Positions 1-64,000 of a stretch of 64,000 bases of DNA are shown here, in pieces. This DNA comes from Marivibrio halodurans (GTDB lineage Bacteria; Pseudomonadota; Alphaproteobacteria; UBA8366; Aestuariispiraceae), in assembly GCF_017963645.1 (NCBI RefSeq), contig NZ_JAGMWN010000004.1:248001-312000 (forward strand). The letters run 5' to 3'. Position 1 is the stretch's first letter, and every line of letters begins with the position of its first letter. The notes under the pieces are model-generated. The model saw only the letters and a program-made list of their open reading frames with translations. It searched no databases and was not told where the DNA came from. The position numbers were made by a program, and so were the translations under genes.

Positions 1-112
1 AGGTTTCGCTGCCCCGGTCCGAATAGGCGACGATGGCCGTTTGATCCGGCGGCCCGAAATAGATCGGAAGCTTTCCCGCGATCGGGCCCGAGGTTTCCGC
101 TACGATCTCCAC
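1..112 (-). CDS. 5' part of an unidentified protein (cut by window edge)
   Basis: An open frame begins with GTG at 112 and runs off the window. An in-frame TGA lies two codons upstream, so the start cannot be much earlier. The visible 37 residues include a plausible soluble stretch (GKLPIYFGPPDQTAIVAYSD). I do not recognise the family. It would follow the aminotransferase gene in the same direction after about 100 bp, so it may be the next gene of the sugar operon. An overlapping frame from an ATG at 128 gives a much less protein-like sequence. Confidence 0.35.
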   Translation of the reverse strand, partial: MEIVAETSGPIAGKLPIYFGPPDQTAIVAYSDRGSET

Positions 113-215
113 GGCTCTTCATCCGACTCCCTGGTCCACGGCGAAACGATCCTATGGCGCGCCCATCACCGCCGGATGATAGAGATCCGAGGTGGCGCCG
201 GAAACCGCCTCCGTT

Positions 216-1358
216 TCAGTTGGCGCGCGGCGCGTCGCAGACGCGCAGCACCACGTCCGCGACCCGGTCTATCTGGGCGGTCGTGAAGTCCGGGTGAATG
301 GGCAGGCAAATCACTCGATCGGCCGCGCCCCGGCTCACCGGAAAAGCGGCTTGGTCGGCATCCGGGTCTATCTCGTGCAGGGGCGGCGCGAAATAAGCGC
401 GCAGCCCGATCCCCTCGCGCCGGGCGCTTTCGACGACATCATCCCGGGCCACGCCGTCGGGCACCGCGATGGCGACATAGGCATCGGACCCGCTGCCCCG
501 CGCGGACGCCGGCAGAAACCAGCAGGCCGGAAGCCGCGCGCGATAGCGCGCCATCACGGCCCGGCGCCGCTCGTGGAGCGTGTCGTATTCGTCCAGCAGG
601 GCGAGGCCGAAGGCGGCATGGATTTCGCTCATCTTCCCGTTCAGTCCCAAAGGCCGGCGCGCCGTCCCTCCGCGCCTGGGGTCGAGCCCGAAATTCGCCA
701 ACCGGCGCGCCTCCTCGAGCGCGCCCTGGTCGTGCACCAGCAAGGCTCCGCCTTCCACGGTATGAAATGGCTTCGTCGCATGCAGGCTGATCGCGGCCGC
801 GTCGCCGTAGGCGGCGACGGCCTTCCCCTGAAACCGGGCGCCGAATGCATGGGCGGCATCGTAGATGAGCGGCTTGCGATAGCGCGCGGCGAGGTCCCGC
901 AGCGCCGCGACATCGCAGGCGCCGCCATAGGTGTGCACGGGGACGAGCGCGCGGGCGCCGTCCGCGAGGGCCGCCTCGGATGCGATCGGGCACAAGGTCA
1001 AGCACGCCGGCTCGACATCGCAGAACCGCGCCGATGCGCCGGCCCAGTCCAGCGCGCCCGCGGTCGCCGCGAAAGTAAAGGATGGCACGACGGTCGGACC
1101 GGACACGCCGAACACGCGGAGCGCGATCATCAACGCCGTCGTGCCGCTGGCGCAGGACAACACGTAGGGGACGTCGAGCCGCTCGGCCAGGCGTTCCTCC
1201 AACCGGGAGGCCAGCGGTCCGAAATTGCTGAGGCGCCCGCTATCGAGGGCGCGGTCGAGATAGGCCGCGAGGCCCCGCCGATCGGGGATGACCGGCGCGC
1301 CGACCGTCAGGGCCGGCCCATCGCCGCGCGCTCGCGCCAATGCCAGCGGGTCGGTCAC
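216..1358 (-). CDS. DegT/DnrJ/EryC1-family sugar aminotransferase
   Basis: A 380-residue PLP-dependent aminotransferase of the DegT/DnrJ/EryC1/StrS family, which transaminates keto-sugar nucleotides. Visible features are the phosphate-binding SGTTA segment near residue 81, the YDAAHAFGA motif near 166-174 (PLP-pyridine Asp) and the Schiff-base Lys at about 196 in HATKPFHTVEGGA. The start is a GTG that overlaps the TGA of the upstream nucleotidyltransferase by 4 bp (GTGA), so the two are translationally coupled. With RmlA and RmlB just upstream, its likely substrate is a dTDP-4-keto- or 3-keto-6-deoxyhexose. Which carbon is aminated cannot be read from the sequence. Confidence 0.9.
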   Translation of the reverse strand: MTDPLALARARGDGPALTVGAPVIPDRRGLAAYLDRALDSGRLSNFGPLASRLEERLAERLDVPYVLSCASGTTALMIALRVFGVSGPTVVPSFTFAATAGALDWAGASARFCDVEPACLTLCPIASEAALADGARALVPVHTYGGACDVAALRDLAARYRKPLIYDAAHAFGARFQGKAVAAYGDAAAISLHATKPFHTVEGGALLVHDQGALEEARRLANFGLDPRRGGTARRPLGLNGKMSEIHAAFGLALLDEYDTLHERRRAVMARYRARLPACWFLPASARGSGSDAYVAIAVPDGVARDDVVESARREGIGLRAYFAPPLHEIDPDADQAAFPVSRGAADRVICLPIHPDFTTAQIDRVADVVLRVCDAPRAN

Positions 1359-2245
1359 GATCCACGGTCCATCGGATCGGCACGCAGCAGCTTGCGCAGA
1401 TAGGCCCCATAGGGCGAGGCCGCCAAGCGATCGGCGAGCTCGGCGAAGGCCGCATCGTCGATCCAGCCGTTCCGCCAGGCGATCTCTTCGGGCGCGCAGA
1501 TCAGCAGGCCCTGCCGATCCTCGATCGTGCGCACGAACTCGGACGCCTCCGAGATCGACGCCGGCGTCCCCATATCCAGCCACGCCACGCCGCGTCCGAA
1601 GCATTCGACGTCCAACCGCCCCTCGTCGAGGTAGCCGCGCGCCAGATCGGTGATCTCCAGTTCGCCGCGCGCGGATGGGGTCAACGCCGCCGCGCGCGCC
1701 GGGGCATCCGGATCGAAGAGATAAAGGCCGATCGCGGCCAGGTTGGAACGCGGCGCCGCCGGCTTCTCCTCGAACGCGCGAACCCGACCGGCGCCGTCCA
1801 GCGAGACAACGCCGAACCGTTCGGGATCGCGGACCGGATAGGCGAAGAGGCACGCGCCCTCGCACGCGGCCGAACGCGTGCGCAGAACACGGGGCAGCCC
1901 CTCCGCATAGAGAAGGTTGTCGCCCAGCATCAGCATGCTCGGCGCCCCATCGAGGAAGTCTTCGGCCAGGATCATCGCCTCCGCGATTCCGCGCGGCTCC
2001 GGCTGGGCCTTGTACGCGATGCGGACGCCCAACGATCCTCCGTCGCCCAAGAGGTCCCGAAAGAGAGGCAGTGCCCGCGGGGTCGAGATGATCAGGATTT
2101 CCCGAATGCCGGCCAGCATCAGAACGGAAAGCGGGTAATAGATCATCGGCTTATTGTGAACCGGCAGCAGGTGTTTGTTGACGACGGCGGTCGCGGGAAG
2201 AAGACGCGTGCCGAGACCACCGGCGAGAAGGACGCCGCGCCTCAT
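1355..2245 (-). CDS. rmlA: Glucose-1-phosphate thymidylyltransferase (RmlA-like)
   Basis: A 296-residue nucleotidyltransferase that would make dTDP-glucose from glucose-1-phosphate and dTTP, the entry step to dTDP-deoxyhexoses. The N-terminal signature LAGGLGTRLLPAT (about residues 7-19) and downstream NKHLLPVHNKPMIYYPL match RmlA. MLGDNLLY (about 109-116) carries the metal-binding Asp, and EEKP lies further on. Length is normal for the short RmlA class. The ATG overlaps the stop of the RmlB gene by 4 bp, and the stop overlaps the start of the aminotransferase gene. The last 50 residues (after FVRTIEDRQG) match the RmlA C-terminal helices. Confidence 0.92.
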   Translation of the reverse strand: MRRGVLLAGGLGTRLLPATAVVNKHLLPVHNKPMIYYPLSVLMLAGIREILIISTPRALPLFRDLLGDGGSLGVRIAYKAQPEPRGIAEAMILAEDFLDGAPSMLMLGDNLLYAEGLPRVLRTRSAACEGACLFAYPVRDPERFGVVSLDGAGRVRAFEEKPAAPRSNLAAIGLYLFDPDAPARAAALTPSARGELEITDLARGYLDEGRLDVECFGRGVAWLDMGTPASISEASEFVRTIEDRQGLLICAPEEIAWRNGWIDDAAFAELADRLAASPYGAYLRKLLRADPMDRGS

Positions 2246-3336
2246 GGCGCGGTCCCGCGAAGGCGGCGCGCATCGCGCGCGGCCGGGCCGACCTGCCGGG
2301 CCGCCGCGATGCGCCGCCAATCCGGATTGGCGACGTACCAGTCGACGGTCTCCGCCAGCGCGGCCGCGAAGTCCGCCCGCGCCGACCACCCGAGCCGCCG
2401 ACGCGTATCGGAGTCGTCCAGCGCATAGCACGGATCGTGGCCGGCCCTGTCCGCGACGTGCCGGATTTGATCGCGATAGGGTCGGCCGTCCGGGCGCGGG
2501 GACGTCGCGTCGAGATGGTCGCAAATCATGCGGACGACGCTCAGATTGTCGAGCGTATTGCCGCCGGCGAACAGATACCGGTCGCCCGGCCGGCCGCGCC
2601 CCGCCACCGCCAGGAGCCCGGCGCAGTGATCGGCGACATGCAGCCAATCGCGGCGCTGGCCGCCGTCGCCATAGATCGGGATGCGCTCTCCGTCCAGCGC
2701 GCGGGCGACGACGAGCGGAATCAGCTTCTCGGGGAACTGGCGCGGTCCGAAATTGTTCGTGCAGTAGGTGATCGCGACCGGCAGCCCATGGGTGCGGTGC
2801 ATCGACAGGACGGCCAGATCCGCCCCGGCCTTCGATGCCGCATAGGGCGAGGTCGGACGATAGGCCGCCTCCGTGTCCGCCGGCTCTTCCGGCGATCGGG
2901 GGCCGAACACCTCGTCCGTGGACACCTGGATGAAGAGCGATGCGCGCGTCGGCCCGCCCGCCGCCGCCAGATGGGACCGGAAGGCTTCAAGCAACGTGGC
3001 GCAACCCGTGACATTGACGTCGAAGAAAGGCGTACCGTCCCGGTTCGAGTGATCGACATGGGTCTGAGCCGCCAGGTTCAGCACGATGTCCGGCCGGCGG
3101 CGATCGAGGATCCGGCGCATCGCCGCCCCGTCGCGGATGTCGGCCTCTTCGAAATCGAAGCGCTCGCGCCCGGCCAGGTCCACCAGATTCTCGCGCAGCC
3201 CCGAATAGGCGAAGGAATCGATGCCCACGACCCGGAACCCCTGGTCGATCGCGGCGTGAGCAAGGTGGCAGCCGACGAACCCCGCGACCCCGGTCACCAT
3301 TAGGTTGGTACGCATCGCTTCCGGTGTTCCAGCCAA
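2242..3336 (-). CDS. rmlB: dTDP-glucose 4,6-dehydratase (RmlB-like)
   Basis: A 364-residue extended SDR that would convert dTDP-glucose to dTDP-4-keto-6-deoxyglucose. The NAD-binding TGVAGFVG is at residues 15-22. The active-site STDE is at 139-142 and the catalytic YAASK at 165-169, both in the RmlB pattern. NNFGPRQFPEKLIP is the usual RmlB substrate-binding segment. A second Met at residue 8 is a possible alternative start. It is first in a tightly overlapping trio with RmlA and the aminotransferase; about 105 bp separates it from the upstream acyltransferase gene. Confidence 0.93.
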   Translation of the reverse strand: MAGTPEAMRTNLMVTGVAGFVGCHLAHAAIDQGFRVVGIDSFAYSGLRENLVDLAGRERFDFEEADIRDGAAMRRILDRRRPDIVLNLAAQTHVDHSNRDGTPFFDVNVTGCATLLEAFRSHLAAAGGPTRASLFIQVSTDEVFGPRSPEEPADTEAAYRPTSPYAASKAGADLAVLSMHRTHGLPVAITYCTNNFGPRQFPEKLIPLVVARALDGERIPIYGDGGQRRDWLHVADHCAGLLAVAGRGRPGDRYLFAGGNTLDNLSVVRMICDHLDATSPRPDGRPYRDQIRHVADRAGHDPCYALDDSDTRRRLGWSARADFAAALAETVDWYVANPDWRRIAAARQVGPAARDARRLRGTAP

Positions 3337-3442
3337 ACTCTAAAACCTCGACGGCGCCGCCGCGCCCGCGAGACCGATGCCCCGCGTCCCACTCTAGCGG
3401 ATTGGACGACCGCGTAAACGAGGAAGGACGGGGGCACCCGTC

Positions 3443-4114
3443 TCAAGGGGCCCGGTCGGCCGCGGCATCCCCCGGCGACCCGGCTTCGAGAACCCGGCGC
3501 GCCGGATTGCCGACCAGGGTCACGCGATCCCCAACGGACTCGTGCACCAGGGCTCCGCCCGCTACCCGGACGTCCCGACCCAGCGTCCGGCACGGCTGGA
3601 CCACGCTGCCGGCACCGAATGCGCAGCGGGCGCCCGTGGTGACGTTGCCCGCCAGATGCACGCCCGGGCCGAACAGGTTGGCCACGCCGATCCGGCAGTC
3701 GTGGCCGATGCTGCAGTGATTGTTGATCATGGTGAAGTCGCCGACCGTCGCATTCGGGAACACGACGCTGTAGGCGCTGAGAAAGACCCCTTCGCCCAGC
3801 GTCGCCGTCCGCGCCACGCGCGCCGTGGGGTGAACGAGGCTGAAGAGCGTGGCGCCGCTTCGGCGCAGCGCCTCGCCCCAGGACTCGCGCTCCGACGGAC
3901 TGCCGAATGCCAGCAGAAAACGCGCCCGCGCGCGCCAATCCGACGCCAATGCCTGCGCGAAGGGCCCGAGAACGGGCACGCCGTCGATCCGGGCGCCTTC
4001 CGCCTTCGTGTCGTCCAGGAACCCGAGGACGGCGACGTCGGCATCGCGCAGCAAATCCAGGGCAACGCGGCCCTGATTCCCGGCGCCGAGCAGGATGACC
4101 GCGCGCGCCGTCAT
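3443..4114 (-). CDS. NeuD/PglD-family sugar O/N-acyltransferase
   Basis: A 223-residue protein with an N-terminal Rossmann-like dinucleotide or nucleotide-sugar-binding motif (ILLGAGNQGRVALDLL, residues 7-22) and a C-terminal left-handed beta-helix of hexapeptide repeats (IGHDCRIG, LAGNVTTGARCAFGAGSV). This is the PglD/NeuD layout, whose members acetylate amino sugars with acetyl-CoA. HCSIGHD has the histidine expected at the catalytic position. Its ATG overlaps the stop of the acyl ligase gene by 4 bp. Coupling to a ligase and an ACP suggests that the acyl donor may be an unusual acyl group, which is inference. Confidence 0.85.
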   Translation of the reverse strand: MTARAVILLGAGNQGRVALDLLRDADVAVLGFLDDTKAEGARIDGVPVLGPFAQALASDWRARARFLLAFGSPSERESWGEALRRSGATLFSLVHPTARVARTATLGEGVFLSAYSVVFPNATVGDFTMINNHCSIGHDCRIGVANLFGPGVHLAGNVTTGARCAFGAGSVVQPCRTLGRDVRVAGGALVHESVGDRVTLVGNPARRVLEAGSPGDAAADRAP

Positions 4115-5736
4115 TCGGTGAACACCGTGGTCCGATGGGCGTCGAACAGACCGCTCAGGGAACGGCGCTTGATCTTGCCGGTGGAGGTCTTCGGGACCAC
4201 CTCGCCGCGCATGATGATCTTCGGGCGACGATGCGCGGGGAACACGGCGCGAAGCCGGTGCATGGCCTCCGCGTCGTCCGGCGTGCGCTCGTTGGGCACC
4301 AGATAGAGGCCGATCTCCTCGCCCGCCGCATCGTTCGGGAACGCGACGGCGACCGCGTCCTCGAACCCCGGCTCATCCGCGAGGCGTTGATCGATATCGA
4401 TCAGCGAGATCGATTCCCCGTAGCGTTTCGCCATCTCCTTCAACCGGCCGACCAGATAGAAATACTTCCTGTCCCGGAGCCACTGATAATATCCCAAGTC
4501 GCCCGAGTGCAGCCAATCGGCGCGAAACACCTCGGCCGTCCCTTCGGGAAAGTTGTGATAACCTTCTGCGACCGCCCAGCCGCGCATGACGACTTCGCCG
4601 GTCTCGCCTTCCTCGGCAAGGGTGCCGTCGGCCCGCAGGATGGCCAGATCCATGCCGAATACCGGCGTGCCGGCGCTCGTTCGCTCACGCCCGAACATGA
4701 CCTGATCGTAGTCCGCGTCGCTCAGGTCGGTCTCTTGCGTAAGATCGAAGTTCGTTGCCTCCGACATGCCGTAGACCTGGACGACCCGATAGCCCGTCTG
4801 TTCGATGAAGCGTCGCACGAGCCGCTGCGACAACGGAGCCGCCCCGCTGGTCGCGTATCTGACCGATGGCGGCGGATCCTTCAGCGGGCGTCGGAGGGAC
4901 CGGGTCAGCACTTCGAGCACGCTCGGCACGCAGCTCAGATGGGTCACCTGCTCGTCACGCACGATCCGCCAGTAACCCAACGGGTAGAGCGTGCGATTGA
5001 GAACCAGCCTGGCACCCGCGTACAAGCAACCGATGAAGGAGTATCCGAAGCCGTTTACGTGGAACACGGGCAGCACGCACATCTGGACGTGGCCATCGTC
5101 CATCGCGTGGAGGCGACGAGAGGCCTCGGCGTTGATCAGCCAGTTGCCTTGGGTTTGCCGCACGCCCTTGGAACGGCCGGTCGTCCCGGACGTGTAGATG
5201 ATCGTCGCCAGGCCGCGTCGGTCCGCCGCCGGCAGGTCGGCGGCCCAGGCCTCGATGCTCTCCCGGCTGTCATCCGACGCCCACAATGACGGGCCGAGCG
5301 CCTCGCAGGCCAACGAGGCGGCCTCGGAAGGCAGCGAAAAGCCGGGGTCGTGAAGAATCACGGTGGGCGCGACGTCGTCGATCACGAAGCGGATGAACTC
5401 CGCGTTCTCGGCCGGATTGATCGGCACGATCGCGGCGTCGAGATAGAGCGTGGCGGCATAGACCAGAAGCGTCTCCGGGCGGTTCCCGCCGATGACCGGA
5501 ACCGTGGAGCCCGCGGCGACGCCGTATCGGTCGGCCAGCCGTTTCGCCACATGCCGCACGGCACGGCTGAACGCACCGAAGGTCAGGTCGCGCTTGAGGT
5601 CGGCCTGTTCGTAGTAGCGCAGATAGGGCGCTTCGCTGTCGAGGTGGGACTCGATGATCGCGCGGAAGGTTCCGTGCAGCAGATGTTCGTCGAATTCTTC
5701 GACACCGTCGTGGGTCCGCAGGAGGGAGCGTGCCAT
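4111..5736 (-). CDS. AMP-dependent acyl-CoA/acyl-ACP synthetase
   Basis: A 541-residue ANL-superfamily adenylate-forming enzyme that activates a carboxylic acid as acyl-AMP and transfers it to a thiol. The P-loop-like YTSGTTGRSKG is near residues 181-191. YGMSEATN (A5), LHSGDLGY (A7) and the C-terminal KTSTGKIKR with the catalytic Lys (A10) are all present. The frame extends further upstream, but the ATG at 5736 fits the family length and lies 11 bp after the stop of a small acyl carrier protein, which is its likely partner. The activated acid is unknown. An acyl group for the sugar is the simplest idea from context. Confidence 0.88.
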   Translation of the reverse strand: MARSLLRTHDGVEEFDEHLLHGTFRAIIESHLDSEAPYLRYYEQADLKRDLTFGAFSRAVRHVAKRLADRYGVAAGSTVPVIGGNRPETLLVYAATLYLDAAIVPINPAENAEFIRFVIDDVAPTVILHDPGFSLPSEAASLACEALGPSLWASDDSRESIEAWAADLPAADRRGLATIIYTSGTTGRSKGVRQTQGNWLINAEASRRLHAMDDGHVQMCVLPVFHVNGFGYSFIGCLYAGARLVLNRTLYPLGYWRIVRDEQVTHLSCVPSVLEVLTRSLRRPLKDPPPSVRYATSGAAPLSQRLVRRFIEQTGYRVVQVYGMSEATNFDLTQETDLSDADYDQVMFGRERTSAGTPVFGMDLAILRADGTLAEEGETGEVVMRGWAVAEGYHNFPEGTAEVFRADWLHSGDLGYYQWLRDRKYFYLVGRLKEMAKRYGESISLIDIDQRLADEPGFEDAVAVAFPNDAAGEEIGLYLVPNERTPDDAEAMHRLRAVFPAHRRPKIIMRGEVVPKTSTGKIKRRSLSGLFDAHRTTVFTE

Positions 5737-5747
5737 GGAACCGACGA

Positions 5748-5993
5748 CTACCCGGGGCGCCGCGACTCGAGAAAAGCCGCGATCCGGGAAAGGGACGAAA
5801 AATTCTCGGCCGTGATCTCGTCGTCGTCGATCTCGATCCCCCACGCCTCTTCGATGCAGGTGACGAGACTGATGAACTGGATGGAAGTCAGGAGGTCCGC
5901 CTCGAAGAGGTTCGCGTCCCAATCGGCACCGCGCAGCTTCGGGAAATGCGGGAAAACATGGGCCTCGAATTCTGCCTGCATCACGATGCTCAC
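5748..5993 (-). CDS. Acyl carrier protein-like protein
   Basis: An 81-residue acidic, helical protein with ACP layout. The candidate phosphopantetheine Ser is near residue 37 in LLTSIQFISLV, replacing the usual DSL by LTS. It is followed by an acidic helix III region (CIEEAWGIEIDDDEI). It lies directly upstream of the acyl ligase in the same direction, which fits a dedicated carrier loaded by that ligase. A holo form is not certain because the canonical Asp before the Ser is absent. Confidence 0.8.
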   Translation of the reverse strand: MSIVMQAEFEAHVFPHFPKLRGADWDANLFEADLLTSIQFISLVTCIEEAWGIEIDDDEITAENFSSLSRIAAFLESRRPG

Positions 5994-6076
5994 GACCGAT
6001 TTGTGGGGCTATGCGCGCTTAATGGAGGGCGCGAACTATAGGGGGCGACGCGGATGCCCATCAAGGACCAAGTCGC

Positions 6077-7243
6077 TCACCCGAGATGGGGCGCCAAGGC
6101 ACGGCTCCAGAAACCCGCCACCTTGGGGGGATGGAAGTGATGCGTGCGCTTGGTGCTGGTCGGGACGACGCGATAGAAGGGATTGTCGAGCCCCCCGCCG
6201 AAATCGGCCACCGTCTCGTTGATCGACACGAAGGGTAGACCACGGGCCTCCGCCACCGCCGCCATGCGCTCGCCGAGCGCCACGGTGAGCGCGAGGACGT
6301 CCGCGCCGTCGACCGAGGCCAACGCGTCCGCCGGGTTGTCGGGATCGTCGGGTCTGGTCCTGTAGTGCGGATGGATTGGGCAGGTCAGGACGACCCGCGG
6401 CGCCTTCGCCTGGATCTCGTCCAACAAGCGGTCCAGGTTCCGCGTCAGGGTGTCGAGAAAATGTTCGCGACCGATTCGAACTCGGTGCTTCAGGTTCCAG
6501 AAGATGGCGCGGCAATCGACCTCGCCGATGTGGAGCACCACGGTCGTGGACGCCGGAAACGCGTCGAGAGCCTCATGGAAGCGGGCCCGCGTGGGAACCG
6601 TGCGCGAGGGCGCGAACAGGCCGTAGAGATTCGCTTGGGAGACGGAGCACACGCCGGCGACCGTTTGCGGAACGAGCGCGTCGTAGACCAACCATTCGAA
6701 GTAGCGGGAGTGCGAATCGGACAGGATCAGAAGGGGCGGCGTTTGCGCGTGGGCGGCCGTCGATATCCGGTCCACATGGCGCGACAGGGTCGCCAGGAGG
6801 GCTTGCGCCGCGCCGGGATTGAAGCTGTAGCGTTCGATGGTCCGCGCCAGCTCGTACGCCTCGGAAAAAAGGTCCTTGCACCGATCCTCGCGCGCGAAAT
6901 ATTCCAGGTTGCTGCGCCGCCCCGGGCTCCAGCGGCCGCCGCGCCGGCTGTCGATGAAGAACTCGCCGTAGGCCTCCTTGCGCGCCGCCGCCCGCCGCTG
7001 GTCCCGCAGGAACAAGGTGCAGGCTTCGAGCTGTCGACCGTCCGCCGCCGTACCGGACGCCCGCGCGACCGCCGCCAGCGCGTCCAGTGCCGCGGACGCC
7101 CCGTCGAAGTCACCGTCGAATACCGACGCGATCAGGGTCGAACGATGTGCTTCGACCGTCCCCCCCTGCACCGCCCGCCTCTCCCCGGTCCGCTCCTGCC
7201 CGGTCGCCGCCAAGGTCTGATCGGGCCGCCGGCTGTCCGTCAC
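6077..7243 (-). CDS. SGNH-hydrolase-like protein
   Basis: A 388-residue protein whose second half resembles SGNH/GDSL hydrolases: LILSDSHSRYF at about 172-182 (block I, Ser nucleophile), HIGEVDCR near 237-244 (block III region) and HHFHPPKVAGFW near the C-terminus (block V His). The N-terminal 170 residues look helical and unrelated to the catalytic domain. The start is GTG with GGAGAAG four bases upstream. There is no clear signal peptide. SGNH domains next to sugar acyltransferases commonly add or remove acetyl groups on glycans. The actual substrate is unknown. Confidence 0.65.
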   Translation of the reverse strand: MTDSRRPDQTLAATGQERTGERRAVQGGTVEAHRSTLIASVFDGDFDGASAALDALAAVARASGTAADGRQLEACTLFLRDQRRAAARKEAYGEFFIDSRRGGRWSPGRRSNLEYFAREDRCKDLFSEAYELARTIERYSFNPGAAQALLATLSRHVDRISTAAHAQTPPLLILSDSHSRYFEWLVYDALVPQTVAGVCSVSQANLYGLFAPSRTVPTRARFHEALDAFPASTTVVLHIGEVDCRAIFWNLKHRVRIGREHFLDTLTRNLDRLLDEIQAKAPRVVLTCPIHPHYRTRPDDPDNPADALASVDGADVLALTVALGERMAAVAEARGLPFVSINETVADFGGGLDNPFYRVVPTSTKRTHHFHPPKVAGFWSRALAPHLG

Positions 7244-7373
7244 GTGGCTTCTCCTCGGACTGCGAAGCGTATTATTCTGGGGCGCGCGGAGAACTCAAGG
7301 CGTCGATCTTCTTGTGTTCGAGACTGCCGGCTGCAATTTTGAAAATCAATGGGCCAACGGGAGTTCGGTTGCA

Positions 7374-9101
7374 ATGGAAGCGGCGGAGGCCAGCCGATGC
7401 CGAAATACTATTCTTAACCTTTGCTCGACCGGGCAGGTGACACGGGCGCAGGCGGTACTGGGGCAGTTCGTGTTGACCGTGGCGAAGGCCAGGGGCGTCT
7501 CGTTGTCGCCCGAGACGCTGACGATCGAGCATATCTTCGGGCTCGACAACCTGACGCCGGACCGGCTCGAGGGTCTGTGGCAGTGGCTTTGGGACCTCTT
7601 GCCGGAGTTACCCGATGCGATGCGTCGAAAGCTGGTCGCGAACTTGGAGCCGGTGGCGATGTCGCCGGCATTGCCGTTGCATCTTTATCTGGACGTCTTC
7701 TGCGCGACGACCTTGCGCGAAAAGCCGGAAGCCGCAGCCGATCTGTTCGCGCGGATCGCGCGCGCCGAGACCTTCGCGGAAGGTCATGCGCTCTTCCAGC
7801 GGACCCTCATGACGGTCGAGCAGCGCATGGTCGGTGAAAAGGCGTGGATCTTCGCGTCCGTGCACGACTGCTACGATGCCCTGTTGGCGAAAGCATGGGC
7901 GGAAGGGGCGCCGAAACCCTTGGCGCGGCGCGACGCCGAGGTCCGCACCGGCGGTGAAATCGAACGGTGCGCCATCATCACCGACGCGGTGTCCGACGCG
8001 CGCGGCCACGGTCCGACGCGCATGGCGCTGAACTACGCCGCTCTCCTTCGCGCCGCCGGCGCGACCGTCCAGGTCTTCGAAACCGCGGATCGAAACCTCG
8101 CGGCCGACCAGGGCCGTTTCAACCCCGATCCGGTGCGTTCCGGTCCCTTCGACGCGGCGTTCCTTCCCCATGTCCGCACGTGGCGCCCCAGCCTCGAAAA
8201 GCCGCGACTGGACGTGCTGCGGGACACGGTGGAGGCGATCGGGGCCTTCGCGCCGGACGTGATCCTCAAGATCGGCGCGCCACGGTCGTTCGCGGCATCG
8301 CAGAAACAGTGGCCCGTGCCGGTCCATGCCGTCGCCACATCCTCCTACTGGCCCGGCGAGATGGGGTCGCGTACCATCCTGATCAAAGGGGCCGAGCAGG
8401 CTCGCGCCGGCTTCGACGGCCTGGACGCCTTGGCGAAGCGGCTTGTCGAGCACCATCATTTCATGCCGAAGCCGCGCCTTTCCCCGGCCGAGAGCCCGAT
8501 CATGGAGCCGTTTCTCCGGGCGGGCGTTCCTGAGGGCAAGCGGATCCTGGGAACGGTCGGCTGGAACGCCGCCCATGCGATCGATCATGCGTTCGCCGCG
8601 ATGATGCGCCGGGTTCTCGACGCCCATCCGGACTTCGTCTGGTGCGTCGTCACGCGCAGCATGCCGCCGGCCGCGATATCTCTCCGGGACGCGGGCCACC
8701 CAGTCTATCATGTCCCCCCCATCGAGCGGCTCAACCGGGCACTCTCCGGACTGTACGCGCTGGTCGTGCCGGATGCGTTGACGGGTGGGGCCGGGGGCCA
8801 GATGCGGGCCATCACGCACGGATGCCCGGTGGTCGCGCGGGCCACCCCGTTGAGCGACGGCGTCCGACTGTTTCTCGCCGATACGGCGTTCGACGGCGCG
8901 GAGGCCTACCGGCAGGGCCTTCTGGCCCTGATGGCGGACCGGCATGCGCGCGATGATCTCCTCGCCCGCCAGCGGGTCCGACTGGACGAGGCGCGGGCCG
9001 ACGCGACGATCGACGAGCCCCGGAAACTGGCGCGGACCGGCCGGGGTTTCCTGGATCTGCTCGCCAAGGCCGGCGCCGCGAACCGAGCCGACGCGGCATG
9101 A
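7374..9101 (+). CDS. GT-B-like glycosyltransferase (putative)
   Basis: About 575 residues from the ATG at 7374, which has GGGAG about ten bases upstream; an in-frame GTG at 7314 is an alternative. The N-terminal 200 residues are helical and may be TPR-like. The C-terminal half has features of GT-B glycosyltransferases: a glycine-containing turn GTVGWNAAH, a core strand WCVVTRSMP, a VPPIERLNRALSGLYALVVPD stretch and a donor-site-like GGAGGQMRAITHGCPVVA. I infer transfer of a sugar in the surface-glycan pathway; donor and acceptor are unknown. It overlaps the next gene by 4 bp. Confidence 0.55.
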   Translation: MEAAEASRCRNTILNLCSTGQVTRAQAVLGQFVLTVAKARGVSLSPETLTIEHIFGLDNLTPDRLEGLWQWLWDLLPELPDAMRRKLVANLEPVAMSPALPLHLYLDVFCATTLREKPEAAADLFARIARAETFAEGHALFQRTLMTVEQRMVGEKAWIFASVHDCYDALLAKAWAEGAPKPLARRDAEVRTGGEIERCAIITDAVSDARGHGPTRMALNYAALLRAAGATVQVFETADRNLAADQGRFNPDPVRSGPFDAAFLPHVRTWRPSLEKPRLDVLRDTVEAIGAFAPDVILKIGAPRSFAASQKQWPVPVHAVATSSYWPGEMGSRTILIKGAEQARAGFDGLDALAKRLVEHHHFMPKPRLSPAESPIMEPFLRAGVPEGKRILGTVGWNAAHAIDHAFAAMMRRVLDAHPDFVWCVVTRSMPPAAISLRDAGHPVYHVPPIERLNRALSGLYALVVPDALTGGAGGQMRAITHGCPVVARATPLSDGVRLFLADTAFDGAEAYRQGLLALMADRHARDDLLARQRVRLDEARADATIDEPRKLARTGRGFLDLLAKAGAANRADAA

Positions 9102-9787
9102 AACGACCCTTCCTCGTCTTCGGGACAAGCGCGCTCAGCCGGTTGTTGCTGGAGCTGGCCGACCCTCGGGACCGGGCGCTGCTCGTGGGCTTCACCGTGG
9201 ACCGCGCCTACATGATCGCTCGTGAATTCCGTGGCTATCCGGTGTACGCGTTCGAGGACATTCTAGGCCGGTTTCCGCCGGGCGCGTTCGATATCGTCGC
9301 GCCCTTGCGCTACGCCGCCATGAACCGGGAGCGCCAACGGATTTTCGAGCGCGTCATCGAGGCCGGATACGAGATGCCGGGATACGTTCACCCTTCGTCA
9401 CGGGTCTCCGACCGCGCGCGGTTGGGCCGGAACGTGATCCTGTTCGAGGATAATATCGTTCGCGCCGGCGCGGTGCTGGACGACAACGCGTTTCTGTGGA
9501 ACCGCGTTCTCGTCGATGAAGGCGCCGAGGTCGGGGCCCACTGCTTCCTGGCCGGCGGATCCGTCGTGGAGCGATCCGCCCGCGTCGGACGCAATAGTTT
9601 CATCGGCCCTAAGGGCGTGGTCGCCACCGCGCGGTCGGTCGGCGCCCACTGCCTGATCGGAAGCGGTGCCCTGATCGCGCGGGACTGCAGGGACGCGTCG
9701 GTTTACGGCCCGGCCGCCGCGCTCTACGGCGCGGATGGCCCGAATGGTCGGGACGGGGGCCGCACCGCGACCGTCTCGAAGGGATGA
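9098..9787 (+). CDS. NeuD/PglD-like hexapeptide acyltransferase
   Basis: A 229-residue protein with an N-terminal Rossmann-like start (FLVFGTSALSRLLLEL) and a left-handed beta-helix from about residue 95 (SRVSDRARLGRNVILFEDNIVRAGAV onwards). It is the second such protein in the locus. The ATG overlaps the stop of the glycosyltransferase-like gene (ATGA). Its 3' end overlaps the convergent gene at 9724-9787 by 64 bp. The usual catalytic His of PglD is not obvious in the first coils, so it could be a divergent acyltransferase or a binding protein. Confidence 0.75.
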   Translation: MKRPFLVFGTSALSRLLLELADPRDRALLVGFTVDRAYMIAREFRGYPVYAFEDILGRFPPGAFDIVAPLRYAAMNRERQRIFERVIEAGYEMPGYVHPSSRVSDRARLGRNVILFEDNIVRAGAVLDDNAFLWNRVLVDEGAEVGAHCFLAGGSVVERSARVGRNSFIGPKGVVATARSVGAHCLIGSGALIARDCRDASVYGPAAALYGADGPNGRDGGRTATVSKG

Positions 9788-10461
9788 AGGTCCCGCTGGA
9801 CGATCGCGCCGCACCCCACATGGGATCCGCGACACAGGGTCACGCCGCTGCGCAGGGTCGCGTTGGTGCCGACCGTCACCTCGGCGTGGATGGTCACCTG
9901 CCCGGCGACCAACGCCGATGTTTCCAGGTGGCAGTGGGCACCGACGCTCGAATGCTGACTGACGAAGGCATTGCCTTCGAGAACGGCGTTTCGACCGACC
10001 GTCACGAGCGGCTCGACATAGGCATCGGCAAGAATAATCGCGCTCGGATCGATCGTCGTGCCGCCAAGAACCCAGGCCGCGCTGTGGACGAACCCGCCCG
10101 CCCTCAGCCCGCGCGCGCGCAGCGCATGGAAGACGGTGCGCCGCCAGGTGGGGATCGGCACCCCGGCACGATCGTCCGATCCGATCAGGATGCGCGCGCC
10201 GCCGCCGCCCCAACGCGCGAGCGCCTCCGCCACGCCGAAGACGGGACGCCCGTGCAAGGACGGCTCCCCGGACGGTGTCGTGCCCGGCGCGGCCCAATCG
10301 AGCGGCGACGGTAACGCCACGAAACCGAGGACGCCGTCATCCCCGTGATCGTCCGCGAAGGAGTCGGCGATGACCCGGGCGAGGTACCCGGTTCCGACGA
10401 TCACGGCCCTGCCCGGCGCCGTTGACTTGCCATCCGAGGGCGCGATACTCGAGCCGATCAT
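9724..10461 (-). CDS. NeuD/PglD-like hexapeptide acyltransferase
   Basis: A 245-residue protein. AVIVGTGYLARVIADSFADD near residues 19-38 is a Rossmann-like GxGxxx motif. The C-terminal beta-helix has typical hexapeptide coils (VTVGRNAVLEGNAFVSQHSSVGAHCHLET, then VTIHAEVTVGTNATLRSGVTLCRGSHVGCGAIV, each shortened here to segments). The QHSSVGAH segment carries the expected catalytic His. The start is the ATG at 10461. It is divergent from the 10504 gene, with 42 bp between starts, and convergent with and overlapping the 9098 gene. Confidence 0.78.
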   Translation of the reverse strand: MIGSSIAPSDGKSTAPGRAVIVGTGYLARVIADSFADDHGDDGVLGFVALPSPLDWAAPGTTPSGEPSLHGRPVFGVAEALARWGGGGARILIGSDDRAGVPIPTWRRTVFHALRARGLRAGGFVHSAAWVLGGTTIDPSAIILADAYVEPLVTVGRNAVLEGNAFVSQHSSVGAHCHLETSALVAGQVTIHAEVTVGTNATLRSGVTLCRGSHVGCGAIVQRDLHPFETVAVRPPSRPFGPSAP

Positions 10462-10503
10462 GGCATTCGCCTTCGCCGCGTGACTTGGATGAGAAGGAAC
10501 CCG

Positions 10504-11235
10504 ATGGCCCGGTCCCGTCCCTTCCTCATATTCTGTCCGGACACCGACGGCGTGGCTTCGCGCATCGTGGACGTCCTTTCCCTTCCCGAGGAGGCCCGCC
10601 ATCGCCTCCATCGTGACGGCGATAGCCCGCGACCGGGGGCGTTGCAAGACGCGGTCGACGCCGCCGTCGGCGCCGGTGCCGATCGGGCAATCATCCTCTT
10701 GGGTCACGATGTGGCGTCGGATCTCGCGAACCGCCTGCGGGCTCGGGAGATCGCGCGCGTCGGCTATGTCGATCCCAGCGCCTGGATATCGGCCGGCGTC
10801 ACCCTGTCCGAAACAGCCGTCGTTATGGAGCGCGCGAAGATCCAATCCCGCGTCTCCGTGGGCCCCGGTGTCATGATCGACGCCCTATGCGCCGTCGCCC
10901 ACGGCGCCGACCTGGCGGCGGGGGCCTGGATCGGGCCGTCGGCGACGATCGGCCACGGCGCGTCGATCGCCGCCGGCGCGCGCGTGGAGACCGGTGCGAC
11001 AGTGGCGCCGAACGCGTCGATCGGCGCCCACGCCACCATCGGCCGCGCCACGACCGCCACGGAGGCGGTGCTTCCCGGCACCCGACTGCAGGCGCCGCGC
11101 AGCCGTCCCTTGCCGGCGGACGCGGGCCGCATCAACACGAACCTGTCGATTTCACGCTATCGCCCGGTAACCGGCGATCGCACCCTGAGCGCCGACGAAG
11201 ACCTGCGCCACAGACGGAAATATTTCGAGGAATGA
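10504..11235 (+). CDS. Left-handed beta-helix (LpxA-like) acyltransferase-type protein
   Basis: A 243-residue protein whose residues about 95-200 are nearly uninterrupted hexapeptide repeats (VGPGVMIDALCAVAHGAD, AGAWIGPSATIGHGASIAAG, VAPNASIGAHATIGRA). The ATG at 10504 is preceded by AGAAGGA. The N-terminal part (FLIFCPDTDGVASRIVDVL) is a degenerate NeuD-like nucleotide-binding domain. AHGAD and GHGAS supply candidate catalytic histidines. It is the fourth such protein in the locus and the last gene before the module junction. Confidence 0.75.
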   Translation: MARSRPFLIFCPDTDGVASRIVDVLSLPEEARHRLHRDGDSPRPGALQDAVDAAVGAGADRAIILLGHDVASDLANRLRAREIARVGYVDPSAWISAGVTLSETAVVMERAKIQSRVSVGPGVMIDALCAVAHGADLAAGAWIGPSATIGHGASIAAGARVETGATVAPNASIGAHATIGRATTATEAVLPGTRLQAPRSRPLPADAGRINTNLSISRYRPVTGDRTLSADEDLRHRRKYFEE

Positions 11236-11330
11236 CGGACGCGACGGCGGCATCCGGATGCAGCCCCACACCCGCCGATACCGACAAGCCACCGCGCGGT
11301 GGTGCCAGGGAAGCCCTCCATCGGTCGCGG

Positions 11331-11474
11331 GCGCGCGACCCAATAGACGAACGCCGTTAGGAGCGCGCGGCTCTCTTCACCGCGGATATTTCGTTTGCCG
11401 CAGAGATAGCCTGTCGCGACGGTCGCGAAGACCGGCAGGCCAATGTTGAACAGCGATTCCGCAGAAATGGCTTC
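11331..11474 (-). pseudogene. Remnant of an AEC-family (auxin efflux carrier) transporter
   Basis: On the minus strand this short frame reads SAESLFNIGLPVFATVATGY followed by LCGKRNIRGEESRALLTAFV and YWVARP. This is the typical first transmembrane segment and loop of AEC/MemT permeases. No start codon is clear, and the similarity stops after about 48 codons, so only an N-terminal scrap remains. It lies 3' of the DMT transporter gene. The rest of 11236-11476 holds nothing I recognise. The break coincides with the change from sugar genes to catabolic genes, so it probably marks a recombination or deletion endpoint. Confidence 0.6.
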
Positions 11475-11476
11475 GT

Positions 11477-11920
11477 CTAAACGCGTTGAACCAAATACGC
11501 GCCGCCGAGCACCATCAGCAGGCCGAGAGCTTTAGTCAGGCTGATTTGCTCGACCGGCAGTCCGAACGCGCCGAAGTGGTCGGCGACGCTGGCCCCGATC
11601 AACTGACCGGCGATTACGCAGACGAACAGCAGCGCGATCCCGGTCACAGGGGCCACCATGATGCTGCCAACAACGAAGATCGCGCCGAAAACGGCGCCCA
11701 GGAAAGCCCACCATGGAAGCGCCTTGATTTGCGCGACACTTCCGCCGCGATCCCAGGTGAGCCAGACCGCCGCCATTAGAAGGAAGCTGATGCCGATCGA
11801 TATCGTCGCGGCGAGGACGGGGCTTCCCAGCGTCTTGGACATCGATGCGTTCACTGGCGCCTGCAACGCCAAGCACATGCCGCAGAAAGCGGCGATCAAC
11901 ATTCCGATAGGCGTGCTCAT
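11477..11920 (-). CDS. Small DMT-family (YdcZ/DUF606) transporter
   Basis: A 147-residue membrane protein with five predicted hydrophobic helices (starting IGMLIAAFCGMCLALQAPVN, ending KALGLLMVLGGAYLV). Length and the early LQAPVN-N motif match the DUF606/YdcZ five-helix half-DMT proteins, which act as dimers or pairs. The substrate is unknown. It lies downstream of the ThDP enzyme gene in the same direction (about 90 bp apart), so it may export or import a metabolite of that enzyme. No partner DUF606 gene is seen. Confidence 0.8.
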   Translation of the reverse strand: MSTPIGMLIAAFCGMCLALQAPVNASMSKTLGSPVLAATISIGISFLLMAAVWLTWDRGGSVAQIKALPWWAFLGAVFGAIFVVGSIMVAPVTGIALLFVCVIAGQLIGASVADHFGAFGLPVEQISLTKALGLLMVLGGAYLVQRV

Positions 11921-12012
11921 TCATTCGTCTCCCATTGGCTGCCTTTGCATCATTGGAGCAATGCGTGTGGAGCAGCTTGTTAAAGCGGGCATCCGCCCGC
12001 TTAGCGCGGCAA

Positions 12013-13782
12013 TTAACCTTCCTCGGTCATGCCCTTGGACATCGAGGACGCGTATTCCGCCTCGACCCGCGCATCGATCACCACGCACGCGCCGTCTTTG
12101 ACTTTCTGAACACCGTCACGAACCGTTTCCGCGAGCTCTCCAACAGAGGTGACGGGACCTATTCCGGTCAGGCCCTGAGCTTCCGCCATCTGAGCGAAGT
12201 CCAGATCGGGTCCGGTTATCGCCTGACCGATCCATTTGTTCTCGACAGGCCGATTGCGCGCGATCGCGACTTTCTCCTGATGTATCTCGTCGTTATAGAA
12301 CGAGCGGTTGTTGCAGACGATCACCAGTATCGGGACGCGGTATCGGGCGGCGGTCCATAGTGCGGAGACGCCCATCATCGTGTCGCCGTCTCCAAGCACG
12401 GCCACTGGAATGCGTTCCGACCCCTGAAGGGCGAGCGCCGCGCCGACGAGCATGCCCGGACCGGACCCGATTCCTGCGCCCCCGTCATAGCCGAGGTAAT
12501 CCATCGGATGATTGAAGTGCCAAGAACTGGCGTCCCAACCAAGCGGTAGGCGCACCAACGTGACCAACTCGCCGGAGAGACCCGTCTTGAGTGCCGATAC
12601 GAACCCACTCATGGAAATCGACACCGCGCTTGTATCGAGCGGCCCATCCGCCTCGATGGGCGCGGCCTTAACCTTTTCGTCGATGTCCAAGCTGAGTTCA
12701 TCTGCAAGCGCTCTGACGCAAGCATCGGCGGTCGTCGCGATATGAATGTCGGCGCGAACCGGACCCGTATGGTCGAAGGACCACGCGTTCGCCAAGTGAT
12801 GATCGATTGAGACGTTCACGACGCTGGCGTCGGTCTCGCACTGTCGAAGTGCCCCCGCGCCGTCCACCCAATCGAAGGCGACAATCAGATCTGCGTCCTT
12901 GAGAGCTTTCATCTGAGGGGCGGTGAGGAAGAAGGATGGGGGGCCGACATGAAGCGGGTGCTGCGTCGGGAAGACGGCGCCGGTCTTTATGTCCGTGACG
13001 ACACGCGCCCCGAAGTGCTCGGCCAACGCGACCTGCGCATCCCAGCCTTCCGTCGAGCGCCCCATGCGGCCGTACATGAAGACGGGTCGCTCCGCGACCT
13101 TCAGGCGCTCTATCAGTTGCTGCGTTTGTCCAGTCGACGGCGTTGGCGCCTCGGGGGCCGGATAGAGCCGCGGGTCTGGCAGCTCCGGCATTCCGGCAAG
13201 TTGCTCTTCCTGAACGCTGACGTCGAAACAAACATATGTCGGCGCATGCGGGGCCGTCCTCGTCACGGACGCGGCGCGCGCCATGGACTCCAGGGAGGCC
13301 GTAATCGTGGCCGGTTGGTCGTCCCATTTGACGTATGGTCGAATAATCGAAGCTTGGTCACGGGAAGTATGAATCCAGTCGATCCAGGGCCGCCGCTTAT
13401 TCGCCGCGACAGGGCCGGTGGCGCCCAGGATCACCATTGGAACCCGATCACACCACGCATTATAGATCGCCATGGCGCCGTGCATAAGCCCCACATTCGC
13501 ATGCAGGATGACGCCCATCGGTTGGCCTGTAACCTTTGCCCATCCATGTGCGATGGACACCGCGTGCTCCTCGTGCAGGCACAGCAGCATTTTGGGCTTC
13601 TCATTGCCCAATTGGTTGACGAGGCTGTCGTGCAAGCCGCGGAAGCTGGAGCCAGGGTTTAGCGCCACATAGTCGACATCGAGCCGCCGAAGCATTTCGG
13701 CCATAGCGTCGCTGCCCCACACGCCATCGTCGGCGCTCGGGATTGGTTTTTCAGCGTGATCGTGTTTGCTTGGGTTTCCCAA
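12013..13782 (-). CDS. ThDP-dependent decarboxylase/lyase (acetolactate-synthase superfamily)
   Basis: A 589-residue ThDP enzyme with the three usual domains. The N-terminal Pyr domain has NPGSSFRGLHDSL (about 42-54) and the cofactor-activating Glu in LHEEHAVSIAHGWAKVTG. The central domain spans about 200-340. The C-terminal PP domain has the ThDP/Mg motif GDGDTMMGVSALWTAARY, ending in VIVCNN. The NPGS Ser resembles the active-site Ser of benzoylformate decarboxylase. The start appears to be TTG, with GGAGGA about 9 bp upstream. The phthalate pathway does not need this enzyme, so its substrate, perhaps an aromatic 2-oxo acid, is open. It is divergent from the MarR gene. Confidence 0.85.
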   Translation of the reverse strand: MGNPSKHDHAEKPIPSADDGVWGSDAMAEMLRRLDVDYVALNPGSSFRGLHDSLVNQLGNEKPKMLLCLHEEHAVSIAHGWAKVTGQPMGVILHANVGLMHGAMAIYNAWCDRVPMVILGATGPVAANKRRPWIDWIHTSRDQASIIRPYVKWDDQPATITASLESMARAASVTRTAPHAPTYVCFDVSVQEEQLAGMPELPDPRLYPAPEAPTPSTGQTQQLIERLKVAERPVFMYGRMGRSTEGWDAQVALAEHFGARVVTDIKTGAVFPTQHPLHVGPPSFFLTAPQMKALKDADLIVAFDWVDGAGALRQCETDASVVNVSIDHHLANAWSFDHTGPVRADIHIATTADACVRALADELSLDIDEKVKAAPIEADGPLDTSAVSISMSGFVSALKTGLSGELVTLVRLPLGWDASSWHFNHPMDYLGYDGGAGIGSGPGMLVGAALALQGSERIPVAVLGDGDTMMGVSALWTAARYRVPILVIVCNNRSFYNDEIHQEKVAIARNRPVENKWIGQAITGPDLDFAQMAEAQGLTGIGPVTSVGELAETVRDGVQKVKDGACVVIDARVEAEYASSMSKGMTEEG

Positions 13783-13866
13783 TGCCAGCGTCCTCCGCTA
13801 TTGTGTGTCGGTACCTTCCAGACACCATTTGTTGTGGTGATCGCGCATAGACCGTGGGCAAGAAGG

Positions 13867-14442
13867 ATGAACTCAGTCTATTCAAGCTCCATCGATACGA
13901 CGACCAAGGGGCGACCTGAACCTCAGGCGCAAAAAGAGGTGAGCGACGTGTTATCGTACCAGGATGAACGTATCGCCCACCTCGTGAGACTGTGCGCACG
14001 CGGGTTCAATCGATCGCTCGCGCGCCGCTTGGCGCAGCACAAGATCACCTTCGGACAGTGGGTATTCCTCCGCATTCTTTGGAAGCGGGAGGGATTGACG
14101 TTAAGCCAGTTGAGCGAAGCGGCTAATCTTACTGCGCCGACGACCCATACCGCGCTGACCAAGATGGAGAAGCTCGACTTGATCCGGCGCCGCAAAGTCC
14201 AAAATGACGGCCGCCGCCAGTTCACCTTCATGACCGACAAGGGCCGCAAGCTCCAAAAAGAGTTGGAGCCGCTGGCGGTGGATGCCAACGAAGCGGCGCT
14301 CGCTGGAATCCCCGAAGAGCAGAGAGAAGTGCTTCGCACCAACCTCATTACCATCTTGGAGAACCTAGAGAAGGATGAGGCCGAAGCCGAAGCGCGAGGC
14401 CTGAAGGTGCCAGCCACTCGCTCCAACTTCGGCGATTCCTGA
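13867..14442 (+). CDS. MarR-family transcriptional regulator
   Basis: 191 residues from the ATG at 13867. An in-frame GTG at 13948 has a better Shine-Dalgarno (AAAGAGG, 8 bp) and would give a 164-residue protein of more usual MarR length. The winged-helix core runs from FGQWVFLRILW through LTLSQLSEAANLTAPTTHTA (recognition helix) to the wing DGRRQFTFMTDKGR. It is divergent from the ThDP enzyme gene and convergent with the decarboxylase gene (1 bp apart). MarR proteins often sense aromatic acids. Control of the phthalate operons, perhaps through the 17587-17601 palindrome, is inference. Confidence 0.9.
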   Translation: MNSVYSSSIDTTTKGRPEPQAQKEVSDVLSYQDERIAHLVRLCARGFNRSLARRLAQHKITFGQWVFLRILWKREGLTLSQLSEAANLTAPTTHTALTKMEKLDLIRRRKVQNDGRRQFTFMTDKGRKLQKELEPLAVDANEAALAGIPEEQREVLRTNLITILENLEKDEAEAEARGLKVPATRSNFGDS

Positions 14443-14443
14443 T

Positions 14444-15433
14444 TCACAGGCTGTAGGCCTCGTACGTCGCCGGGTGGAATATCTCGTCGACGCTCAGCTT
14501 ACGCTCGGACAGGCCCTGCCGATGGTGCAGATCCAGGAAGGTCTCCAAAACCTTCTCGTTCCCCGGCACGCCATAGGTCCAAATCTCCGGCCCGATTAGC
14601 CGCCGCGCCATCGTCAGAGTGTCCTCGACGAACGGCATCGTCACCTTCGTGGCCGAGGTGTCTTGCAGGGCTTCCTGCGCCATTGCCTTGGACTTGGTGA
14701 AAGCCTTCAGCAGCGCGCCAGGCAACCAAGGGTTTGCATCGGCGATTTCCCGCTTGATACCCAAGAGATGCATGATCGGGAAAATTCCGGTGCGCTCGTA
14801 GTGCTCAGAGGCTGCAGTCATGCCATCGGCGAATAGGCGTCCCACGTTCGGATACCCCTCGTCGAAGCACCGCAGCGACCGTGGCCCGATGAACCCGTCG
14901 ATCTCGCCATCTCGAAGCATCTGGTCGAGAGTGGCACCTTCCGGCGCCGGTTCGATCGTCACATCATCCGGCACTTTCACCGGAATTTTCTCCGGACGGC
15001 CGGACGTGTGCATACCGCCCCGAACCCAGTTGATCTCGGACTGCTTAACGCCATAGCCTTGAAGGATGCCGCGTACCCAGACGTTCGCAGTCAGTTGCCA
15101 TTCGGCGATACCGATGCGTCGTCCCTTAAGATCCTCGGGCGAATTGATGCCTTTGTCCGTGCGGATGTAGACGGACGAATGTCGGAAGGCTCGAGACAGG
15201 AAAACCGGAATAGCCACGTAGGGGCTCTCCCCCTTCGAGTGCTTCACGCAGTACGACGAAAACGAAATCTCACTGACGTCGAAGGCCTCATGCCGAAACG
15301 CGCGAAAGAACATCTCCTCGGGCGTGAGCAGCATGGTGACCGGGTCGACGCCGTCGATCTGAACCCGTCCGTCATGGATCGGCCGTGTGCGATCGTAGTC
15401 GCCCATGGCGATCGAAAGCTGAAGTTTTCCCAT
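14444..15433 (-). CDS. pht5: 4,5-dihydroxyphthalate decarboxylase
   Basis: A 329-residue protein of the Pht5/PhtD family, which decarboxylates 4,5-dihydroxyphthalate to protocatechuate. The N-terminus has the family pattern LSIAMGDYDRTRPIHDGRV, then LTPEEMFFRAFRHEAFDVSE and IPVFLSRAFRHSSVYIRTD. The fold resembles periplasmic-binding proteins but there is no signal peptide, as expected for the cytoplasmic enzyme. The ATG at 15433 has GGGAGGA upstream. It is last in a minus-strand operon with the dihydrodiol dehydrogenase and the dioxygenase reductase, which strongly supports the assignment. Confidence 0.88.
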   Translation of the reverse strand: MGKLQLSIAMGDYDRTRPIHDGRVQIDGVDPVTMLLTPEEMFFRAFRHEAFDVSEISFSSYCVKHSKGESPYVAIPVFLSRAFRHSSVYIRTDKGINSPEDLKGRRIGIAEWQLTANVWVRGILQGYGVKQSEINWVRGGMHTSGRPEKIPVKVPDDVTIEPAPEGATLDQMLRDGEIDGFIGPRSLRCFDEGYPNVGRLFADGMTAASEHYERTGIFPIMHLLGIKREIADANPWLPGALLKAFTKSKAMAQEALQDTSATKVTMPFVEDTLTMARRLIGPEIWTYGVPGNEKVLETFLDLHHRQGLSERKLSVDEIFHPATYEAYSL

Positions 15434-15458
15434 CTCATATTCCTCCCGAGTTTTATTA

Positions 15459-16619
15459 TTACTGCCGAAGCATGACGTGCGTTTGGGTTCGCGCGCTCTC
15501 CAGGATCGCGTGACAGATTTCCAGGCTGACCGCACCCCACGCGCCCGTCTGCGGAGGATGCTTCTTGTTTCGGATCGAGTGGTAAAGCGCCTCAAGAACC
15601 TCCGCTCTCGGAGCCGGGTCCGCATTTATCTTGATCGTCTCGCGGTCGATGTCGCCCCAGATCTCGACGGCCTTCGCGGTGATCCGAAGGTCAGCGCGAT
15701 CGCAGCTCACGATGACCGGTCCGAAGTGCTCCGGGTAAGGAGCCGCCGGAGGAGTCTCAACGGCGCCGAAGGTGCGCCTTGACTTCAGCGCGGCTTCCTC
15801 TTCAGGAGATGAAACCGTCGCCAGCGCACGCCTGGCCGCCCCATAGTTCTTGGGATCTTTCTCCGTACCCAACTCGCCGACATTGTCCTGGAGAACATCG
15901 CTGTCGTAGTGCGCGTACCCGGAGTAGACGAGATTGGCGAAGCGGCCGCCATCGAAGGTGATGAGGGCCGCATACGCGCCCTCGGTAGGTCGCTTCTCGT
16001 CCCAACCGCCGGTCGCCGCGGTGACTGAAATAGCTTTGCCACCCATGAGAAGGCGCACCACGTCGACTTGATGGACGGCTTGGCTGAAGACGACGCCGCC
16101 TCCTTGCTCGGTGACCAGTTCCTCAGGGCGACGGGGACGGTAGAGAAAATCCGTGTAGTTGAACGCATGCACCATGCGAACCCGACCGAACTTTCCTTCG
16201 TCGATCAGCCTACGCGCGGCGACGATCGGCTGGTCGAAGCTGTGGCTCGGCCCGGTGATCAGGGTGACGCCCGCCCGTTCGGTTGCCGCGACGATCGCGT
16301 CCGCATCCGCCATCGAAATCGCCAGCGGTTTCTCCACGAGGATGTGCTTGCCGCCTGCGGCCAGGATCTCCGCGTGCTCGCGATGCATTTGATGCGGCGT
16401 CGCGATGTAGACGGCTTCCACGTCAAGGTCTGACGCCAGATCTTCAATTGAGCTGTAGGCGTTGCCGCCGAATTGCTCCCGGAAGGCGGCGCGCGATTCC
16501 TCTCGCGGCGCGGAGCACGCGACCAACCTTGCATGACTGTCCGCCAGGATGCTCGGCAGGGTCAGCATGAAACCCCGCCCGAGCCCGGCGACTCCGAGCC
16601 GGATCGGGTCAGAGATCAA
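15459..16619 (-). CDS. pht4: Phthalate 4,5-cis-dihydrodiol dehydrogenase (Gfo/Idh/MocA family)
   Basis: A 386-residue Gfo/Idh/MocA oxidoreductase. The N-terminal Rossmann motif is GVAGLGRGFML, and the NAD-domain EKPLA signature (HILVEKPLAIS) is near residue 95. The C-terminal domain holds VHQVDVVRLLMGG. Pht4/PhtC phthalate dihydrodiol dehydrogenases belong to this family, unlike most arene dihydrodiol dehydrogenases. The start seems to be TTG at 16619, inside the 3' end of the reductase gene (11 bp overlap). It would rearomatise the cis-4,5-dihydrodiol to 4,5-dihydroxyphthalate with NAD(P). Confidence 0.85.
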   Translation of the reverse strand: MISDPIRLGVAGLGRGFMLTLPSILADSHARLVACSAPREESRAAFREQFGGNAYSSIEDLASDLDVEAVYIATPHQMHREHAEILAAGGKHILVEKPLAISMADADAIVAATERAGVTLITGPSHSFDQPIVAARRLIDEGKFGRVRMVHAFNYTDFLYRPRRPEELVTEQGGGVVFSQAVHQVDVVRLLMGGKAISVTAATGGWDEKRPTEGAYAALITFDGGRFANLVYSGYAHYDSDVLQDNVGELGTEKDPKNYGAARRALATVSSPEEEAALKSRRTFGAVETPPAAPYPEHFGPVIVSCDRADLRITAKAVEIWGDIDRETIKINADPAPRAEVLEALYHSIRNKKHPPQTGAWGAVSLEICHAILESARTQTHVMLRQ

Positions 16620-17553
16620 TGGTAAGATCCCCGCTCTTGGCGCGCGAGACGCAGATCATGATGTGACCGGCTTTCTCTTCGTCCATGAGGACATGGTCGC
16701 GATGATCGACTTCGCCCTCGACCAGAACACACTTGCAGGTGCCGCAGGTGCCGCTCTCACAGGAGCTAACGGTTGCCACGCCAGCATCGCGCAGGGCCTC
16801 AAGGATCGAGCGATCTTCTGGCACCTTGATCGTTTGGCCGCTTGATTTCAGGGTCACGTTGAAGCTCACATCGTCGTCCCGGACGACGTCGACGGCGTTG
16901 AACTCCTCGAAGTGAACACGCCCTTCAGACCAATGCCCGGTCAGCGCCTTGATCTCTTCCATGAGACCGGCGGGGCCGCAGCAGTAAATATGTTCGGTCC
17001 CCGGCTTCTCCATCATGTCCCAGAAATCATAGGCCTCGTCGATGTCCCCGTTGTCGTGATGGACGACCGCATTCTTGAACGAGGAAACCTCGTCCAAATA
17101 GGCCGTCTCTTCGGCGGAGCGGGTGCAGTAGACGAGCTGGAAGGGTTTGCCCACTGAATTGAGGTGACGGGCCATGCCCAGGATCGGGGTAATGCCGATC
17201 CCGCCTGCGATCAGGATGTACTTGGGCGTGTCAACGAGCTCGAAGTCGTTTTCCGGAACCTCGACGTTGAGTGTGCTGCCTTCGCTCAGGTCATCATGCA
17301 TCGAAACGGAGCCGCCACGCGAATGCGGCTCACGCTTGACCGCGATGACGTACTCCTCCGGGGCCGTTCCGTCATTCATCAGCGAGTATCGCCGCATGGC
17401 GCCGCCCGGCGTTTCGACCGTGATGTGAGCGCCCGGGGTGAAGGGAGGAAGCTCGTCGCCGGACGTCGGTTTCAGAGTGAATTCAACGATCTCCGGCGTG
17501 AGCTGCTTGCGCTCTGCCACCGTCATTTCAATGCGCGTGTTGAGCGTTTCCAC
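16609..17553 (-). CDS. pht2: Phthalate 4,5-dioxygenase reductase
   Basis: A reductase of about 314 residues of the class IA phthalate dioxygenase reductase type. The FMN/FAD domain is first (RRYSLMND), then the NAD domain (AGGIGITPILGM and YCCGPAGLM), then a C-terminal plant-type [2Fe-2S] ferredoxin with CESGTCGTCKC and a distal Cys in IMICVS. It passes electrons from NADH to the Rieske oxygenase. I chose the GTG at 17553 because AAGGGGAAG lies just upstream; a TTG at 17580 would add nine residues. It is divergent from the oxygenase gene. Confidence 0.92.
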   Translation of the reverse strand: METLNTRIEMTVAERKQLTPEIVEFTLKPTSGDELPPFTPGAHITVETPGGAMRRYSLMNDGTAPEEYVIAVKREPHSRGGSVSMHDDLSEGSTLNVEVPENDFELVDTPKYILIAGGIGITPILGMARHLNSVGKPFQLVYCTRSAEETAYLDEVSSFKNAVVHHDNGDIDEAYDFWDMMEKPGTEHIYCCGPAGLMEEIKALTGHWSEGRVHFEEFNAVDVVRDDDVSFNVTLKSSGQTIKVPEDRSILEALRDAGVATVSSCESGTCGTCKCVLVEGEVDHRDHVLMDEEKAGHIMICVSRAKSGDLTIDL

Positions 17554-17573
17554 GAGCTTCCCCTTGCGCCGTG

Positions 17574-17603
17574 TTGACAACTGAACTAGATGGGTGATCT
17601 ATT
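17574..17603 (+). promoter_or_regulatory. Probable promoter of the oxygenase operon
   Basis: TTGACA at 17574-17579 and TCTATT at 17598-17603 are separated by 18 bp and point at the oxygenase gene, whose ATG is 63 bp further on. The -35 is a perfect match and the -10 matches four of six. On the other strand TTGACG (17619-17624) and a weak TAGATC (17596-17601) are 17 bp apart and point at the reductase gene. Confidence 0.5.
17587..17601. promoter_or_regulatory. Candidate operator between divergent phthalate operons
   Basis: TAGAT-GGGTG-ATCTA is a palindrome with perfect 5-bp arms and a 5-bp spacer. The imperfect arms extend to about ACTAGAT/ATCTATT. It overlies the -10 regions of both divergent promoters, which is where a MarR or similar repressor would act. 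The MarR protein at 13867 is the only regulator in this module, so it is the leading candidate. This is inferred from position only. Confidence 0.45.
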
Positions 17604-17666
17604 AGACCTCTAAGCTTTCGTCAAGAGGCCCAAATCCTAGCGATAAAAAAGCTGCGGGAGAGAACG

Positions 17667-18947
17667 ATGCTTTCCAGGGAAGAAAACGATCTTCTCACGC
17701 TCGTCGAAGATGATGCGCCCATGGCCAAGCTGATGCGCCAGCACTGGGTTCCGGTCTGCCTGTCGGAGGAAGTCACTGAGCCCGATGGTACGCCGCTTTT
17801 GGTCGAGGCTCTCGGCCGGCGCTATGTCTGCTTCCGTGACACCGAAGGTCGCCTGGGCCTCCTGAACGAGCTTTGCCCGCATCGGAAAGCGTCACTGGTG
17901 TTCGGGCGCAATGAAGATTGTGGTCTTCGTTGCCTGTACCATGGCTGGAAGTTCGACGTTGAGGGCAACTGCGTCGGCATGGCGTCCGAGCCGGAAGCCG
18001 AGAAGATGATGGGCAAGGTTAAGAACCAGTCCTATCCGGTGCGCGAATGCGGCGGCTTCGTTTGGGCCTGGCTGGATACTGAAAGCGAGGCTCCGGAGTT
18101 CCACCGCCCTGCCTTTTCTCCCGACGACGATACCCCCGTTTCGATTCTGAAGATGCGGATTCCGGCGAACTGGGCGCAGATCATGGAAGGCCAGATCGAT
18201 AGCGCTCATTCCTCGTCGCTGCATTCGTCGGACATGGTTCCGGCCAAGGTTCCGGGCGCCGGGGCGGATGATAATTCCTGGTACCGCCCGTCCACCGACA
18301 AGTCGCCTCGAATGCAAACCGAACGGACGTCCTACGGCTTCCACTACGCCGCGATCCGTAAGCCGATCAAGCAGGCTGCGCGGCAGAATTATCTTCGGAT
18401 TACGGAGTATATCGCGCCGTTTACCGCGCTGATCCCACCGAACAACAACTACAACGTCGCGACGGTCATCGTCCCGATCGATAACGAGACCAGCCATTTC
18501 CACTTCATTGCGTGGGGCGGCGAGAAGTGCCCCGCGACGGAGCAGTGGCGGAAATTCACCCATACCCAGAAAGGCATCGACGTCGATGACCGCTGGGTGC
18601 CGGTGCGTTGTCTGGAGAACAACTTCCTCCAGGACCGTCAGGCGATGAAGCTTGGCGACTTCACCGGCGTCGAGGGCATTCCCAATCAAGATCTGGTGAT
18701 GTGGGTCTCGATGGGCGCCCGCGTCGATCGCTCCACCGATTTCCTCGGATCGTCCGATCTGGCGATCGTCGAGTTCCGCAAGCTGATGAGCGAAGCCGCT
18801 CAGAAGGTGGCGGACGGCGACCCCGCTATCGGGACGACCGAACCGCGTGTGCCGCACACCTCGATCTCTTCCAAGGAGGGTGTGTATCCGAAGGAAGTGG
18901 ATTGGCGGACGCTTGACGACGAAAAGACCGCTGAAGCCGCCGAATAG
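17667..18947 (+). CDS. pht3: Phthalate 4,5-dioxygenase oxygenase subunit (Rieske)
   Basis: A 426-residue Rieske non-heme iron oxygenase. The [2Fe-2S] ligands are C70/H72 in ELCPHR and C89/H92 in CLYHGWK. The mononuclear-iron facial triad begins with D178, H181 and H186 in QIDSAHSSSLHSS, the type seen in phthalate dioxygenase (single alpha subunit). There is no beta-subunit gene nearby, as expected for the class. GGGAGA precedes the ATG. It hydroxylates phthalate to the cis-4,5-dihydrodiol with electrons from the divergently encoded reductase. A strong hairpin follows the stop. Confidence 0.92.
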   Translation: MLSREENDLLTLVEDDAPMAKLMRQHWVPVCLSEEVTEPDGTPLLVEALGRRYVCFRDTEGRLGLLNELCPHRKASLVFGRNEDCGLRCLYHGWKFDVEGNCVGMASEPEAEKMMGKVKNQSYPVRECGGFVWAWLDTESEAPEFHRPAFSPDDDTPVSILKMRIPANWAQIMEGQIDSAHSSSLHSSDMVPAKVPGAGADDNSWYRPSTDKSPRMQTERTSYGFHYAAIRKPIKQAARQNYLRITEYIAPFTALIPPNNNYNVATVIVPIDNETSHFHFIAWGGEKCPATEQWRKFTHTQKGIDVDDRWVPVRCLENNFLQDRQAMKLGDFTGVEGIPNQDLVMWVSMGARVDRSTDFLGSSDLAIVEFRKLMSEAAQKVADGDPAIGTTEPRVPHTSISSKEGVYPKEVDWRTLDDEKTAEAAE

Positions 18948-18954
18948 ACCGGTT

Positions 18955-18986
18955 CGACGGCCGCCCCTTGGGAGGGGCGGCCGTCG
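18955..18986 (+). terminator. Strong GC hairpin after the oxygenase gene
   Basis: CGACGGCCGCCCC (18955-18967) pairs perfectly with GGGGCGGCCGTCG (18974-18986) around a 6-nt loop, starting 7 bp after the oxygenase stop. No T-tract follows, so it may be a partial terminator or an mRNA-stabilising 3' structure. It would make oxygenase mRNA more abundant than the downstream aldehyde dehydrogenase and pca mRNA. Confidence 0.6.
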
Positions 18987-19065
18987 ACGCCGCATAAGAT
19001 TCCACTACGAATAAGAAGCGCCGAAAAGGCGCGCGCCCACTGGGCGATCGTTATGGGAGAGGGAG

Positions 19066-20559
19066 ATGCCCGAGAGCGCCGAGCGCGCAGACGCTACACG
19101 TCTGCCAAACTTGAAAACCGAACAATTCGTCGCGGGTATTTGGCGCGAAGGCTCCGGGCCGGAGCGTCAGATCAAAGCGCCTTACGACGGCTCCCTACTC
19201 GCGACAATCAAGGATGCGGGCAGACAGGAACTGGGCGACGCGGTCAAGGCGGGGCGAGACGCTCACCGCGCTTGGTGGCGTGCAGGGCCGGGCGCTCGTG
19301 GAGCTACGCTTCGTCAGGCGGCTAACCGGCTTCGAGAAAACGCCGATGAACTGGCGCTCATCGACGCCCTTGATTGCGGCAACCCTCTAAAAGGCATGAA
19401 GTTCGATGTCGCGCTGGGCGCGACGCTTATCGACTATTTTGCCGGTGTGGCTGCGGAAGCGAAGGGGGAAACGATCCCCCAGCGCGACGGAAAAATCACA
19501 TATGTCCGGCGCGACCCCGTAGGCGTCGTCGCACGCTTGGTCGCCTTCAATCATCCGCTCATGTTCGCCGCCGCGAAGATGGCCGCCCCCTTGGCCGCGG
19601 GTAATGCGGTCATTGTGAAGCCGTCCGACGAAACGCCTCTATCCGCTCTGCGGATGGCGGCTCTCATCGAAGATCTGTTCCCGAAAGGCTTGCTGTCGGT
19701 CCTGACCGGCGGCGCTGAACTGGGCGCTGCCATTTGCGGTCATGAAGGGATTTCGGCCGTTGGTTTGATCGGAAGCGTCAACACCGGCAAGGCCGTCCTG
19801 CGCGGAGGCGCCGATACGCTCAAGCGCACGCAGCTTGAGCTCGGCGGAAAGAACGCGCTCGTTATCTGCGAAGACGCGGATGTCGATGCAGCGATCGCTG
19901 GAGCTGTGAAGGGAATGAACCTTGGCTGGACCGCGGGCCAGTCGTGCGGGTCTACGAGCCGAATTCTCGTTCACGAAAGCCTCCACGACCGTGTCGTCGA
20001 GGGAATCGCGAAAGCGTTCTCCGATATCCAATTGGGCGACCCGACTGACGAGAACACCGAAATGGGCTGTCTCTCGACGAAGGCCCAGTACCAGAAGGTC
20101 ACTAAGTACATTGAGCAGGCGCTTTCTGAAGGTGCCGTGCTCGCAGCCGGTGGGGACCCGCAAGGCGTCCCTTCGGATGGGTTTTTCGTGCGGCCGACGC
20201 TCTTCAGTGGCGTGAAGCCGTACATGAAGATTGCGCGTGAAGAAGTCTTTGGGCCGGTGCTCTCGGTCCTTTCCTGGCGCGATGAGAGCGAAATGCTCGA
20301 CGTCGTCAATGGATTAGACGTGGGACTTACCGCGTCCGTTTGGACCGAAGACCTCAACACGGCAATGCGCCTGACGGATCTGATCCAGGCTGGGTATGTC
20401 TGGGTGAATGATTCGAGTGACCACTATCTCGGCGCACCGTTCGGCGGCGTGAAGAACTCCGGAATAGGCCGCGAAGAATGCCTAGAGGAGTTGCTCGCGT
20501 ACACCGAGCAGAAAACGGTCACGATCGTTCCGAAACAACATGACCCCAATAAACAGTGA
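19066..20559 (+). CDS. NAD(P)-dependent aldehyde dehydrogenase
   Basis: A 497-residue ALDH-superfamily enzyme. LVAFNHPLMFA replaces the usual PWNFP-type motif. The catalytic Glu is in ELGGKN and the catalytic Cys in AGQSCGSTSR, and EVFGPVLSV is near the C-terminus. GAGAGGGAG precedes the ATG. It sits between the phthalate oxygenase and its TAXI transporter, although neither the phthalate nor the protocatechuate route has an aldehyde step. It may oxidise an aldehyde from the ThDP enzyme at 12013 or from an alternative aromatic substrate; this is inference. Confidence 0.9.
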   Translation: MPESAERADATRLPNLKTEQFVAGIWREGSGPERQIKAPYDGSLLATIKDAGRQELGDAVKAGRDAHRAWWRAGPGARGATLRQAANRLRENADELALIDALDCGNPLKGMKFDVALGATLIDYFAGVAAEAKGETIPQRDGKITYVRRDPVGVVARLVAFNHPLMFAAAKMAAPLAAGNAVIVKPSDETPLSALRMAALIEDLFPKGLLSVLTGGAELGAAICGHEGISAVGLIGSVNTGKAVLRGGADTLKRTQLELGGKNALVICEDADVDAAIAGAVKGMNLGWTAGQSCGSTSRILVHESLHDRVVEGIAKAFSDIQLGDPTDENTEMGCLSTKAQYQKVTKYIEQALSEGAVLAAGGDPQGVPSDGFFVRPTLFSGVKPYMKIAREEVFGPVLSVLSWRDESEMLDVVNGLDVGLTASVWTEDLNTAMRLTDLIQAGYVWVNDSSDHYLGAPFGGVKNSGIGREECLEELLAYTEQKTVTIVPKQHDPNKQ

Positions 20560-20575
20560 GGAAGGAAACCGTTTC

Positions 20576-21565
20576 ATGAAACTCAAGGCAATCGCCCTTG
20601 CGGCTGCGGCCAGCATCGGCATCTCGGTTGGCGCAGCCAACGCCGAGCCCGTCAACCTGACGCTGTCCGGAGGTAACCCGGGCGGCCTGTGGTCTCTTCT
20701 AGGCGCGGGCATGGACCGGGCTGTGAAGGCTGCGGACTCGGACTCGGTCATTACGTACCAGGCCACCGGCGGCGGCTTCGCCAATATCGGTCTGCTTGGC
20801 GCCAACCGCACGGATCTCGGCATGGTTCACGATGCCGAGGTCAAGCTGGCGCTCAACGGAGAGGAGCCGTTCCAGACCCCGATCACGAACATGATGGCCA
20901 TCGGCTACATGTATAACTGGGCCCCGATGCACTTCTTCCTGCGGCGCGACATCGCCGAGGAGTACAACATCGACAGCCTGGATGACATCGCGACCTCGGG
21001 CGCGCCGATCTCGATCGGCATCAACCGCTCGGGCAACATTACTGGCAACGTCGCGCTGTTCATGCTCGCCGAGGCGGGGCTCGACGAAGCGACGCTGACC
21101 GGTAACGACGGCAGTTTCGTTCGCGCGGGCGCTAACGAGCAGGGTGATCTGATGCAGGATCGTCGCATCGATATGGCGACAAACGGCATCTTCATCGGCC
21201 ACTCGTCCTTCCGTGCGATCGATGAGAACGTCGATGTCGTCCTGCTGCAGATTCCGCAGAACGTCATCGAGGCGACGAACGAGGCGTTCGGCACCTCGGC
21301 CTACACCATCCCGGCAAACAGCTACTCCAAGCAGCCCGAGGCCGTGCAGACGATGGCTCTTGGCGCGATGGTCGTCACGACCGAAAGCATGGCTGACGAG
21401 ACCGCCTACACGCTGGGCAAGGCGTTCGTCGAAAACATCAACGAAATCCGCAGCGTCCACAAGGCGATGCAGCAGCTGGATCCGGATCTGATGGTGAGCC
21501 AGACGGTTCTGCCGTTCCATCCGGGCGCTGAGCGCGCGTACAAGGAAGCAGGGTTGCTTAAATGA
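20576..21565 (+). CDS. TAXI-family TRAP transporter solute-binding protein
   Basis: A 329-residue protein with a Sec signal peptide (MKLKAIALAAAAS, cleavage near AANA-EP at 23). The mature part is of the TAXI class: LTLSGGNPGGLWSLLG then TGGGFANIGLLG and a conserved NPGG-type region. GAGGAAGGAA lies 6 bp before the ATG. It precedes and overlaps by 4 bp the fused permease gene, forming a two-gene TAXI-TRAP importer. From its operon position the ligand is probably phthalate or a related aromatic acid. Confidence 0.9.
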   Translation: MKLKAIALAAAASIGISVGAANAEPVNLTLSGGNPGGLWSLLGAGMDRAVKAADSDSVITYQATGGGFANIGLLGANRTDLGMVHDAEVKLALNGEEPFQTPITNMMAIGYMYNWAPMHFFLRRDIAEEYNIDSLDDIATSGAPISIGINRSGNITGNVALFMLAEAGLDEATLTGNDGSFVRAGANEQGDLMQDRRIDMATNGIFIGHSSFRAIDENVDVVLLQIPQNVIEATNEAFGTSAYTIPANSYSKQPEAVQTMALGAMVVTTESMADETAYTLGKAFVENINEIRSVHKAMQQLDPDLMVSQTVLPFHPGAERAYKEAGLLK

Positions 21566-23496
21566 GGATTAACCTCCTAGCAACGGGTCGGCGGCGCACC
21601 TTTCGGGGTGCGCCGCAAACCCTCCTTAACGTGGTGGCCGCGGCCTTCGCATGTTGGGTCATTTACGCGAATATTTTCGTCATCTCTGACCCCCTGGTGC
21701 TCGGCATTCTTTTCGTCTCGAGCATCTACACGATCATGTTCATCGTGATCGGGCACTCTCCGAGGGCGTCCAACAAACCGACGATCGTGGATTGGGCTCT
21801 GTCCGGGCTCAGCCTGGCGGCTGGCGTTTACTTCTTCATTAACGCCCAGGCAATCTCAGACCGGATCACTCTTTTGGATCCGTTTACACCTCCGCAGTTC
21901 TTTTTCGGCACCTCGTTGTTGTTGCTCACTCTGGAAGCTACCCGACGGACGACCGGTCTCGGCCTGACGGGCGTTGTCGGCGCGTTTTTGCTTTATAATC
22001 AGTTCGGTTATCTCCTGCCCCCTCCGTTCGGGCACGGCATTTCCGACTTCAATTACCTGTTGGACATCCTTGTATTCACCACGGACGGCGTCTTCGGCGT
22101 GCCGATCCAAGTGGTCGCGAGCTATGTCTTCCTGTTCGTCCTCTTCGGAACCCTCCTGGCCAAGGCTGGAGGCGGCGACTTCTTTTTCAATCTCGCTGCC
22201 TCGCTAACCGGGAGAAGCCCAGGCGGACCTGCAAAGGTCGCCATCATTTCCTCGGGTCTGTACGGTACGATGTCCGGAAGCCCGACCTCCGACGTCGTCG
22301 CCACCGGCTCGATCACAATCCCCATCATGCAGCGCCTGGGATACACGAAGCGCTTTTCCGGCGCCGTCGAAGTCGCGGCCTCCACAGGCGGGAGCATGAT
22401 GCCCCCCATCATGGGGTCCGCAGCGTTCATCCTGGCGGAGTATACAGGGACCCCATATCGAGACATCGTATTGGCGGCAGTGATACCGGCCCTTCTCTAC
22501 TACCTGGGCGTCTTCCTTCAGGTACACCTCCGGTCCGTTCGCTACGACCTGCGGCCTTACGAGGATGAGGTTCAGCCTTTATCTCAAACCCTCAAGGAAG
22601 GGTGGCCGTATCTTATCCCGATCGCGCTGATCATCGGCGTTCTGGTCGCTGGCTTCTCGCCGGTCATCACCGCCGGCGTCGGCGCCTTGGCGGTCGTGGT
22701 TTCGAGCATGCTTACGGCCCGCACGAGGATGTCGCCGCGCGATATTCTCGAAGGCTTGGCGGAGACGACCCTTCGCATCCTGCCGGTCGCGGGCGCCTGC
22801 GCGGCTGCGGGCCTTGTCATTGGCGGCCTGTCGATGACCGGCTTGGGCATGAAGGCCGCGAACGTCATCCTGGAACTGTCCGGAGGCGCCGTCGTTCTGA
22901 CCCTTATCATTGCTGCGGTGGTCACGATCATCCTGGGCCTCGGAATGCCGACGCCGTCGGCCTACATCCTCGCCGCGGTGCTCGTCGGTCCGGCTCTAGC
23001 CAAGCTTGGCTACCCGATCCTCGAGAGCCACATGTTCTTGCTGTACTACGCGATCCTGTCCGCACTCACGCCGCCAATCGCCGTGGCGGCACTGGCAGCG
23101 GCGGCAATAGCGGACGAAGACCCAATCGTCATCGCGCTCAGCGCCGTTCGATTGGCTGTTATCGGCTTCCTGATCCCGTTCGTGTTCATCTGGAATCCGG
23201 CCATCCTTGGCCAGGGCGACGCGTACGAAGTCGTCATGGCGATTCTCGGCAGCATATCAGCGGTCTGCGGTATCGCCGTTACCTTTGAGTGGGCAAAATT
23301 CCCAGGCGGAAGCGCCGTCGCATGGCCTATCAAGCTCGCCTTGGTGGCATGTGGAGTTATGGCGGTCACCCCGTTCACCGTCGTCGCGCTCATCGGAATG
23401 GCGGTCTCGGCGGTTCTCCTGATTGGCACGTACATGTACTCCAGACGCTTCGCGGAGGAGGCGAAGCGTCGCTCAACGAATGAGACGGTGGCATGA
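21562..23496 (+). CDS. TAXI-TRAP transporter fused 4TM/12TM permease
   Basis: A 644-residue integral membrane protein combining the DctQ-like and DctM-like parts in one chain, as TAXI systems do. The first four hydrophobic helices lie within about residues 20-130. The DctM-like core has GGSMMPPIMGSAAFILAEY and LGLGMPTPSAYILAAV, the two repeat motifs typical of TRAP large subunits. It is coupled by ATGA overlaps to the binding-protein gene before it and the pcaC gene after it, so uptake and ring degradation share one transcript. Confidence 0.92.
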   Translation: MRINLLATGRRRTFRGAPQTLLNVVAAAFACWVIYANIFVISDPLVLGILFVSSIYTIMFIVIGHSPRASNKPTIVDWALSGLSLAAGVYFFINAQAISDRITLLDPFTPPQFFFGTSLLLLTLEATRRTTGLGLTGVVGAFLLYNQFGYLLPPPFGHGISDFNYLLDILVFTTDGVFGVPIQVVASYVFLFVLFGTLLAKAGGGDFFFNLAASLTGRSPGGPAKVAIISSGLYGTMSGSPTSDVVATGSITIPIMQRLGYTKRFSGAVEVAASTGGSMMPPIMGSAAFILAEYTGTPYRDIVLAAVIPALLYYLGVFLQVHLRSVRYDLRPYEDEVQPLSQTLKEGWPYLIPIALIIGVLVAGFSPVITAGVGALAVVVSSMLTARTRMSPRDILEGLAETTLRILPVAGACAAAGLVIGGLSMTGLGMKAANVILELSGGAVVLTLIIAAVVTIILGLGMPTPSAYILAAVLVGPALAKLGYPILESHMFLLYYAILSALTPPIAVAALAAAAIADEDPIVIALSAVRLAVIGFLIPFVFIWNPAILGQGDAYEVVMAILGSISAVCGIAVTFEWAKFPGGSAVAWPIKLALVACGVMAVTPFTVVALIGMAVSAVLLIGTYMYSRRFAEEAKRRSTNETVA

Positions 23497-23894
23497 GTAA
23501 AGCGCCTAATTCGAACACACGCTTCAGCGCAGGGATGGACGTGCGCAGATCCGTTCTGGGAGATGCGCACGTCGATCGCGCCGAAGCGAAGAAGACCGAG
23601 TTTGATGAGCCCTTCCAAACACTCATCACCGAGGGGGCCTGGGGAACAGTTTGGGCGTCCGACGGGATAACACCTCGAGAGCGCTCGATGCTGACCCTCG
23701 CCTTGCTGGCCGCGCTTGGAAACTTCGATGAGATCCCGATGCACATTCGAGCAACCGCTAGGACCGGGGCGACGAAGAAAGATGTACAGGAAGCCTTCCA
23801 GCACGTTGCGATCTACGCTGGGGTTCCTCGGGCTAACCACGCTTTGAAGCTTGCCAAGGAAACCTATGCGGAAATGGAGAACGAACAGCAATGA
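23493..23894 (+). CDS. pcaC: 4-carboxymuconolactone decarboxylase
   Basis: A 133-residue CMD-family protein converting gamma-carboxymuconolactone to 3-oxoadipate enol-lactone. Typical segments are GITPRERSMLTLALLAALG and the later HVAIYAGVPRANHALKLAKE, which contains the conserved His/Ala region. The length equals that of stand-alone PcaC. It overlaps the TRAP permease and pcaH genes by 4 bp each. Confidence 0.92.
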   Translation: MSKAPNSNTRFSAGMDVRRSVLGDAHVDRAEAKKTEFDEPFQTLITEGAWGTVWASDGITPRERSMLTLALLAALGNFDEIPMHIRATARTGATKKDVQEAFQHVAIYAGVPRANHALKLAKETYAEMENEQQ

Positions 23895-24637
23895 CCGCCG
23901 CACTGCCTAAAGGTGGGAGCGCCCCGCTGATCCCGCGCGACAGAACGGTTCACCCGGTTCCGTTCGACCCTGACTACAAGACCAGTGTGACCCGCTCGCC
24001 AAAGTACGCGCTCCTTGCGATGGAGAGCACGCCGACCGAGGAGACCGGACCCGTCTTCGGTCACGATCTGCTCGGTCCTCTAGACAGCAATCTGATCCTC
24101 AATTTCACCCGGGGGGAAAGCCCTGCCGTGGGCGAGCGCATCCTCGTTCACGGTCACGTCCTCGACGAGAACGCCCGGCCGGTTCGCAACACGCTTGTCG
24201 AAATTTGGCAAGCGAATGCGGGCGGCCGCTATCGACATATCAAGGATACCTATTTCGCGCCGCTTGATCCTAACTTCGGCGGCTGCGGACGGACGATCAC
24301 GGACGAGGAGGGGCGGTACCAGTTCCTCACCATTCGGCCCGGCGCCTATCCCTGGCCGAACCGCGGGAACGACTGGCGGCCGATGCATATTCATTTCTCG
24401 GTCTTCGGGAGTGGGTTCGGTCAGCGCTTGATCACGCAAATGTACTTCGAGGGGGATCCCTTGATTCGCCATTGTCCGATCGTCGCGACTGTCAAGGATC
24501 GCTCGCATATCGACCGTCTTGTCGCCCCCTTGGACTTCAGCCATTCGAAGCCTCATGACTTCTTGGCCTACAAGTTCGACATCGTGCTGCGCGGTCGGCG
24601 TCAGACGTTCTTTGAGAATAAACCCGAGGGCATGTGA
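23891..24637 (+). CDS. pcaH: Protocatechuate 3,4-dioxygenase beta subunit
   Basis: A 248-residue subunit carrying the Fe(III) site of protocatechuate 3,4-dioxygenase, which cleaves the ring between the hydroxyls to beta-carboxymuconate. The expected ligands are visible: Tyr in GGRYRH, Tyr in RPGAYPWPN and the two His in RPMHIHFS. The N-terminus YALLAMESTPTEETGPVFGHD matches PcaH. It overlaps pcaC by 4 bp and is followed after 1 bp by pcaG. Confidence 0.95.
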   Translation: MTAALPKGGSAPLIPRDRTVHPVPFDPDYKTSVTRSPKYALLAMESTPTEETGPVFGHDLLGPLDSNLILNFTRGESPAVGERILVHGHVLDENARPVRNTLVEIWQANAGGRYRHIKDTYFAPLDPNFGGCGRTITDEEGRYQFLTIRPGAYPWPNRGNDWRPMHIHFSVFGSGFGQRLITQMYFEGDPLIRHCPIVATVKDRSHIDRLVAPLDFSHSKPHDFLAYKFDIVLRGRRQTFFENKPEGM

Positions 24638-24638
24638 G

Positions 24639-25238
24639 ATGGTCCAAAAACTCAATACGCTGCAAGAGTCTCCGTCTCAGACCGCGGGTCCGTTCGTTCA
24701 TATCGGGACGGTCCCGACCTATGCCGGTCTCGAAGGGGTCTATGCCACCGAACTGGGACAGTCCACGGTCTCCGACGGCGCCAAAGGCCAGATCATCGAA
24801 ATTTCCGGCCGCATTATCGACGGCGCCGGCGGTGTGATGCGGGACGCTCTCTTCGAGGTCTGGCAGGCGGACTCGCAGGGGCTCTATGCGGGTCAGGATG
24901 GTGCGGATCCGAACGTCACGGGCTGGGCGCGGGTGTGCGCCGACCCCGAAGACGGCAAATGGACGCTGAAGACCGTCAAGCCGGGGCGCGTCTCCATGCG
25001 GGACGGCCGGATCCAGGCTCCGCATATCGCGATCTGGATCGTTGCACGCGGGATTAACACCGGGCTGCAGACCCGTATTTACTTCAACGACGAGGACAAC
25101 TCGGCCGACCCCGTCCTTGGTCGAATCGAGCACAAGCACCGCGTTGAAACCTTGTTGGCCCAGAAGCAGGCCGAGGGTCGCTACGAGTTCGATATTCGGC
25201 TCCAGGGCGAAGGCGAGACCGTCTTCTTCGACATGTAG
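24639..25238 (+). CDS. pcaG: Protocatechuate 3,4-dioxygenase alpha subunit
   Basis: A 199-residue alpha subunit, partner of PcaH. SQTAGPFVHIG near residue 13 is the usual PcaG start region. FEVWQADSQGLYAG and APHIAIWIVARGINTGLQTRIYFND (quoted in part) match the intradiol dioxygenase fold. The iron ligands of the beta subunit are replaced here, as normal for PcaG. The ATG at 24639 follows the pcaH stop by one base. A small hairpin covers its stop codon region. Confidence 0.94.
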   Translation: MVQKLNTLQESPSQTAGPFVHIGTVPTYAGLEGVYATELGQSTVSDGAKGQIIEISGRIIDGAGGVMRDALFEVWQADSQGLYAGQDGADPNVTGWARVCADPEDGKWTLKTVKPGRVSMRDGRIQAPHIAIWIVARGINTGLQTRIYFNDEDNSADPVLGRIEHKHRVETLLAQKQAEGRYEFDIRLQGEGETVFFDM

Positions 25239-25252
25239 GGCATGGCCCTACA
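25234..25252 (+). repeat. Small perfect hairpin at the pcaG-pcaI junction
   Basis: TGTAGGGC pairs with GCCCTACA around a 3-nt ATG loop. It includes the pcaG stop codon (TAG). It may modulate pcaG/pcaI coupling or mRNA processing. There is no T-tract, so it is unlikely to be a terminator. Confidence 0.4.
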
Positions 25253-25292
25253 GCCGTCGCTTCTTCTCCTCCTGAATGAGTTGGACAATCGC

Positions 25293-26015
25293 ATGAACAA
25301 GAAAATTGCCAGCATCGCCGATGCTGTCGCGGACATCCCCGACGGCGCGACGATCATGATTGGGGGCTTTGGCGGCTCGGGTAACCCTATCGAGTTGATA
25401 CACGCGATGATCGATCGCTTCCGCGAGACGGGCAGTCCGAAGGATCTTACCCTCATCAATAACAACGCGGGTAACGGTCGCATCGGTATCGCGGCGATGA
25501 TCGACATCGGGATGGCGCGGAAAATCATCTGCTCCTTCCCGCGCTCATCGGATCCGCGCGCCTTCACGGAAAAGTATCAGGCGGGAGAGATCGAACTTGA
25601 ACTCGTCCCGCAAGGCACGTTGGCGGAGCGAATTCGAGCCGGCGGCGCGGGCATTCCGGCTTTCTACACGCCGACATCCTACGGCACCGAGCTGGCCGAG
25701 GGTAAGCCGACGGCTACCTTCGACGGTAAAAACTATGTCCAGGAGCGGTGGCTGAAAGCCGACTTCGCCCTCATCAAGGCCGAAGTTGGCGACAGCTACG
25801 GCAATCTGACGTACCGCCTCGCCGCCCGTAACTTTAGCCCGTTGATGTGCATGGCGGCCGACCGGACGATCGTTCAGGTCAGCTCCTTCGTCGAGCCGGG
25901 TGGGATTGATCCCGAGACGGTGGTGACGCCCGGTATCTTTGTCGACGCCCTGGTCGAAGTGCAAAAGCCTCAGCAGGAAGAGGTCCTTATCCGAGCTGGA
26001 GAGAGCTACGTATGA
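25293..26015 (+). CDS. pcaI: 3-oxoadipate CoA-transferase subunit A
   Basis: A 240-residue alpha subunit of the CoA-transferase that makes 3-oxoadipyl-CoA from succinyl-CoA. GATIMIGGFGGSGNPIELI (about 20-38) is the CoA-binding GGFG signature, followed by LTLINNNAGNG. I chose the ATG at 25293; an earlier in-frame ATG at 25242 is in the hairpin loop. It overlaps pcaJ by 4 bp. Confidence 0.94.
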   Translation: MNKKIASIADAVADIPDGATIMIGGFGGSGNPIELIHAMIDRFRETGSPKDLTLINNNAGNGRIGIAAMIDIGMARKIICSFPRSSDPRAFTEKYQAGEIELELVPQGTLAERIRAGGAGIPAFYTPTSYGTELAEGKPTATFDGKNYVQERWLKADFALIKAEVGDSYGNLTYRLAARNFSPLMCMAADRTIVQVSSFVEPGGIDPETVVTPGIFVDALVEVQKPQQEEVLIRAGESYV

Positions 26016-26692
26016 CTGATGGATTGAATAACGCGCAGATCGCCTGGCGCGCAGCGCAAGACATCGAAGATGGCGCATACGTCAATCTCGGTATCGGATT
26101 TCCGGAGATGGTCGCTTCCTATGAAGTGGAGGGGCGTCACGTCACCTACCACACGGAGAACGGCGTTCTCGGCTTCGGACCGGCGCCCGAACCTGGGGAG
26201 GAGGACTGGGATATGATCAACGCCGGGAAAAAAGCGATCACGCTGAAGCCGGGCGCCAGCTTCTTCCATCATGCGGACAGCTTCGCGATGGTTCGTGGCG
26301 GTCACCTGGATGTCGCAATTCTCGGCGCCTATCAGGTGGCGCAGAATGGCGATCTCGCCAACTGGCGCGCTGGCTCGAGGGCCGTACCGGCGGTGGGCGG
26401 CGCGATGGACCTCGTTCATGGCGCGAAGCGCCTCGCCGTAATCACGACGCATTGCACGAAGGATGGAAAGCCGAAGCTGGTCGAGGAATGCACCTTCCCG
26501 CTCACCGGGCTGGGGTGTGTGACGCGCGTCTACACCAGCCACGCCCTCGTCGATATCGAGGATGGCCGCTTCCTGCTCCGGGAGAAGCTACCCGACATAT
26601 CCCTCGATGACCTTCAGGCGATGACCGGCGCGAAGTTGCATATCGACGGTGATGTCGCTGGCCTGAACGCCCCGGTGCTCGACCATGCTTGA
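26012..26692 (+). CDS. pcaJ: 3-oxoadipate CoA-transferase subunit B
   Basis: A 226-residue beta subunit. The catalytic Glu lies in the TENGVLGFGP motif near residue 50, preceded by YVNLGIGFPEMV. The HHADSFAMVRGGHLDVAILGAYQV region is typical. It is coupled to pcaI by an ATGA overlap and overlaps the thiolase gene by 8 bp. Confidence 0.95.
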   Translation: MTDGLNNAQIAWRAAQDIEDGAYVNLGIGFPEMVASYEVEGRHVTYHTENGVLGFGPAPEPGEEDWDMINAGKKAITLKPGASFFHHADSFAMVRGGHLDVAILGAYQVAQNGDLANWRAGSRAVPAVGGAMDLVHGAKRLAVITTHCTKDGKPKLVEECTFPLTGLGCVTRVYTSHALVDIEDGRFLLREKLPDISLDDLQAMTGAKLHIDGDVAGLNAPVLDHA

Positions 26693-27884
26693 CGTCTACA
26701 TTTGCGACTACGTGCGCACGCCCTTCGGCCGTTACGGCGGCGCGCTTTCTCCTGTGCGGGCCGACGATCTCGGTGCGGTCCCGATCCGGGTTCTGCTGGA
26801 ACGTAATGGCTCGCTCGACCCTGAGCGTATCGACGAGGTACTCTTCGGATGCGCCAATCAGGCGGGTGAGGACAATCGCAACGTCGCTCGGATGTCCTCG
26901 CTTCTCGCCGGTCTTCCCGACTCTGTCCCAGGCGCCACGATCAATCGACTTTGCGGTTCCGGAATGGACGCCGTTGGCTCCGCCGCTCGAATGATTGCGA
27001 CCGGTCAAGGCGACCTGGCGATCGCCGGTGGAGTGGAGTCGATGAGCCGCGCGCCGTTCGTCATGCCGAAAGCGGATACGCCGTTCTCACGGAAAGCGTC
27101 CATCGAGGACACGACCATCGGTTGGCGCTTCGTGAACCCGCTGATGAAGGCGCAATGCGGTACGGACAGTATGCCGGAGACGGCGGAGAATGTCGCCGAG
27201 GATTTCAATATCTCCCGTGAGGATCAGGACCTATTCGCGGCAACCTCGCAGGAGCGCGCGGAGAAGGCGAAGGAATGGCGGAGCGGTGAAATCACTTCGG
27301 TCACGATTCCCAAACGTCGCGGCGACCCTATCGTCGTTTCCGGAGATGAGCATCCGCGCCCTGGGACGACCGTCGAAGCGCTCGCCAAGTTGCCGGCCCC
27401 TTTCCGGGAGAACGGATCCGTCACCGCGGGTAACGCCTCTGGCGTGAACGATGGCGCCGCGGCGCTTCTGCTCGCCAGACCGAGTGCAGTCGAGGAGCAA
27501 AATCTGAAGCCGATGGCGAAGCTGGTCGGCATGGCGACCGCTGGTGTGCCGCCTCGGATCATGGGCTTCGGCCCAGCTCCCGCTAGTCGGAAGCTTATGG
27601 AACGGTTGGGGTTGACCATCGGAAGCTTTGATATCATCGAACTCAATGAAGCGTTCGCCGCCCAGGCCTTGGCGGTGACCCGCGACCTGGGCCTTCCGGA
27701 CTTCAGCGACGTCGTGAATCCGAACGGCGGCGCCATCGCTCTCGGGCATCCGCTCGGCGCCTCCGGTGCGCGGCTCGTGGGAACCGCCGCGCGCATGCTT
27801 TCCGAAGGCAAGGGAAAGCGGGCCCTTTGCACGATGTGCATCGGCGTTGGCCAGGGAATCTCAGTCGCGCTTGAGGCCTGTTGA
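26685..27884 (+). CDS. pcaF: 3-oxoadipyl-CoA thiolase
   Basis: A 399-residue thiolase that splits 3-oxoadipyl-CoA to succinyl-CoA and acetyl-CoA. The nucleophilic Cys is in INRLCGSGMDAV near residue 90. GHPLGASGARLVGTA holds the active-site His, and CIGVGQG the second Cys near the C-terminus. Start YICDYVRTPFGRYGGALS is the PcaF pattern. Confidence 0.94.
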   Translation: MLDVYICDYVRTPFGRYGGALSPVRADDLGAVPIRVLLERNGSLDPERIDEVLFGCANQAGEDNRNVARMSSLLAGLPDSVPGATINRLCGSGMDAVGSAARMIATGQGDLAIAGGVESMSRAPFVMPKADTPFSRKASIEDTTIGWRFVNPLMKAQCGTDSMPETAENVAEDFNISREDQDLFAATSQERAEKAKEWRSGEITSVTIPKRRGDPIVVSGDEHPRPGTTVEALAKLPAPFRENGSVTAGNASGVNDGAAALLLARPSAVEEQNLKPMAKLVGMATAGVPPRIMGFGPAPASRKLMERLGLTIGSFDIIELNEAFAAQALAVTRDLGLPDFSDVVNPNGGAIALGHPLGASGARLVGTAARMLSEGKGKRALCTMCIGVGQGISVALEAC

Positions 27885-27975
27885 GGAGCCGGCGGCACCT
27901 CAACCGGTCATCCACTTGGCGGCCGGGCGCTGCCCCTTATGCCACTCTCGGCAAGTCCTACCGGGGATAAGAGAT

Positions 27976-28758
27976 ATGCAGTTCTGTAATGCTAACGGCA
28001 CCACCCTTCACTACTCGACGCGGGACGGAGATACGAACCGTTGTCCAATCGTCTTTCTCAATTCGCTGGGAACAGATCTGAGGATCTGGGACGACGTCCT
28101 TGATTATCTCCCTGATGACATTCCCGTGCTCCGGTTGGATAAGCGCGGGCATGGGCTCTCGGATATCGGTCCCTGCAGCATCCCGATCCTCGCGGACGAC
28201 GTGTCGTCGGTCATGGAGGTGGTTGGGTTCGGCCCCTCGCTCATCTGCGGCGTCTCAGTAGGCGGCCTCATAGCCCAGCAATTCGCTCTATCTAACCCCG
28301 ATCTCATACGTGGACTTGTGCTGAGCAACACCGGTGCGAAAATCGGCTCTGACGAAGTGTGGAACTCTCGTATTGAAGCTGCCCGCGCCAAGGGAATCGG
28401 GCCGATCGCTGACGCCGTGCTAGAGCGTTGGTTTTCTCGCTCTTTCCTTCAGAATTCGCGTCTACAGGTCGCTGGTTACCGAAATATGCTGTGCCGAACG
28501 ACGGTGGAGGGTTACGTGGATGTCTGCGCCGCCATCAGGGACACCGATCTTCGGAGCGCTGTCGGAGCAATCAACGCGCCATCCATTTGTATCTCTGGAA
28601 GCGAGGACCTCGCGACGCCGCCCGACCTTCTGAAAGAGCTATCCGAGCTTATCCCTGGTTCAGACTATCGATGCATTGAGGGCGTTGGACACATCCCGTC
28701 CATCGAGGCGCCGAGGACAGTGGCCCGCATCGTCATGGATGCATATGGGAAAATCTGA
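27976..28758 (+). CDS. pcaD: 3-oxoadipate enol-lactonase
   Basis: A 260-residue alpha/beta-hydrolase that opens 3-oxoadipate enol-lactone. LNSLGTDLRIWDDVLDYLP is the usual PcaD oxyanion region. The nucleophile Ser is in GVSVGG, the acid lies in SGSEDLATPP, and the His in GVGHIPSIEAP. The frame is open further upstream into pcaF, but the ATG at 27976 fits the family. A 91-bp gap precedes it. Its stop shares one base with the pcaB start. Confidence 0.92.
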   Translation: MQFCNANGTTLHYSTRDGDTNRCPIVFLNSLGTDLRIWDDVLDYLPDDIPVLRLDKRGHGLSDIGPCSIPILADDVSSVMEVVGFGPSLICGVSVGGLIAQQFALSNPDLIRGLVLSNTGAKIGSDEVWNSRIEAARAKGIGPIADAVLERWFSRSFLQNSRLQVAGYRNMLCRTTVEGYVDVCAAIRDTDLRSAVGAINAPSICISGSEDLATPPDLLKELSELIPGSDYRCIEGVGHIPSIEAPRTVARIVMDAYGKI

Positions 28759-29810
28759 TGCCGTCAGTCTTCGGACATTCCTATCTCGGCGATCTCTTTG
28801 ACGATTCTGAAGCGTCGGAGATTTGGTCGGCTGAGCGTCAGATCAAATTAATGCTGCTCTTTGAGGCCGCGTGGTCGCGTTCTCTGGGGGACGCGGGCGT
28901 GATCTCCGACGACGACGCCGAAAAGGCCGCGATGGCGATTGAGACCTTCGAGCCGGATGTCGAGGCCATTGCGCGCGAGACAGCCCGCGACGGCCTTCCC
29001 GTTCCTGAGTTGGTGCGGCAGTTAAGAATGCACGTTGGCCCGCTGGAGGGCTGCGTTCACCGAGGAGCTACCTCGCAGGACGTAATCGACACCGCGCTTG
29101 CTCTCACCATCGGCGCAACGCTTGATCGCCTCCAAACTCGTACAAGTGCGCTTGATCGGGACCTTGATGGCGTCATCGCGCGATTTGGCGGCCGGCACTT
29201 GATGGCCAAGACACGTATGCAAGCGGCGAAGCCAATAACCGTCGCCGATCGGGTGTCCGTCTGGCGCGGGTCGTTCGCGGCGTGCGCGGATCGGATCGAC
29301 GGCGTACGCACGCGCGCCGTTCGTCTCCAGTTCGGCGGAGCGGTCGGCGATCGAAATGTCTTGGACGGCAAGGCGAGCGCCGTGGCGGCGGCGATGTCCC
29401 GGCGCCTCGGTCTCCCTGATCCTGGTCGTGCATGGCATGCCGATCGAGCAGGAGTCGTTGAGTTCGCGGACCTTCTATCCGCTATATCGGGCGCCTCGGG
29501 AAAAATGGGGCAGGATCTGTGCTTGATGGCCCAGGCGCGGGGCGATGAACTGAAGCTTTCGGCAGGCGGGCGGTCCTCCGCCATGCCCCACAAGAACAAC
29601 CCCATTCTAGCGGAACTCCTCGTCACGTTGGCACGGTTCAACGCGACGCAGGTTGGGGCGATGCACCAAGCCTTGGTTCACGAGCAGGAGCGCTCTGGGG
29701 CGGCATGGGTGCTCGAATGGATGGTGCTGCCGCAAATGGCCGAAGTCAGCATGCGTTCCCTCGCCGCGGCCAGGGAGTTGCTCTCCAAGATAGAAGCCTT
29801 GGGCGCCTGA
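28758..29810 (+). CDS. pcaB: 3-carboxy-cis,cis-muconate cycloisomerase
   Basis: A 350-residue member of the fumarase/aspartase superfamily that lactonises beta-carboxymuconate. CVHRGATSQDVIDTAL and GGRSSAMPHKNNPILAEL (the SS-MPxKxNP signature) are present. It is at the short end of PcaB lengths because the C-terminal extension of some homologues is absent. It is the last gene of the plus-strand operon that starts at the phthalate oxygenase, completing the pathway gene set. Confidence 0.93.
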   Translation: MPSVFGHSYLGDLFDDSEASEIWSAERQIKLMLLFEAAWSRSLGDAGVISDDDAEKAAMAIETFEPDVEAIARETARDGLPVPELVRQLRMHVGPLEGCVHRGATSQDVIDTALALTIGATLDRLQTRTSALDRDLDGVIARFGGRHLMAKTRMQAAKPITVADRVSVWRGSFAACADRIDGVRTRAVRLQFGGAVGDRNVLDGKASAVAAAMSRRLGLPDPGRAWHADRAGVVEFADLLSAISGASGKMGQDLCLMAQARGDELKLSAGGRSSAMPHKNNPILAELLVTLARFNATQVGAMHQALVHEQERSGAAWVLEWMVLPQMAEVSMRSLAAARELLSKIEALGA

Positions 29811-30336
29811 GATTTCGTGGCGGCTAGAGCATGATGAGAGGATTCCCGCTGCTGCTCCAAACGATCCGTCACGAGCGGCGACATCCTTGAGCACGGCGTT
29901 GTCGAATATGGTGACCTGCGCCCCCTTTTCTCCTCCATTTTGAGATAGAGTCCGTCACCCGAGAGGAGACGGATTTATGAACCGCAATCGGCGGCGCCAT
30001 GACAAACCTCCATCGTTTGTCATGGTGAATCAGATTTGCACCCCCATGGGAATCCTTCGTGGATCAGCGTCAACGCGACTTGGCCTAATGCGTAGGATAG
30101 CATTCTCACAAAACTTCATAATATCTTAGGCAATAATCACAAAAATATTATATTATAAATACTAACAATATTTTTGATTATTTATTTTTAGTTAAATAAA
30201 TAATATTATTTACTATATTTAATATAATACCGTTATCGCAGAGTTATTATAATGATTCCGGAATAAAGACCGCCATCGACATGGTGCGCGCTTTCGCGTG
30301 CATGAGAGATGTCGGGCCGGCCTTGTAGCGTTGGTA
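29811..30336. other. Non-coding gap with degenerate, partly AT-rich DNA
   Basis: This 526-bp gap has two parts. 29811 to about 30115 is normal-GC DNA without a convincing gene. A stretch near 29911-29990 (TGACCTGCGCCCCC, then an ATG after AGGAGACGGATTT) looks like the end and start of an insertion-sequence remnant, but I cannot name the family. About 30115 to 30250 is nearly all A and T, in sharp contrast with the flanks. No RNA gene is evident. Confidence 0.4.
29997..30025 (+). repeat. Perfect 11-bp inverted repeat
   Basis: CCATGACAAAC at 29997-30007 pairs with GTTTGTCATGG at 30015-30025 around a 7-nt loop. It lies 187 bp after pcaB, in the degenerate stretch before the AT-rich tract. It could be a transcription-ending structure for the pca operon or part of a mobile-element end. 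There is no T-run immediately after it. Confidence 0.45.
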
Positions 30337-30921
30337 TCACTTCAAGAATACAATACTCATTGGCTCAAGTTTCTTCTCCTTCCGCCAATCATTTAACCTA
30401 TTTTTGAATGAGCCAGGGGTTTCTTCAAATGAAGAATAGTCATCAGTGTGAATGACTAGATAGCCTTCTCGATTAAAGAAATCAGAGTTAAAGAAGAACG
30501 AAACGATCCCGAAAATTTGACGATCTCGCGCGCTGTCGATCCAGACGAATCCTTTTTCATCGCAACTATGAGACCGGCAGGCGCTAAAAAAAATCGTCGA
30601 TTGGTCGGTTATATCGATATCGTCGGGCGCCCCACCGAGTACGGATCGCAAATGATACTCAAAATTCTGGGCATCATTTTCTCCCGTCATTCCAAGATAT
30701 AGCGGATCATGGTGTGTAATATTCCGATCCAGGAAAACGTCAATCTCGTCCGACCATATAAGACGATTGGTATTGAAGTATTGGTTCGTCTCGACGTTAT
30801 GCCGAACCCAATCGTAAAACTCCAAATTGGACTGACTCCCGGCAGAACCATTTTTGCTGACCAGGGTCATCATCAGGGTGAGGGAAAATATTAGAAATTG
30901 ACTGGCGGCGATGATCCGCAC
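30337..30921 (-). CDS. Secreted protein of unknown function (atypical AT-rich gene)
   Basis: About 194 residues from a GTG at 30921 with GGGAGG six bases upstream; an ATG at 30936 is the alternative. The first 25 residues form a signal peptide (RIIAASQFLIFSLTLMMTLV). The mature part is acidic and rich in Phe and Tyr. A CRSHSC segment precedes EKGFVWIDS. The paired Cys with His loosely recalls the CKPHDC loop of Ivy-type lysozyme inhibitors, but the rest is not recognisably Ivy. Base composition is far lower in GC than every neighbour, so it was probably acquired horizontally. Confidence 0.6.
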   Translation of the reverse strand: MRIIAASQFLIFSLTLMMTLVSKNGSAGSQSNLEFYDWVRHNVETNQYFNTNRLIWSDEIDVFLDRNITHHDPLYLGMTGENDAQNFEYHLRSVLGGAPDDIDITDQSTIFFSACRSHSCDEKGFVWIDSARDRQIFGIVSFFFNSDFFNREGYLVIHTDDYSSFEETPGSFKNRLNDWRKEKKLEPMSIVFLK

Positions 30922-31170
30922 CTGCTGACCTCCCATCCTTATTTATACTATATATGGGCATCATATTCGCGCGAAACCGTGGCGGAAACCAATCCACTTT
31001 GTTCTCCCGCCCTCTCGCGGCTTGATCCGTTTCCAGAGCATTCATCCTGTGCATGGCGGCATAACCGGGAAAGTGTCGATAATTTTCTATAATTATTCAT
31101 GGGTCGATCTTCTTATTGACGGAATATAAAGTAAAAATTTCTCCATAATAATTAAGCATATATAGAATAA

Positions 31171-33795
31171 TTATTTTCCTAATGACGAACCCTCGAATAG
31201 TAGGCGTATTTCTTCCAAGAGCAGACCGCCGGGCTCGGCGAGTGTCTGGCTGATCTCGAAATGGTTGAGACCGGCGCCGTGGACCAGACTCGCGGCGACG
31301 CCACGGGCCCGCAGGGCCGCGTGATAGGCCTGGGTCTGGCGCAGGAACTCGGGCGATTCCTCCGTGCCGACGGCGAGGCGGACAGGGCAACGGATACGCT
31401 CGGCGCCGGTCGCCGCACCGCAGGCATCGATATCGGCCGGCCCCAGGTCCAGATAGCGACCCCGCGCGCTTAACATCACGGGGGTAAGGTCGTAACCGCC
31501 GCTCGCCAGCAAGGCCCCCGCCACCGGAGCATCCCGGCCATAGGTCGCCCGCCAGTCCGCCGTCAGTGCCGCGCCGGCGACATGGGCGCCGGAGGAATGC
31601 CCGACCAGCATCAGCCGGTCCGGATCGAGGCCGAGTTCGGCCGCGTTATCCCTTACCCAAAGGCACGCTTCCCGGACACGTTCGATCATTCGGGGCAACG
31701 TGCTATCCGGTCGCCGCCCGAAATTCACCGCCACCGTCGATATACCCAGATCGGCGAACGCCGGTGCCATCCACCCGGACTCGTCCTTGCTCAATAGCTT
31801 CCAGGCGCCGCCATGGATATAGATCACCGCCGGTTTCAACGGGGCGTCGCCCCGGCCGGAATAGACATCAAGCCGCTCCAACGGATCGCCCCCATAGGCG
31901 AGGTCCAGGGTGACCCGTTCGCTTTCACGGGCGGCCCGTGTCGCCTCGTCATACCAGCGGATGATGTCCTTGGCGTTCCCGGCCCAGGCCATCTGATCGT
32001 AGGCCCGGTCCAGCCCCGCTTGATCATAGTGCAGGAAAACCGCCTCCGAGGGGTGGTTCGATGCCGGCGCCCCTTCGCTCCGCGCGTCGGAACCGGTAAG
32101 CGTGGGCGAGAACAATCCCCCCTCGTCCAGAACCACCCTGCCCCCGACGAGCGCGGCCTCCGCGCGAATATCCCAGAGCGCCGCCTCCTCGCACCGTATG
32201 GGATCGTCGGACAGCACGACCATATCCGCCCAGGCGCCAGGCTTCAGCCGCCCGCGCCGCGCTTCGTCGAATGTCAGGAAGGCCCCCCCCACGGCGGCGG
32301 CGCGCAGGGCCTCCTCGCGGCTCAGGGCCTGATCGGCGGCGATCGTCTCCGCCTCCGGGTGCGCCTTTCGGGTCACGCAATGGGCGAATGGTCCGAACAG
32401 GCCGACGGGGTGATTGTCGCTGGACAGCGCGAACGGCACGCCCGCTTCCATCAGCGCGCGCGCGGGCGCGATGCGCCACGCCTCATCCACGCCCAACCGC
32501 GCCGCCTCGCGCGGGCCGATATCGGCGATGGAGCGGTTCGTGTGCAATGTCGCGACGATCCCCAGATCGCGCATCTTGGCGATCTTTTCCCGATCCAGGA
32601 TACCGACATGCCCCACCACCCAACGCAGATCGCCGATGGGGCGGATATGGTCGGCCTCGCGGAACAGGTCCAGATCCTCCGCGAACAGGGTGCAGAGCCG
32701 GAAGCCCTGCCTGGCGCCCTCCAGAACGAATTCACGGAACAGCGAGCGTGGCATCGTGGATTCGAAGGTATATCCCGCCCATCCGGTATAACCGCACTGT
32801 CGGCAAAGATCGGGCGACGGCTTTCCCGCCTGGGCGTAGAAGCCCGCCGCGCGCATCATATCGTCGCCGAGCCCCCGTCCCCGGGCCCAGGAATACCACG
32901 CGTCCATCGCCGCCCCGATATCCCCCGGCGGGGTATCGCCCCAGGCCGGCCCGACGGCCAATCGAACCCGCAGGTCGAGACGTTCCGCCTCCCGCGCGTC
33001 GCGATAAAGCGCGAGCAATTCCGGTGAGGCGCCGTGCCCCTCGAACACCGCGGTGGCCCCGCCCCGCAGATAGGCCCGCATCGAAGGGCCCAGGGCATCC
33101 GCGCGCTGACCGGCCGTGAAGCGGCTCGCCCCCGGCAACAGCGTCATTTCAACGGCGGACACCGGCCCCGGTTCCTTGAATACGCCGGTCGGTCGGCCGC
33201 GCGCATCGCATTCCAACGCCACGCCGGCCGGAAGGTCGCGCACCGAATCCGCCAGCCCCATGGCCCGCAACGCCGCGCTGTTGGCGATCGATATCAGGGG
33301 GGTGCCATCACCGGCCGGACGCCAATACCCCCACGGCGCACGGATATAGACGGCGGTGTCGGGACAGGCCGCATCCAGATCGTCGCGCGTCGGCAACCGG
33401 CCTTCGGCCAAGCCCTTGGCCGGGTCACCGGCATAGGCCGGACCAGCACCCAACGGCCCCATCACCACCCACGCGCCGGGCGCCGCCCCGCGCGCGGCGG
33501 CGGCGACGCGATGCTGAACCTCCACGATGGAGGTGGCTCCATGCAGGGACGGCATGGCCGCCTTCAACCCTTCGCGGTCCATATGCGCGTGCCCGTCGGT
33601 AAGGCCCGGCGTCACGCACCGGCCTTGCAGGTCCACCCGCGCGACCCGCGGATCATAAGCGCCCGGAAGGGAATCGAGAGGGCCAAGCGAAAGGATACGC
33701 CCATCGCGAACCTCCATGGCCGAGACGACATCCGGTCCGCTCTCGTCCAAGGTCCGGATCACCCCGCCATGCAGGATGACGTGCCCGTCGATCAC
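31171..33795 (-). CDS. Fusion protein: amidohydrolase (YtcJ-like) plus alpha/beta-hydrolase
   Basis: One uninterrupted frame of 874 residues. Residues 1 to about 560 are an Amidohydrolase_3/YtcJ-like metal hydrolase: TDGHAHMD (67-73) supplies the first metal ligands, VVGHVGI and SSDNHPVG the later His/Asp sites, and GRLKPGAWADMVVLSDDP the beta-sandwich return. Residues about 585-874 are an alpha/beta-hydrolase: oxyanion HGGAW (661-665), nucleophile Ser734 in GHSSGAH and His845 in LNHFE, like arylformamidase/esterase proteins. The GTG start overlaps the TRAP permease stop by 4 bp. Two sequential hydrolyses of an imported amide or ester are plausible; a kynurenine-formamidase-like role fits the dioxygenase nearby but is inference. 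Confidence 0.82.
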   Translation of the reverse strand: MIDGHVILHGGVIRTLDESGPDVVSAMEVRDGRILSLGPLDSLPGAYDPRVARVDLQGRCVTPGLTDGHAHMDREGLKAAMPSLHGATSIVEVQHRVAAAARGAAPGAWVVMGPLGAGPAYAGDPAKGLAEGRLPTRDDLDAACPDTAVYIRAPWGYWRPAGDGTPLISIANSAALRAMGLADSVRDLPAGVALECDARGRPTGVFKEPGPVSAVEMTLLPGASRFTAGQRADALGPSMRAYLRGGATAVFEGHGASPELLALYRDAREAERLDLRVRLAVGPAWGDTPPGDIGAAMDAWYSWARGRGLGDDMMRAAGFYAQAGKPSPDLCRQCGYTGWAGYTFESTMPRSLFREFVLEGARQGFRLCTLFAEDLDLFREADHIRPIGDLRWVVGHVGILDREKIAKMRDLGIVATLHTNRSIADIGPREAARLGVDEAWRIAPARALMEAGVPFALSSDNHPVGLFGPFAHCVTRKAHPEAETIAADQALSREEALRAAAVGGAFLTFDEARRGRLKPGAWADMVVLSDDPIRCEEAALWDIRAEAALVGGRVVLDEGGLFSPTLTGSDARSEGAPASNHPSEAVFLHYDQAGLDRAYDQMAWAGNAKDIIRWYDEATRAARESERVTLDLAYGGDPLERLDVYSGRGDAPLKPAVIYIHGGAWKLLSKDESGWMAPAFADLGISTVAVNFGRRPDSTLPRMIERVREACLWVRDNAAELGLDPDRLMLVGHSSGAHVAGAALTADWRATYGRDAPVAGALLASGGYDLTPVMLSARGRYLDLGPADIDACGAATGAERIRCPVRLAVGTEESPEFLRQTQAYHAALRARGVAASLVHGAGLNHFEISQTLAEPGGLLLEEIRLLFEGSSLGK

Positions 33796-35747
33796 GGCCG
33801 GTCCCCCACTCCGGCGCGGCGCGCGCCGAGATAGTTCATCACGCTCAACGCCGCGCCGAGGCAAAGCCCCGCCACATTGGTCAGGATCAAGGTCTGACCG
33901 TCCGGCGGCAACAGCAGGAGAAGGCTGGATAGGAGGAAACCGAGCCGTTCGGCGAGTCCGGTCCGGCGGAACAGATACCCGACGCATCCGACCGCCAGGA
34001 GCCCGACCGCGATCATCGTCGTGACGGCCGCCAGCACGATATCCGCCGGCGCCCCCTGCATCAGCAATTCCGGGTGATAGACGAAGATGAACGGAACGAT
34101 GTACGCGACGATCCCGAAGCGCATTCCCAACAGGCCGGATTTCCAGAAATCCGCGTCCGCGATGGAGGCCGCGGTATAGGTCGCGATGCATACGGGCGGC
34201 GTGATCATCGACAACATGCCGAAATAGAAGATGAAGAAATGCGCCGCCATGGGCTCGACGCCGAGCTGAACCAACGCCGGCGCGATCAGAACCGCGAGCA
34301 TGACGTAGATAACCGTCGTGGGCATCCCCAAGCCCAGCACGATGCATGCCCCCGCCGTCAGGATCAGCATGAGCAGAAGCTGGCCGCCTCCGGCCTCGCT
34401 CAACATCAAGGAGAACTTGAATGTGAGGCCGGAGAGCTGCAGGCCGCCAATCACGATACCGGCCAGGATGCTCATGATCACGAGTGATAGCATGATACGG
34501 CCGGAGGTTCTGAGACATGTCAGGATCGCGCCGGGCGTCATGCGCGTATCCCGGAAGATGAATCCGGCGAGCAGCGCCACGCCGGCCGCCGCCACCCCGG
34601 CCTTGCCCGCCGGCCAACGCGCGATCAGCAGCGTATAGATCAACACGACGATCGGCAGGAGATAGATCCACCCCCGATTCATGACGCCGCGCAGCTTCGG
34701 CAGCGCGTCCTTGGAGAAGCCGGTCAGATTATCGCGCGCGGCCTCCAGGTCGACCTGAAGCAGAAGGGAAAGATAATACAGCAACGCGGGGAGAGCGGCC
34801 GCCACGACGATATCGAGATATGGGACGCCCAGATACTCGGCAATGATAAAGGCCGCGACCCCCATGACGGGCGGCATGATCTGACCGCCGGTGGAGGTGA
34901 CCGCCTCGATCGCGGCGGCGGATTCACCGCGATACCCGCTGCGCTTCATCATCGGGATGGTCAGGCTGCCGCTGACGACGACGTTGGAAACCGCGCTGCC
35001 GGATACGGTCCCGAACAGGCTGGACGACAGGACGGCGACCTTGGCCGTACCGCCCCGATAGCGCCCCAGAAGCGACAAGGCGATATCGGTGAAGAACCGG
35101 TCGCCCTTGATCCCGAACAACACCTGCCCGAACAGGATGAAGGAGACGACGACAGTCGCCGTCACCGATAGCGTCACGCCCAGGATACCGTTCGAATCCA
35201 GGAAGACATAGGTCGCGATCCGTTCCGGGCTGCTGCCCCGGCCGTTCAGGAAGCCGGGGAGGTAACTGGCGGCGAATGCATAGACGCACACGGCGAGCGC
35301 GAGCCAGATCAACGTCCAGCCCAACAGCCGCCGCGTCGCCTCAAGCGTCAGGAGGATCGCGAGGAAGCCCAGCAAATATCTTTCGGGGGAAAGCGACGAG
35401 AGGGAATAGGCGACATCGGGATACCACAGCGCGATATATCCGCCGACCGCGACACCGCCGAGCGACAGCAGCCAATCCACGAACGGAACCTTGTCGGCGG
35501 TCTCGGTCTTCGTGCGCCGGCACGTCAGGAAGGTAACGGCGAAGGTCGCGCCGAGGAACGCGCCCAGGAACTGCTCACGAAACACGGGAAAGGGAAGATA
35601 GTATTGAAGCTCCGCCGCCCAGGCCACGCCCATGGCGACCAGCAGAATTAGCAACCCGCTCGCCACCGCGCCTTCGGCGCCGCGCAAGGAACGGAACCGC
35701 CTGTCCAGTCCGCTCTCCGGCTGTTGCGTCTGTGACTGCTGCTGCAT
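33792..35747 (-). CDS. TAXI-TRAP transporter fused permease
   Basis: A 651-residue membrane protein with fused DctQ-like and DctM-like parts. VTSTGGQIMPPVMGVAAFIIAEYLG and VLGLGMPTTVIYVMLAVL (shortened) are the two conserved repeat motifs. Its start is ATG at 35747. It lies 93 bp after the TAXI binding-protein gene and is translationally coupled to the hydrolase fusion gene, so the importer and the hydrolase probably handle the same compound. It is clearly diverged from the 21562 permease. Confidence 0.92.
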   Translation of the reverse strand: MQQQSQTQQPESGLDRRFRSLRGAEGAVASGLLILLVAMGVAWAAELQYYLPFPVFREQFLGAFLGATFAVTFLTCRRTKTETADKVPFVDWLLSLGGVAVGGYIALWYPDVAYSLSSLSPERYLLGFLAILLTLEATRRLLGWTLIWLALAVCVYAFAASYLPGFLNGRGSSPERIATYVFLDSNGILGVTLSVTATVVVSFILFGQVLFGIKGDRFFTDIALSLLGRYRGGTAKVAVLSSSLFGTVSGSAVSNVVVSGSLTIPMMKRSGYRGESAAAIEAVTSTGGQIMPPVMGVAAFIIAEYLGVPYLDIVVAAALPALLYYLSLLLQVDLEAARDNLTGFSKDALPKLRGVMNRGWIYLLPIVVLIYTLLIARWPAGKAGVAAAGVALLAGFIFRDTRMTPGAILTCLRTSGRIMLSLVIMSILAGIVIGGLQLSGLTFKFSLMLSEAGGGQLLLMLILTAGACIVLGLGMPTTVIYVMLAVLIAPALVQLGVEPMAAHFFIFYFGMLSMITPPVCIATYTAASIADADFWKSGLLGMRFGIVAYIVPFIFVYHPELLMQGAPADIVLAAVTTMIAVGLLAVGCVGYLFRRTGLAERLGFLLSSLLLLLPPDGQTLILTNVAGLCLGAALSVMNYLGARRAGVGDRP

Positions 35748-35840
35748 CGTTCACCCTGCTCCGTATCACGAAACGCATCGGCCGCGGCGCCGCCTCGCAT
35801 GCGCCGCGGCCGATGGTCGGCACCCACAAATCCAAACGGA

Positions 35841-36908
35841 TTATTCGCTCAGCTCGGCCTGTACCGCATCCATCTCGTCGTTCCAGGCATCCAGCGCGAT
35901 ATAGGCGTTCTTCGCGCCCTCATGATAGGGAAGCGTGGCATCGGAACGAACCGTGGTCGCCTGCTTCCAGCCACGCAGAACCGGATGGAACTCGGCCAGC
36001 TTATCGGCATTCTCGTAAAGCGTCTTGGCCACGATCTCCACCATGTCGTCGGACATGGAGGATGCGGCGACGAGATAAAGCGGATAGGCCGTGATGCAGG
36101 TGTCCTCGACGATACCGGGAAGCCGCCCCTCGGGAAGGGTGATGAAACCGTATCCCGGGATGGCATCGGTCACCCGCTTCTTCGCCTCGGCGCTGCAATC
36201 GTCGGGCAGGAAGCGCACGCCGACGGCGGCATCGACCTCACGCACGCGCGGGGCGCCCACGCCATAGACGGCACCGTCGACGCGGCCGTTGGCCAACGCG
36301 TCCAAGCCCTGGTTCAACCCGGCGACCGGCGTCACCTTGACGTCGTCCCAGGTCAAACCCGCATTCAGAAGATGGGCGTATGAATTGATGTACGCGCCCA
36401 AATGCGCCGGGTAGGACCCGCCAAGCTGCGCGTCGGCCAAGTCCGCCACCGTCTTCATTTCACTGTCCTTGCGGACCAACATCCCGGCGATCAAATTGGC
36501 GCCGGATGCGACAAGACGCAGGCCCGGCGTCTGCGGATAGGGATTCCGGTCGCCAATCTTCAGACGATCGGGGCCCCGATAGCTGAGCGCGAAGTCGACA
36601 CTGGGCGCGAGCCCGAATTCGACCTCGCCGCTATCCAGGACGGGGAAGAACGCGGTCGTCCCCGAATAGGGACGCACGACGAAATCGGCCTCGAGATTGT
36701 CAGTAAGCACCTTCGCAACCGCCGAGGCGATCGTATGCTGCAGCGATCCCGACTGACCGGCCGCGATATAGACGGTATCCGGCAGCTCCGCGGCCTGCGC
36801 CGGCCGCACGCCGACGACGGCCGCCAAGGCGAACGCCCCGAAGGCCGCGCCTTTCGCGAGGCCGCGCGCCGCGCCGCCTGCCCACTTTATCCCAATCCTG
36901 GATTTCAT
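35841..36908 (-). CDS. TAXI-family TRAP solute-binding protein
   Basis: A 355-residue periplasmic protein. An unusually long n-region precedes the hydrophobic signal segment, with cleavage near AQA-AELPD (about 38). The mature start VYIAAGQSGSLQHTIASAVAKVL and RPYSGTTAFFPVLDSGEVEFGL are TAXI-type ligand-binding segments. GGAGGG precedes the ATG. It is the first gene of the minus-strand trio binding protein - permease - hydrolase fusion. The ligand is not predictable from sequence. Confidence 0.9.
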   Translation of the reverse strand: MKSRIGIKWAGGAARGLAKGAAFGAFALAAVVGVRPAQAAELPDTVYIAAGQSGSLQHTIASAVAKVLTDNLEADFVVRPYSGTTAFFPVLDSGEVEFGLAPSVDFALSYRGPDRLKIGDRNPYPQTPGLRLVASGANLIAGMLVRKDSEMKTVADLADAQLGGSYPAHLGAYINSYAHLLNAGLTWDDVKVTPVAGLNQGLDALANGRVDGAVYGVGAPRVREVDAAVGVRFLPDDCSAEAKKRVTDAIPGYGFITLPEGRLPGIVEDTCITAYPLYLVAASSMSDDMVEIVAKTLYENADKLAEFHPVLRGWKQATTVRSDATLPYHEGAKNAYIALDAWNDEMDAVQAELSE

Positions 36909-36999
36909 GATCGAACCCTCCTGTTCCTTTGAGTGTATTTGTTTCCTTTACGGACCCGCCCGACGAGCCCGCTAAAGACGGCCGAGGCCCGTTCGAATG

Positions 37000-37089
37000 G
37001 GAGCCCGCCCGGATACCGGATGGCGGACGCGCCCGGCCGGTGCTGCTTTCAACGAGTTCCCAGACGTCGAAAGTCGGATGCCCGGCCAT
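37000..37089 (-). pseudogene. Truncated 3-hydroxyanthranilate dioxygenase-like N-terminus
   Basis: From the ATG at 37089 the frame reads MAGHPTFDVWELVESS and then RARPPSG. The dioxygenase at 40136 begins MAGHPTLKPF and has KKWVEEN and LRPPVGN at the same places. Similarity ends after about 30 codons and the frame then runs into unrelated DNA and the TAXI gene in another frame. It is best read as a relic left by duplication of the promoter region. It could still be translated as a leader peptide. Confidence 0.6.
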
Positions 37090-37149
37090 TCTTCCTCCAA
37101 GCCGTTGGGCGGTCCGGCACGCCCTCCGGGAACCGCGCCCATCGGAGAA

Positions 37150-37214
37150 GGCTAGGGGAAATTGAATACAAGAAATATTTGTTTCTGGGAATTTCGATAT
37201 CCAGATAGCTGATA
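37150..37214 (-). promoter_or_regulatory. Conserved 65-bp upstream element, copy A
   Basis: Ungapped match to 40760-40824 (53 of 65). On the minus strand it includes GGATATCGAAATTCCCAGAA, close to the other copy's GGATATCGGAATTCCCAGAA. It is a candidate LysR-type binding site, probably for the regulator at 42828. Confidence 0.5.
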
Positions 37215-37256
37215 ACCAAGGGGACGCCCAACGTCTTTTCCAATGCCGCCCGGATT

Positions 37257-38516
37257 TCAGATCAAGGACGTCGTGATGGCGGGATAGCGGCTCAACAGGA
37301 CGAGCACGACCGCCACCGCGATCAGGAACGGCCAGAGAGAGCGCAGGATCGTGCCGGGCTTCGCCCCGCTCATCGACGAGGCGATATAGAGCCCCACGCC
37401 GACCGGCGGCGTCAGCAGGCCCAAGACGAGGTTCAGGCAAATCACCACGCCGAACTGATAGGGGCTGATGCCGAAATCGTTCATCGCGATGGGAAGCAGG
37501 ATCGGCGTGAACAGGATGACCGCAGCGATACCGTCGATCAGCATTCCAACGACAAGCAGCACGAGATTGACGATCAGCAGGAACAGGAACGGATCGCTGG
37601 TGATCGTCGAGAGCAGCGCGGCCAACTTCTGCGGCACGGCCTCGTAGATGATCACCCAACCGAAGACATTTGCGGCGGCGATCATGAAGATGATCGTCGA
37701 TGCATTGACGGCGGTTCGCTTGAACAAGCCGAACAACGCACGCGGGTCGAGCTCGCCATAGACCAGCCATCCGACAAGGAACGCGATCAGGGAAGCGATG
37801 GCCGCGGATTCCGTCGGCGTGGCGATACCGAACAGGATGCCGCCGATGATCGCGGTCGGGATAAGCATCGCCGGCAAGCAATATAAAAGGGCGGACAAGG
37901 CCTCCGCCCGCGTGAACCAGCGCCCTTGGGGAAAGCCCTGGAAAACGCCGATCGAGAAGATCACCACCGCGAAGGCGGCCACCAGCAGCAAGCCGGGCAG
38001 AATGCCGGCCAGGAACATCTCGCCGATCGGAACCTGGGCCAGGACGCCGAAGATGACGAACAGCATGGACGGCGGAATGACCGGCGCGAGCAACCCGCCC
38101 GCCGCCGTGATCGCGGCGGCGAAGCCCTTGTCATAGCCTTCCTTCTCCATCTCGGGCGTCATCGCGCGCGCCATGACGGAAATCTGCGCGTTGGCGGACC
38201 CGATGATCGCCGCCATGAACATGTTGGCCAGAAGGTTGATATAGGCGAGTCCCCCCCTGAACCCACCGACAAAGACCCGCGCGGCATTGATGAGGCGCCT
38301 CGTCATGCCGCCTTCGTTCATCATTTCCCCGGTCAACATGAAGAGGGGAATGGCGAGCAGGCCGTAATTTTCCAACCCGGAGAACATCTTCTGGGCGAAG
38401 CTGTCATAGAGGACCGCGTTATCGCTTTCCCAGATGTACCAGATCGCGGAAAGCGCCAGGACCAGCGCGACCGGAACCCCGATCAGAAGCTTGAAGGCGA
38501 AAATCAGCGGCGTCAT
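37257..38516 (-). CDS. dctM: TRAP transporter large permease subunit (DctM)
   Basis: A 419-residue DctM-family permease with about 12 hydrophobic helices. ITAAGGLLAPVIPPSMLFVIFG and LGLLTPPVGVGLYIASSM are the two conserved half-motifs. The ATG at 38516 overlaps the DctQ stop by 4 bp. It completes the DctP-Q-M set at 37.3-40.1 kb. The substrate is probably an aromatic or dicarboxylic acid handled by the neighbouring dioxygenase module; this is inference. Confidence 0.93.
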   Translation of the reverse strand: MTPLIFAFKLLIGVPVALVLALSAIWYIWESDNAVLYDSFAQKMFSGLENYGLLAIPLFMLTGEMMNEGGMTRRLINAARVFVGGFRGGLAYINLLANMFMAAIIGSANAQISVMARAMTPEMEKEGYDKGFAAAITAAGGLLAPVIPPSMLFVIFGVLAQVPIGEMFLAGILPGLLLVAAFAVVIFSIGVFQGFPQGRWFTRAEALSALLYCLPAMLIPTAIIGGILFGIATPTESAAIASLIAFLVGWLVYGELDPRALFGLFKRTAVNASTIIFMIAAANVFGWVIIYEAVPQKLAALLSTITSDPFLFLLIVNLVLLVVGMLIDGIAAVILFTPILLPIAMNDFGISPYQFGVVICLNLVLGLLTPPVGVGLYIASSMSGAKPGTILRSLWPFLIAVAVVLVLLSRYPAITTSLI

Positions 38517-39052
38517 GCGCTTACCTCGGGATCGGTTCCCCGCCCGCCAAGCAGATTGGCGAGGCCGTGCAGCGTGACGCCGAACGCGAACACCCACATG
38601 ACGCCCCAAACCCAGATTTTCCGGATACCCAGCGTCGTCGTCGGCTCGGCATAGATGAAGTTGAAGGTCGCGCCCTGGAACGCCCCGGTATCGAACCCGT
38701 GCCGGGCCAGTTCCAACGGCGAGAACCACCGCCAGCAGAACCACAGCATGAACAGCGCGAAGATCAGCACGAGAAGATCGACCAGCTTGGCCGCGAGCTT
38801 CGCGAAGGGGGTGGGAAGCGCGTCCGTCACCACCGTCACCGCGACCGCATGCCCGTAATGCAATCCCGCCGACGCGCCGAGAAAGGTCATCCACGCCATG
38901 GCGTAGATCGCCAGTTCATCCACCCAATATAGCGCCGAACCGACCGCCCGGGTGACCACATTGAGCAGGATGAGCACGGTAATGGAAACGGCGAGGAGGG
39001 CCGCCAGGGCCAGTTCGATCCGTGCCCATGCCGCGGAAATGCGCCCGACCAT
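38513..39052 (-). CDS. dctQ: TRAP transporter small permease subunit (DctQ)
   Basis: A 179-residue membrane protein with four hydrophobic helices. The conserved WVDELAIYAMAWMTFLGASAG segment of DctQ proteins lies near residues 43-63. It precedes and overlaps dctM and follows the DctP gene by about 60 bp. Confidence 0.92.
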   Translation of the reverse strand: MVGRISAAWARIELALAALLAVSITVLILLNVVTRAVGSALYWVDELAIYAMAWMTFLGASAGLHYGHAVAVTVVTDALPTPFAKLAAKLVDLLVLIFALFMLWFCWRWFSPLELARHGFDTGAFQGATFNFIYAEPTTTLGIRKIWVWGVMWVFAFGVTLHGLANLLGGRGTDPEVSA

Positions 39053-39114
39053 ACCCGACCTTCCGAGAACGCGCCGGGCGCGCGTCCGTCACGCGCCCGG
39101 CGCCGCCGATGGCA

Positions 39115-40699
<1,585 letters not shown>

Positions 40700-40759
40700 G
40701 GCTCCCTCCCGATCGGTCGACGGCCTCCCGCGCGCCGAAACCTCGCACATCTCAACCGA

Positions 40760-40824
40760 GGCTAGGCGAAATTGACAGAAAGAAGTATTTGATTCTGGGA
40801 ATTCCGATATCCCGAATTCTGATA
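40760..40824 (-). promoter_or_regulatory. Conserved 65-bp upstream element, copy B
   Basis: Lies 61 bp before the dioxygenase ATG. It shares 53 of 65 bases with 37150-37214. GGATATCGGAATTCC on the minus strand is also similar to GGATATCGAAGTTTTC at 41967-41982. It is a candidate binding site of the LysR regulator at 42828. Confidence 0.5.
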
Positions 40825-40906
40825 GCGGGCGCCGCCACCGGGCAGAACGCCAAGTTGCGCCCGCGCAACGATGCACGGCCTTCCTTCTGCCAGGGGCCGC
40901 CCGCGG

Positions 40907-41860
40907 TCAGATCTTCAGGCCGCACCCTTCGAACGCCGCCTTCGTCGCGGCCTTCTCGGCATCGGTCAACTCCAGCATCGGATGCCTTACGCGGCCGCCG
41001 ACTTGCCCCAGCAATTCCTGCCAGTACTTACCGTGCGCGGTGGGCTTGCCCCCCGGTTTCGTCGTGCTGATCGCCTGACGCACGGGATCGAGACTGTCGC
41101 GCACCCGGCGCGCCTGATCGAACCGCCCGGCAAAGGCCAGTTCGGTATATTCATGCATCCGCCGGTCATTGCGGGTCTGAAGCTGATAAGGCGGTGACGA
41201 GCAAAGATAGAGTTGCCAGCCCAACTCCTCGATATTGTCGAGCCAATCGTCCTCCCTGGAGGTCGAGACCAGGATCTTGTCGCCGACGAGCTTCGTCAGC
41301 CGCGCATACATCTCCCGGGGGACGGAGTATTTGATCGCCATGATGTTCGGCAACTCCGCGATCCGGGCGCAGGTCTCCGGCTCCATCAAATAGCCGCTGT
41401 CCGGGTGGCTCCACATGGCGATGCCGATATCCAGCCGGTCGCAGAGATATTTGTAATAATTATAGAGCACCTCGTCCCGATCGTGGCAGAAGCTCAACAT
41501 CGGCGCATGGACGACCACGTAATCGGCGCCGCATTCCTGCGCATGCAGCCCAAGGTCCAGAACGGTGTCCACATTCTGGTCCGAGATCGACATGATCGTG
41601 CCGGCCTTGTCGCCGCACTCCTCGACCGCGACGGTCATGTTGCGCTTGCGCTCCTCGAGGGACATGGACCAGAACTCGCCCTGCTTCCCCGCGATGAACA
41701 GACCCCGAATCTCCAGGTCGTCGATCCAGTGCCGAATATTCCGGCGCAGTCCCGCCTCGTCTAGGACCAGGCTTTCGTCGAACGGGTTCAGGGCGGCGGC
41801 CCAAATGCCGCGCATCGTCTCCCGGGCATGGGCTTTGGCTTCGTGCTTGGCGTATTTCAT
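40907..41860 (-). CDS. Dihydrodipicolinate-synthase-family lyase/aldolase
   Basis: A 317-residue class I aldolase-type TIM barrel. The Schiff-base Lys is about K177 in NIMAIKYSV. The usual GTTGE motif is replaced by GKQGEFW and the YNxPxRTG motif by MWSHPDSGY, so it lacks the canonical catalytic Tyr context and is not a lysine-pathway DapA. Closest in style are hydratase-aldolases and other pyruvate lyases of aromatic degradation. ATG at 41860 with GGGAGG upstream. It is divergent from the 42036 gene and probably acts after ring cleavage; the substrate is unknown. Confidence 0.85.
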   Translation of the reverse strand: MKYAKHEAKAHARETMRGIWAAALNPFDESLVLDEAGLRRNIRHWIDDLEIRGLFIAGKQGEFWSMSLEERKRNMTVAVEECGDKAGTIMSISDQNVDTVLDLGLHAQECGADYVVVHAPMLSFCHDRDEVLYNYYKYLCDRLDIGIAMWSHPDSGYLMEPETCARIAELPNIMAIKYSVPREMYARLTKLVGDKILVSTSREDDWLDNIEELGWQLYLCSSPPYQLQTRNDRRMHEYTELAFAGRFDQARRVRDSLDPVRQAISTTKPGGKPTAHGKYWQELLGQVGGRVRHPMLELTDAEKAATKAAFEGCGLKI

Positions 41861-41966
41861 TCCTCGCCTCCCTGATCTGGAACCGACCATGCGCGGGTAC
41901 CGAACCCGCCCTTACCGTGAATAAGGGCCGGGCGCCCCCCACGAACCAATCCTTTTGGGAAGAAAT

Positions 41967-41982
41967 GGATATCGAAGTTTTC
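41967..41982 (+). promoter_or_regulatory. Candidate LysR-type site between divergent genes
   Basis: GGATATCGAAGTTTTC resembles the core of the two 65-bp elements upstream of the dioxygenase and TAXI genes. It lies midway between the lyase gene (minus) and the aspartate-dehydrogenase-like gene (plus). Confidence 0.35.
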
Positions 41983-42035
41983 TATATCGAGCCTCCCTGA
42001 GTTTCAGATACGTTAGGGTTAAGCGGAGGTGGAAA

Positions 42036-42818
42036 GTGGTTATCGGTATCATCGGTCGAGGCGCTATCGGGCGCTATGTCTCGGACACTCTCACGGCGCG
42101 GGGTATCGGGCCTCGAACGGTTCTCGTGCGGGCGAACCGCATGGGCGAGCCGCCCCGGGACGGCCCCCTCCATGTCGACACCGTCGCGGACTTGCCGGAC
42201 GATACGACCCTGATGATCGATTGCGCGGGCCATGCCGCGCTTTCGGAGCATGGCCCGGCCATCCTGGAAAGGGGCATCGATCTCGTCACGGTATCGCTCG
42301 GCGCCCTGGCGGATCAGGCGCTTCACGACAGGCTTCGGGCCGCCGCCGAGGCGGGCCAGGCGCGGCTTCGCCTGGCAAGCGGCGCCATAGGGGCCTTGGA
42401 CTCCCTGCAAGCGGCACGCGTCGGCGGGCTGGATCGTGTCACCTATATCGGCCGCAAGCCGCCTTCCGGGTGGAAGGGCTCTCCGGCCGAGGAGCACCTG
42501 GACCTCGATGCGTTGAACGAGGCCACCACGCATTTCGCGGGGTCGGCGCGTGAAGCGGCATTGCGCTACCCCAAGAACGCCAATGTCGCGGCCGCGGTCG
42601 CATTGGCCGGCGCCGGTTTCGACGACACGCGGACGGAACTGATCGCCGATCCGGCATCGACGGCCAATATCCATGAAATTCATGCCGAAGGGCGCTTCGG
42701 GACCTTCTCCTTTCGGATCGAGGGCCGGGCGCTTCCCGACAACCCGCGCAGTTCCGCCCTGGCCGCCATGAGCGTGATCGCGGCGGTCGAGCGGGAGCGG
42801 GCGCCGATAACGATCTGA
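42036..42818 (+). CDS. nadX: Aspartate-dehydrogenase-like protein (NadX/DUF108 family)
   Basis: A 260-residue protein with N-terminal Rossmann motif GIIGRGAIGRYV and the family's C-terminal KNANVAAAVALAGAGFDDT plus HEIHAEG. Characterised NadX enzymes reduce iminosuccinate or oxidise L-aspartate. I chose the GTG at 42036 because GGAGG lies 6 bp upstream. In this cluster it may act on an amino acid or imine formed from the amino-muconate skeleton, or release ammonia; this is inference. The LysR gene follows after 9 bp. Confidence 0.82.
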   Translation: MVIGIIGRGAIGRYVSDTLTARGIGPRTVLVRANRMGEPPRDGPLHVDTVADLPDDTTLMIDCAGHAALSEHGPAILERGIDLVTVSLGALADQALHDRLRAAAEAGQARLRLASGAIGALDSLQAARVGGLDRVTYIGRKPPSGWKGSPAEEHLDLDALNEATTHFAGSAREAALRYPKNANVAAAVALAGAGFDDTRTELIADPASTANIHEIHAEGRFGTFSFRIEGRALPDNPRSSALAAMSVIAAVERERAPITI

Positions 42819-42827
42819 GGCGGAGCC

Positions 42828-43793
42828 ATGGCAACCTGTCACACGCGGATCGTCGAACGCGCCCTGACCCGCCTGAAGCTGCGCCAACTTCGGCTTCTGG
42901 TGGCCGTGGGGAAACATGGCAGCATTCAAAACGCCGCCCGCGACCTTGGCGTATCCCAACCCGCCGCGACCAAGATGATCCAGGACCTCGAATTCGATTT
43001 CGAGGTGAAGCTGTTCGAGCGCACGAATCGCGGCGTGGTGCCGACCGTATTCGGCGATACGCTGATTCGGCACGGAAAACTGATCTTCACGCAGGTCTCG
43101 AACGCGGCGCAGGAACTCGACGATCTGAGCGAGGGCAATAGCGGCCGGGTCGTCGTCGGCACGCTCCTGGCTGCATCCCCGACCCTTCTTCCCGTCGCTA
43201 TCGAACAGGTCCTGAAGGACCGCCCGAAGGTTGCCATCAAGATCGTCGAGGGAACCAACGAGGTGCTAATGCCCGCGCTTCTGTCGGGCGAAATCGACAT
43301 GATCGTCGGGCGCCTGCCGAGCCATAGGCACCGCGCGAAGATCGTCCAGGAAAAGTTCTTCGACGAACGGATACTGGCCGTGGCGGGCCCTCAACATCCG
43401 CTCGCCGAACGCGCCGGGGTGACGTTCGAGGAACTTACATCGCACGGATGGATTCTGCCGCCCGTCGAAACGACGCTGCGCCGGCAAACCGATCAGTTCT
43501 TCGTCCTTCAAGGACAGTACGTGCCGACGGTCGCGATCGAGTCCGTCTCCTATCTCGCCAACCGATCCTTGATGCGCATGCATGACTTCGTCGGGCTCAT
43601 GCCGGCGCATGTCGCCTCCCTGGACATCGAAAAGGGCCTTCTCGCGCGGATCGACTGGGAGGTCCCCTTCGGCGCCGGGCCGGTGGGGGTTTCCCATCGC
43701 GGCGAGCAAAGCCTCTCTCCCGCCGGGGCGGCTTTCCGCGACGCCTTGAAGCAAGCGGTGCAGGATATCCAATCAAGTACCGTCCCGGCCTGA
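42828..43793 (+). CDS. LysR-family transcriptional regulator
   Basis: A 321-residue LTTR. The N-terminal winged helix-turn-helix covers about residues 17-75 (LKLRQLRLLVAVGKHGSIQN and SQPAATKMIQDLE). The effector domain starts with GRVVVGTLLAASPTLLP. It is co-transcribed with the NadX-like gene. It lies centrally in the 31-45 kb module and is the best candidate for binding the GGATATCG elements. A 14-bp palindrome, GCCTGATATCAGGC, covers its stop codon at 43788-43801. Confidence 0.9.
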   Translation: MATCHTRIVERALTRLKLRQLRLLVAVGKHGSIQNAARDLGVSQPAATKMIQDLEFDFEVKLFERTNRGVVPTVFGDTLIRHGKLIFTQVSNAAQELDDLSEGNSGRVVVGTLLAASPTLLPVAIEQVLKDRPKVAIKIVEGTNEVLMPALLSGEIDMIVGRLPSHRHRAKIVQEKFFDERILAVAGPQHPLAERAGVTFEELTSHGWILPPVETTLRRQTDQFFVLQGQYVPTVAIESVSYLANRSLMRMHDFVGLMPAHVASLDIEKGLLARIDWEVPFGAGPVGVSHRGEQSLSPAGAAFRDALKQAVQDIQSSTVPA

Positions 43794-43801
43794 TATCAGG
43801 C
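43788..43801. repeat. 14-bp perfect palindrome at the end of the LysR gene
   Basis: GCCTGATATCAGGC spans the LysR stop codon. It contains GATATC, as do the presumed regulator sites, so it could be an operator for the downstream aldehyde dehydrogenase gene or a weak hairpin. Confidence 0.35.
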
Positions 43802-43891
43802 AATCGGATAGCAGCATTTCCTCAATTCCCTTGAAGGGATGCCGGGGTCGGGGGACCCTTCGCCCGACACAGTTGACCGAGCGAGGGCTGA

Positions 43892-45328
43892 ATGAGCAGC
43901 TATCCGGACTTGCATCTCTACATCGGCGGAGAATGGCGGAAGACCGCGACCGATCTGCCGGTGCTGAACCCCGCGACGGAGGAAGAGATCGGCCGATTGC
44001 CGCATGCGGAGACATCCGATCTCGACGATGCGCTGACGGCCGCGCAGGACGGTTTCCGGATCTGGAGCCGCACCGCGCCGCGCGACCGCGCCGACATCAT
44101 CCTGAAAGCGTCGGCGCTGATGCGTGAGCGCCAGGAGGATATTGCGCGGGCCATCACCGCCGAGCACGGCAAGCCGTTGGCGCAGGCGCGGCTCGAAGTC
44201 ATCCGCGGCTGCGAGTTCTTCGAATGGGACGCGGGCGAAGCGGTCCGGACCTATGGCCGCGTGATCCCGTCGGCCCGGGGCATACGCTATATCGTTCATC
44301 ATCAGCCGATCGGCGTGGTGCTCGGCCTGTCGCCCTGGAACTTCCCGATGAGCCAGCCGGCGCGCAAGATCGCGGGCGCGCTGGCCTCGGGCTGCTCGAT
44401 CATCCTGAAGGCCGCCGAGGAGACCCCCGCCGGCGCCTTGCACATCGCCAAGGCCTTTCACGACGCGGGCCTTCCGGCCGGGGTCCTGAACCTGGTCTTC
44501 GGAACCCCCGCCGATATATCCGACCATCTGATCCGTCAGGAACCGGTGCGTCTGGTGGCCTTCACCGGATCGACCGCCGTCGGCCGTCATCTGACGACGT
44601 TGGCGTCCAACCATATGACCCGGGTCCTGATGGAACTTGGTGGCCACGCGCCGGTCATCGTGTGCGAGGACACGGACGCGAAAAGGGCGGCGGTCAGCGG
44701 AGCCGTGCGAAAGTACCGGAATGCCGGACAGGTATGCACCTCCCCCACCCGCTTCTTCGTTCACGAAAGCCTGTTCGAACCGTTCCTGGAAACCTTCGTG
44801 AAGCGCGCGGCCGCGACCACTGTCGGCAATGGCGCCGAACCGGGCGTCGAGATGGGGCCGCTCGCCAACGAGCGCCGGGTTCCCGCGCTTGCGGAACTGG
44901 TCGAGGACGCCCGCGCCAAGGGCGCGGACCTTCGCACCGGGGGAAGCCGTATCGGCAATGTGGGATATTTCTTCGAGCCGACCGTTCTGGCCAATGTGCC
45001 CGATGATGCCCGGGTGATGCGGGAGGAGCCCTTCGGCCCACTGGCCGTGATCAATCCCGTCGCCTCGCTGGACGAAGCCATCGAGAGAGCCAACGCGGTT
45101 CCCTTCGGCCTCGCCGCATACGGCTTCACCAACCGTGCCGACTATGCCGACCGGATGACCGACGAGGTCGAGGCCGGCAATCTGTCGATCAACACCCTGG
45201 AGGCATCGCTTCCCGAAACGCCTTTCGGTGGCGTGAAGTCCAGCGGGTACGGCCGCGAAGGCGGCACGGAGGGATTGGAGAATTACATGATCGTCAAGAA
45301 CATCTCCCATAGCATGGACATCGTCTGA
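43892..45328 (+). CDS. NAD(P)-dependent aldehyde dehydrogenase (SSADH-like)
   Basis: A 478-residue ALDH. SPWNFPMSQPARKIAGALA, the catalytic Glu in MELGGHAPV, the catalytic Cys in NAGQVCTSPTRF, and EEPFGPLAVI are visible. The sequence resembles succinate-semialdehyde and 2-oxoglutarate-semialdehyde dehydrogenases, class members that also include aminomuconate-semialdehyde dehydrogenases. In this module it could oxidise a semialdehyde produced after ring cleavage by the dioxygenase and cleavage by the lyase. It is 98 bp from the LysR gene. Confidence 0.92.
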   Translation: MSSYPDLHLYIGGEWRKTATDLPVLNPATEEEIGRLPHAETSDLDDALTAAQDGFRIWSRTAPRDRADIILKASALMRERQEDIARAITAEHGKPLAQARLEVIRGCEFFEWDAGEAVRTYGRVIPSARGIRYIVHHQPIGVVLGLSPWNFPMSQPARKIAGALASGCSIILKAAEETPAGALHIAKAFHDAGLPAGVLNLVFGTPADISDHLIRQEPVRLVAFTGSTAVGRHLTTLASNHMTRVLMELGGHAPVIVCEDTDAKRAAVSGAVRKYRNAGQVCTSPTRFFVHESLFEPFLETFVKRAAATTVGNGAEPGVEMGPLANERRVPALAELVEDARAKGADLRTGGSRIGNVGYFFEPTVLANVPDDARVMREEPFGPLAVINPVASLDEAIERANAVPFGLAAYGFTNRADYADRMTDEVEAGNLSINTLEASLPETPFGGVKSSGYGREGGTEGLENYMIVKNISHSMDIV

Positions 45329-45691
45329 GGCGCGGTCCCGCTATCGCGACGACCGCGTGCCCGCACCATGCGCCGACCGGCGGCATGGTGGGGGAGACCA
45401 TGGGCGCGCACCGTCACGGGCAGCCGCTTAAAAACCCCGACCTCCTTCACCGAGGACAAGCTGCCAGGGCTTCAAGGAGGCCCCGGGGCCGAGGGATCCC
45501 CACACTCGGCGCGCGATGCGTCTGGCCAGCGGGTCGGAGGACGAAAGCCACAGCAGCGCCCGGCGCCGCCTTTCCACCCCACCCGACGGGATGCCCCCAG
45601 AACGCGCCGCCGACAATAGGCGTTTCAGGCACGATCCAGCCCAAGATCGATATGAGGATCTGGCGAAGAGCGGGAAGATTGGAGAGCCGTG
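45329..45691. other. Intergenic region without recognisable gene
   Basis: 363 bp between convergent genes. I see no convincing frame with a start site, and no RNA gene. GGCCCCGGGGCC at 45479-45490 is a 12-bp palindrome that may help end transcription from one side. The high GC makes several open frames by chance. Confidence 0.4.
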
Positions 45692-46699
45692 TCAGGCGGA
45701 AAGGTAGGGAGGGGCTTGCCCCCCTTTCTTCAGGGAGTCCAGCTCCCTGAGCCGCTGGTAATAACGGCCGACGACGGACACGAGATCCGCATCCGCCTCG
45801 AAGCCCAGATCCCGACGGGCGCGACTGGCATCCAGAACCCCGGAATAGTTCGTGGACGTGCCGAGGTAGTTCAGACCATCGCCGATCGAGATGCGCGCAT
45901 CCGGAAAGAAGCGCCGCACGGCGTCGGCCATGTCCCCCAACGTATAGGATCGGCCCGTCGCGATGTTGTAGACGTCATGCGCGAGTGTCGGAGCGACGAC
46001 CGCGGCCACCACGCCGCGAGCCGCCTCCTCGGCATAGATAAGATCGTCCGACTGGTCGCCACCGTGGGCGATTTCGACGGGTTCACCCCGATAGGGCGCC
46101 TCGATAAGCCGGCTTAGGGCACCGAAGCGTCCGTGGCGCATGAGCTTACCCGGCCCGAAAATCGTGGCGAAGCGCAGCGCGGCGAATTCCATGGGCGTTG
46201 CCGCGGCGAAGGCTTTGCCGAACTCCTCGCTAACCACTTTGCACAGGTCGTAGGTCGATTCCGGGCGGGTCTGGGTCGTCTCCTTGACGGGCCTATAGGT
46301 CGGATGCGCATGATCCCCGTCGAGACCGCCATAGACAGCGCGGGATGAGGCGAAGACGAAGCGCTTCACCCCGGCCGCGGCCGCCTTCTCCATCAAGGTC
46401 ACGCTCGCTTCCGCATTGATCCGGAAGGTACGCGCGGGCGCGGGGTCCTTATCCTCATGACCGACGGCGGCGGCCATGTGGACGACGCAATCGATTCCAG
46501 GTTCCGCGAAAAGCCGCTCGACATCTTCTTGCGAGCAAATATCGACCTCTTCCAGCCGTAGCTGCGCGGCATACCGCTCGCCGAGCAGTGACAGGTCCAA
46601 CCGGTTGTCGGCGACGATCACATCGTGACCCTGGTCCACCAGCTCCCGCGAGACCCATGCCCCATTGACGCCAAGACCGCCGGTAACGAGAACGCGCAT
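45692..46699 (-). CDS. NAD-dependent epimerase/dehydratase (extended SDR)
   Basis: A 335-residue extended SDR. TGGLGVNGAWV is the NAD-binding motif and SSRAVYGG holds the Ser. The catalytic YDLCK (Tyr/Lys) is intact, unlike the paralogue at 51001. I chose the ATG at 46699, nine bases after GGAGGG; a GTG at 46705 overlaps the HyuB stop. It is last in the operon epimerase - HyuA - HyuB - epimerase. The substrate is unknown. Confidence 0.85.
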   Translation of the reverse strand: MRVLVTGGLGVNGAWVSRELVDQGHDVIVADNRLDLSLLGERYAAQLRLEEVDICSQEDVERLFAEPGIDCVVHMAAAVGHEDKDPAPARTFRINAEASVTLMEKAAAAGVKRFVFASSRAVYGGLDGDHAHPTYRPVKETTQTRPESTYDLCKVVSEEFGKAFAAATPMEFAALRFATIFGPGKLMRHGRFGALSRLIEAPYRGEPVEIAHGGDQSDDLIYAEEAARGVVAAVVAPTLAHDVYNIATGRSYTLGDMADAVRRFFPDARISIGDGLNYLGTSTNYSGVLDASRARRDLGFEADADLVSVVGRYYQRLRELDSLKKGGQAPPYLSA

Positions 46700-46704
46700 G
46701 GCCA

Positions 46705-48828
46705 CTATCCCTCCACCCTGACTTGAAGGGACTCGATGCTATGCGAGCAATTCGGACAATAGGCCGTCACCAGCCGGAAACGCGGGCACTCTCCGCCCCA
46801 TCGCGCGGATACGAGCGGGCCCGCGGCGCCTAGCGGCGCGACGGAAAACTTCGGCCCGGCTCCGGTTTCCTCCGGCGACAGCGTGGTGGCGCAGTCCGGA
46901 CAGGTCGGCGCCTCGACCAAGGCCGTCCGGTCGAGGGTCGCGGCTTCGATACCGTCCTGCTCGCTCCACCGCGTTTGCGCCCGTAGGGCATCGGTGGCCC
47001 CGCGATCGACGGTACCGTCGCCCGCCAGCCGGACACCATATAGCCGTTCCGCCCAAAGCCGGTCGACGGCACCCACCTCGACATCGTGGGCGACGGCCTC
47101 GGGCGCGCGGTCGAAGGGGTCCCCGAACCCGCCGCCGCCGTGGGTCACGGCGACGAACACCTCGCCGGGCTTGAGATCGACCCGCGCCTTCGCCGGCAAC
47201 GTTTCGGCCTCCCCCGCATGAAGCAGCGCATCGCGGTCCGTGCAGCGCGCGCACAGCTCCGCGATCGTGCCTTCCGTGCGGATCACCGCGCCGGCGGCAC
47301 CGGCACCGGGCAGGCCGCCGGCGATCCCGGGCGATCCGGAGTGATCATTTCCAAAGCTCGTCACGATGATTTCGGCCGCGGAAGCACCGTGTGTGGCGAA
47401 GGCCATCTCGACACCCCGGCCGCCGCGATGGCGGCCCGGCCCTCCGGAATCCCGTGCCAGGCGCCGGAAAAGATGCAGGATCGGATAGCGCGCCTCCGCG
47501 GTTTCGACATTCATCGCGCCGCATCGCGGCGAATGCAGATAGCCGGCCGTGTCGTAGCCGTCGCCGAAGCTTCTGGCCCCGCCACCCTGCAAGCCGGAGA
47601 GGCCAAGCATGGTGCCGAACGACCGGCCGTCCTCGCGCATGCCGAATACATTGACGCCGTAAGGCGCGCCCGCCCAGCCGGCCATCGCCTTGTCGCGGCA
47701 GTTTTCGGCCCGCAGCATCATCCGCGCCACCGCGGCCGCGGAGGCGTTCAAAGCCGCCCAGCCGGCGTTGATGACACCGGACGCGACCGGAGCGGGATAG
47801 GCGCAATCGACGACCGTGCCGCTCTTGCTCTCGATATCGAGCAACCGAAGCGCCCCCTCGTTCCACGCCATGCCATCGCAAAGATGAGTGAGAACGGCGC
47901 TGAGCGGTGCCGATTCGAGCGTGGAGCGCGTGCAATTGATCAGGCCGCGCGCCTGCGGGTCGCTCTCGGTGAAATCGAAGGCGAGCCGATCGCCCTGCTT
48001 GCGCAAGGTCAGCCGAACGGTCGAGAGCGTATCCTCGTGCCCGTCATGGTCGACATGTTCCTCCGCGCGCCAGACCCCGTCGGGGATTTCCCGTACGCGT
48101 CGGCGGAGCAGGATTTCCGTGTCGCTCAGGCAATCCTCCATCACGCTCGACACGGTCTCGGCGCCGTATTTGTCATAGAGTTCGTCCATGCGCCTGAGGA
48201 CGACACCCGCCGCCGCCACCTGGGCACGGAGATCCAGCTCCGCGAGACTGGGCGTGCGCGAATTGGTCATCATCGTCGCCATGATCTCGTTCGCGATCTC
48301 GCCATTCTCGACGATGCGCAGGAAGCGGTAGCGCGGCGCTTCCTGGAACGCGTCGTAGGCGTCGAGATTCCAGCTCCCCGGGGCCGGTCCGCCGACATCG
48401 GCGTGATGAATGACCGAACTGGCCCAGGCGACCAGGGTTCCGTCACGATGGATCGGCGCGACAAGGGCCACGTCATTCTGATGCACGGCCCCCATCCAGG
48501 GATCGTTGGTGATGTACATGTCACCAGGCCTGATACGCGGCGCCCCCACCACCTTGAGGCAATTGCGGATCACATGTGAAAGCGCCGTGACATGGGCGAG
48601 AACCGACATGCCGCAGGCGACGAGTTGGCCGTCTGCGGTGGCGATGCCGACATTATAGTCCTGCACCTCGGAGGCGATCGGCGACCCCGAGACCCGGCGG
48701 ATCGTGGTCGCCTGCTCCTCGTTGATTTGCCAGAGCCGGTGCTTGAGAATTTCGTAGGTGACGCGATCGGCGCGCGGCTCGAACACCGCCTCACCCGCGT
48801 CTTCGATATGCGAGGGCTGCGCTTGCAT
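46705..48828 (-). CDS. hyuB: Hydantoinase B/oxoprolinase-family protein with C-terminal zinc-ribbon-like tail
   Basis: A 707-residue HyuB-type subunit. VTYEILKHRLWQINEEQATT, MYITNDPWMGAVHQNDV and GGRGVEMAF are family motifs. Partnered with HyuA it would make an ATP-dependent hydantoinase/oxoprolinase or acetone/acetophenone-carboxylase-like enzyme. It is about 130 residues longer than plain HyuB. The tail has CPDC (643-646), C681 and CPNC (691-694), a likely zinc ribbon, resembling the separate gamma-type subunits of carboxylases. The start shares one base with the HyuA stop. Confidence 0.88.
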   Translation of the reverse strand: MQAQPSHIEDAGEAVFEPRADRVTYEILKHRLWQINEEQATTIRRVSGSPIASEVQDYNVGIATADGQLVACGMSVLAHVTALSHVIRNCLKVVGAPRIRPGDMYITNDPWMGAVHQNDVALVAPIHRDGTLVAWASSVIHHADVGGPAPGSWNLDAYDAFQEAPRYRFLRIVENGEIANEIMATMMTNSRTPSLAELDLRAQVAAAGVVLRRMDELYDKYGAETVSSVMEDCLSDTEILLRRRVREIPDGVWRAEEHVDHDGHEDTLSTVRLTLRKQGDRLAFDFTESDPQARGLINCTRSTLESAPLSAVLTHLCDGMAWNEGALRLLDIESKSGTVVDCAYPAPVASGVINAGWAALNASAAAVARMMLRAENCRDKAMAGWAGAPYGVNVFGMREDGRSFGTMLGLSGLQGGGARSFGDGYDTAGYLHSPRCGAMNVETAEARYPILHLFRRLARDSGGPGRHRGGRGVEMAFATHGASAAEIIVTSFGNDHSGSPGIAGGLPGAGAAGAVIRTEGTIAELCARCTDRDALLHAGEAETLPAKARVDLKPGEVFVAVTHGGGGFGDPFDRAPEAVAHDVEVGAVDRLWAERLYGVRLAGDGTVDRGATDALRAQTRWSEQDGIEAATLDRTALVEAPTCPDCATTLSPEETGAGPKFSVAPLGAAGPLVSARWGGECPRFRLVTAYCPNCSHSIESLQVRVEG

Positions 48829-50975
48829 TAGTTCTCTCCCGTCTGCCGGACCGGCTCGATTTCGACGATCAAATTGCCGAACGCATCCTTGGAAGCGGAC
48901 TGACCGCGATAGATAGGCACGGTCGAATGGAACAGCTCGATGAGCGCCGGACCAGGCACGACATTGCCCGCCATCATGTCGCGCGCGGCGAATATGTCGG
49001 TCTCCCGCCAGCCTTCGCCGCGGCCCCAATAGACCCGTCGGCTGCCGGTGCGCGCCGCGCCGGGGTCCGCCCCCGCCTTCTCGGCGCGCGGCGGCGTGAA
49101 CTTGGCGTCGAGCGGCACCAGCAAATCGGCCCGCGCGCTGACGAACTCGACCGGAGAGCCCGGCGAACTGGCGCCGGCGCCGTAGTTCATGTCGTACATC
49201 GCGCGGAAGGCCTCGATCAGCTTGCGGATGTCGGCTTCGCCGAGCGGCAGCGGCGCCTCGACCGGGACGGCGATATCGGTCATCTGCCCAACATAGTGTG
49301 TGTCGAGCGACAGCATGAGCCGAGGGTCCTGTCCGTCGCCGGAGAAGGCCGCGTCGATCTGCGCGCGGGCCTCCGCGGCAAGCCGGGCGAGCGTGGCGTT
49401 GATCGCCTCGATCGTCTCCGCCGGAACGGGCTGCTCCTGCATCACCGTCTGCAGAACCGAACCCGCGACCGAGAATTTGATGTCGGCCTGCGCGATGCCG
49501 TACGCGGAAAACACGGACGCGTAAGGCGGGATCACGATCTTCTTCGCCCCGATCTCCGCGCCGTAGGCGGTACAATGCGCCGGACCGCTGCCACCATAGG
49601 CAAGGATAACGAAATCCCTGGGATCGTGTCCCTTTTCCACGGTCACCTTGCGGATCAAATCGGCCATGTGGTTGTTGACGATCTGCAGCACCGCGTCGGC
49701 GGCTTCCTCGGGCGCGAGACCGAGCGGATCGCCGATCGTCTCCGCCATCGCGCGTTCCGCGTGCGCACGTCCGGCGCCGGCATGCGTGAAGCCGAACGAG
49801 TCCGGGTCGATGAAGCCGAGGACGACATCCGCGTCGGTGACCGTCGGCTCCCGTCCACCCAGCCCGTAGCAGGCAGGCCCGGGATTCGAGCCGACGCTGC
49901 GCGGGCCGACCTTGATGTTACGGTTCTGATCCAGCCAGACGGCGCTGCCGCCGCCGGCGCCGATTGTCTCGATATCGACCGCCGGCACGGTAAGAATCTG
50001 ACGGTGGATGACCGTCTGAGCCGAGCGCATCGGCTCGCCGTCGACGACCACGCCGACGTCGAAGCTGGTCCCGCCCATGTCGGTGGTGATGATGTTGCGC
50101 TCGCCGATCAGCGTGCCGATCTGCTGAGCCCCCACGATCCCGCCGACCGGCCCCGAGAGCAGTGTCGTCACCGACTGTTCCCGGATCTTGGTCGACGGCC
50201 CCACCCCGCCGATCGACTGCATGATCAATACCGGCCCGCTGTAGCCATTCGCCTCGAGCGCCCCGTCCAGATTGGAAAGATGGCGTGCCAGCAGGGGATT
50301 GAGGTGCGCGTTGACGACGGCGGTATTGGTCCGCTCGTACTCACCCAGGACCGAGGCGACATCGGCCGCGGCGACCACGTGCAGGTCCGGGAACGCCGCG
50401 GCGATCGCGTCGCGCGCCTCGTATTCGTGAGCCCGGTTGGCATAGGCGTGCAGGAAGGAAACGACGACCGCGCCGACGCCCCGCTCGCGAAGGGTGGCGA
50501 CGGCCTCGATCAACGCATCGACATCCAGGGGCAGCACGACCCGGCCGCTTGCATCCATGCGCTCGGCAACACCGACGATGTCGGTGCCGGCGACGATCGG
50601 GACAGGCGGCTCATTCTCCGTATATCGAGTAATCTGGTACTGATCCAAACCTTCGGTCCGGGCCTTCACCCGCCCGATCCGCAACGTGTCCTCGAACCCA
50701 CGGGTACAAATCAGGCCGGTGCGGACGCCGGTGCGTTCGATCATGCCGTTGGTCGTGACAGTCGTGCCGTGAAAGACGAGCCGGCAATTCCTAAGCACAT
50801 CCTCGGCCGCGAGATTCATGGATTCGGCCGCTATCGAGACGGCGCGCATGATGCCGACTTCCGGCATCTCCGGCGTATGCAGGGATTTCCCGACGGCTAT
50901 CCCCCCCTTCCGGTCGACCAGGACGAGGTCTAGGAAGGTTCCCCCGGCATCGGCGGAAATAATGTAGTCGGACAT
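48828..50975 (-). CDS. hyuA: Hydantoinase A/oxoprolinase-family protein
   Basis: A 715-residue ATP-binding HyuA subunit. The N-terminal ADAGGTFLDLVLVDRKGG is the actin-like phosphate-1 motif, TTVTTNGMIERTG follows, and TTDMGGTSFDVGVV is phosphate 2. GGSGPAHCTAYG is near the C-terminal third. With HyuB it forms the two-subunit amidase/carboxylase. Ligand import by the divergent TRAP system is likely. 25 bp separates it from the epimerase gene upstream. Confidence 0.93.
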   Translation of the reverse strand: MSDYIISADAGGTFLDLVLVDRKGGIAVGKSLHTPEMPEVGIMRAVSIAAESMNLAAEDVLRNCRLVFHGTTVTTNGMIERTGVRTGLICTRGFEDTLRIGRVKARTEGLDQYQITRYTENEPPVPIVAGTDIVGVAERMDASGRVVLPLDVDALIEAVATLRERGVGAVVVSFLHAYANRAHEYEARDAIAAAFPDLHVVAAADVASVLGEYERTNTAVVNAHLNPLLARHLSNLDGALEANGYSGPVLIMQSIGGVGPSTKIREQSVTTLLSGPVGGIVGAQQIGTLIGERNIITTDMGGTSFDVGVVVDGEPMRSAQTVIHRQILTVPAVDIETIGAGGGSAVWLDQNRNIKVGPRSVGSNPGPACYGLGGREPTVTDADVVLGFIDPDSFGFTHAGAGRAHAERAMAETIGDPLGLAPEEAADAVLQIVNNHMADLIRKVTVEKGHDPRDFVILAYGGSGPAHCTAYGAEIGAKKIVIPPYASVFSAYGIAQADIKFSVAGSVLQTVMQEQPVPAETIEAINATLARLAAEARAQIDAAFSGDGQDPRLMLSLDTHYVGQMTDIAVPVEAPLPLGEADIRKLIEAFRAMYDMNYGAGASSPGSPVEFVSARADLLVPLDAKFTPPRAEKAGADPGAARTGSRRVYWGRGEGWRETDIFAARDMMAGNVVPGPALIELFHSTVPIYRGQSASKDAFGNLIVEIEPVRQTGEN

Positions 50976-51000
50976 GGGTAAAGGTCCTCGTCTCAGCGGG

Positions 51001-52002
51001 TCACGCGATCGCGGATTTTCCGGGCTGCGCGCCCGTCGTCTCGAAACGCTGCAGAACGGCCACGAAATCCTTCAGCCCCGCAGCCAGGTCGAAGGTGGGC
51101 TCGAAGCCCAGATCCCGGCGCGCATCCTCGATATCGAGGACGCAATAGTTCGGATCCTTCTCGGCGCGCGCGAAGTTGAACCCGCCTTCCAGTTCGATCC
51201 GCGCCTTCGGGAAAATGCCTCGCACGGTCTCGACCGCGTCGGCGAAGCGAACGCCCCGCCCCCCGCCAAGTTGGTAGACCTTGGCCGGCAACGTTTCCAC
51301 CGTGCAGGCAGCCACCACGCCGGCGCCGCAATCGCGAATATAGATCGGATCGAACATCTGATCCCCCCCAGCGAGCGACATCGATTGCCCGCGGCAGGCC
51401 GCCAGAATGACATCATTGAAGACGTTCGCTTGGCTACGTTCCGGCTTGATCACGCGTTCCGCGCCGTAGAAGTCCGCGAAGCGGATGGCGCAGAACTCGA
51501 AAAAGCCGTTGCGCGCGTAGCATAAGCCGAGTTCTTCCGCGGCGTGCTTCAGAATGGTGAGCGGCAGGCGCGGGCCGGAGAAACTCGCCGGCACGGGTTT
51601 GTAACTCGGATGGCCGTATTCGGTGCCGTCGGTTCTGGCGATCACACCGCGGGTACTTCCAAAGATAACCCTCGGCACTCCGCACAGCTTCGCGGCCTCG
51701 AAGACGTTAAGCGTCCCTTCCAAATTGATTTTCGACATCATGTGGGGATGGGTCGCGTGATGTGGCGCCATCACGGCGCCCAGATGGACGATCCGATCGA
51801 TCCGGTGCTCCTGGATGGTTTCGATCAGCCAGGGAAGGTCGAGCAAATCGCCCGGGACATGCGCGTAGTCATTCACCAGATCGCGCAAGAAGCCGGAATC
51901 CGTCTTGCGGTCGAAAACCGTCACGAGATCCCCGCGCTCGATGAGCTGCCGGACCACGTTGACGCCAATGATTCCGGTGCCCCCGGTCACGAGCACATTC
52001 AT
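51001..52002 (-). CDS. Extended-SDR epimerase-like protein lacking the catalytic Tyr
   Basis: A 333-residue NAD-binding protein. TGGTGIIGVNVV is the nucleotide motif and FGSTRGVI holds the Ser/Thr. At the position of the usual YxxxK there is LTILK, so the proton-donating Tyr is missing while Lys remains. It may use another residue, or bind its ligand without redox catalysis. I chose ATG at 52002 with GGGAGATG upstream. It is the first gene of the minus-strand HyuAB operon, controlled from the divergent promoter region. Confidence 0.82.
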   Translation of the reverse strand: MNVLVTGGTGIIGVNVVRQLIERGDLVTVFDRKTDSGFLRDLVNDYAHVPGDLLDLPWLIETIQEHRIDRIVHLGAVMAPHHATHPHMMSKINLEGTLNVFEAAKLCGVPRVIFGSTRGVIARTDGTEYGHPSYKPVPASFSGPRLPLTILKHAAEELGLCYARNGFFEFCAIRFADFYGAERVIKPERSQANVFNDVILAACRGQSMSLAGGDQMFDPIYIRDCGAGVVAACTVETLPAKVYQLGGGRGVRFADAVETVRGIFPKARIELEGGFNFARAEKDPNYCVLDIEDARRDLGFEPTFDLAAGLKDFVAVLQRFETTGAQPGKSAIA

Positions 52003-52057
52003 GCGCACATCTCCCATCCCGCCCCACTTGGAGCGACCACTTTGTCTTGTTGTCAGC

Positions 52058-52086
52058 ATAATGCATACATTAATTCAGTTCCACAA
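52058..52086 (-). promoter_or_regulatory. Probable promoter of the HyuAB operon
   Basis: On the minus strand TTGTGG (52081-52086) and CATTAT (52058-52063) are separated by 17 bp. The -10 lies inside the palindromic element TAATGCATACATTA. The transcript would begin about 50 bp before the epimerase ATG. Confidence 0.5.
52059..52072. promoter_or_regulatory. Candidate GntR operator 1
   Basis: TAATG-CATA-CATTA is a perfect 5-bp-arm palindrome overlapping the -10 of the minus-strand promoter. ATAATGCATACA here is the exact reverse complement of TGTATGCATTAT at 52126-52137. The spacing and composition fit FCD-type GntR sites. The regulator at 55263 is the obvious candidate. Confidence 0.5.
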
Positions 52087-52108
52087 GCCCATATGTCGAA
52101 GTTTTCCG

Positions 52109-52137
52109 TTGATGATGCTCAATATTGTATGCATTAT
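52109..52137 (+). promoter_or_regulatory. Probable promoter of the DctPQM-GntR operon
   Basis: TTGATG (52109-52114) and CATTAT (52132-52137) are separated by 17 bp, the same design as the opposite promoter. The start of the DctP gene is about 110 bp downstream. Confidence 0.5.
52124..52137. promoter_or_regulatory. Candidate GntR operator 2
   Basis: Read on the minus strand this is ATAATGCATACAAT, nearly the same as operator 1 (12 bases identical). It overlaps the -10 of the plus-strand promoter. The two copies are inverted and 56 bp apart, suggesting cooperative binding by a dimeric regulator. Confidence 0.5.
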
Positions 52138-52249
52138 AAAGAAATGCGGTGATGGGCGCCAAAGAGCGTCATGGCCTCCGCCGGCGGCGATGTCGCCTGG
52201 AGGACGGGCCGGCGCGCCAAACGAAAATGACCACCAAGGGAGGAAGACA

Positions 52250-53269
52250 ATGTTGGGAAAACTGCGAGGATTGGCGGCGCTGTGCGTTTGCGCGGCGATT
52301 TTTCATGCTCCGGCCGCGCGGGCCGAGGATCCGGTCGAGCTGAAATTCTCGATCTTTCTGCCACCGCAGGCGATCAGCTACAAAGATGTGCTCGCCCCGT
52401 GGGCCGAGCGTGTCGAGGAAGCGTCGGACGGCGCCATCGACGTCAAGCTCTTTCCGGGCGGCGCCTTGGGCAAGAGCCCGGCCGTCCAGCTGGATCTCTT
52501 GCGCAACGGCGTGGCGGACATCGCGTGGATGATCCCGGCCTACACCCAGGGGAAATACCCCGACAACGAAGTGCTGAACCTTCCCTTTCAGGTCGAGAGC
52601 TCGTTGGAAGGAAGCGTGTCCTATTGGCGGCTCTACGAGGAAGGCCTCCTGCGCGGCTATGAGGATCTTCAGCCGCTCGGCCTTTTCACGACCGGCCCCT
52701 ACAATCTCCACACCTCGACCGAGATGGTGACGCTGGAGGATGTGAAGGGCTTGAAGATCCGTTCGGCGGGCCAGGTCGACAACGCCATTCTTGAGCAACT
52801 CAATGCGACACCGGTCGGGTTGCCGGTCACCCAGGCCGCGGAATCGATCAGCCGCGGCGTGATCGACGGCACGCTCGCCGAATGGATCGGGCTGAATGAT
52901 TTCCGAATCATCGACGTGACCGATCACCACCTGCTGGTCCCGATGGGCGCCGTTCCGATCATGGTCGCCATGTCCAAGGAACGCTTCGAGGCACTGCCCG
53001 AGGCGGCCCAGCAGGCGATCCTGGAGGTTAGCGGGGAGAGTTTCTCCCGCGCATTCGGCAAAGTCTTCGATACGGAATCCGAGCGGATCTACGCCGAGAC
53101 CGCGGAAAGCGACGAACATGTCGTCACGGAGCCGGACGGGGAAGCGCTCGACGCTTGGCGGGCCGAACTCGGCAATGTGAGCGATGCCTGGGTCGAGCGG
53201 CATGATAAGGGCGCCGAGCTCCGTTCCGCTCTGGAGCGTATCCTGGTCGACATCCGGGCCGGACGCTAA
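52250..53269 (+). CDS. dctP: TRAP transporter solute-binding protein (DctP)
   Basis: A 339-residue DctP-family protein with signal peptide (cleavage near ARA-EDP, about 25). LKFSIFLPPQAISYKDVLAPWA and LFPGGALGKSPAVQLDLLRNGVAD are typical. VKGLKIRSAG carries the ligand-binding Arg. GGGAGGAAGAC lies before the ATG. It is first in a DctP-Q-M-GntR operon. The ligand probably feeds HyuAB. Confidence 0.93.
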   Translation: MLGKLRGLAALCVCAAIFHAPAARAEDPVELKFSIFLPPQAISYKDVLAPWAERVEEASDGAIDVKLFPGGALGKSPAVQLDLLRNGVADIAWMIPAYTQGKYPDNEVLNLPFQVESSLEGSVSYWRLYEEGLLRGYEDLQPLGLFTTGPYNLHTSTEMVTLEDVKGLKIRSAGQVDNAILEQLNATPVGLPVTQAAESISRGVIDGTLAEWIGLNDFRIIDVTDHHLLVPMGAVPIMVAMSKERFEALPEAAQQAILEVSGESFSRAFGKVFDTESERIYAETAESDEHVVTEPDGEALDAWRAELGNVSDAWVERHDKGAELRSALERILVDIRAGR

Positions 53270-53368
53270 CCTGCAATGGCGCGTGGACGCGGCGGGAACG
53301 GTGCATTAGCCCATCCCGTCGCTTCCACGCGGCTCGTCTCAGCCATTCCGAGGAGCCGCGTAGAGACC

Positions 53369-53890
53369 ATGAAAGCTGACCGCGCCGCCGAACTGATCGC
53401 CAAGGGGTGCGCCTTCGCGGGCCTGTTATGTTTCCTGTCGCTCGCCGGCATGACCGTACTCGACGTCCTCATGCGGTGGCTGTTCAATGCGCCGATCGAT
53501 GCTGTTTCCGAATTCGGCGGATTGATCACGGCCGTCTCCGTTTCCGCCACCGTGCCGATGGCGCTTTGGGGCAAGCGGGGCGTGGCGGTTCGGGTTCTGG
53601 GCAAGGCGTTCCGGCATAAAGGGCGGCTCGCGCTGGAGCTGTTCTCACACGTCGCGACTTTGGCCGTGCTCTCCGGCATCGTCTGGCAACTCGTGCGCTA
53701 CGCACGGCAACAGGCCGAGATGAACAGCGCGACTTGGCTGTCTCATTGGCCGACGGCGCCATTCTGGTGGGTCGTCGCCGTGATTCTAGCGCTTGCCGTC
53801 CTGGTCGAGCTTCTGGTCGTCTCGGAAACGCTCCGGACGGCGAAAGACGGTCGAGATTCAGCCGGCGCGGATTCCGCGACGGAATTCTGA
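53369..53890 (+). CDS. dctQ: TRAP transporter small permease subunit (DctQ)
   Basis: A 173-residue protein with four hydrophobic helices. DVLMRWLFNAPIDAVSEFGG is the family segment. ATG at 53369 is preceded by GAGGAG. There is a 99-bp gap after DctP. Confidence 0.9.
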   Translation: MKADRAAELIAKGCAFAGLLCFLSLAGMTVLDVLMRWLFNAPIDAVSEFGGLITAVSVSATVPMALWGKRGVAVRVLGKAFRHKGRLALELFSHVATLAVLSGIVWQLVRYARQQAEMNSATWLSHWPTAPFWWVVAVILALAVLVELLVVSETLRTAKDGRDSAGADSATEF

Positions 53891-53914
53891 CCACAGTCGA
53901 GGGGACTCCTCGTT

Positions 53915-55216
53915 ATGGATGCGACAATCGTTGCCGCGCTCGGGATCGCGGGCATGTTCGTCCTGATCCTACTCCACGTGCAAATCGGCATCGCGATGGC
54001 CATCGCCGGCGTCGTCGGCGTCACGGCCCTGATCGGTTGGGGGCCGGCTGTCTCGCTGCTGGCGACGGAAGCCGTCGCCAATCTTTCCAGCACGGATTTG
54101 GCCGTCGTACCGCTTTTTCTTCTGATGGGCAGTTTCGCCGCGGGAGGAAAGATGTCGACCGAGATATACAATCTAGCCCAGGCCACTCTCGGCCATCGGC
54201 GCGGCGGGCTCGCCTACGCCACGATCGCCGGCTGCGCCGGCTTCGGCGCGGTGTGCGGCTCGTCGCTCGCGACGACGGCCACCTTCGGGCGAACCGCCCT
54301 GCCCGAGATGCTCTCCCACGGTTACCGCGCCTCATTCTCGAGCGGCGTCATCGCCGCCGGCGGCAATCTCGGCGCGATCGTGCCGCCGTCGATCATCATG
54401 GTGATCTACGCGGTTCTAGCGAAGCAGTTCATCCTCGACGTCTTCGTCGCGTCGATCCTGCCGATATTGCTCACGGTGACGGCGATGCTGGCGACGATCG
54501 CGATCGTCGTGCGCCTGAAGCCCGATTGGGGCCCAAGTTCCGAGCGCGCAACCTGGGGACAGCGTCTTCACGCCCTGCGTCGCGCCTGGGCGGCTGCGTT
54601 ATTGGTGCTGATCGTTCTCGGCGGCATCTACGGCGGGGTCTTCACCGTGAACGAGGGCGCCGCCGTTGGCGCGGTAGCGGCCCTGCTGATCGCCATCGTG
54701 CGACGCCGGATGAGCATGTCCGATTTCTGGCAAGCGATCCTTGAGGCCGCGCAATCGACCGCCTCGATCTACCTCATCGTCATAGGCGCGTCGGTCTTCT
54801 CCTATTTCGTGACCCTTTCCGGCGTCTCGGAAGCCTTTGTCGACGCCCTCAAGGCGACGGATCTGGCGCCGGTGGCGATCGTGCTCCTGCTGCTCCTCGG
54901 ATATCTGGTCCTGGGAAGCATATTCGAGACCGTTTCGGCGATGCTCATCACGCTTCCTTTCGTGCTGCCTCTGATCATCGAACTCGGCTACAATCCGATC
55001 TGGTGGGGCATCATCAATGTCGCGATCATCGAACTCGGCATGATCACTCCACCGATCGGCATGAACGTCATGCTGCTGCAGTCGATGAACCCCGCGATAT
55101 CCTTGCGCCAGATCTATTCCGGGGTCACCCCGTTCATCCTGTGCAACATTCTCGTTCTCCTGACGCTTGTCATGTTCCCCGACATCTCGCTCCTGCTGTT
55201 GCGCTGGTTCGGGTAA
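53915..55216 (+). CDS. dctM: TRAP transporter large permease subunit (DctM)
   Basis: A 433-residue DctM-family permease. IAAGGNLGAIVPPSIIMVIYA and ELGMITPPIGMNVMLLQSM are the conserved half-motifs. GTFAAGG-like LLMGSFAAGGKMS occurs near residue 70. It lies 24 bp after DctQ. Confidence 0.93.
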   Translation: MDATIVAALGIAGMFVLILLHVQIGIAMAIAGVVGVTALIGWGPAVSLLATEAVANLSSTDLAVVPLFLLMGSFAAGGKMSTEIYNLAQATLGHRRGGLAYATIAGCAGFGAVCGSSLATTATFGRTALPEMLSHGYRASFSSGVIAAGGNLGAIVPPSIIMVIYAVLAKQFILDVFVASILPILLTVTAMLATIAIVVRLKPDWGPSSERATWGQRLHALRRAWAAALLVLIVLGGIYGGVFTVNEGAAVGAVAALLIAIVRRRMSMSDFWQAILEAAQSTASIYLIVIGASVFSYFVTLSGVSEAFVDALKATDLAPVAIVLLLLLGYLVLGSIFETVSAMLITLPFVLPLIIELGYNPIWWGIINVAIIELGMITPPIGMNVMLLQSMNPAISLRQIYSGVTPFILCNILVLLTLVMFPDISLLLLRWFG

Positions 55217-55262
55217 GGGAACGGCGCGCGCGTAGATACTTCAGGTAATTGGAGGCCCGATA

Positions 55263-56042
55263 ATGGCAGGCACCGTCGAAAAGGCGACCCAGGTCGAAAA
55301 GGCGACCCAGGCCCTGCGCGAGGCGATCCTGAGCGGGGCCTATGGCGGCGACGAGAAAATGCGCGAGGTTCCGCTGGCCGATACGCTCGGCGTATCACGC
55401 ACCGTCGTGCGCCTGGCGCTAAGCGCGCTGGAGCTCGAGGGGCTTGTCGTGCACACCCCGAACCGGGGGTTCCGGACACGCGCCTTCACATTGGAGGAAG
55501 TCTCGGACGCACTCATCGTGCGGGGGGAGTTGGAGGCGATCGCGGCGCGCTACATCTGCGAGAACGGTCTTTCCGATTCCGATCGGGCGACGTTCGAGGA
55601 TCTCCTTCGTCAGATGGAGCGCGTCCTCGCCAGCGGCTTCGCGGAGGTCGAATCCCGGCTCGCCTGGATGGATCTGGTCGCGTCCTTTCACGGGCTCCTC
55701 GTCACCGCGTCGGGTAGCTTCGCTATTCGCGCGACGATCGAGCAGCTCTCCCGGATACCGCTGGTGGCGCCCTATAGCGTCGTCTTCGATCTTTCTTCGG
55801 AAGACTACAGCTACGCGCGCATCCGAAGCACCTTCGAAACGCGCGAACAGCTTGTCGAGGCATTGATCGCGGGGCAAAGCGGCCGGGCCGCCGCCCTGAT
55901 GGTCGGATACGCCTATCAGGCCTGCAACAACAAGCGCGCGAGCTTCGAAGGGATGCGTCACGGGCGGCGTGTCTCGTCGATCCCCGGCATGGGATTGATC
56001 AGTCGCGACGGCGAACGACAGACCGAAAACATGGGGGAATAA
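55263..56042 (+). CDS. GntR-family (FCD) transcriptional regulator
   Basis: A 259-residue regulator. The wHTH is about residues 16-75 (LREAILSGAYGGDEKM, LADTLGVSRTVVRLALSALELEGLV) and the FCD effector domain about 85-235. The N-terminus contains VEKATQ twice, from a perfect 18-bp tandem duplication. GGAGG lies 7 bp before the ATG. It is last in the TRAP operon and is the likely regulator of the divergent promoters at 52.1 kb. Confidence 0.9.
   Translation: MAGTVEKATQVEKATQALREAILSGAYGGDEKMREVPLADTLGVSRTVVRLALSALELEGLVVHTPNRGFRTRAFTLEEVSDALIVRGELEAIAARYICENGLSDSDRATFEDLLRQMERVLASGFAEVESRLAWMDLVASFHGLLVTASGSFAIRATIEQLSRIPLVAPYSVVFDLSSEDYSYARIRSTFETREQLVEALIAGQSGRAAALMVGYAYQACNNKRASFEGMRHGRRVSSIPGMGLISRDGERQTENMGE
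55275..55310 (+). repeat. Perfect 18-bp tandem duplication in the GntR gene
   Basis: GTCGAAAAGGCGACCCAG occurs twice with no gap (55275-55292 and 55293-55310). It adds six residues (VEKATQ) without breaking the frame. It is just upstream of the DNA-binding domain. Such exact repeats are typical of recent slippage. Confidence 0.85.
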
Positions 56043-56217
56043 GGCCTCGCCCGTTGCCGTCTCTTGGCCTCAAGCGAGAGAACATGGTGCCGGCCTGACA
56101 CGGTTCCGCGCTCCTTTAGAACATGATCCCGGTAATGCCATGGTTGTGGACGAAACCCGCGCAATCATGACACCATGAGGCTTATTCAAACGGCGATTTC
56201 GCTGGCTTCCATGGGGG
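56043..56217. other. Intergenic region, nothing recognised
   Basis: 175 bp with a TTTAGAACATGATCC-like stretch resembling short dispersed intergenic repeats in alphaproteobacteria. No gene or RNA is evident. Confidence 0.3.
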
Positions 56218-56604
56218 GTGCCCATGCCGGGACCAAGAATTGGCGCGCTCGGAGAGAGCATGCTGCGTGGAAACGATACGAATTTCTATATCCGGTGCGA
56301 CGACGATCTGGACGATATCGACACCGACAGCAGACGCGGCCCCCTGGAATATCCACATATCCATGCCGTGACCGACGGTCCGACGCGGTGGAACCGGTTC
56401 GTCTATATCGGCATCACCTTCGGAACGGGGACGTATCACGGGGCGCCCGCGGCGATCGATATCTTCCGCGACGACGCCTATCAGCTTGAACTCGGCGATA
56501 TCGTGGCGGCCATCCAGGGCAATCTTCCGCTGATCTCGTACCAGCGCGTCCAGAACCTCGCCCGGTTCCTGCGTGGCTTCCCCATCCAACAACATTATCA
56601 ATAA
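56218..56604 (+). CDS. Hypothetical protein
   Basis: Up to 128 residues. An internal ATG at 56260 (MLRGNDTNFYIRC) is a likelier start if the first 14 residues are not translated. The protein is acidic near the N-terminus (CDDDLDDIDTDS) and contains YPHIHAVTDGP and FVYIGITFGTGTYHGAP. I do not recognise the family. It has no signal peptide. It is convergent with the amidase-like gene 36 bp away. The opposite strand is also open here, so the coding strand is only moderately certain. Confidence 0.5.
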   Translation: MPMPGPRIGALGESMLRGNDTNFYIRCDDDLDDIDTDSRRGPLEYPHIHAVTDGPTRWNRFVYIGITFGTGTYHGAPAAIDIFRDDAYQLELGDIVAAIQGNLPLISYQRVQNLARFLRGFPIQQHYQ

Positions 56605-56639
56605 GCCGAATCCGGGCCCGACAGCGCCCGGCGCACCGG

Positions 56640-58847
56640 TTATGAGCGGGGAGGCTCACCCCCCTTCCCGGCCAGGAACCCGGTCACCACATTCTCCAGC
56701 AAGCGGGAGACCGGATTGCCGAAGTCGTCGACCGGCAGGCTGCCGCAGAAGGTGATCGAGCCGACCGAGAAGACGGCCCCGCCCGACGGCGTGTCGAAAT
56801 AGACCATGTCGGCATGGATCAGCCGATCCGGCGGCTCGCCGGTAGTCGTGCTGACATGGGTCAGGATCTCCTCCGGCGCCACGACATAGGTCGGCGCGTG
56901 CGCTTCCGAGCGGGCCAGGACCACGGCATTGTCGGGCGAGCCGAGATGCGGGTCGAGGCGATCCAGCTCGTACCCGGCCGCGCCCGACCCGGACAGCCCG
57001 GCGTCGCCCAGGATATCCCCATCGATGCCGTCGAATATCCAGGAAAGGTCGGGCCGGTAGGACTCCGCCAGACGGCGGTAATAGGAACCGAGGAAGGTTC
57101 CCTGGGCCGAGAACCCCACCCCCGCGAGCGCCTGCGGCGGGCGTCCGTTGCGGCGCCAAAGCCCGCCATAGCCCCCATCCAGCGCCTGATAATACTCCCC
57201 CGGCTCCGCCGCCCAGGTTCGGATGCCGCCTTCCGCCCGACGGACCTCCGCGATGCCGGGGATCGTGTCGGAAACCGCGATGCGCCAATAGAACCCATTG
57301 CCGCCCAGATAGCAGAGCCGCCCGCCGGATTCGACATAGCCCTGGAAGGCGTCGAGGCTGCCTTCCGTGTGATACTCCGGGTGCGTGCAGGTCAGCACCG
57401 CGCGATAGGGACGAAGCGCCGCCGCCCCGTCGGCATGAAGCTGGTGGTCCGTCACCACGTCGAAATCCAGCCCCTTGGCCTCCAGCCATGCCCAAAGATG
57501 GCTGTCCGCCTGATAATGGCGCAGGCCTGAGCCGCAATTCGGCGCCAGAAGCGTAAGGTAGCCCGATCGCAGATTCAGGAGCGGCCGGCGCCAGGAACAG
57601 AGCGATATGCCGGTGCCGTCCGGGTGCAGATTATAGCTCGACTGGCCGAACTGCCGATACCGGTCGGGGTTGTAGGGATAGGCGCCCCAGTCCGCCATGC
57701 GCTTCTCGATCGCGGGCCCGTAGTCATAGCGGCCGTTATTCCCGTACATGACATAGGTGAAGGTGGGGATGACGACGCAGAGGTCGGAGCGCGGGCGCCC
57801 CTTCGGCGCGGCCACGAAGAAGGGAATGAAATCCTCCGCCCCGGCGCATCGAAGCCGCATGGCGTAGACGCCGCTTCGAAAATCCTCGGGGATCGCGAAG
57901 GTGAAATCGTCCGCCCAGCCGCAATCGTGGCAATCATCCTCGTGGAAATGGATCGCGGCATAATCCTCCGGCGCGTGGGGCCAGGCCATCTCGCGCCCGG
58001 TCCAGCGGGAGCCGCGCACGCCCCGCGTCGGCATATTGACGAGCCGACCATGCAGCCCATGGGGGCCGGTATCCCGGATGCGGTCCGTATCGATCCCGCG
58101 CGAGAAGTCCCAGGCGGCGAGACACTCGCCAACCCTCTCCGCGCCCACCGCTCCGGCCCCCTCCCCGCCGAGGGTGAGCGACGGCGCCTCGATCCGACCA
58201 TTGAAATGCCGGGCGGGTGGGCCGCCGACATTGCCCGCCGCGATCCGCGCGCGGGCCCCGTCCGAAAGGCACGGCACCGCGCCGCCCGGAACCGCCCCGG
58301 CGGCCCCTCCACCGCCCGTGTCCCGCCCCAGGCATTCGGCCACCAGTTCCGCGCGCCCGGAGACGAAATCGACGAAGCCCGCGATCCGGTACCAACGCAT
58401 CGGCCGCAGCGGCATCCCCAGCGTCAGCCCCCCATCGCCGCCGGCGGTGGCGACGGAGAGAGCCGGCCCCGCCCGGTCCACCGACAGGTCCAGGGAAAAC
58501 CCGGTCGCCGGATCGCCGATCGCGATTATCGTTTGCCGGTCCCGATCGACCAGGCCCGGCATGACGGTCGCTTCCAGGGTGAGCCGCTCCAGCCGCGTAC
58601 CGGCCGGTAGCGGCGCCTCGGCATGGGAGCCCGGAACGAAGCTCTGGAAGCGCGACGGGTAGCGCCCGTTGCACGACGCCGCGACCTCCTCATGCCGGAT
58701 ACCGGGCCCGTCCGGATTGGGATCGGCGCAGATGATCCGGACAAGCTGAACCTCATAGGGCTCCGCCGCCGTGGAACTGACCTTGAATCCCAGGACCTCG
58801 CCCGGGCGCGCGCCGAGTTCGTCCGCATAGCCTATGATCGGGATCAT
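56640..58847 (-). CDS. N,N-dimethylformamidase large-subunit-like protein
   Basis: A 735-residue protein. The N-terminal third has beta-sandwich, lectin-like character (GYADELGARPGEVLGFKVSS, RWYRIAGFVDF) and the C-terminal half is the DMFase-type catalytic domain: VIPTFTYVMYGNNGRYDYGP, CTHPEYHTEGSLDAFQGYVE and YLGGNGFYW. Known DMFases use a mononuclear iron bound by two Tyr and a Glu in such segments. ATG at 58847 overlaps the permease stop by 4 bp. No gene for a DMFase small subunit is adjacent. The substrate may be an amide or amine imported by the ABC system. Confidence 0.8.
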   Translation of the reverse strand: MIPIIGYADELGARPGEVLGFKVSSTAAEPYEVQLVRIICADPNPDGPGIRHEEVAASCNGRYPSRFQSFVPGSHAEAPLPAGTRLERLTLEATVMPGLVDRDRQTIIAIGDPATGFSLDLSVDRAGPALSVATAGGDGGLTLGMPLRPMRWYRIAGFVDFVSGRAELVAECLGRDTGGGGAAGAVPGGAVPCLSDGARARIAAGNVGGPPARHFNGRIEAPSLTLGGEGAGAVGAERVGECLAAWDFSRGIDTDRIRDTGPHGLHGRLVNMPTRGVRGSRWTGREMAWPHAPEDYAAIHFHEDDCHDCGWADDFTFAIPEDFRSGVYAMRLRCAGAEDFIPFFVAAPKGRPRSDLCVVIPTFTYVMYGNNGRYDYGPAIEKRMADWGAYPYNPDRYRQFGQSSYNLHPDGTGISLCSWRRPLLNLRSGYLTLLAPNCGSGLRHYQADSHLWAWLEAKGLDFDVVTDHQLHADGAAALRPYRAVLTCTHPEYHTEGSLDAFQGYVESGGRLCYLGGNGFYWRIAVSDTIPGIAEVRRAEGGIRTWAAEPGEYYQALDGGYGGLWRRNGRPPQALAGVGFSAQGTFLGSYYRRLAESYRPDLSWIFDGIDGDILGDAGLSGSGAAGYELDRLDPHLGSPDNAVVLARSEAHAPTYVVAPEEILTHVSTTTGEPPDRLIHADMVYFDTPSGGAVFSVGSITFCGSLPVDDFGNPVSRLLENVVTGFLAGKGGEPPRS

Positions 58848-59680
58848 CCCTTGACGGCACCCGCTGCGAGCCCGCGTATGAAGAACCGGCTCAGGAACGT
58901 GAACATGACGAAGAGCGGCAGCGCGATCAGGGTCGATCCGGCCATCAACTCGCCCCAACGCAGTTCATAGAGGCCGACCATCGTATCCAGGCCGACCGGC
59001 AGGGTCTTGTTGACGTCGCTACTGACCATGACCAGGGCGAAGACATAGTCGGTCCAGGACAGCAGGAAGGCGAAGATCGCCACCGTGACGATCCCCGGCA
59101 GGGTCAGCGGCAGGACGACCAGGACGAAGGCGCGAAGACGCGAGCAACCATCCACCATCGCCGCCTCCTCCACATCGTGGGGTATCTGCTTGAAAAAGCC
59201 CCAGAGCAGCCAGACGCCGAGCGGAAGCGCCAATGTCGTGTGCGATATCACCAGCGACAGCAGCGTATCGGACAGGCCGATCCGCACGAAAAGGGTCGCC
59301 AGCGGAATCGCCAGCAACAGCGGCGGGAACATATAGGCGTAGAGCATCGTCCCGATCACGAGGGTCTTGCCGCGGAACTGAAGTCGCGTCACCGCATAGG
59401 CGATCAGAACCGAGAGCACGATCGTCACCGCGACGGTCCCCAGCGCGACGATCACCGAATTCGCGAACCAGGTCGGATAGTCGGTCAGTTCGAGCAGGGT
59501 CGAGAAGTTCTCCCACGTGAAGGCCGACGGAAAGAACTCGATCGCGGTATAGATGGTCGAGGGCTCACGGAAACTGGTGTTAATCATCCAATAGATCGGA
59601 AAGACCGAATAGATGACCGTCAGCGCCAGCAGCGCGCCATAGCCCAGCTTCGAGCCCAGTTTGGGGAAATTCGCGCGCAT
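58844..59680 (-). CDS. ABC transporter permease (MalG-like)
   Basis: A 278-residue inner-membrane permease with six hydrophobic helices. The EAA loop is EEAAMVDGCSRLRAFVLVVLP. N-terminal FPIYWMINTSFRE is characteristic of MalG/UgpE-type subunits of CUT1 importers. It is 6 bp from the MalF-like gene. Confidence 0.92.
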   Translation of the reverse strand: MRANFPKLGSKLGYGALLALTVIYSVFPIYWMINTSFREPSTIYTAIEFFPSAFTWENFSTLLELTDYPTWFANSVIVALGTVAVTIVLSVLIAYAVTRLQFRGKTLVIGTMLYAYMFPPLLLAIPLATLFVRIGLSDTLLSLVISHTTLALPLGVWLLWGFFKQIPHDVEEAAMVDGCSRLRAFVLVVLPLTLPGIVTVAIFAFLLSWTDYVFALVMVSSDVNKTLPVGLDTMVGLYELRWGELMAGSTLIALPLFVMFTFLSRFFIRGLAAGAVKG

Positions 59681-59686
59681 GGACGC

Positions 59687-60550
59687 TCAATCCTTCCGGT
59701 CCAGGGGAAACAGGCGGAAATAGATCAGGATCAGCACGGACAGGATCACGAAGGAGATCGCCGATACGGCCGCCCCGGCGCCGACGTCGTACATCTCGAA
59801 CGCCTGTCTGTAGGAGAAGATCGGCAATTGCTCGGTCGCCTGCTGCGGGCCGCCGCGTGTCATCAGCCAGACGATATCGAACTTGTTGAACATCCAGATC
59901 GCGCGCAGCAGCAACACGACCAGCAGCACGGAGCGCAACTGCGGCAAGGTGATGTGCCAGAAGCGCTGCCAGGGTCCGGCGCCGTCGATGCGCGCCGCCT
60001 CGTAGATGTCCTCCGGGATGGATTGCAGCCCCGCCAGGCAGGTCAGGGTGACGAAGGGTGTCCAAATCCAGACACTGATCAGGATCACCGTGATCATCGC
60101 CATATAGGGGTCGTCGCCCCAGGGCAGATAGTCGTAGCCCAGAAGCTGCGCCGCCTTGCTGAATATCCCGACGGACCCGTCCAGCATCCATCGGAAGGTC
60201 AGCGCCACGACGACGGTCGGCAATAGATAGGGCAGGACCGCGATCCCACGGATCACCGGCATGCCCGGGAACTCCCGCGCCAGCAGCAGGGCGAATCCGA
60301 TCCCGAGCACGATCTGAAGCAGGATCGTCAACCCGGCGAAGATCACCCCCCGGCCGAGCGCCGCCCAGAAATCCGGCATGGCCAGCACGCGGGCATAGTT
60401 CTGGAACCAGACCCATTCGGGTTCGGAGATCAGCGATTCCCGGTGCTGGAAACTCAGCTCCAGCGCGTAATAGGCGGGATAGAGGACCAACAGGGCGGTG
60501 AGGCCCAAGGCGAGAAAGAAGATGATATAGATGATGCGATCGCTGGGCAT
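59687..60550 (-). CDS. ABC transporter permease (MalF-like)
   Basis: A 287-residue permease. The EAA loop is YEAARIDGAGPWQRFWHITLP. There are six hydrophobic helices. I chose the ATG at 60550, with GGAAG eight bases upstream; a GTG at 60565 is the alternative. It pairs with the MalG-like subunit in the membrane channel. Confidence 0.9.
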   Translation of the reverse strand: MPSDRIIYIIFFLALGLTALLVLYPAYYALELSFQHRESLISEPEWVWFQNYARVLAMPDFWAALGRGVIFAGLTILLQIVLGIGFALLLAREFPGMPVIRGIAVLPYLLPTVVVALTFRWMLDGSVGIFSKAAQLLGYDYLPWGDDPYMAMITVILISVWIWTPFVTLTCLAGLQSIPEDIYEAARIDGAGPWQRFWHITLPQLRSVLLVVLLLRAIWMFNKFDIVWLMTRGGPQQATEQLPIFSYRQAFEMYDVGAGAAVSAISFVILSVLILIYFRLFPLDRKD

Positions 60551-60650
60551 CCGCTTGACTTCCACTTCCGACCCGGCCGGCGCGGGAACCGCATTTGGGA
60601 GAGGACGGCCGAAGGGATTTCACCCCCCTTCGGCCGCCTCTATTCCCGCA

Positions 60651-62015
60651 TCAGGCCGCGATGATTTTCCTGATCTTCTCGGCGGCCGTACGTACGCTGT
60701 CGGTGGCGGACGTACCGTTCAGGACGCGATCCTGAATCATCTCCGGCAACGCATAGGAACGGAACACCTTGCCGGCACGTACATCGGGTTCCGGCCCCTC
60801 GGTATCGATCGACCGGATGATGACATCCGGGTCGTTGAGCACCCGCTTCTGCATCGCGAGGATGTCCGCGAAGGTCTCGAACGCCGGATGCGACGTCCAG
60901 CGCGGGTCCTCGTAGATATCCAGGCGCGTCGGCTGATAATGCACCGGCGAGGAGTGTAGGAAGTTGATCAGATGCTCGTCGGAGAACCATTCGAGGAACT
61001 TCAGCGCCTCGTCCGTCATCGCGGTATCCAGGACGACCCAGCCGTCATAACCATGGTTCACCGCGAATTTCTTCCCATCCTTCGACGGGAAGAGGAAGGA
61101 CGAAACCTGCTTCGCCTTCTCCGGCATGGTCAGTCCCATCTGATCGATCAACCGGCCGGTTCCGGGCGTGTGGGAGATGATTCCCCCCTGGAAGTCGCCC
61201 ACCAGATTGGCCCAGTCGGACTGCATCGGCGAGGGCGGCATGTACTGGGTAAGGTCCGCCATGAAATCGAGATATTCCGCCGCCTTCGGCAGGATATCGG
61301 GGGAATCGAGCACGACGTTCCAATCATCGTCGAACAGCTTCACCCCATTCGCCCACATATAGCCGAAGGCGGTGTAGTTGGCCGCGCCGTTGCTGCCGAT
61401 CGGATGGACGATGCCGTGGCGTAGCTGGTTCTCGCCATCGCCGGTCAGGGCGGCCAGATTGCCCATCATGCCGTCCCAGTTGCCGGGCTCCCGCAGCGAC
61501 TTGGCCGCGTACAGATCCTTGCGGTAGTTGATCCAGCACAGATTGTAGTCGTACGGGTACCAGTAATTGTCGCCCTGCATCGGAAACAGGATGCGCGGCC
61601 CCCAATCATATTTCGAGATGATCGAGTTCAGCGGGACGATCTTCTTCTCGTTGGCGAGCAGCAGCACGTCGCCGACGAAGCTCAGGGTCGCGATATCGTA
61701 GGGGCGCCCGGATTGGATCGAGGCCTGCAGCTTCTCGAAGGCCTTGCCGCCGGGAACGCTGTCCATCTGGACCTTGATCCCGGTTTCCTTCTCGTACTGG
61801 GCGGCGGCGAAGCGCATCGCGCGCACGCTGTCGACGCTCGGCTCCGCGTTCAGGAAACGGACCGTCTTGTCCGCCGCCAGCACGGCCGGCGCGGAAAGCG
61901 CGAAGGGCGCGACGGCGGCCGCGGCCCCCACCCCCTTGATGACGGATCGTCTGGAGGGGCTTCCGTTCACGCGGAAACCTTGCCCGGTCGGATCCAACGG
62001 ACTCTTCTTCACCAT
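60651..62015 (-). CDS. ABC transporter solute-binding protein with Tat-type signal
   Basis: A 454-residue family-1-type binding protein. Its N-terminus has SRRSVIKG followed by a hydrophobic Ala-rich stretch and LAAD, a probable twin-arginine signal, so it may be exported folded. The mature part starts KTVRFLNAEPSVDSVRAMRF. GYDGWVV and GIVHPIGSNGAANY are in the ligand-binding lobes. It belongs to the operon of the two permeases, the ATPase and the DMFase-like protein. Confidence 0.9.
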   Translation of the reverse strand: MVKKSPLDPTGQGFRVNGSPSRRSVIKGVGAAAAVAPFALSAPAVLAADKTVRFLNAEPSVDSVRAMRFAAAQYEKETGIKVQMDSVPGGKAFEKLQASIQSGRPYDIATLSFVGDVLLLANEKKIVPLNSIISKYDWGPRILFPMQGDNYWYPYDYNLCWINYRKDLYAAKSLREPGNWDGMMGNLAALTGDGENQLRHGIVHPIGSNGAANYTAFGYMWANGVKLFDDDWNVVLDSPDILPKAAEYLDFMADLTQYMPPSPMQSDWANLVGDFQGGIISHTPGTGRLIDQMGLTMPEKAKQVSSFLFPSKDGKKFAVNHGYDGWVVLDTAMTDEALKFLEWFSDEHLINFLHSSPVHYQPTRLDIYEDPRWTSHPAFETFADILAMQKRVLNDPDVIIRSIDTEGPEPDVRAGKVFRSYALPEMIQDRVLNGTSATDSVRTAAEKIRKIIAA

Positions 62016-62050
62016 GATTTCCTCCTCCTGCTGTTACCCAAGTTTGTTGT

Positions 62051-63160
62051 TCAGATCACCTTGGTCCCGATCGACTTCAGCGTCGTTCCCGACGCGGCGT
62101 CGAACAGGTGATAGCGCCCGTCGCCGAGTCGCATCGCGACGCGGTCTCCGCGCGATATTCCGTCGTTCCGGGAAATCAGCACGCGCAGGGATGTCCCGCC
62201 CTCGCGGCAAAGCAACAGGGTCTGCGCACCCATCGGCTCGACGAGGTCGACCCGCATGCGGAACTCCACCCCATCTTCCGCCCCGTCCGGCAGCACCTCC
62301 AGATGCTCCGGGCGAAGGCCCAGGACGACATCGGCGCCCGCGCTCAACCCCGCGCTCCGGGCCGTCGAAAGGTCGATCGCGAAACCGTCGCCCATGAGGC
62401 GCAGTCCGCTTCCCGCCGCCTCCAGCCGGGCGTCGACCTGATTCATCTCGGGCGATCCGATGAAGCTCGCCACGAACTGGTTCGCGGGATTGTCATAGAC
62501 TTCGAGGGGCGCGCCGACCTGCTGCAACCGGCCATCCTTCATGACCGCGATCCGGTTGCCGAGCGTCATCGCCTCGACCTGATCATGCGTCACATAGATC
62601 ATGCTGGTCCCGATGCGGGAGTGGAGACTGCCGATCTCCTCGCGCATCCGCACCCGCAGCTTGGCGTCCAGGTTGCTCAGCGGCTCGTCCAGCAGAAAGG
62701 CGTCCGGGTCGCGGACCAGGGCGCGGCCGAGGGCGACGCGCTGACGCTGCCCGCCGGAAAGCTGCTTCGGCCGACGCTCCAGAAGGTCGTCGATGCCGAG
62801 CGTCGCGGCCGCCTCGCGGACGCGCTTGTCGATCTCCGCCTTCGACGCGCCCCGCATGCGCAGGCCGAAGGCCAGATTCCCGTAGACGCTTTTATGGGCG
62901 TAGAGCGCGTAGTTCTGGAACACCATCGCGATATTGCGGTCCTTGGGATCAAGGCGCGTCACATCGCGATCGCCGATCATGATCGTTCCGGCGGTCGTGG
63001 TCTCCAGACCCGCGACCATGCGCAGGGTGGTCGACTTGCCGCAACCGGACGGGCCGACGAACACCATGAGCTCGCCGTCGTCGATCGACATGCTGACATC
63101 GTCGACGACCGTCAGATCGCCGAACTTCTTGGTGACATTACGAATTTCTATGGAGGCCAT
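62051..63160 (-). CDS. ABC transporter ATP-binding protein (MalK/UgpC-like)
   Basis: A 369-residue ATPase. Walker A is GPSGCGKST (about 36-44), the Q-loop is MVFQNYALY, the signature is LSGGQRQR, Walker B is AFLLDEPLSN, and the switch His is in YVTHDQ. The C-terminal OB/MOP regulatory domain (VLGLRPEHLEV, VEPMGAQTLL) is of the CUT1 type. ATG at 63160 is preceded by AAAAGCGCGG. It energises the adjacent two permeases. Confidence 0.94.
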   Translation of the reverse strand: MASIEIRNVTKKFGDLTVVDDVSMSIDDGELMVFVGPSGCGKSTTLRMVAGLETTTAGTIMIGDRDVTRLDPKDRNIAMVFQNYALYAHKSVYGNLAFGLRMRGASKAEIDKRVREAAATLGIDDLLERRPKQLSGGQRQRVALGRALVRDPDAFLLDEPLSNLDAKLRVRMREEIGSLHSRIGTSMIYVTHDQVEAMTLGNRIAVMKDGRLQQVGAPLEVYDNPANQFVASFIGSPEMNQVDARLEAAGSGLRLMGDGFAIDLSTARSAGLSAGADVVLGLRPEHLEVLPDGAEDGVEFRMRVDLVEPMGAQTLLLCREGGTSLRVLISRNDGISRGDRVAMRLGDGRYHLFDAASGTTLKSIGTKVI

Positions 63161-63179
63161 TGAATGATTTCCGCGCTTT

Positions 63180-64000
63180 TCAGGAGAGGGACGCCGGAAC
63201 CCGAGCAACGATGCTCTTGGTCCGCAAATAGGATAGCAGCGCGACGAGCCCCTTTTCCCGTCCGAAGCCGGAATGGCCCACACCGCCGAACGGAACCTCG
63301 ACCCCGCCGCCCCAATAGTCGTTGATGGTCACCTGACCGCATTTCAGATCGCGCGCGATCGCCAAGGCGGCGGAGACATCCCGGGTATAGATGCCCGCCA
63401 TCAGGCCATAGCGCGTTCCATTGGCCGCCCGCAGCGCGTCCGCCGGCCCGTCGACCACCTGGACGGACAGGACGGGGCCGAATATCTCCTCCTGAACGCA
63501 TGGCGAGTCCGGCGGCAGGTCGTCGATCACCGTCGGCGCGACGAACCAGCCATCGCCGCCTTTCGGGTCGGCGACGGCTTCCCCGCCGCACAGGATTCTG
63601 TCACCGCCCGCCCGCGCGGTATCGATGAATTCCAGGATGCGGTCCATCTGGCGCCGGGAATTGATCGCGCCCATCCTGTTGCCACGCAGGCCGTGGCCCA
63701 CGGTAATCGCGCGCGCGCGATCGACCACCGCCGCGACGAGGTCGGCATGGATGGCGCGCTCCACGACGAGGCGCGACCCGGCGGAACATATCTGTCCGGC
63801 ATTCTCGAAGATCGCCCCGATCACGCCGTCCGCCGTCTTCGCGATATCGCAGTCAGCCAGCGCGATGACCGGGGACTTGCCACCCAGTTCCATCGTGACA
63901 CTGGCGAAGTGATCCGCCGCCGCCTGCATGACGCGCGTTCCCGTGACCGGGGAGCCCGTGAAGGTCACATGCGCCACATCGGGATGGGCGGACAGCGCGG
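63180..64000 (-). CDS. Aldehyde dehydrogenase, C-terminal part (cut by window edge)
   Basis: The C-terminal 273 codons of an ALDH whose start lies beyond the window. Visible are VTFTGSPVTGTRVM, the catalytic Glu in MELGGKSPV, the catalytic Cys in NAGQICSAGSRLVV, EEIFGPVLSV, and PFGGVGHSGFGREKG. It is 19 bp upstream of the ATPase gene in the same direction. It may oxidise an aldehyde from the imported compound. Confidence 0.92.
   Translation of the reverse strand, partial: ALSAHPDVAHVTFTGSPVTGTRVMQAAADHFASVTMELGGKSPVIALADCDIAKTADGVIGAIFENAGQICSAGSRLVVERAIHADLVAAVVDRARAITVGHGLRGNRMGAINSRRQMDRILEFIDTARAGGDRILCGGEAVADPKGGDGWFVAPTVIDDLPPDSPCVQEEIFGPVLSVQVVDGPADALRAANGTRYGLMAGIYTRDVSAALAIARDLKCGQVTINDYWGGGVEVPFGGVGHSGFGREKGLVALLSYLRTKSIVARVPASLS

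Follow-up and report, generated by a model that had tools for sequence, protein, structure and literature searches.

The window, a stretch of 64,000 nucleotides of Marivibrio halodurans DNA, carries on its minus strand a gene that encodes an amidohydrolase and an alpha/beta-hydrolase in one chain, together with two transporters and a set of genes around a 3-hydroxyanthranilate 3,4-dioxygenase (HAO). The features of the locus are as follows.

31171..33795, minus strand: fused amidohydrolase / alpha/beta-hydrolase gene, 874 aa, GTG start (open frame and Pfam)
32125..33783, minus strand: amidohydrolase domain, about residues 5-557 (Pfam, structure model, alignment of 39 homologues)
32113..32115, minus strand: in-frame TTG, codon 561, candidate internal start for a separate hydrolase (from sequence only)
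32047..32103, minus strand: disordered linker, residues 565-583, different from that of the homologous locus L004 (pLDDT <50)
31189..32040, minus strand: HGGxW alpha/beta-hydrolase domain, about residues 586-869 (Pfam, structure model, alignment)
33792..35747, minus strand: fused TAXI-TRAP permease (TIGR02123, 610.5 bits, cut-off 320.65)
35841..36908, minus strand: TAXI solute-binding protein (TIGR02122, 107.2 bits, cut-off 84.35)
37257..40128, minus strand: second transporter, DctM-DctQ-DctP TRAP genes (homologues elsewhere)
40136..40876, minus strand: HAO (NF009763, 252.8 bits, cut-off 220)
40907..41890, minus strand: DHDPS-family aldolase/lyase (PF00701)
41955..42818, plus strand: aspartate dehydrogenase (AspDH) family protein (NF009828, 346.6 bits, cut-off 177)
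42828..43793, plus strand: LysR-type regulator (PF03466, PF00126)
43892..45328, plus strand: succinate-semialdehyde-dehydrogenase-like (SSADH-like) ALDH (below NCBIfam cut-offs)

The fused gene forms a single frame of 874 aa that starts with GTG at 33795 and ends with TAA at 31171, and the further 5' extension given by the ORF finder is a frame that merely lies open inside the TRAP gene. A preliminary description of this DNA had proposed a single-chain fusion of two hydrolases, and both halves indeed score above the Pfam cut-offs: Amidohydro_3 (PF07969) at residues 54-555 (162.8 bits, cut-off 29.7) and, in the C-terminal half, BD-FAE at residues 642-741 (66.0 bits, cut-off 26.8) and Abhydrolase_3 at residues 657-773 (56.6 bits, cut-off 25). 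The AlphaFold model, built on a 19-row alignment (mean pLDDT 86.8, pTM 0.64), has two domains that are confident for the most part, joined by a linker at residues 565-583 with pLDDT <50. The proposed coupling to the TAXI-TRAP permease finds support in a 4-nt overlap, GTGA, in which the permease stop codon meets the GTG start of the fusion gene.

The same fusion is present in a second species of the genus (locus L004 of genome G007; the family search contained no genome of the genus but this one and that of the window). There it forms one open frame of 870 aa with 55% identity to the protein of the window (58% in the amidohydrolase part, 52% in the hydrolase part), with an Amidohydro_3 score of 208.4 bits and a linker of unequal length, and the TRAP ORF (5992-7989) and fusion ORF (7986-10598) likewise share 4 nt. 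Trees of both halves join the two fused proteins as a fully supported pair. A frameshift at the junction, or an error of assembly there, could be argued only from the unfused genes of the distant homologues L005 and L039; it has a negligible probability and is ruled out by this second fusion with its different linker and by third-position GC that is even over 100-codon blocks along both fused genes (0.76-0.87 and 0.74-0.85). The fusion is real, genus-restricted and rare.

That this architecture is not an established family, as had been supposed, agrees with its distribution. A tblastn search (>150 bits) gave 48 amidohydrolase loci, or 39 distinct homologues after nine second copies (L027, L073, L075, L077, L078, L079, L081, L082, L083) were left out; these belong mainly to Alphaproteobacteria and Burkholderiales, with one more from a Tectomicrobia bin. 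Two are fused, both from the one genus, two have the hydrolase as the next separate gene, and for the other 35 no hydrolase-half match above 60 bits was found in the flanking DNA, a criterion that is weak for the many flanks of only about 1.5 kb. Full-length matches were confined to the window's genome (G000) and G007 among 43 genomes of the order (E 1e-60), and no further one in a single open frame appeared in samples of 385 genomes of the class (E 1e-45) and 398 of the phylum (E 1e-80), which overlap in some genomes and for which two candidates per genome were scored. None of the 13 plasmid records that match at E 1e-30 covers 80% of the query. A 934-aa frame in genome G163 (L046) was rejected as a further fusion: its extra length lies upstream, where it overlies, in another frame, what by eye is apparently an enoyl-CoA-hydratase gene, and no hydrolase follows. 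Among the literature matches listed, which covered few subscription papers, no title or abstract describes this fusion.

Separate genes in close homologues with a start codon at the junction had been named as evidence against a fusion. Such genes exist in distant homologues, and the closest homologue, L004, is fused. In L005 (Rhizobiales AFS050986, 41/43% identity in the two halves) the TAA of the amidohydrolase is followed after 3 nt by the TTG of the hydrolase ORF in the same frame, so that only a single stop codon lies between them. In genome G049 (L039/L073, 39/35% identity) the two genes are adjacent in different frames, in the order LysR - XDH large subunit - DHDPS - TAXI - TRAP permease - amidohydrolase - hydrolase, which is the L004 order minus the dioxygenase. 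In the hydrolase-half tree the fused pair groups with L005 and L023, two loci that have kynureninase nearby, and with L022 (95/94); in the amidohydrolase tree its position among the other homologues is poorly resolved. Most probably two adjacent genes of an operon were joined once, in the ancestor of the genus, and the direction of change was presumably towards fusion and not splitting. Alternatively, given that the L005 genes share a frame and are parted by one stop codon, the L005 line may represent a split of an older fusion.

The HAO and DHDPS genes lie about 6 kb upstream of the fusion and point in the same direction, with the AspDH, LysR and SSADH-like genes divergent. The dioxygenase had been described as one that cleaves (hydroxy)anthranilate, and besides the NF009763 cut-off it exceeds that of TIGR03037 (222.3 versus 145.95). 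Close DHDPS homologues occur in 47 plasmid records, of which 10, picked for variety, were opened. DHDPS (62-87% identity), HAO, AspDH and a LysR gene are found together at all 10 loci, the LysR protein having 63-74% identity in three and only 23-28% in seven, and an ALDH homologue accompanies them at eight. The genes associated with this module vary: kynureninase at L064, L070 and L072 (annotation, tblastn); nitrobenzoate-like genes of the PnbB, FMN-reductase and flavin-reductase types at L067 and L069 (annotation, backed by PnbB- and reductase-family matches at L067 and by a family match for one reductase of L069); and, at L065, L066 and L071, a related alpha/beta-hydrolase of another tree branch with 32-34% identity. 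At L063 and L068 no kynureninase, nitrobenzoate-type or hydrolase gene was recognised. In another genus of the window's family (L099 and L100, genomes G012 and G010) the module occurs with XDH and DctPQM and with no match to the amidohydrolase, the hydrolase or TAXI. DctM-DctQ-DctP homologues are found at the HAO loci of L004, L064, L068, L099 and L100. The XDH large subunit of L004 has seven homologues in the window's genome, none of them within the window.

Given a constant module with varying upstream genes, the block of TAXI, TRAP and fusion genes seems to be one of several interchangeable entry units leading into a 3-hydroxyanthranilate route, and the recurrence of the module is evidence, though not proof, for a fusion that feeds the dioxygenase. 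The pair of amidohydrolase and hydrolase is not strictly tied to the dioxygenase, because the DNA examined at the 18-kb L073 and at L005 gave no HAO match. Similarly, among 18 amidohydrolase loci (L004-L021, flanks of at most 8 kb and several shorter) HAO is present only at L004 and L006, the latter having no such hydrolase, so that the amidohydrolase family acts in other contexts too. A PnbB-family gene on another contig of the window's genome means that 3-hydroxyanthranilate might have another source.

As for the lower route, the onb 2-nitrobenzoate pathway of Cupriavidus ST-14 (PMC5817917) has 3-hydroxyanthranilate cleaved by 3-hydroxyanthranilate dioxygenase, an enzyme thus common to that pathway and the cluster of the window. 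In onb, decarboxylase, dehydrogenase and 2-aminomuconate deaminase steps follow, whereas the window has DHDPS-like, AspDH-like and SSADH-like genes. No 2-amino-3-carboxymuconate semialdehyde decarboxylase is named in the plasmid module stretches shown, and no title or abstract among the literature matches listed, with few subscription papers covered, describes a DHDPS-HAO-AspDH module.

From the fusion and its presence in both species, the adjacent unfused genes elsewhere and the gene context, all of them read from sequence, we put forward as an evenly balanced proposal that the fused enzymes of this operon act consecutively on an imported acylated 3-hydroxyanthranilate-like compound and feed HAO. 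A flexible linker would have joined a divergent metal-dependent amidohydrolase to a serine alpha/beta-hydrolase that carries HGGxW and belongs to the kynurenine-formamidase/esterase type. The TAXI-TRAP system would import an N- or O-acylated (or cyclised) 3-hydroxyanthranilate-like compound; the amidohydrolase would act first, opening or cleaving one amide-type bond by means of a metal site made up of H69/H71/H254/H396/D460 (plus E252); the hydrolase would then strip the remaining acyl group (formyl or ester) through S734-E813-H845; and the product, 3-hydroxyanthranilate or a close analogue, would pass to the dioxygenase of the same cluster. We infer what the substrate is, which of the steps comes first and any channelling within the fusion.

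The fusion could also be without functional meaning, the two halves working independently and a separate hydrolase perhaps being made from an internal start, a reading to which we give a modest chance. Both fused genes have an in-frame start at the junction (TTG 561 in the window, ATG 560 in L004), and in the window a purine-rich GAGGGGGGA lies just 5' of the TTG, so that an additional, separate hydrolase product is possible for both genes; the disordered linker and the existence of unfused homologues fit independent halves as well. However, both species have retained the fused frame although the proteins share no more than 55% identity and their linkers differ, which speaks against this reading.

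The amidohydrolase half bears on the chemistry of the first step. Its nearest solved folds are the uncharacterised hydrolases 3igh and 3icj (Z 36.3 and 35.4), which we take to be YtcJ-like, and with these it has in common the Amidohydro_3 fold, the beta-1 HxH (H69, H71), the beta-6 His (H396) and the beta-8 Asp (D460). These four residues are present in 39 of 39 homologues, as are R74, G76, E252 and H254. Two other YtcJ positions, which we assume to be the metal-site Lys of 3icj VKLFVDG and the beta-5 metal-site His of its VHAIGD, have no counterpart. A profile alignment sets the Lys on the Y320 column, in which none of the 39 rows has Lys (Y 23, F 9, C 3, A 2, I 1, H 1); the His lies, in the same alignment-based comparison, in a segment that 3icj has inserted with respect to the profile, and no His is among the residues listed for columns 367-371 (35-39 of 39 rows per column). 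Of the intact active sites claimed in the preliminary description, that of the hydrolase therefore stands, and that of the amidohydrolase is to be qualified: compared with 3icj it lacks these two positions, has the invariant E252 and H254, and is followed by a C-terminal hydrolase. The clade seems to use E252/H254 instead of the lost YtcJ ligands, the ligands of this half being putative throughout.

The missing Lys and beta-5 His and the invariance of E252 and H254 may alternatively mean that this half carries out other metal chemistry (deamination, ring opening or closure, decarboxylation) and not YtcJ-type amide hydrolysis. In line with this, NatAM, an amidohydrolase-superfamily enzyme of nataxazole biosynthesis, binds 3-hydroxyanthranilate and closes a benzoxazole ring according to its description (PMC7204872). 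We see a small chance for such chemistry, given on the other side that the closest solved folds are hydrolases, albeit uncharacterised, and that HxH, H396 and D460 are retained. NatAM probably corresponds to the PDB entries 'Amidohydrolase, AHS' (6sj0-6sj4). The likeness of 6sj0 to the amidohydrolase half is at superfamily level only (E 4.6e-6 by profile; the best AHS entry is at Foldseek rank 30), and NatAM works in the biosynthetic direction. The 6sj entries are absent from the 50 rows listed by VIA-align, which does not count against a relationship.

The hydrolase half, to which the second step is ascribed, has HGGxW at H661-G662-G663-x-W665, a motif that we presume to be a mark of kynurenine formamidases, followed by S734 in GHSSG, E813 and H845. 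Both HGGxW and S734 are kept in 26 of 26 homologues, position 813 is acidic in all 26 (Glu in 24, Asp in two), and H845 is present in 25, the one gap being a cut segment; judged from these sequences, the predicted Ser-acid-His triad S734-E813-H845 is intact. The arylformamidase/esterase-like character that had been ascribed to this half is supported by fold comparison: the Drosophila kynurenine formamidase 4e15 matches with Z 28.8 (272 aligned residues, 2.9 A, 18% identity) and 4e11 is also among the matches, but the esterase/lipase entries 9n8r (lipase 1, Z 32.4) and 2pbl (Z 30.9) outscore 4e15. With the eukaryotic-type kynurenine formamidases (4e11/4e15) it shares the alpha/beta-hydrolase fold, the GxSxG Ser and HGGxW; compared with the kynurenine formamidase, 9n8r and 2pbl group as a whole, it is fused to an amidohydrolase and its acid is Glu813. 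Another two-enzyme chain, the bifunctional GH43-CE protein 6mly, has a C-terminal esterase related to that of the fusion (E 3.4e-10), but its named partner is a glycosidase (GH43) and not an amidohydrolase.

A true kynurenine formamidase in the hydrolase half, by which the fusion would process N-formylkynurenine that arises when tryptophan is broken down (or a conjugate of that compound), appears doubtful to us. The fold match to 4e11/4e15 would fit, as would the kynureninase near stand-alone relatives at L005 and, as a partial gene, at L023. However, the 99.6%-complete genome of the window (G000) gave no match at E 1e-3 to kynureninase (TIGR01814) or tryptophan 2,3-dioxygenase (TIGR03036), models that matched in 10 of 14 controls (2 over cut-off) and in 2 of 14 (1 over cut-off), respectively, so that, as far as these families go, kynurenine would lead nowhere; formylkynurenine, suggested earlier as a substrate, is therefore unlikely. 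In addition, the 18 NCBIfam families listed for the fusion include no formamidase model, the best being HaHSL_fam (NF058665) at 90.8 bits, far below its cut-off of 320. PMC4243253 gives a Ser-acid-His triad for eukaryotic kynurenine formamidases, and describes the usual bacterial enzyme, KynB, as zinc-dependent and of a different fold, a further argument against this role.

Finally, given that NatAM binds 3-hydroxyanthranilate and closes a benzoxazole ring (PMC7204872), it is conceivable, at a very low probability, that the amidohydrolase opens a benzoxazole-4-carboxylate-type ring in a reversal of the NatAM reaction, that the hydrolase of the same chain splits the amide or ester so formed and that 3-hydroxyanthranilate is passed to the dioxygenase. 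If true, the fusion would constitute a route devoted to the degradation of benzoxazole natural products.

In total, the fusion joins two known kinds of enzyme, and its role as an acyl-removing front end to the dioxygenase is sensible but unproven. Gene fusions point to enzymes that work in sequence on one molecule, and this one ties an amidohydrolase clade without a close solved relative to an esterase/formamidase clade and to a 3-hydroxyanthranilate cluster. The function of the amidohydrolase clade thereby becomes testable with a short list of substrates. The DHDPS/AspDH/SSADH-like module, in turn, suggests a lower 3-hydroxyanthranilate route unlike that of the onb pathway and may outweigh the fusion in importance.

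Three features lie around the gene for the amidohydrolase/alpha-beta-hydrolase fusion:

21589-23280, another fused TRAP permease, which shares 38% identity with the permease coupled to the fusion
23891-29810 (+), protocatechuate/3-oxoadipate genes pcaH, pcaG, pcaI, pcaJ, pcaF, pcaD and pcaB
30337-30936, a 199-aa ORF that stands alone downstream of the fusion, adjoining an AT-rich stretch

The pca genes and the fusion operon are convergent. Elsewhere in the same genome, a gene of the PnbB family (4-hydroxylaminobenzoate lyase) scores over the cut-off (171.9 bits; contig C15, 63015-63446).

Relatives of the hydrolase half also occur as stand-alone proteins. In one such locus (L022, 186-2946; 45%), a close relative is followed by an amidase-signature gene (AtzE-like, under the cut-off) in place of the amidohydrolase. 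In a second locus (L023, 7278-7946), a kynureninase match covers only profile positions 204-399 and stops at the start of the stand-alone hydrolase gene; the match represents a truncated or rearranged kynureninase.

The interval between DctM and TAXI in the window (37006-37251) contains a copy of the upstream region and first codons of the 3-hydroxyanthranilate 3,4-dioxygenase (HAO) gene, with 67 bp at 84% and 30 bp at 87% identity to the HAO region and a protein match of 44% over residues 6-90. Given that HAO immediately precedes TAXI in the second species of the genus (L004), this copy suggests that a tandem duplication took place and that the second HAO was lost afterwards.

The DHDPS - HAO - AspDH module is conserved in the window (40136-45328), in the plasmid loci L063-L072 and in two genomes of another genus of the family (L099, L100), and an SSADH-like ALDH or an XDH large subunit is a frequent companion. 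No 2-amino-3-carboxymuconate semialdehyde decarboxylase is named in the plasmid stretches shown around the module, for which the gene tables are incomplete. The module may represent a hitherto undescribed lower route for 3-hydroxyanthranilate, one whose front ends are interchangeable.
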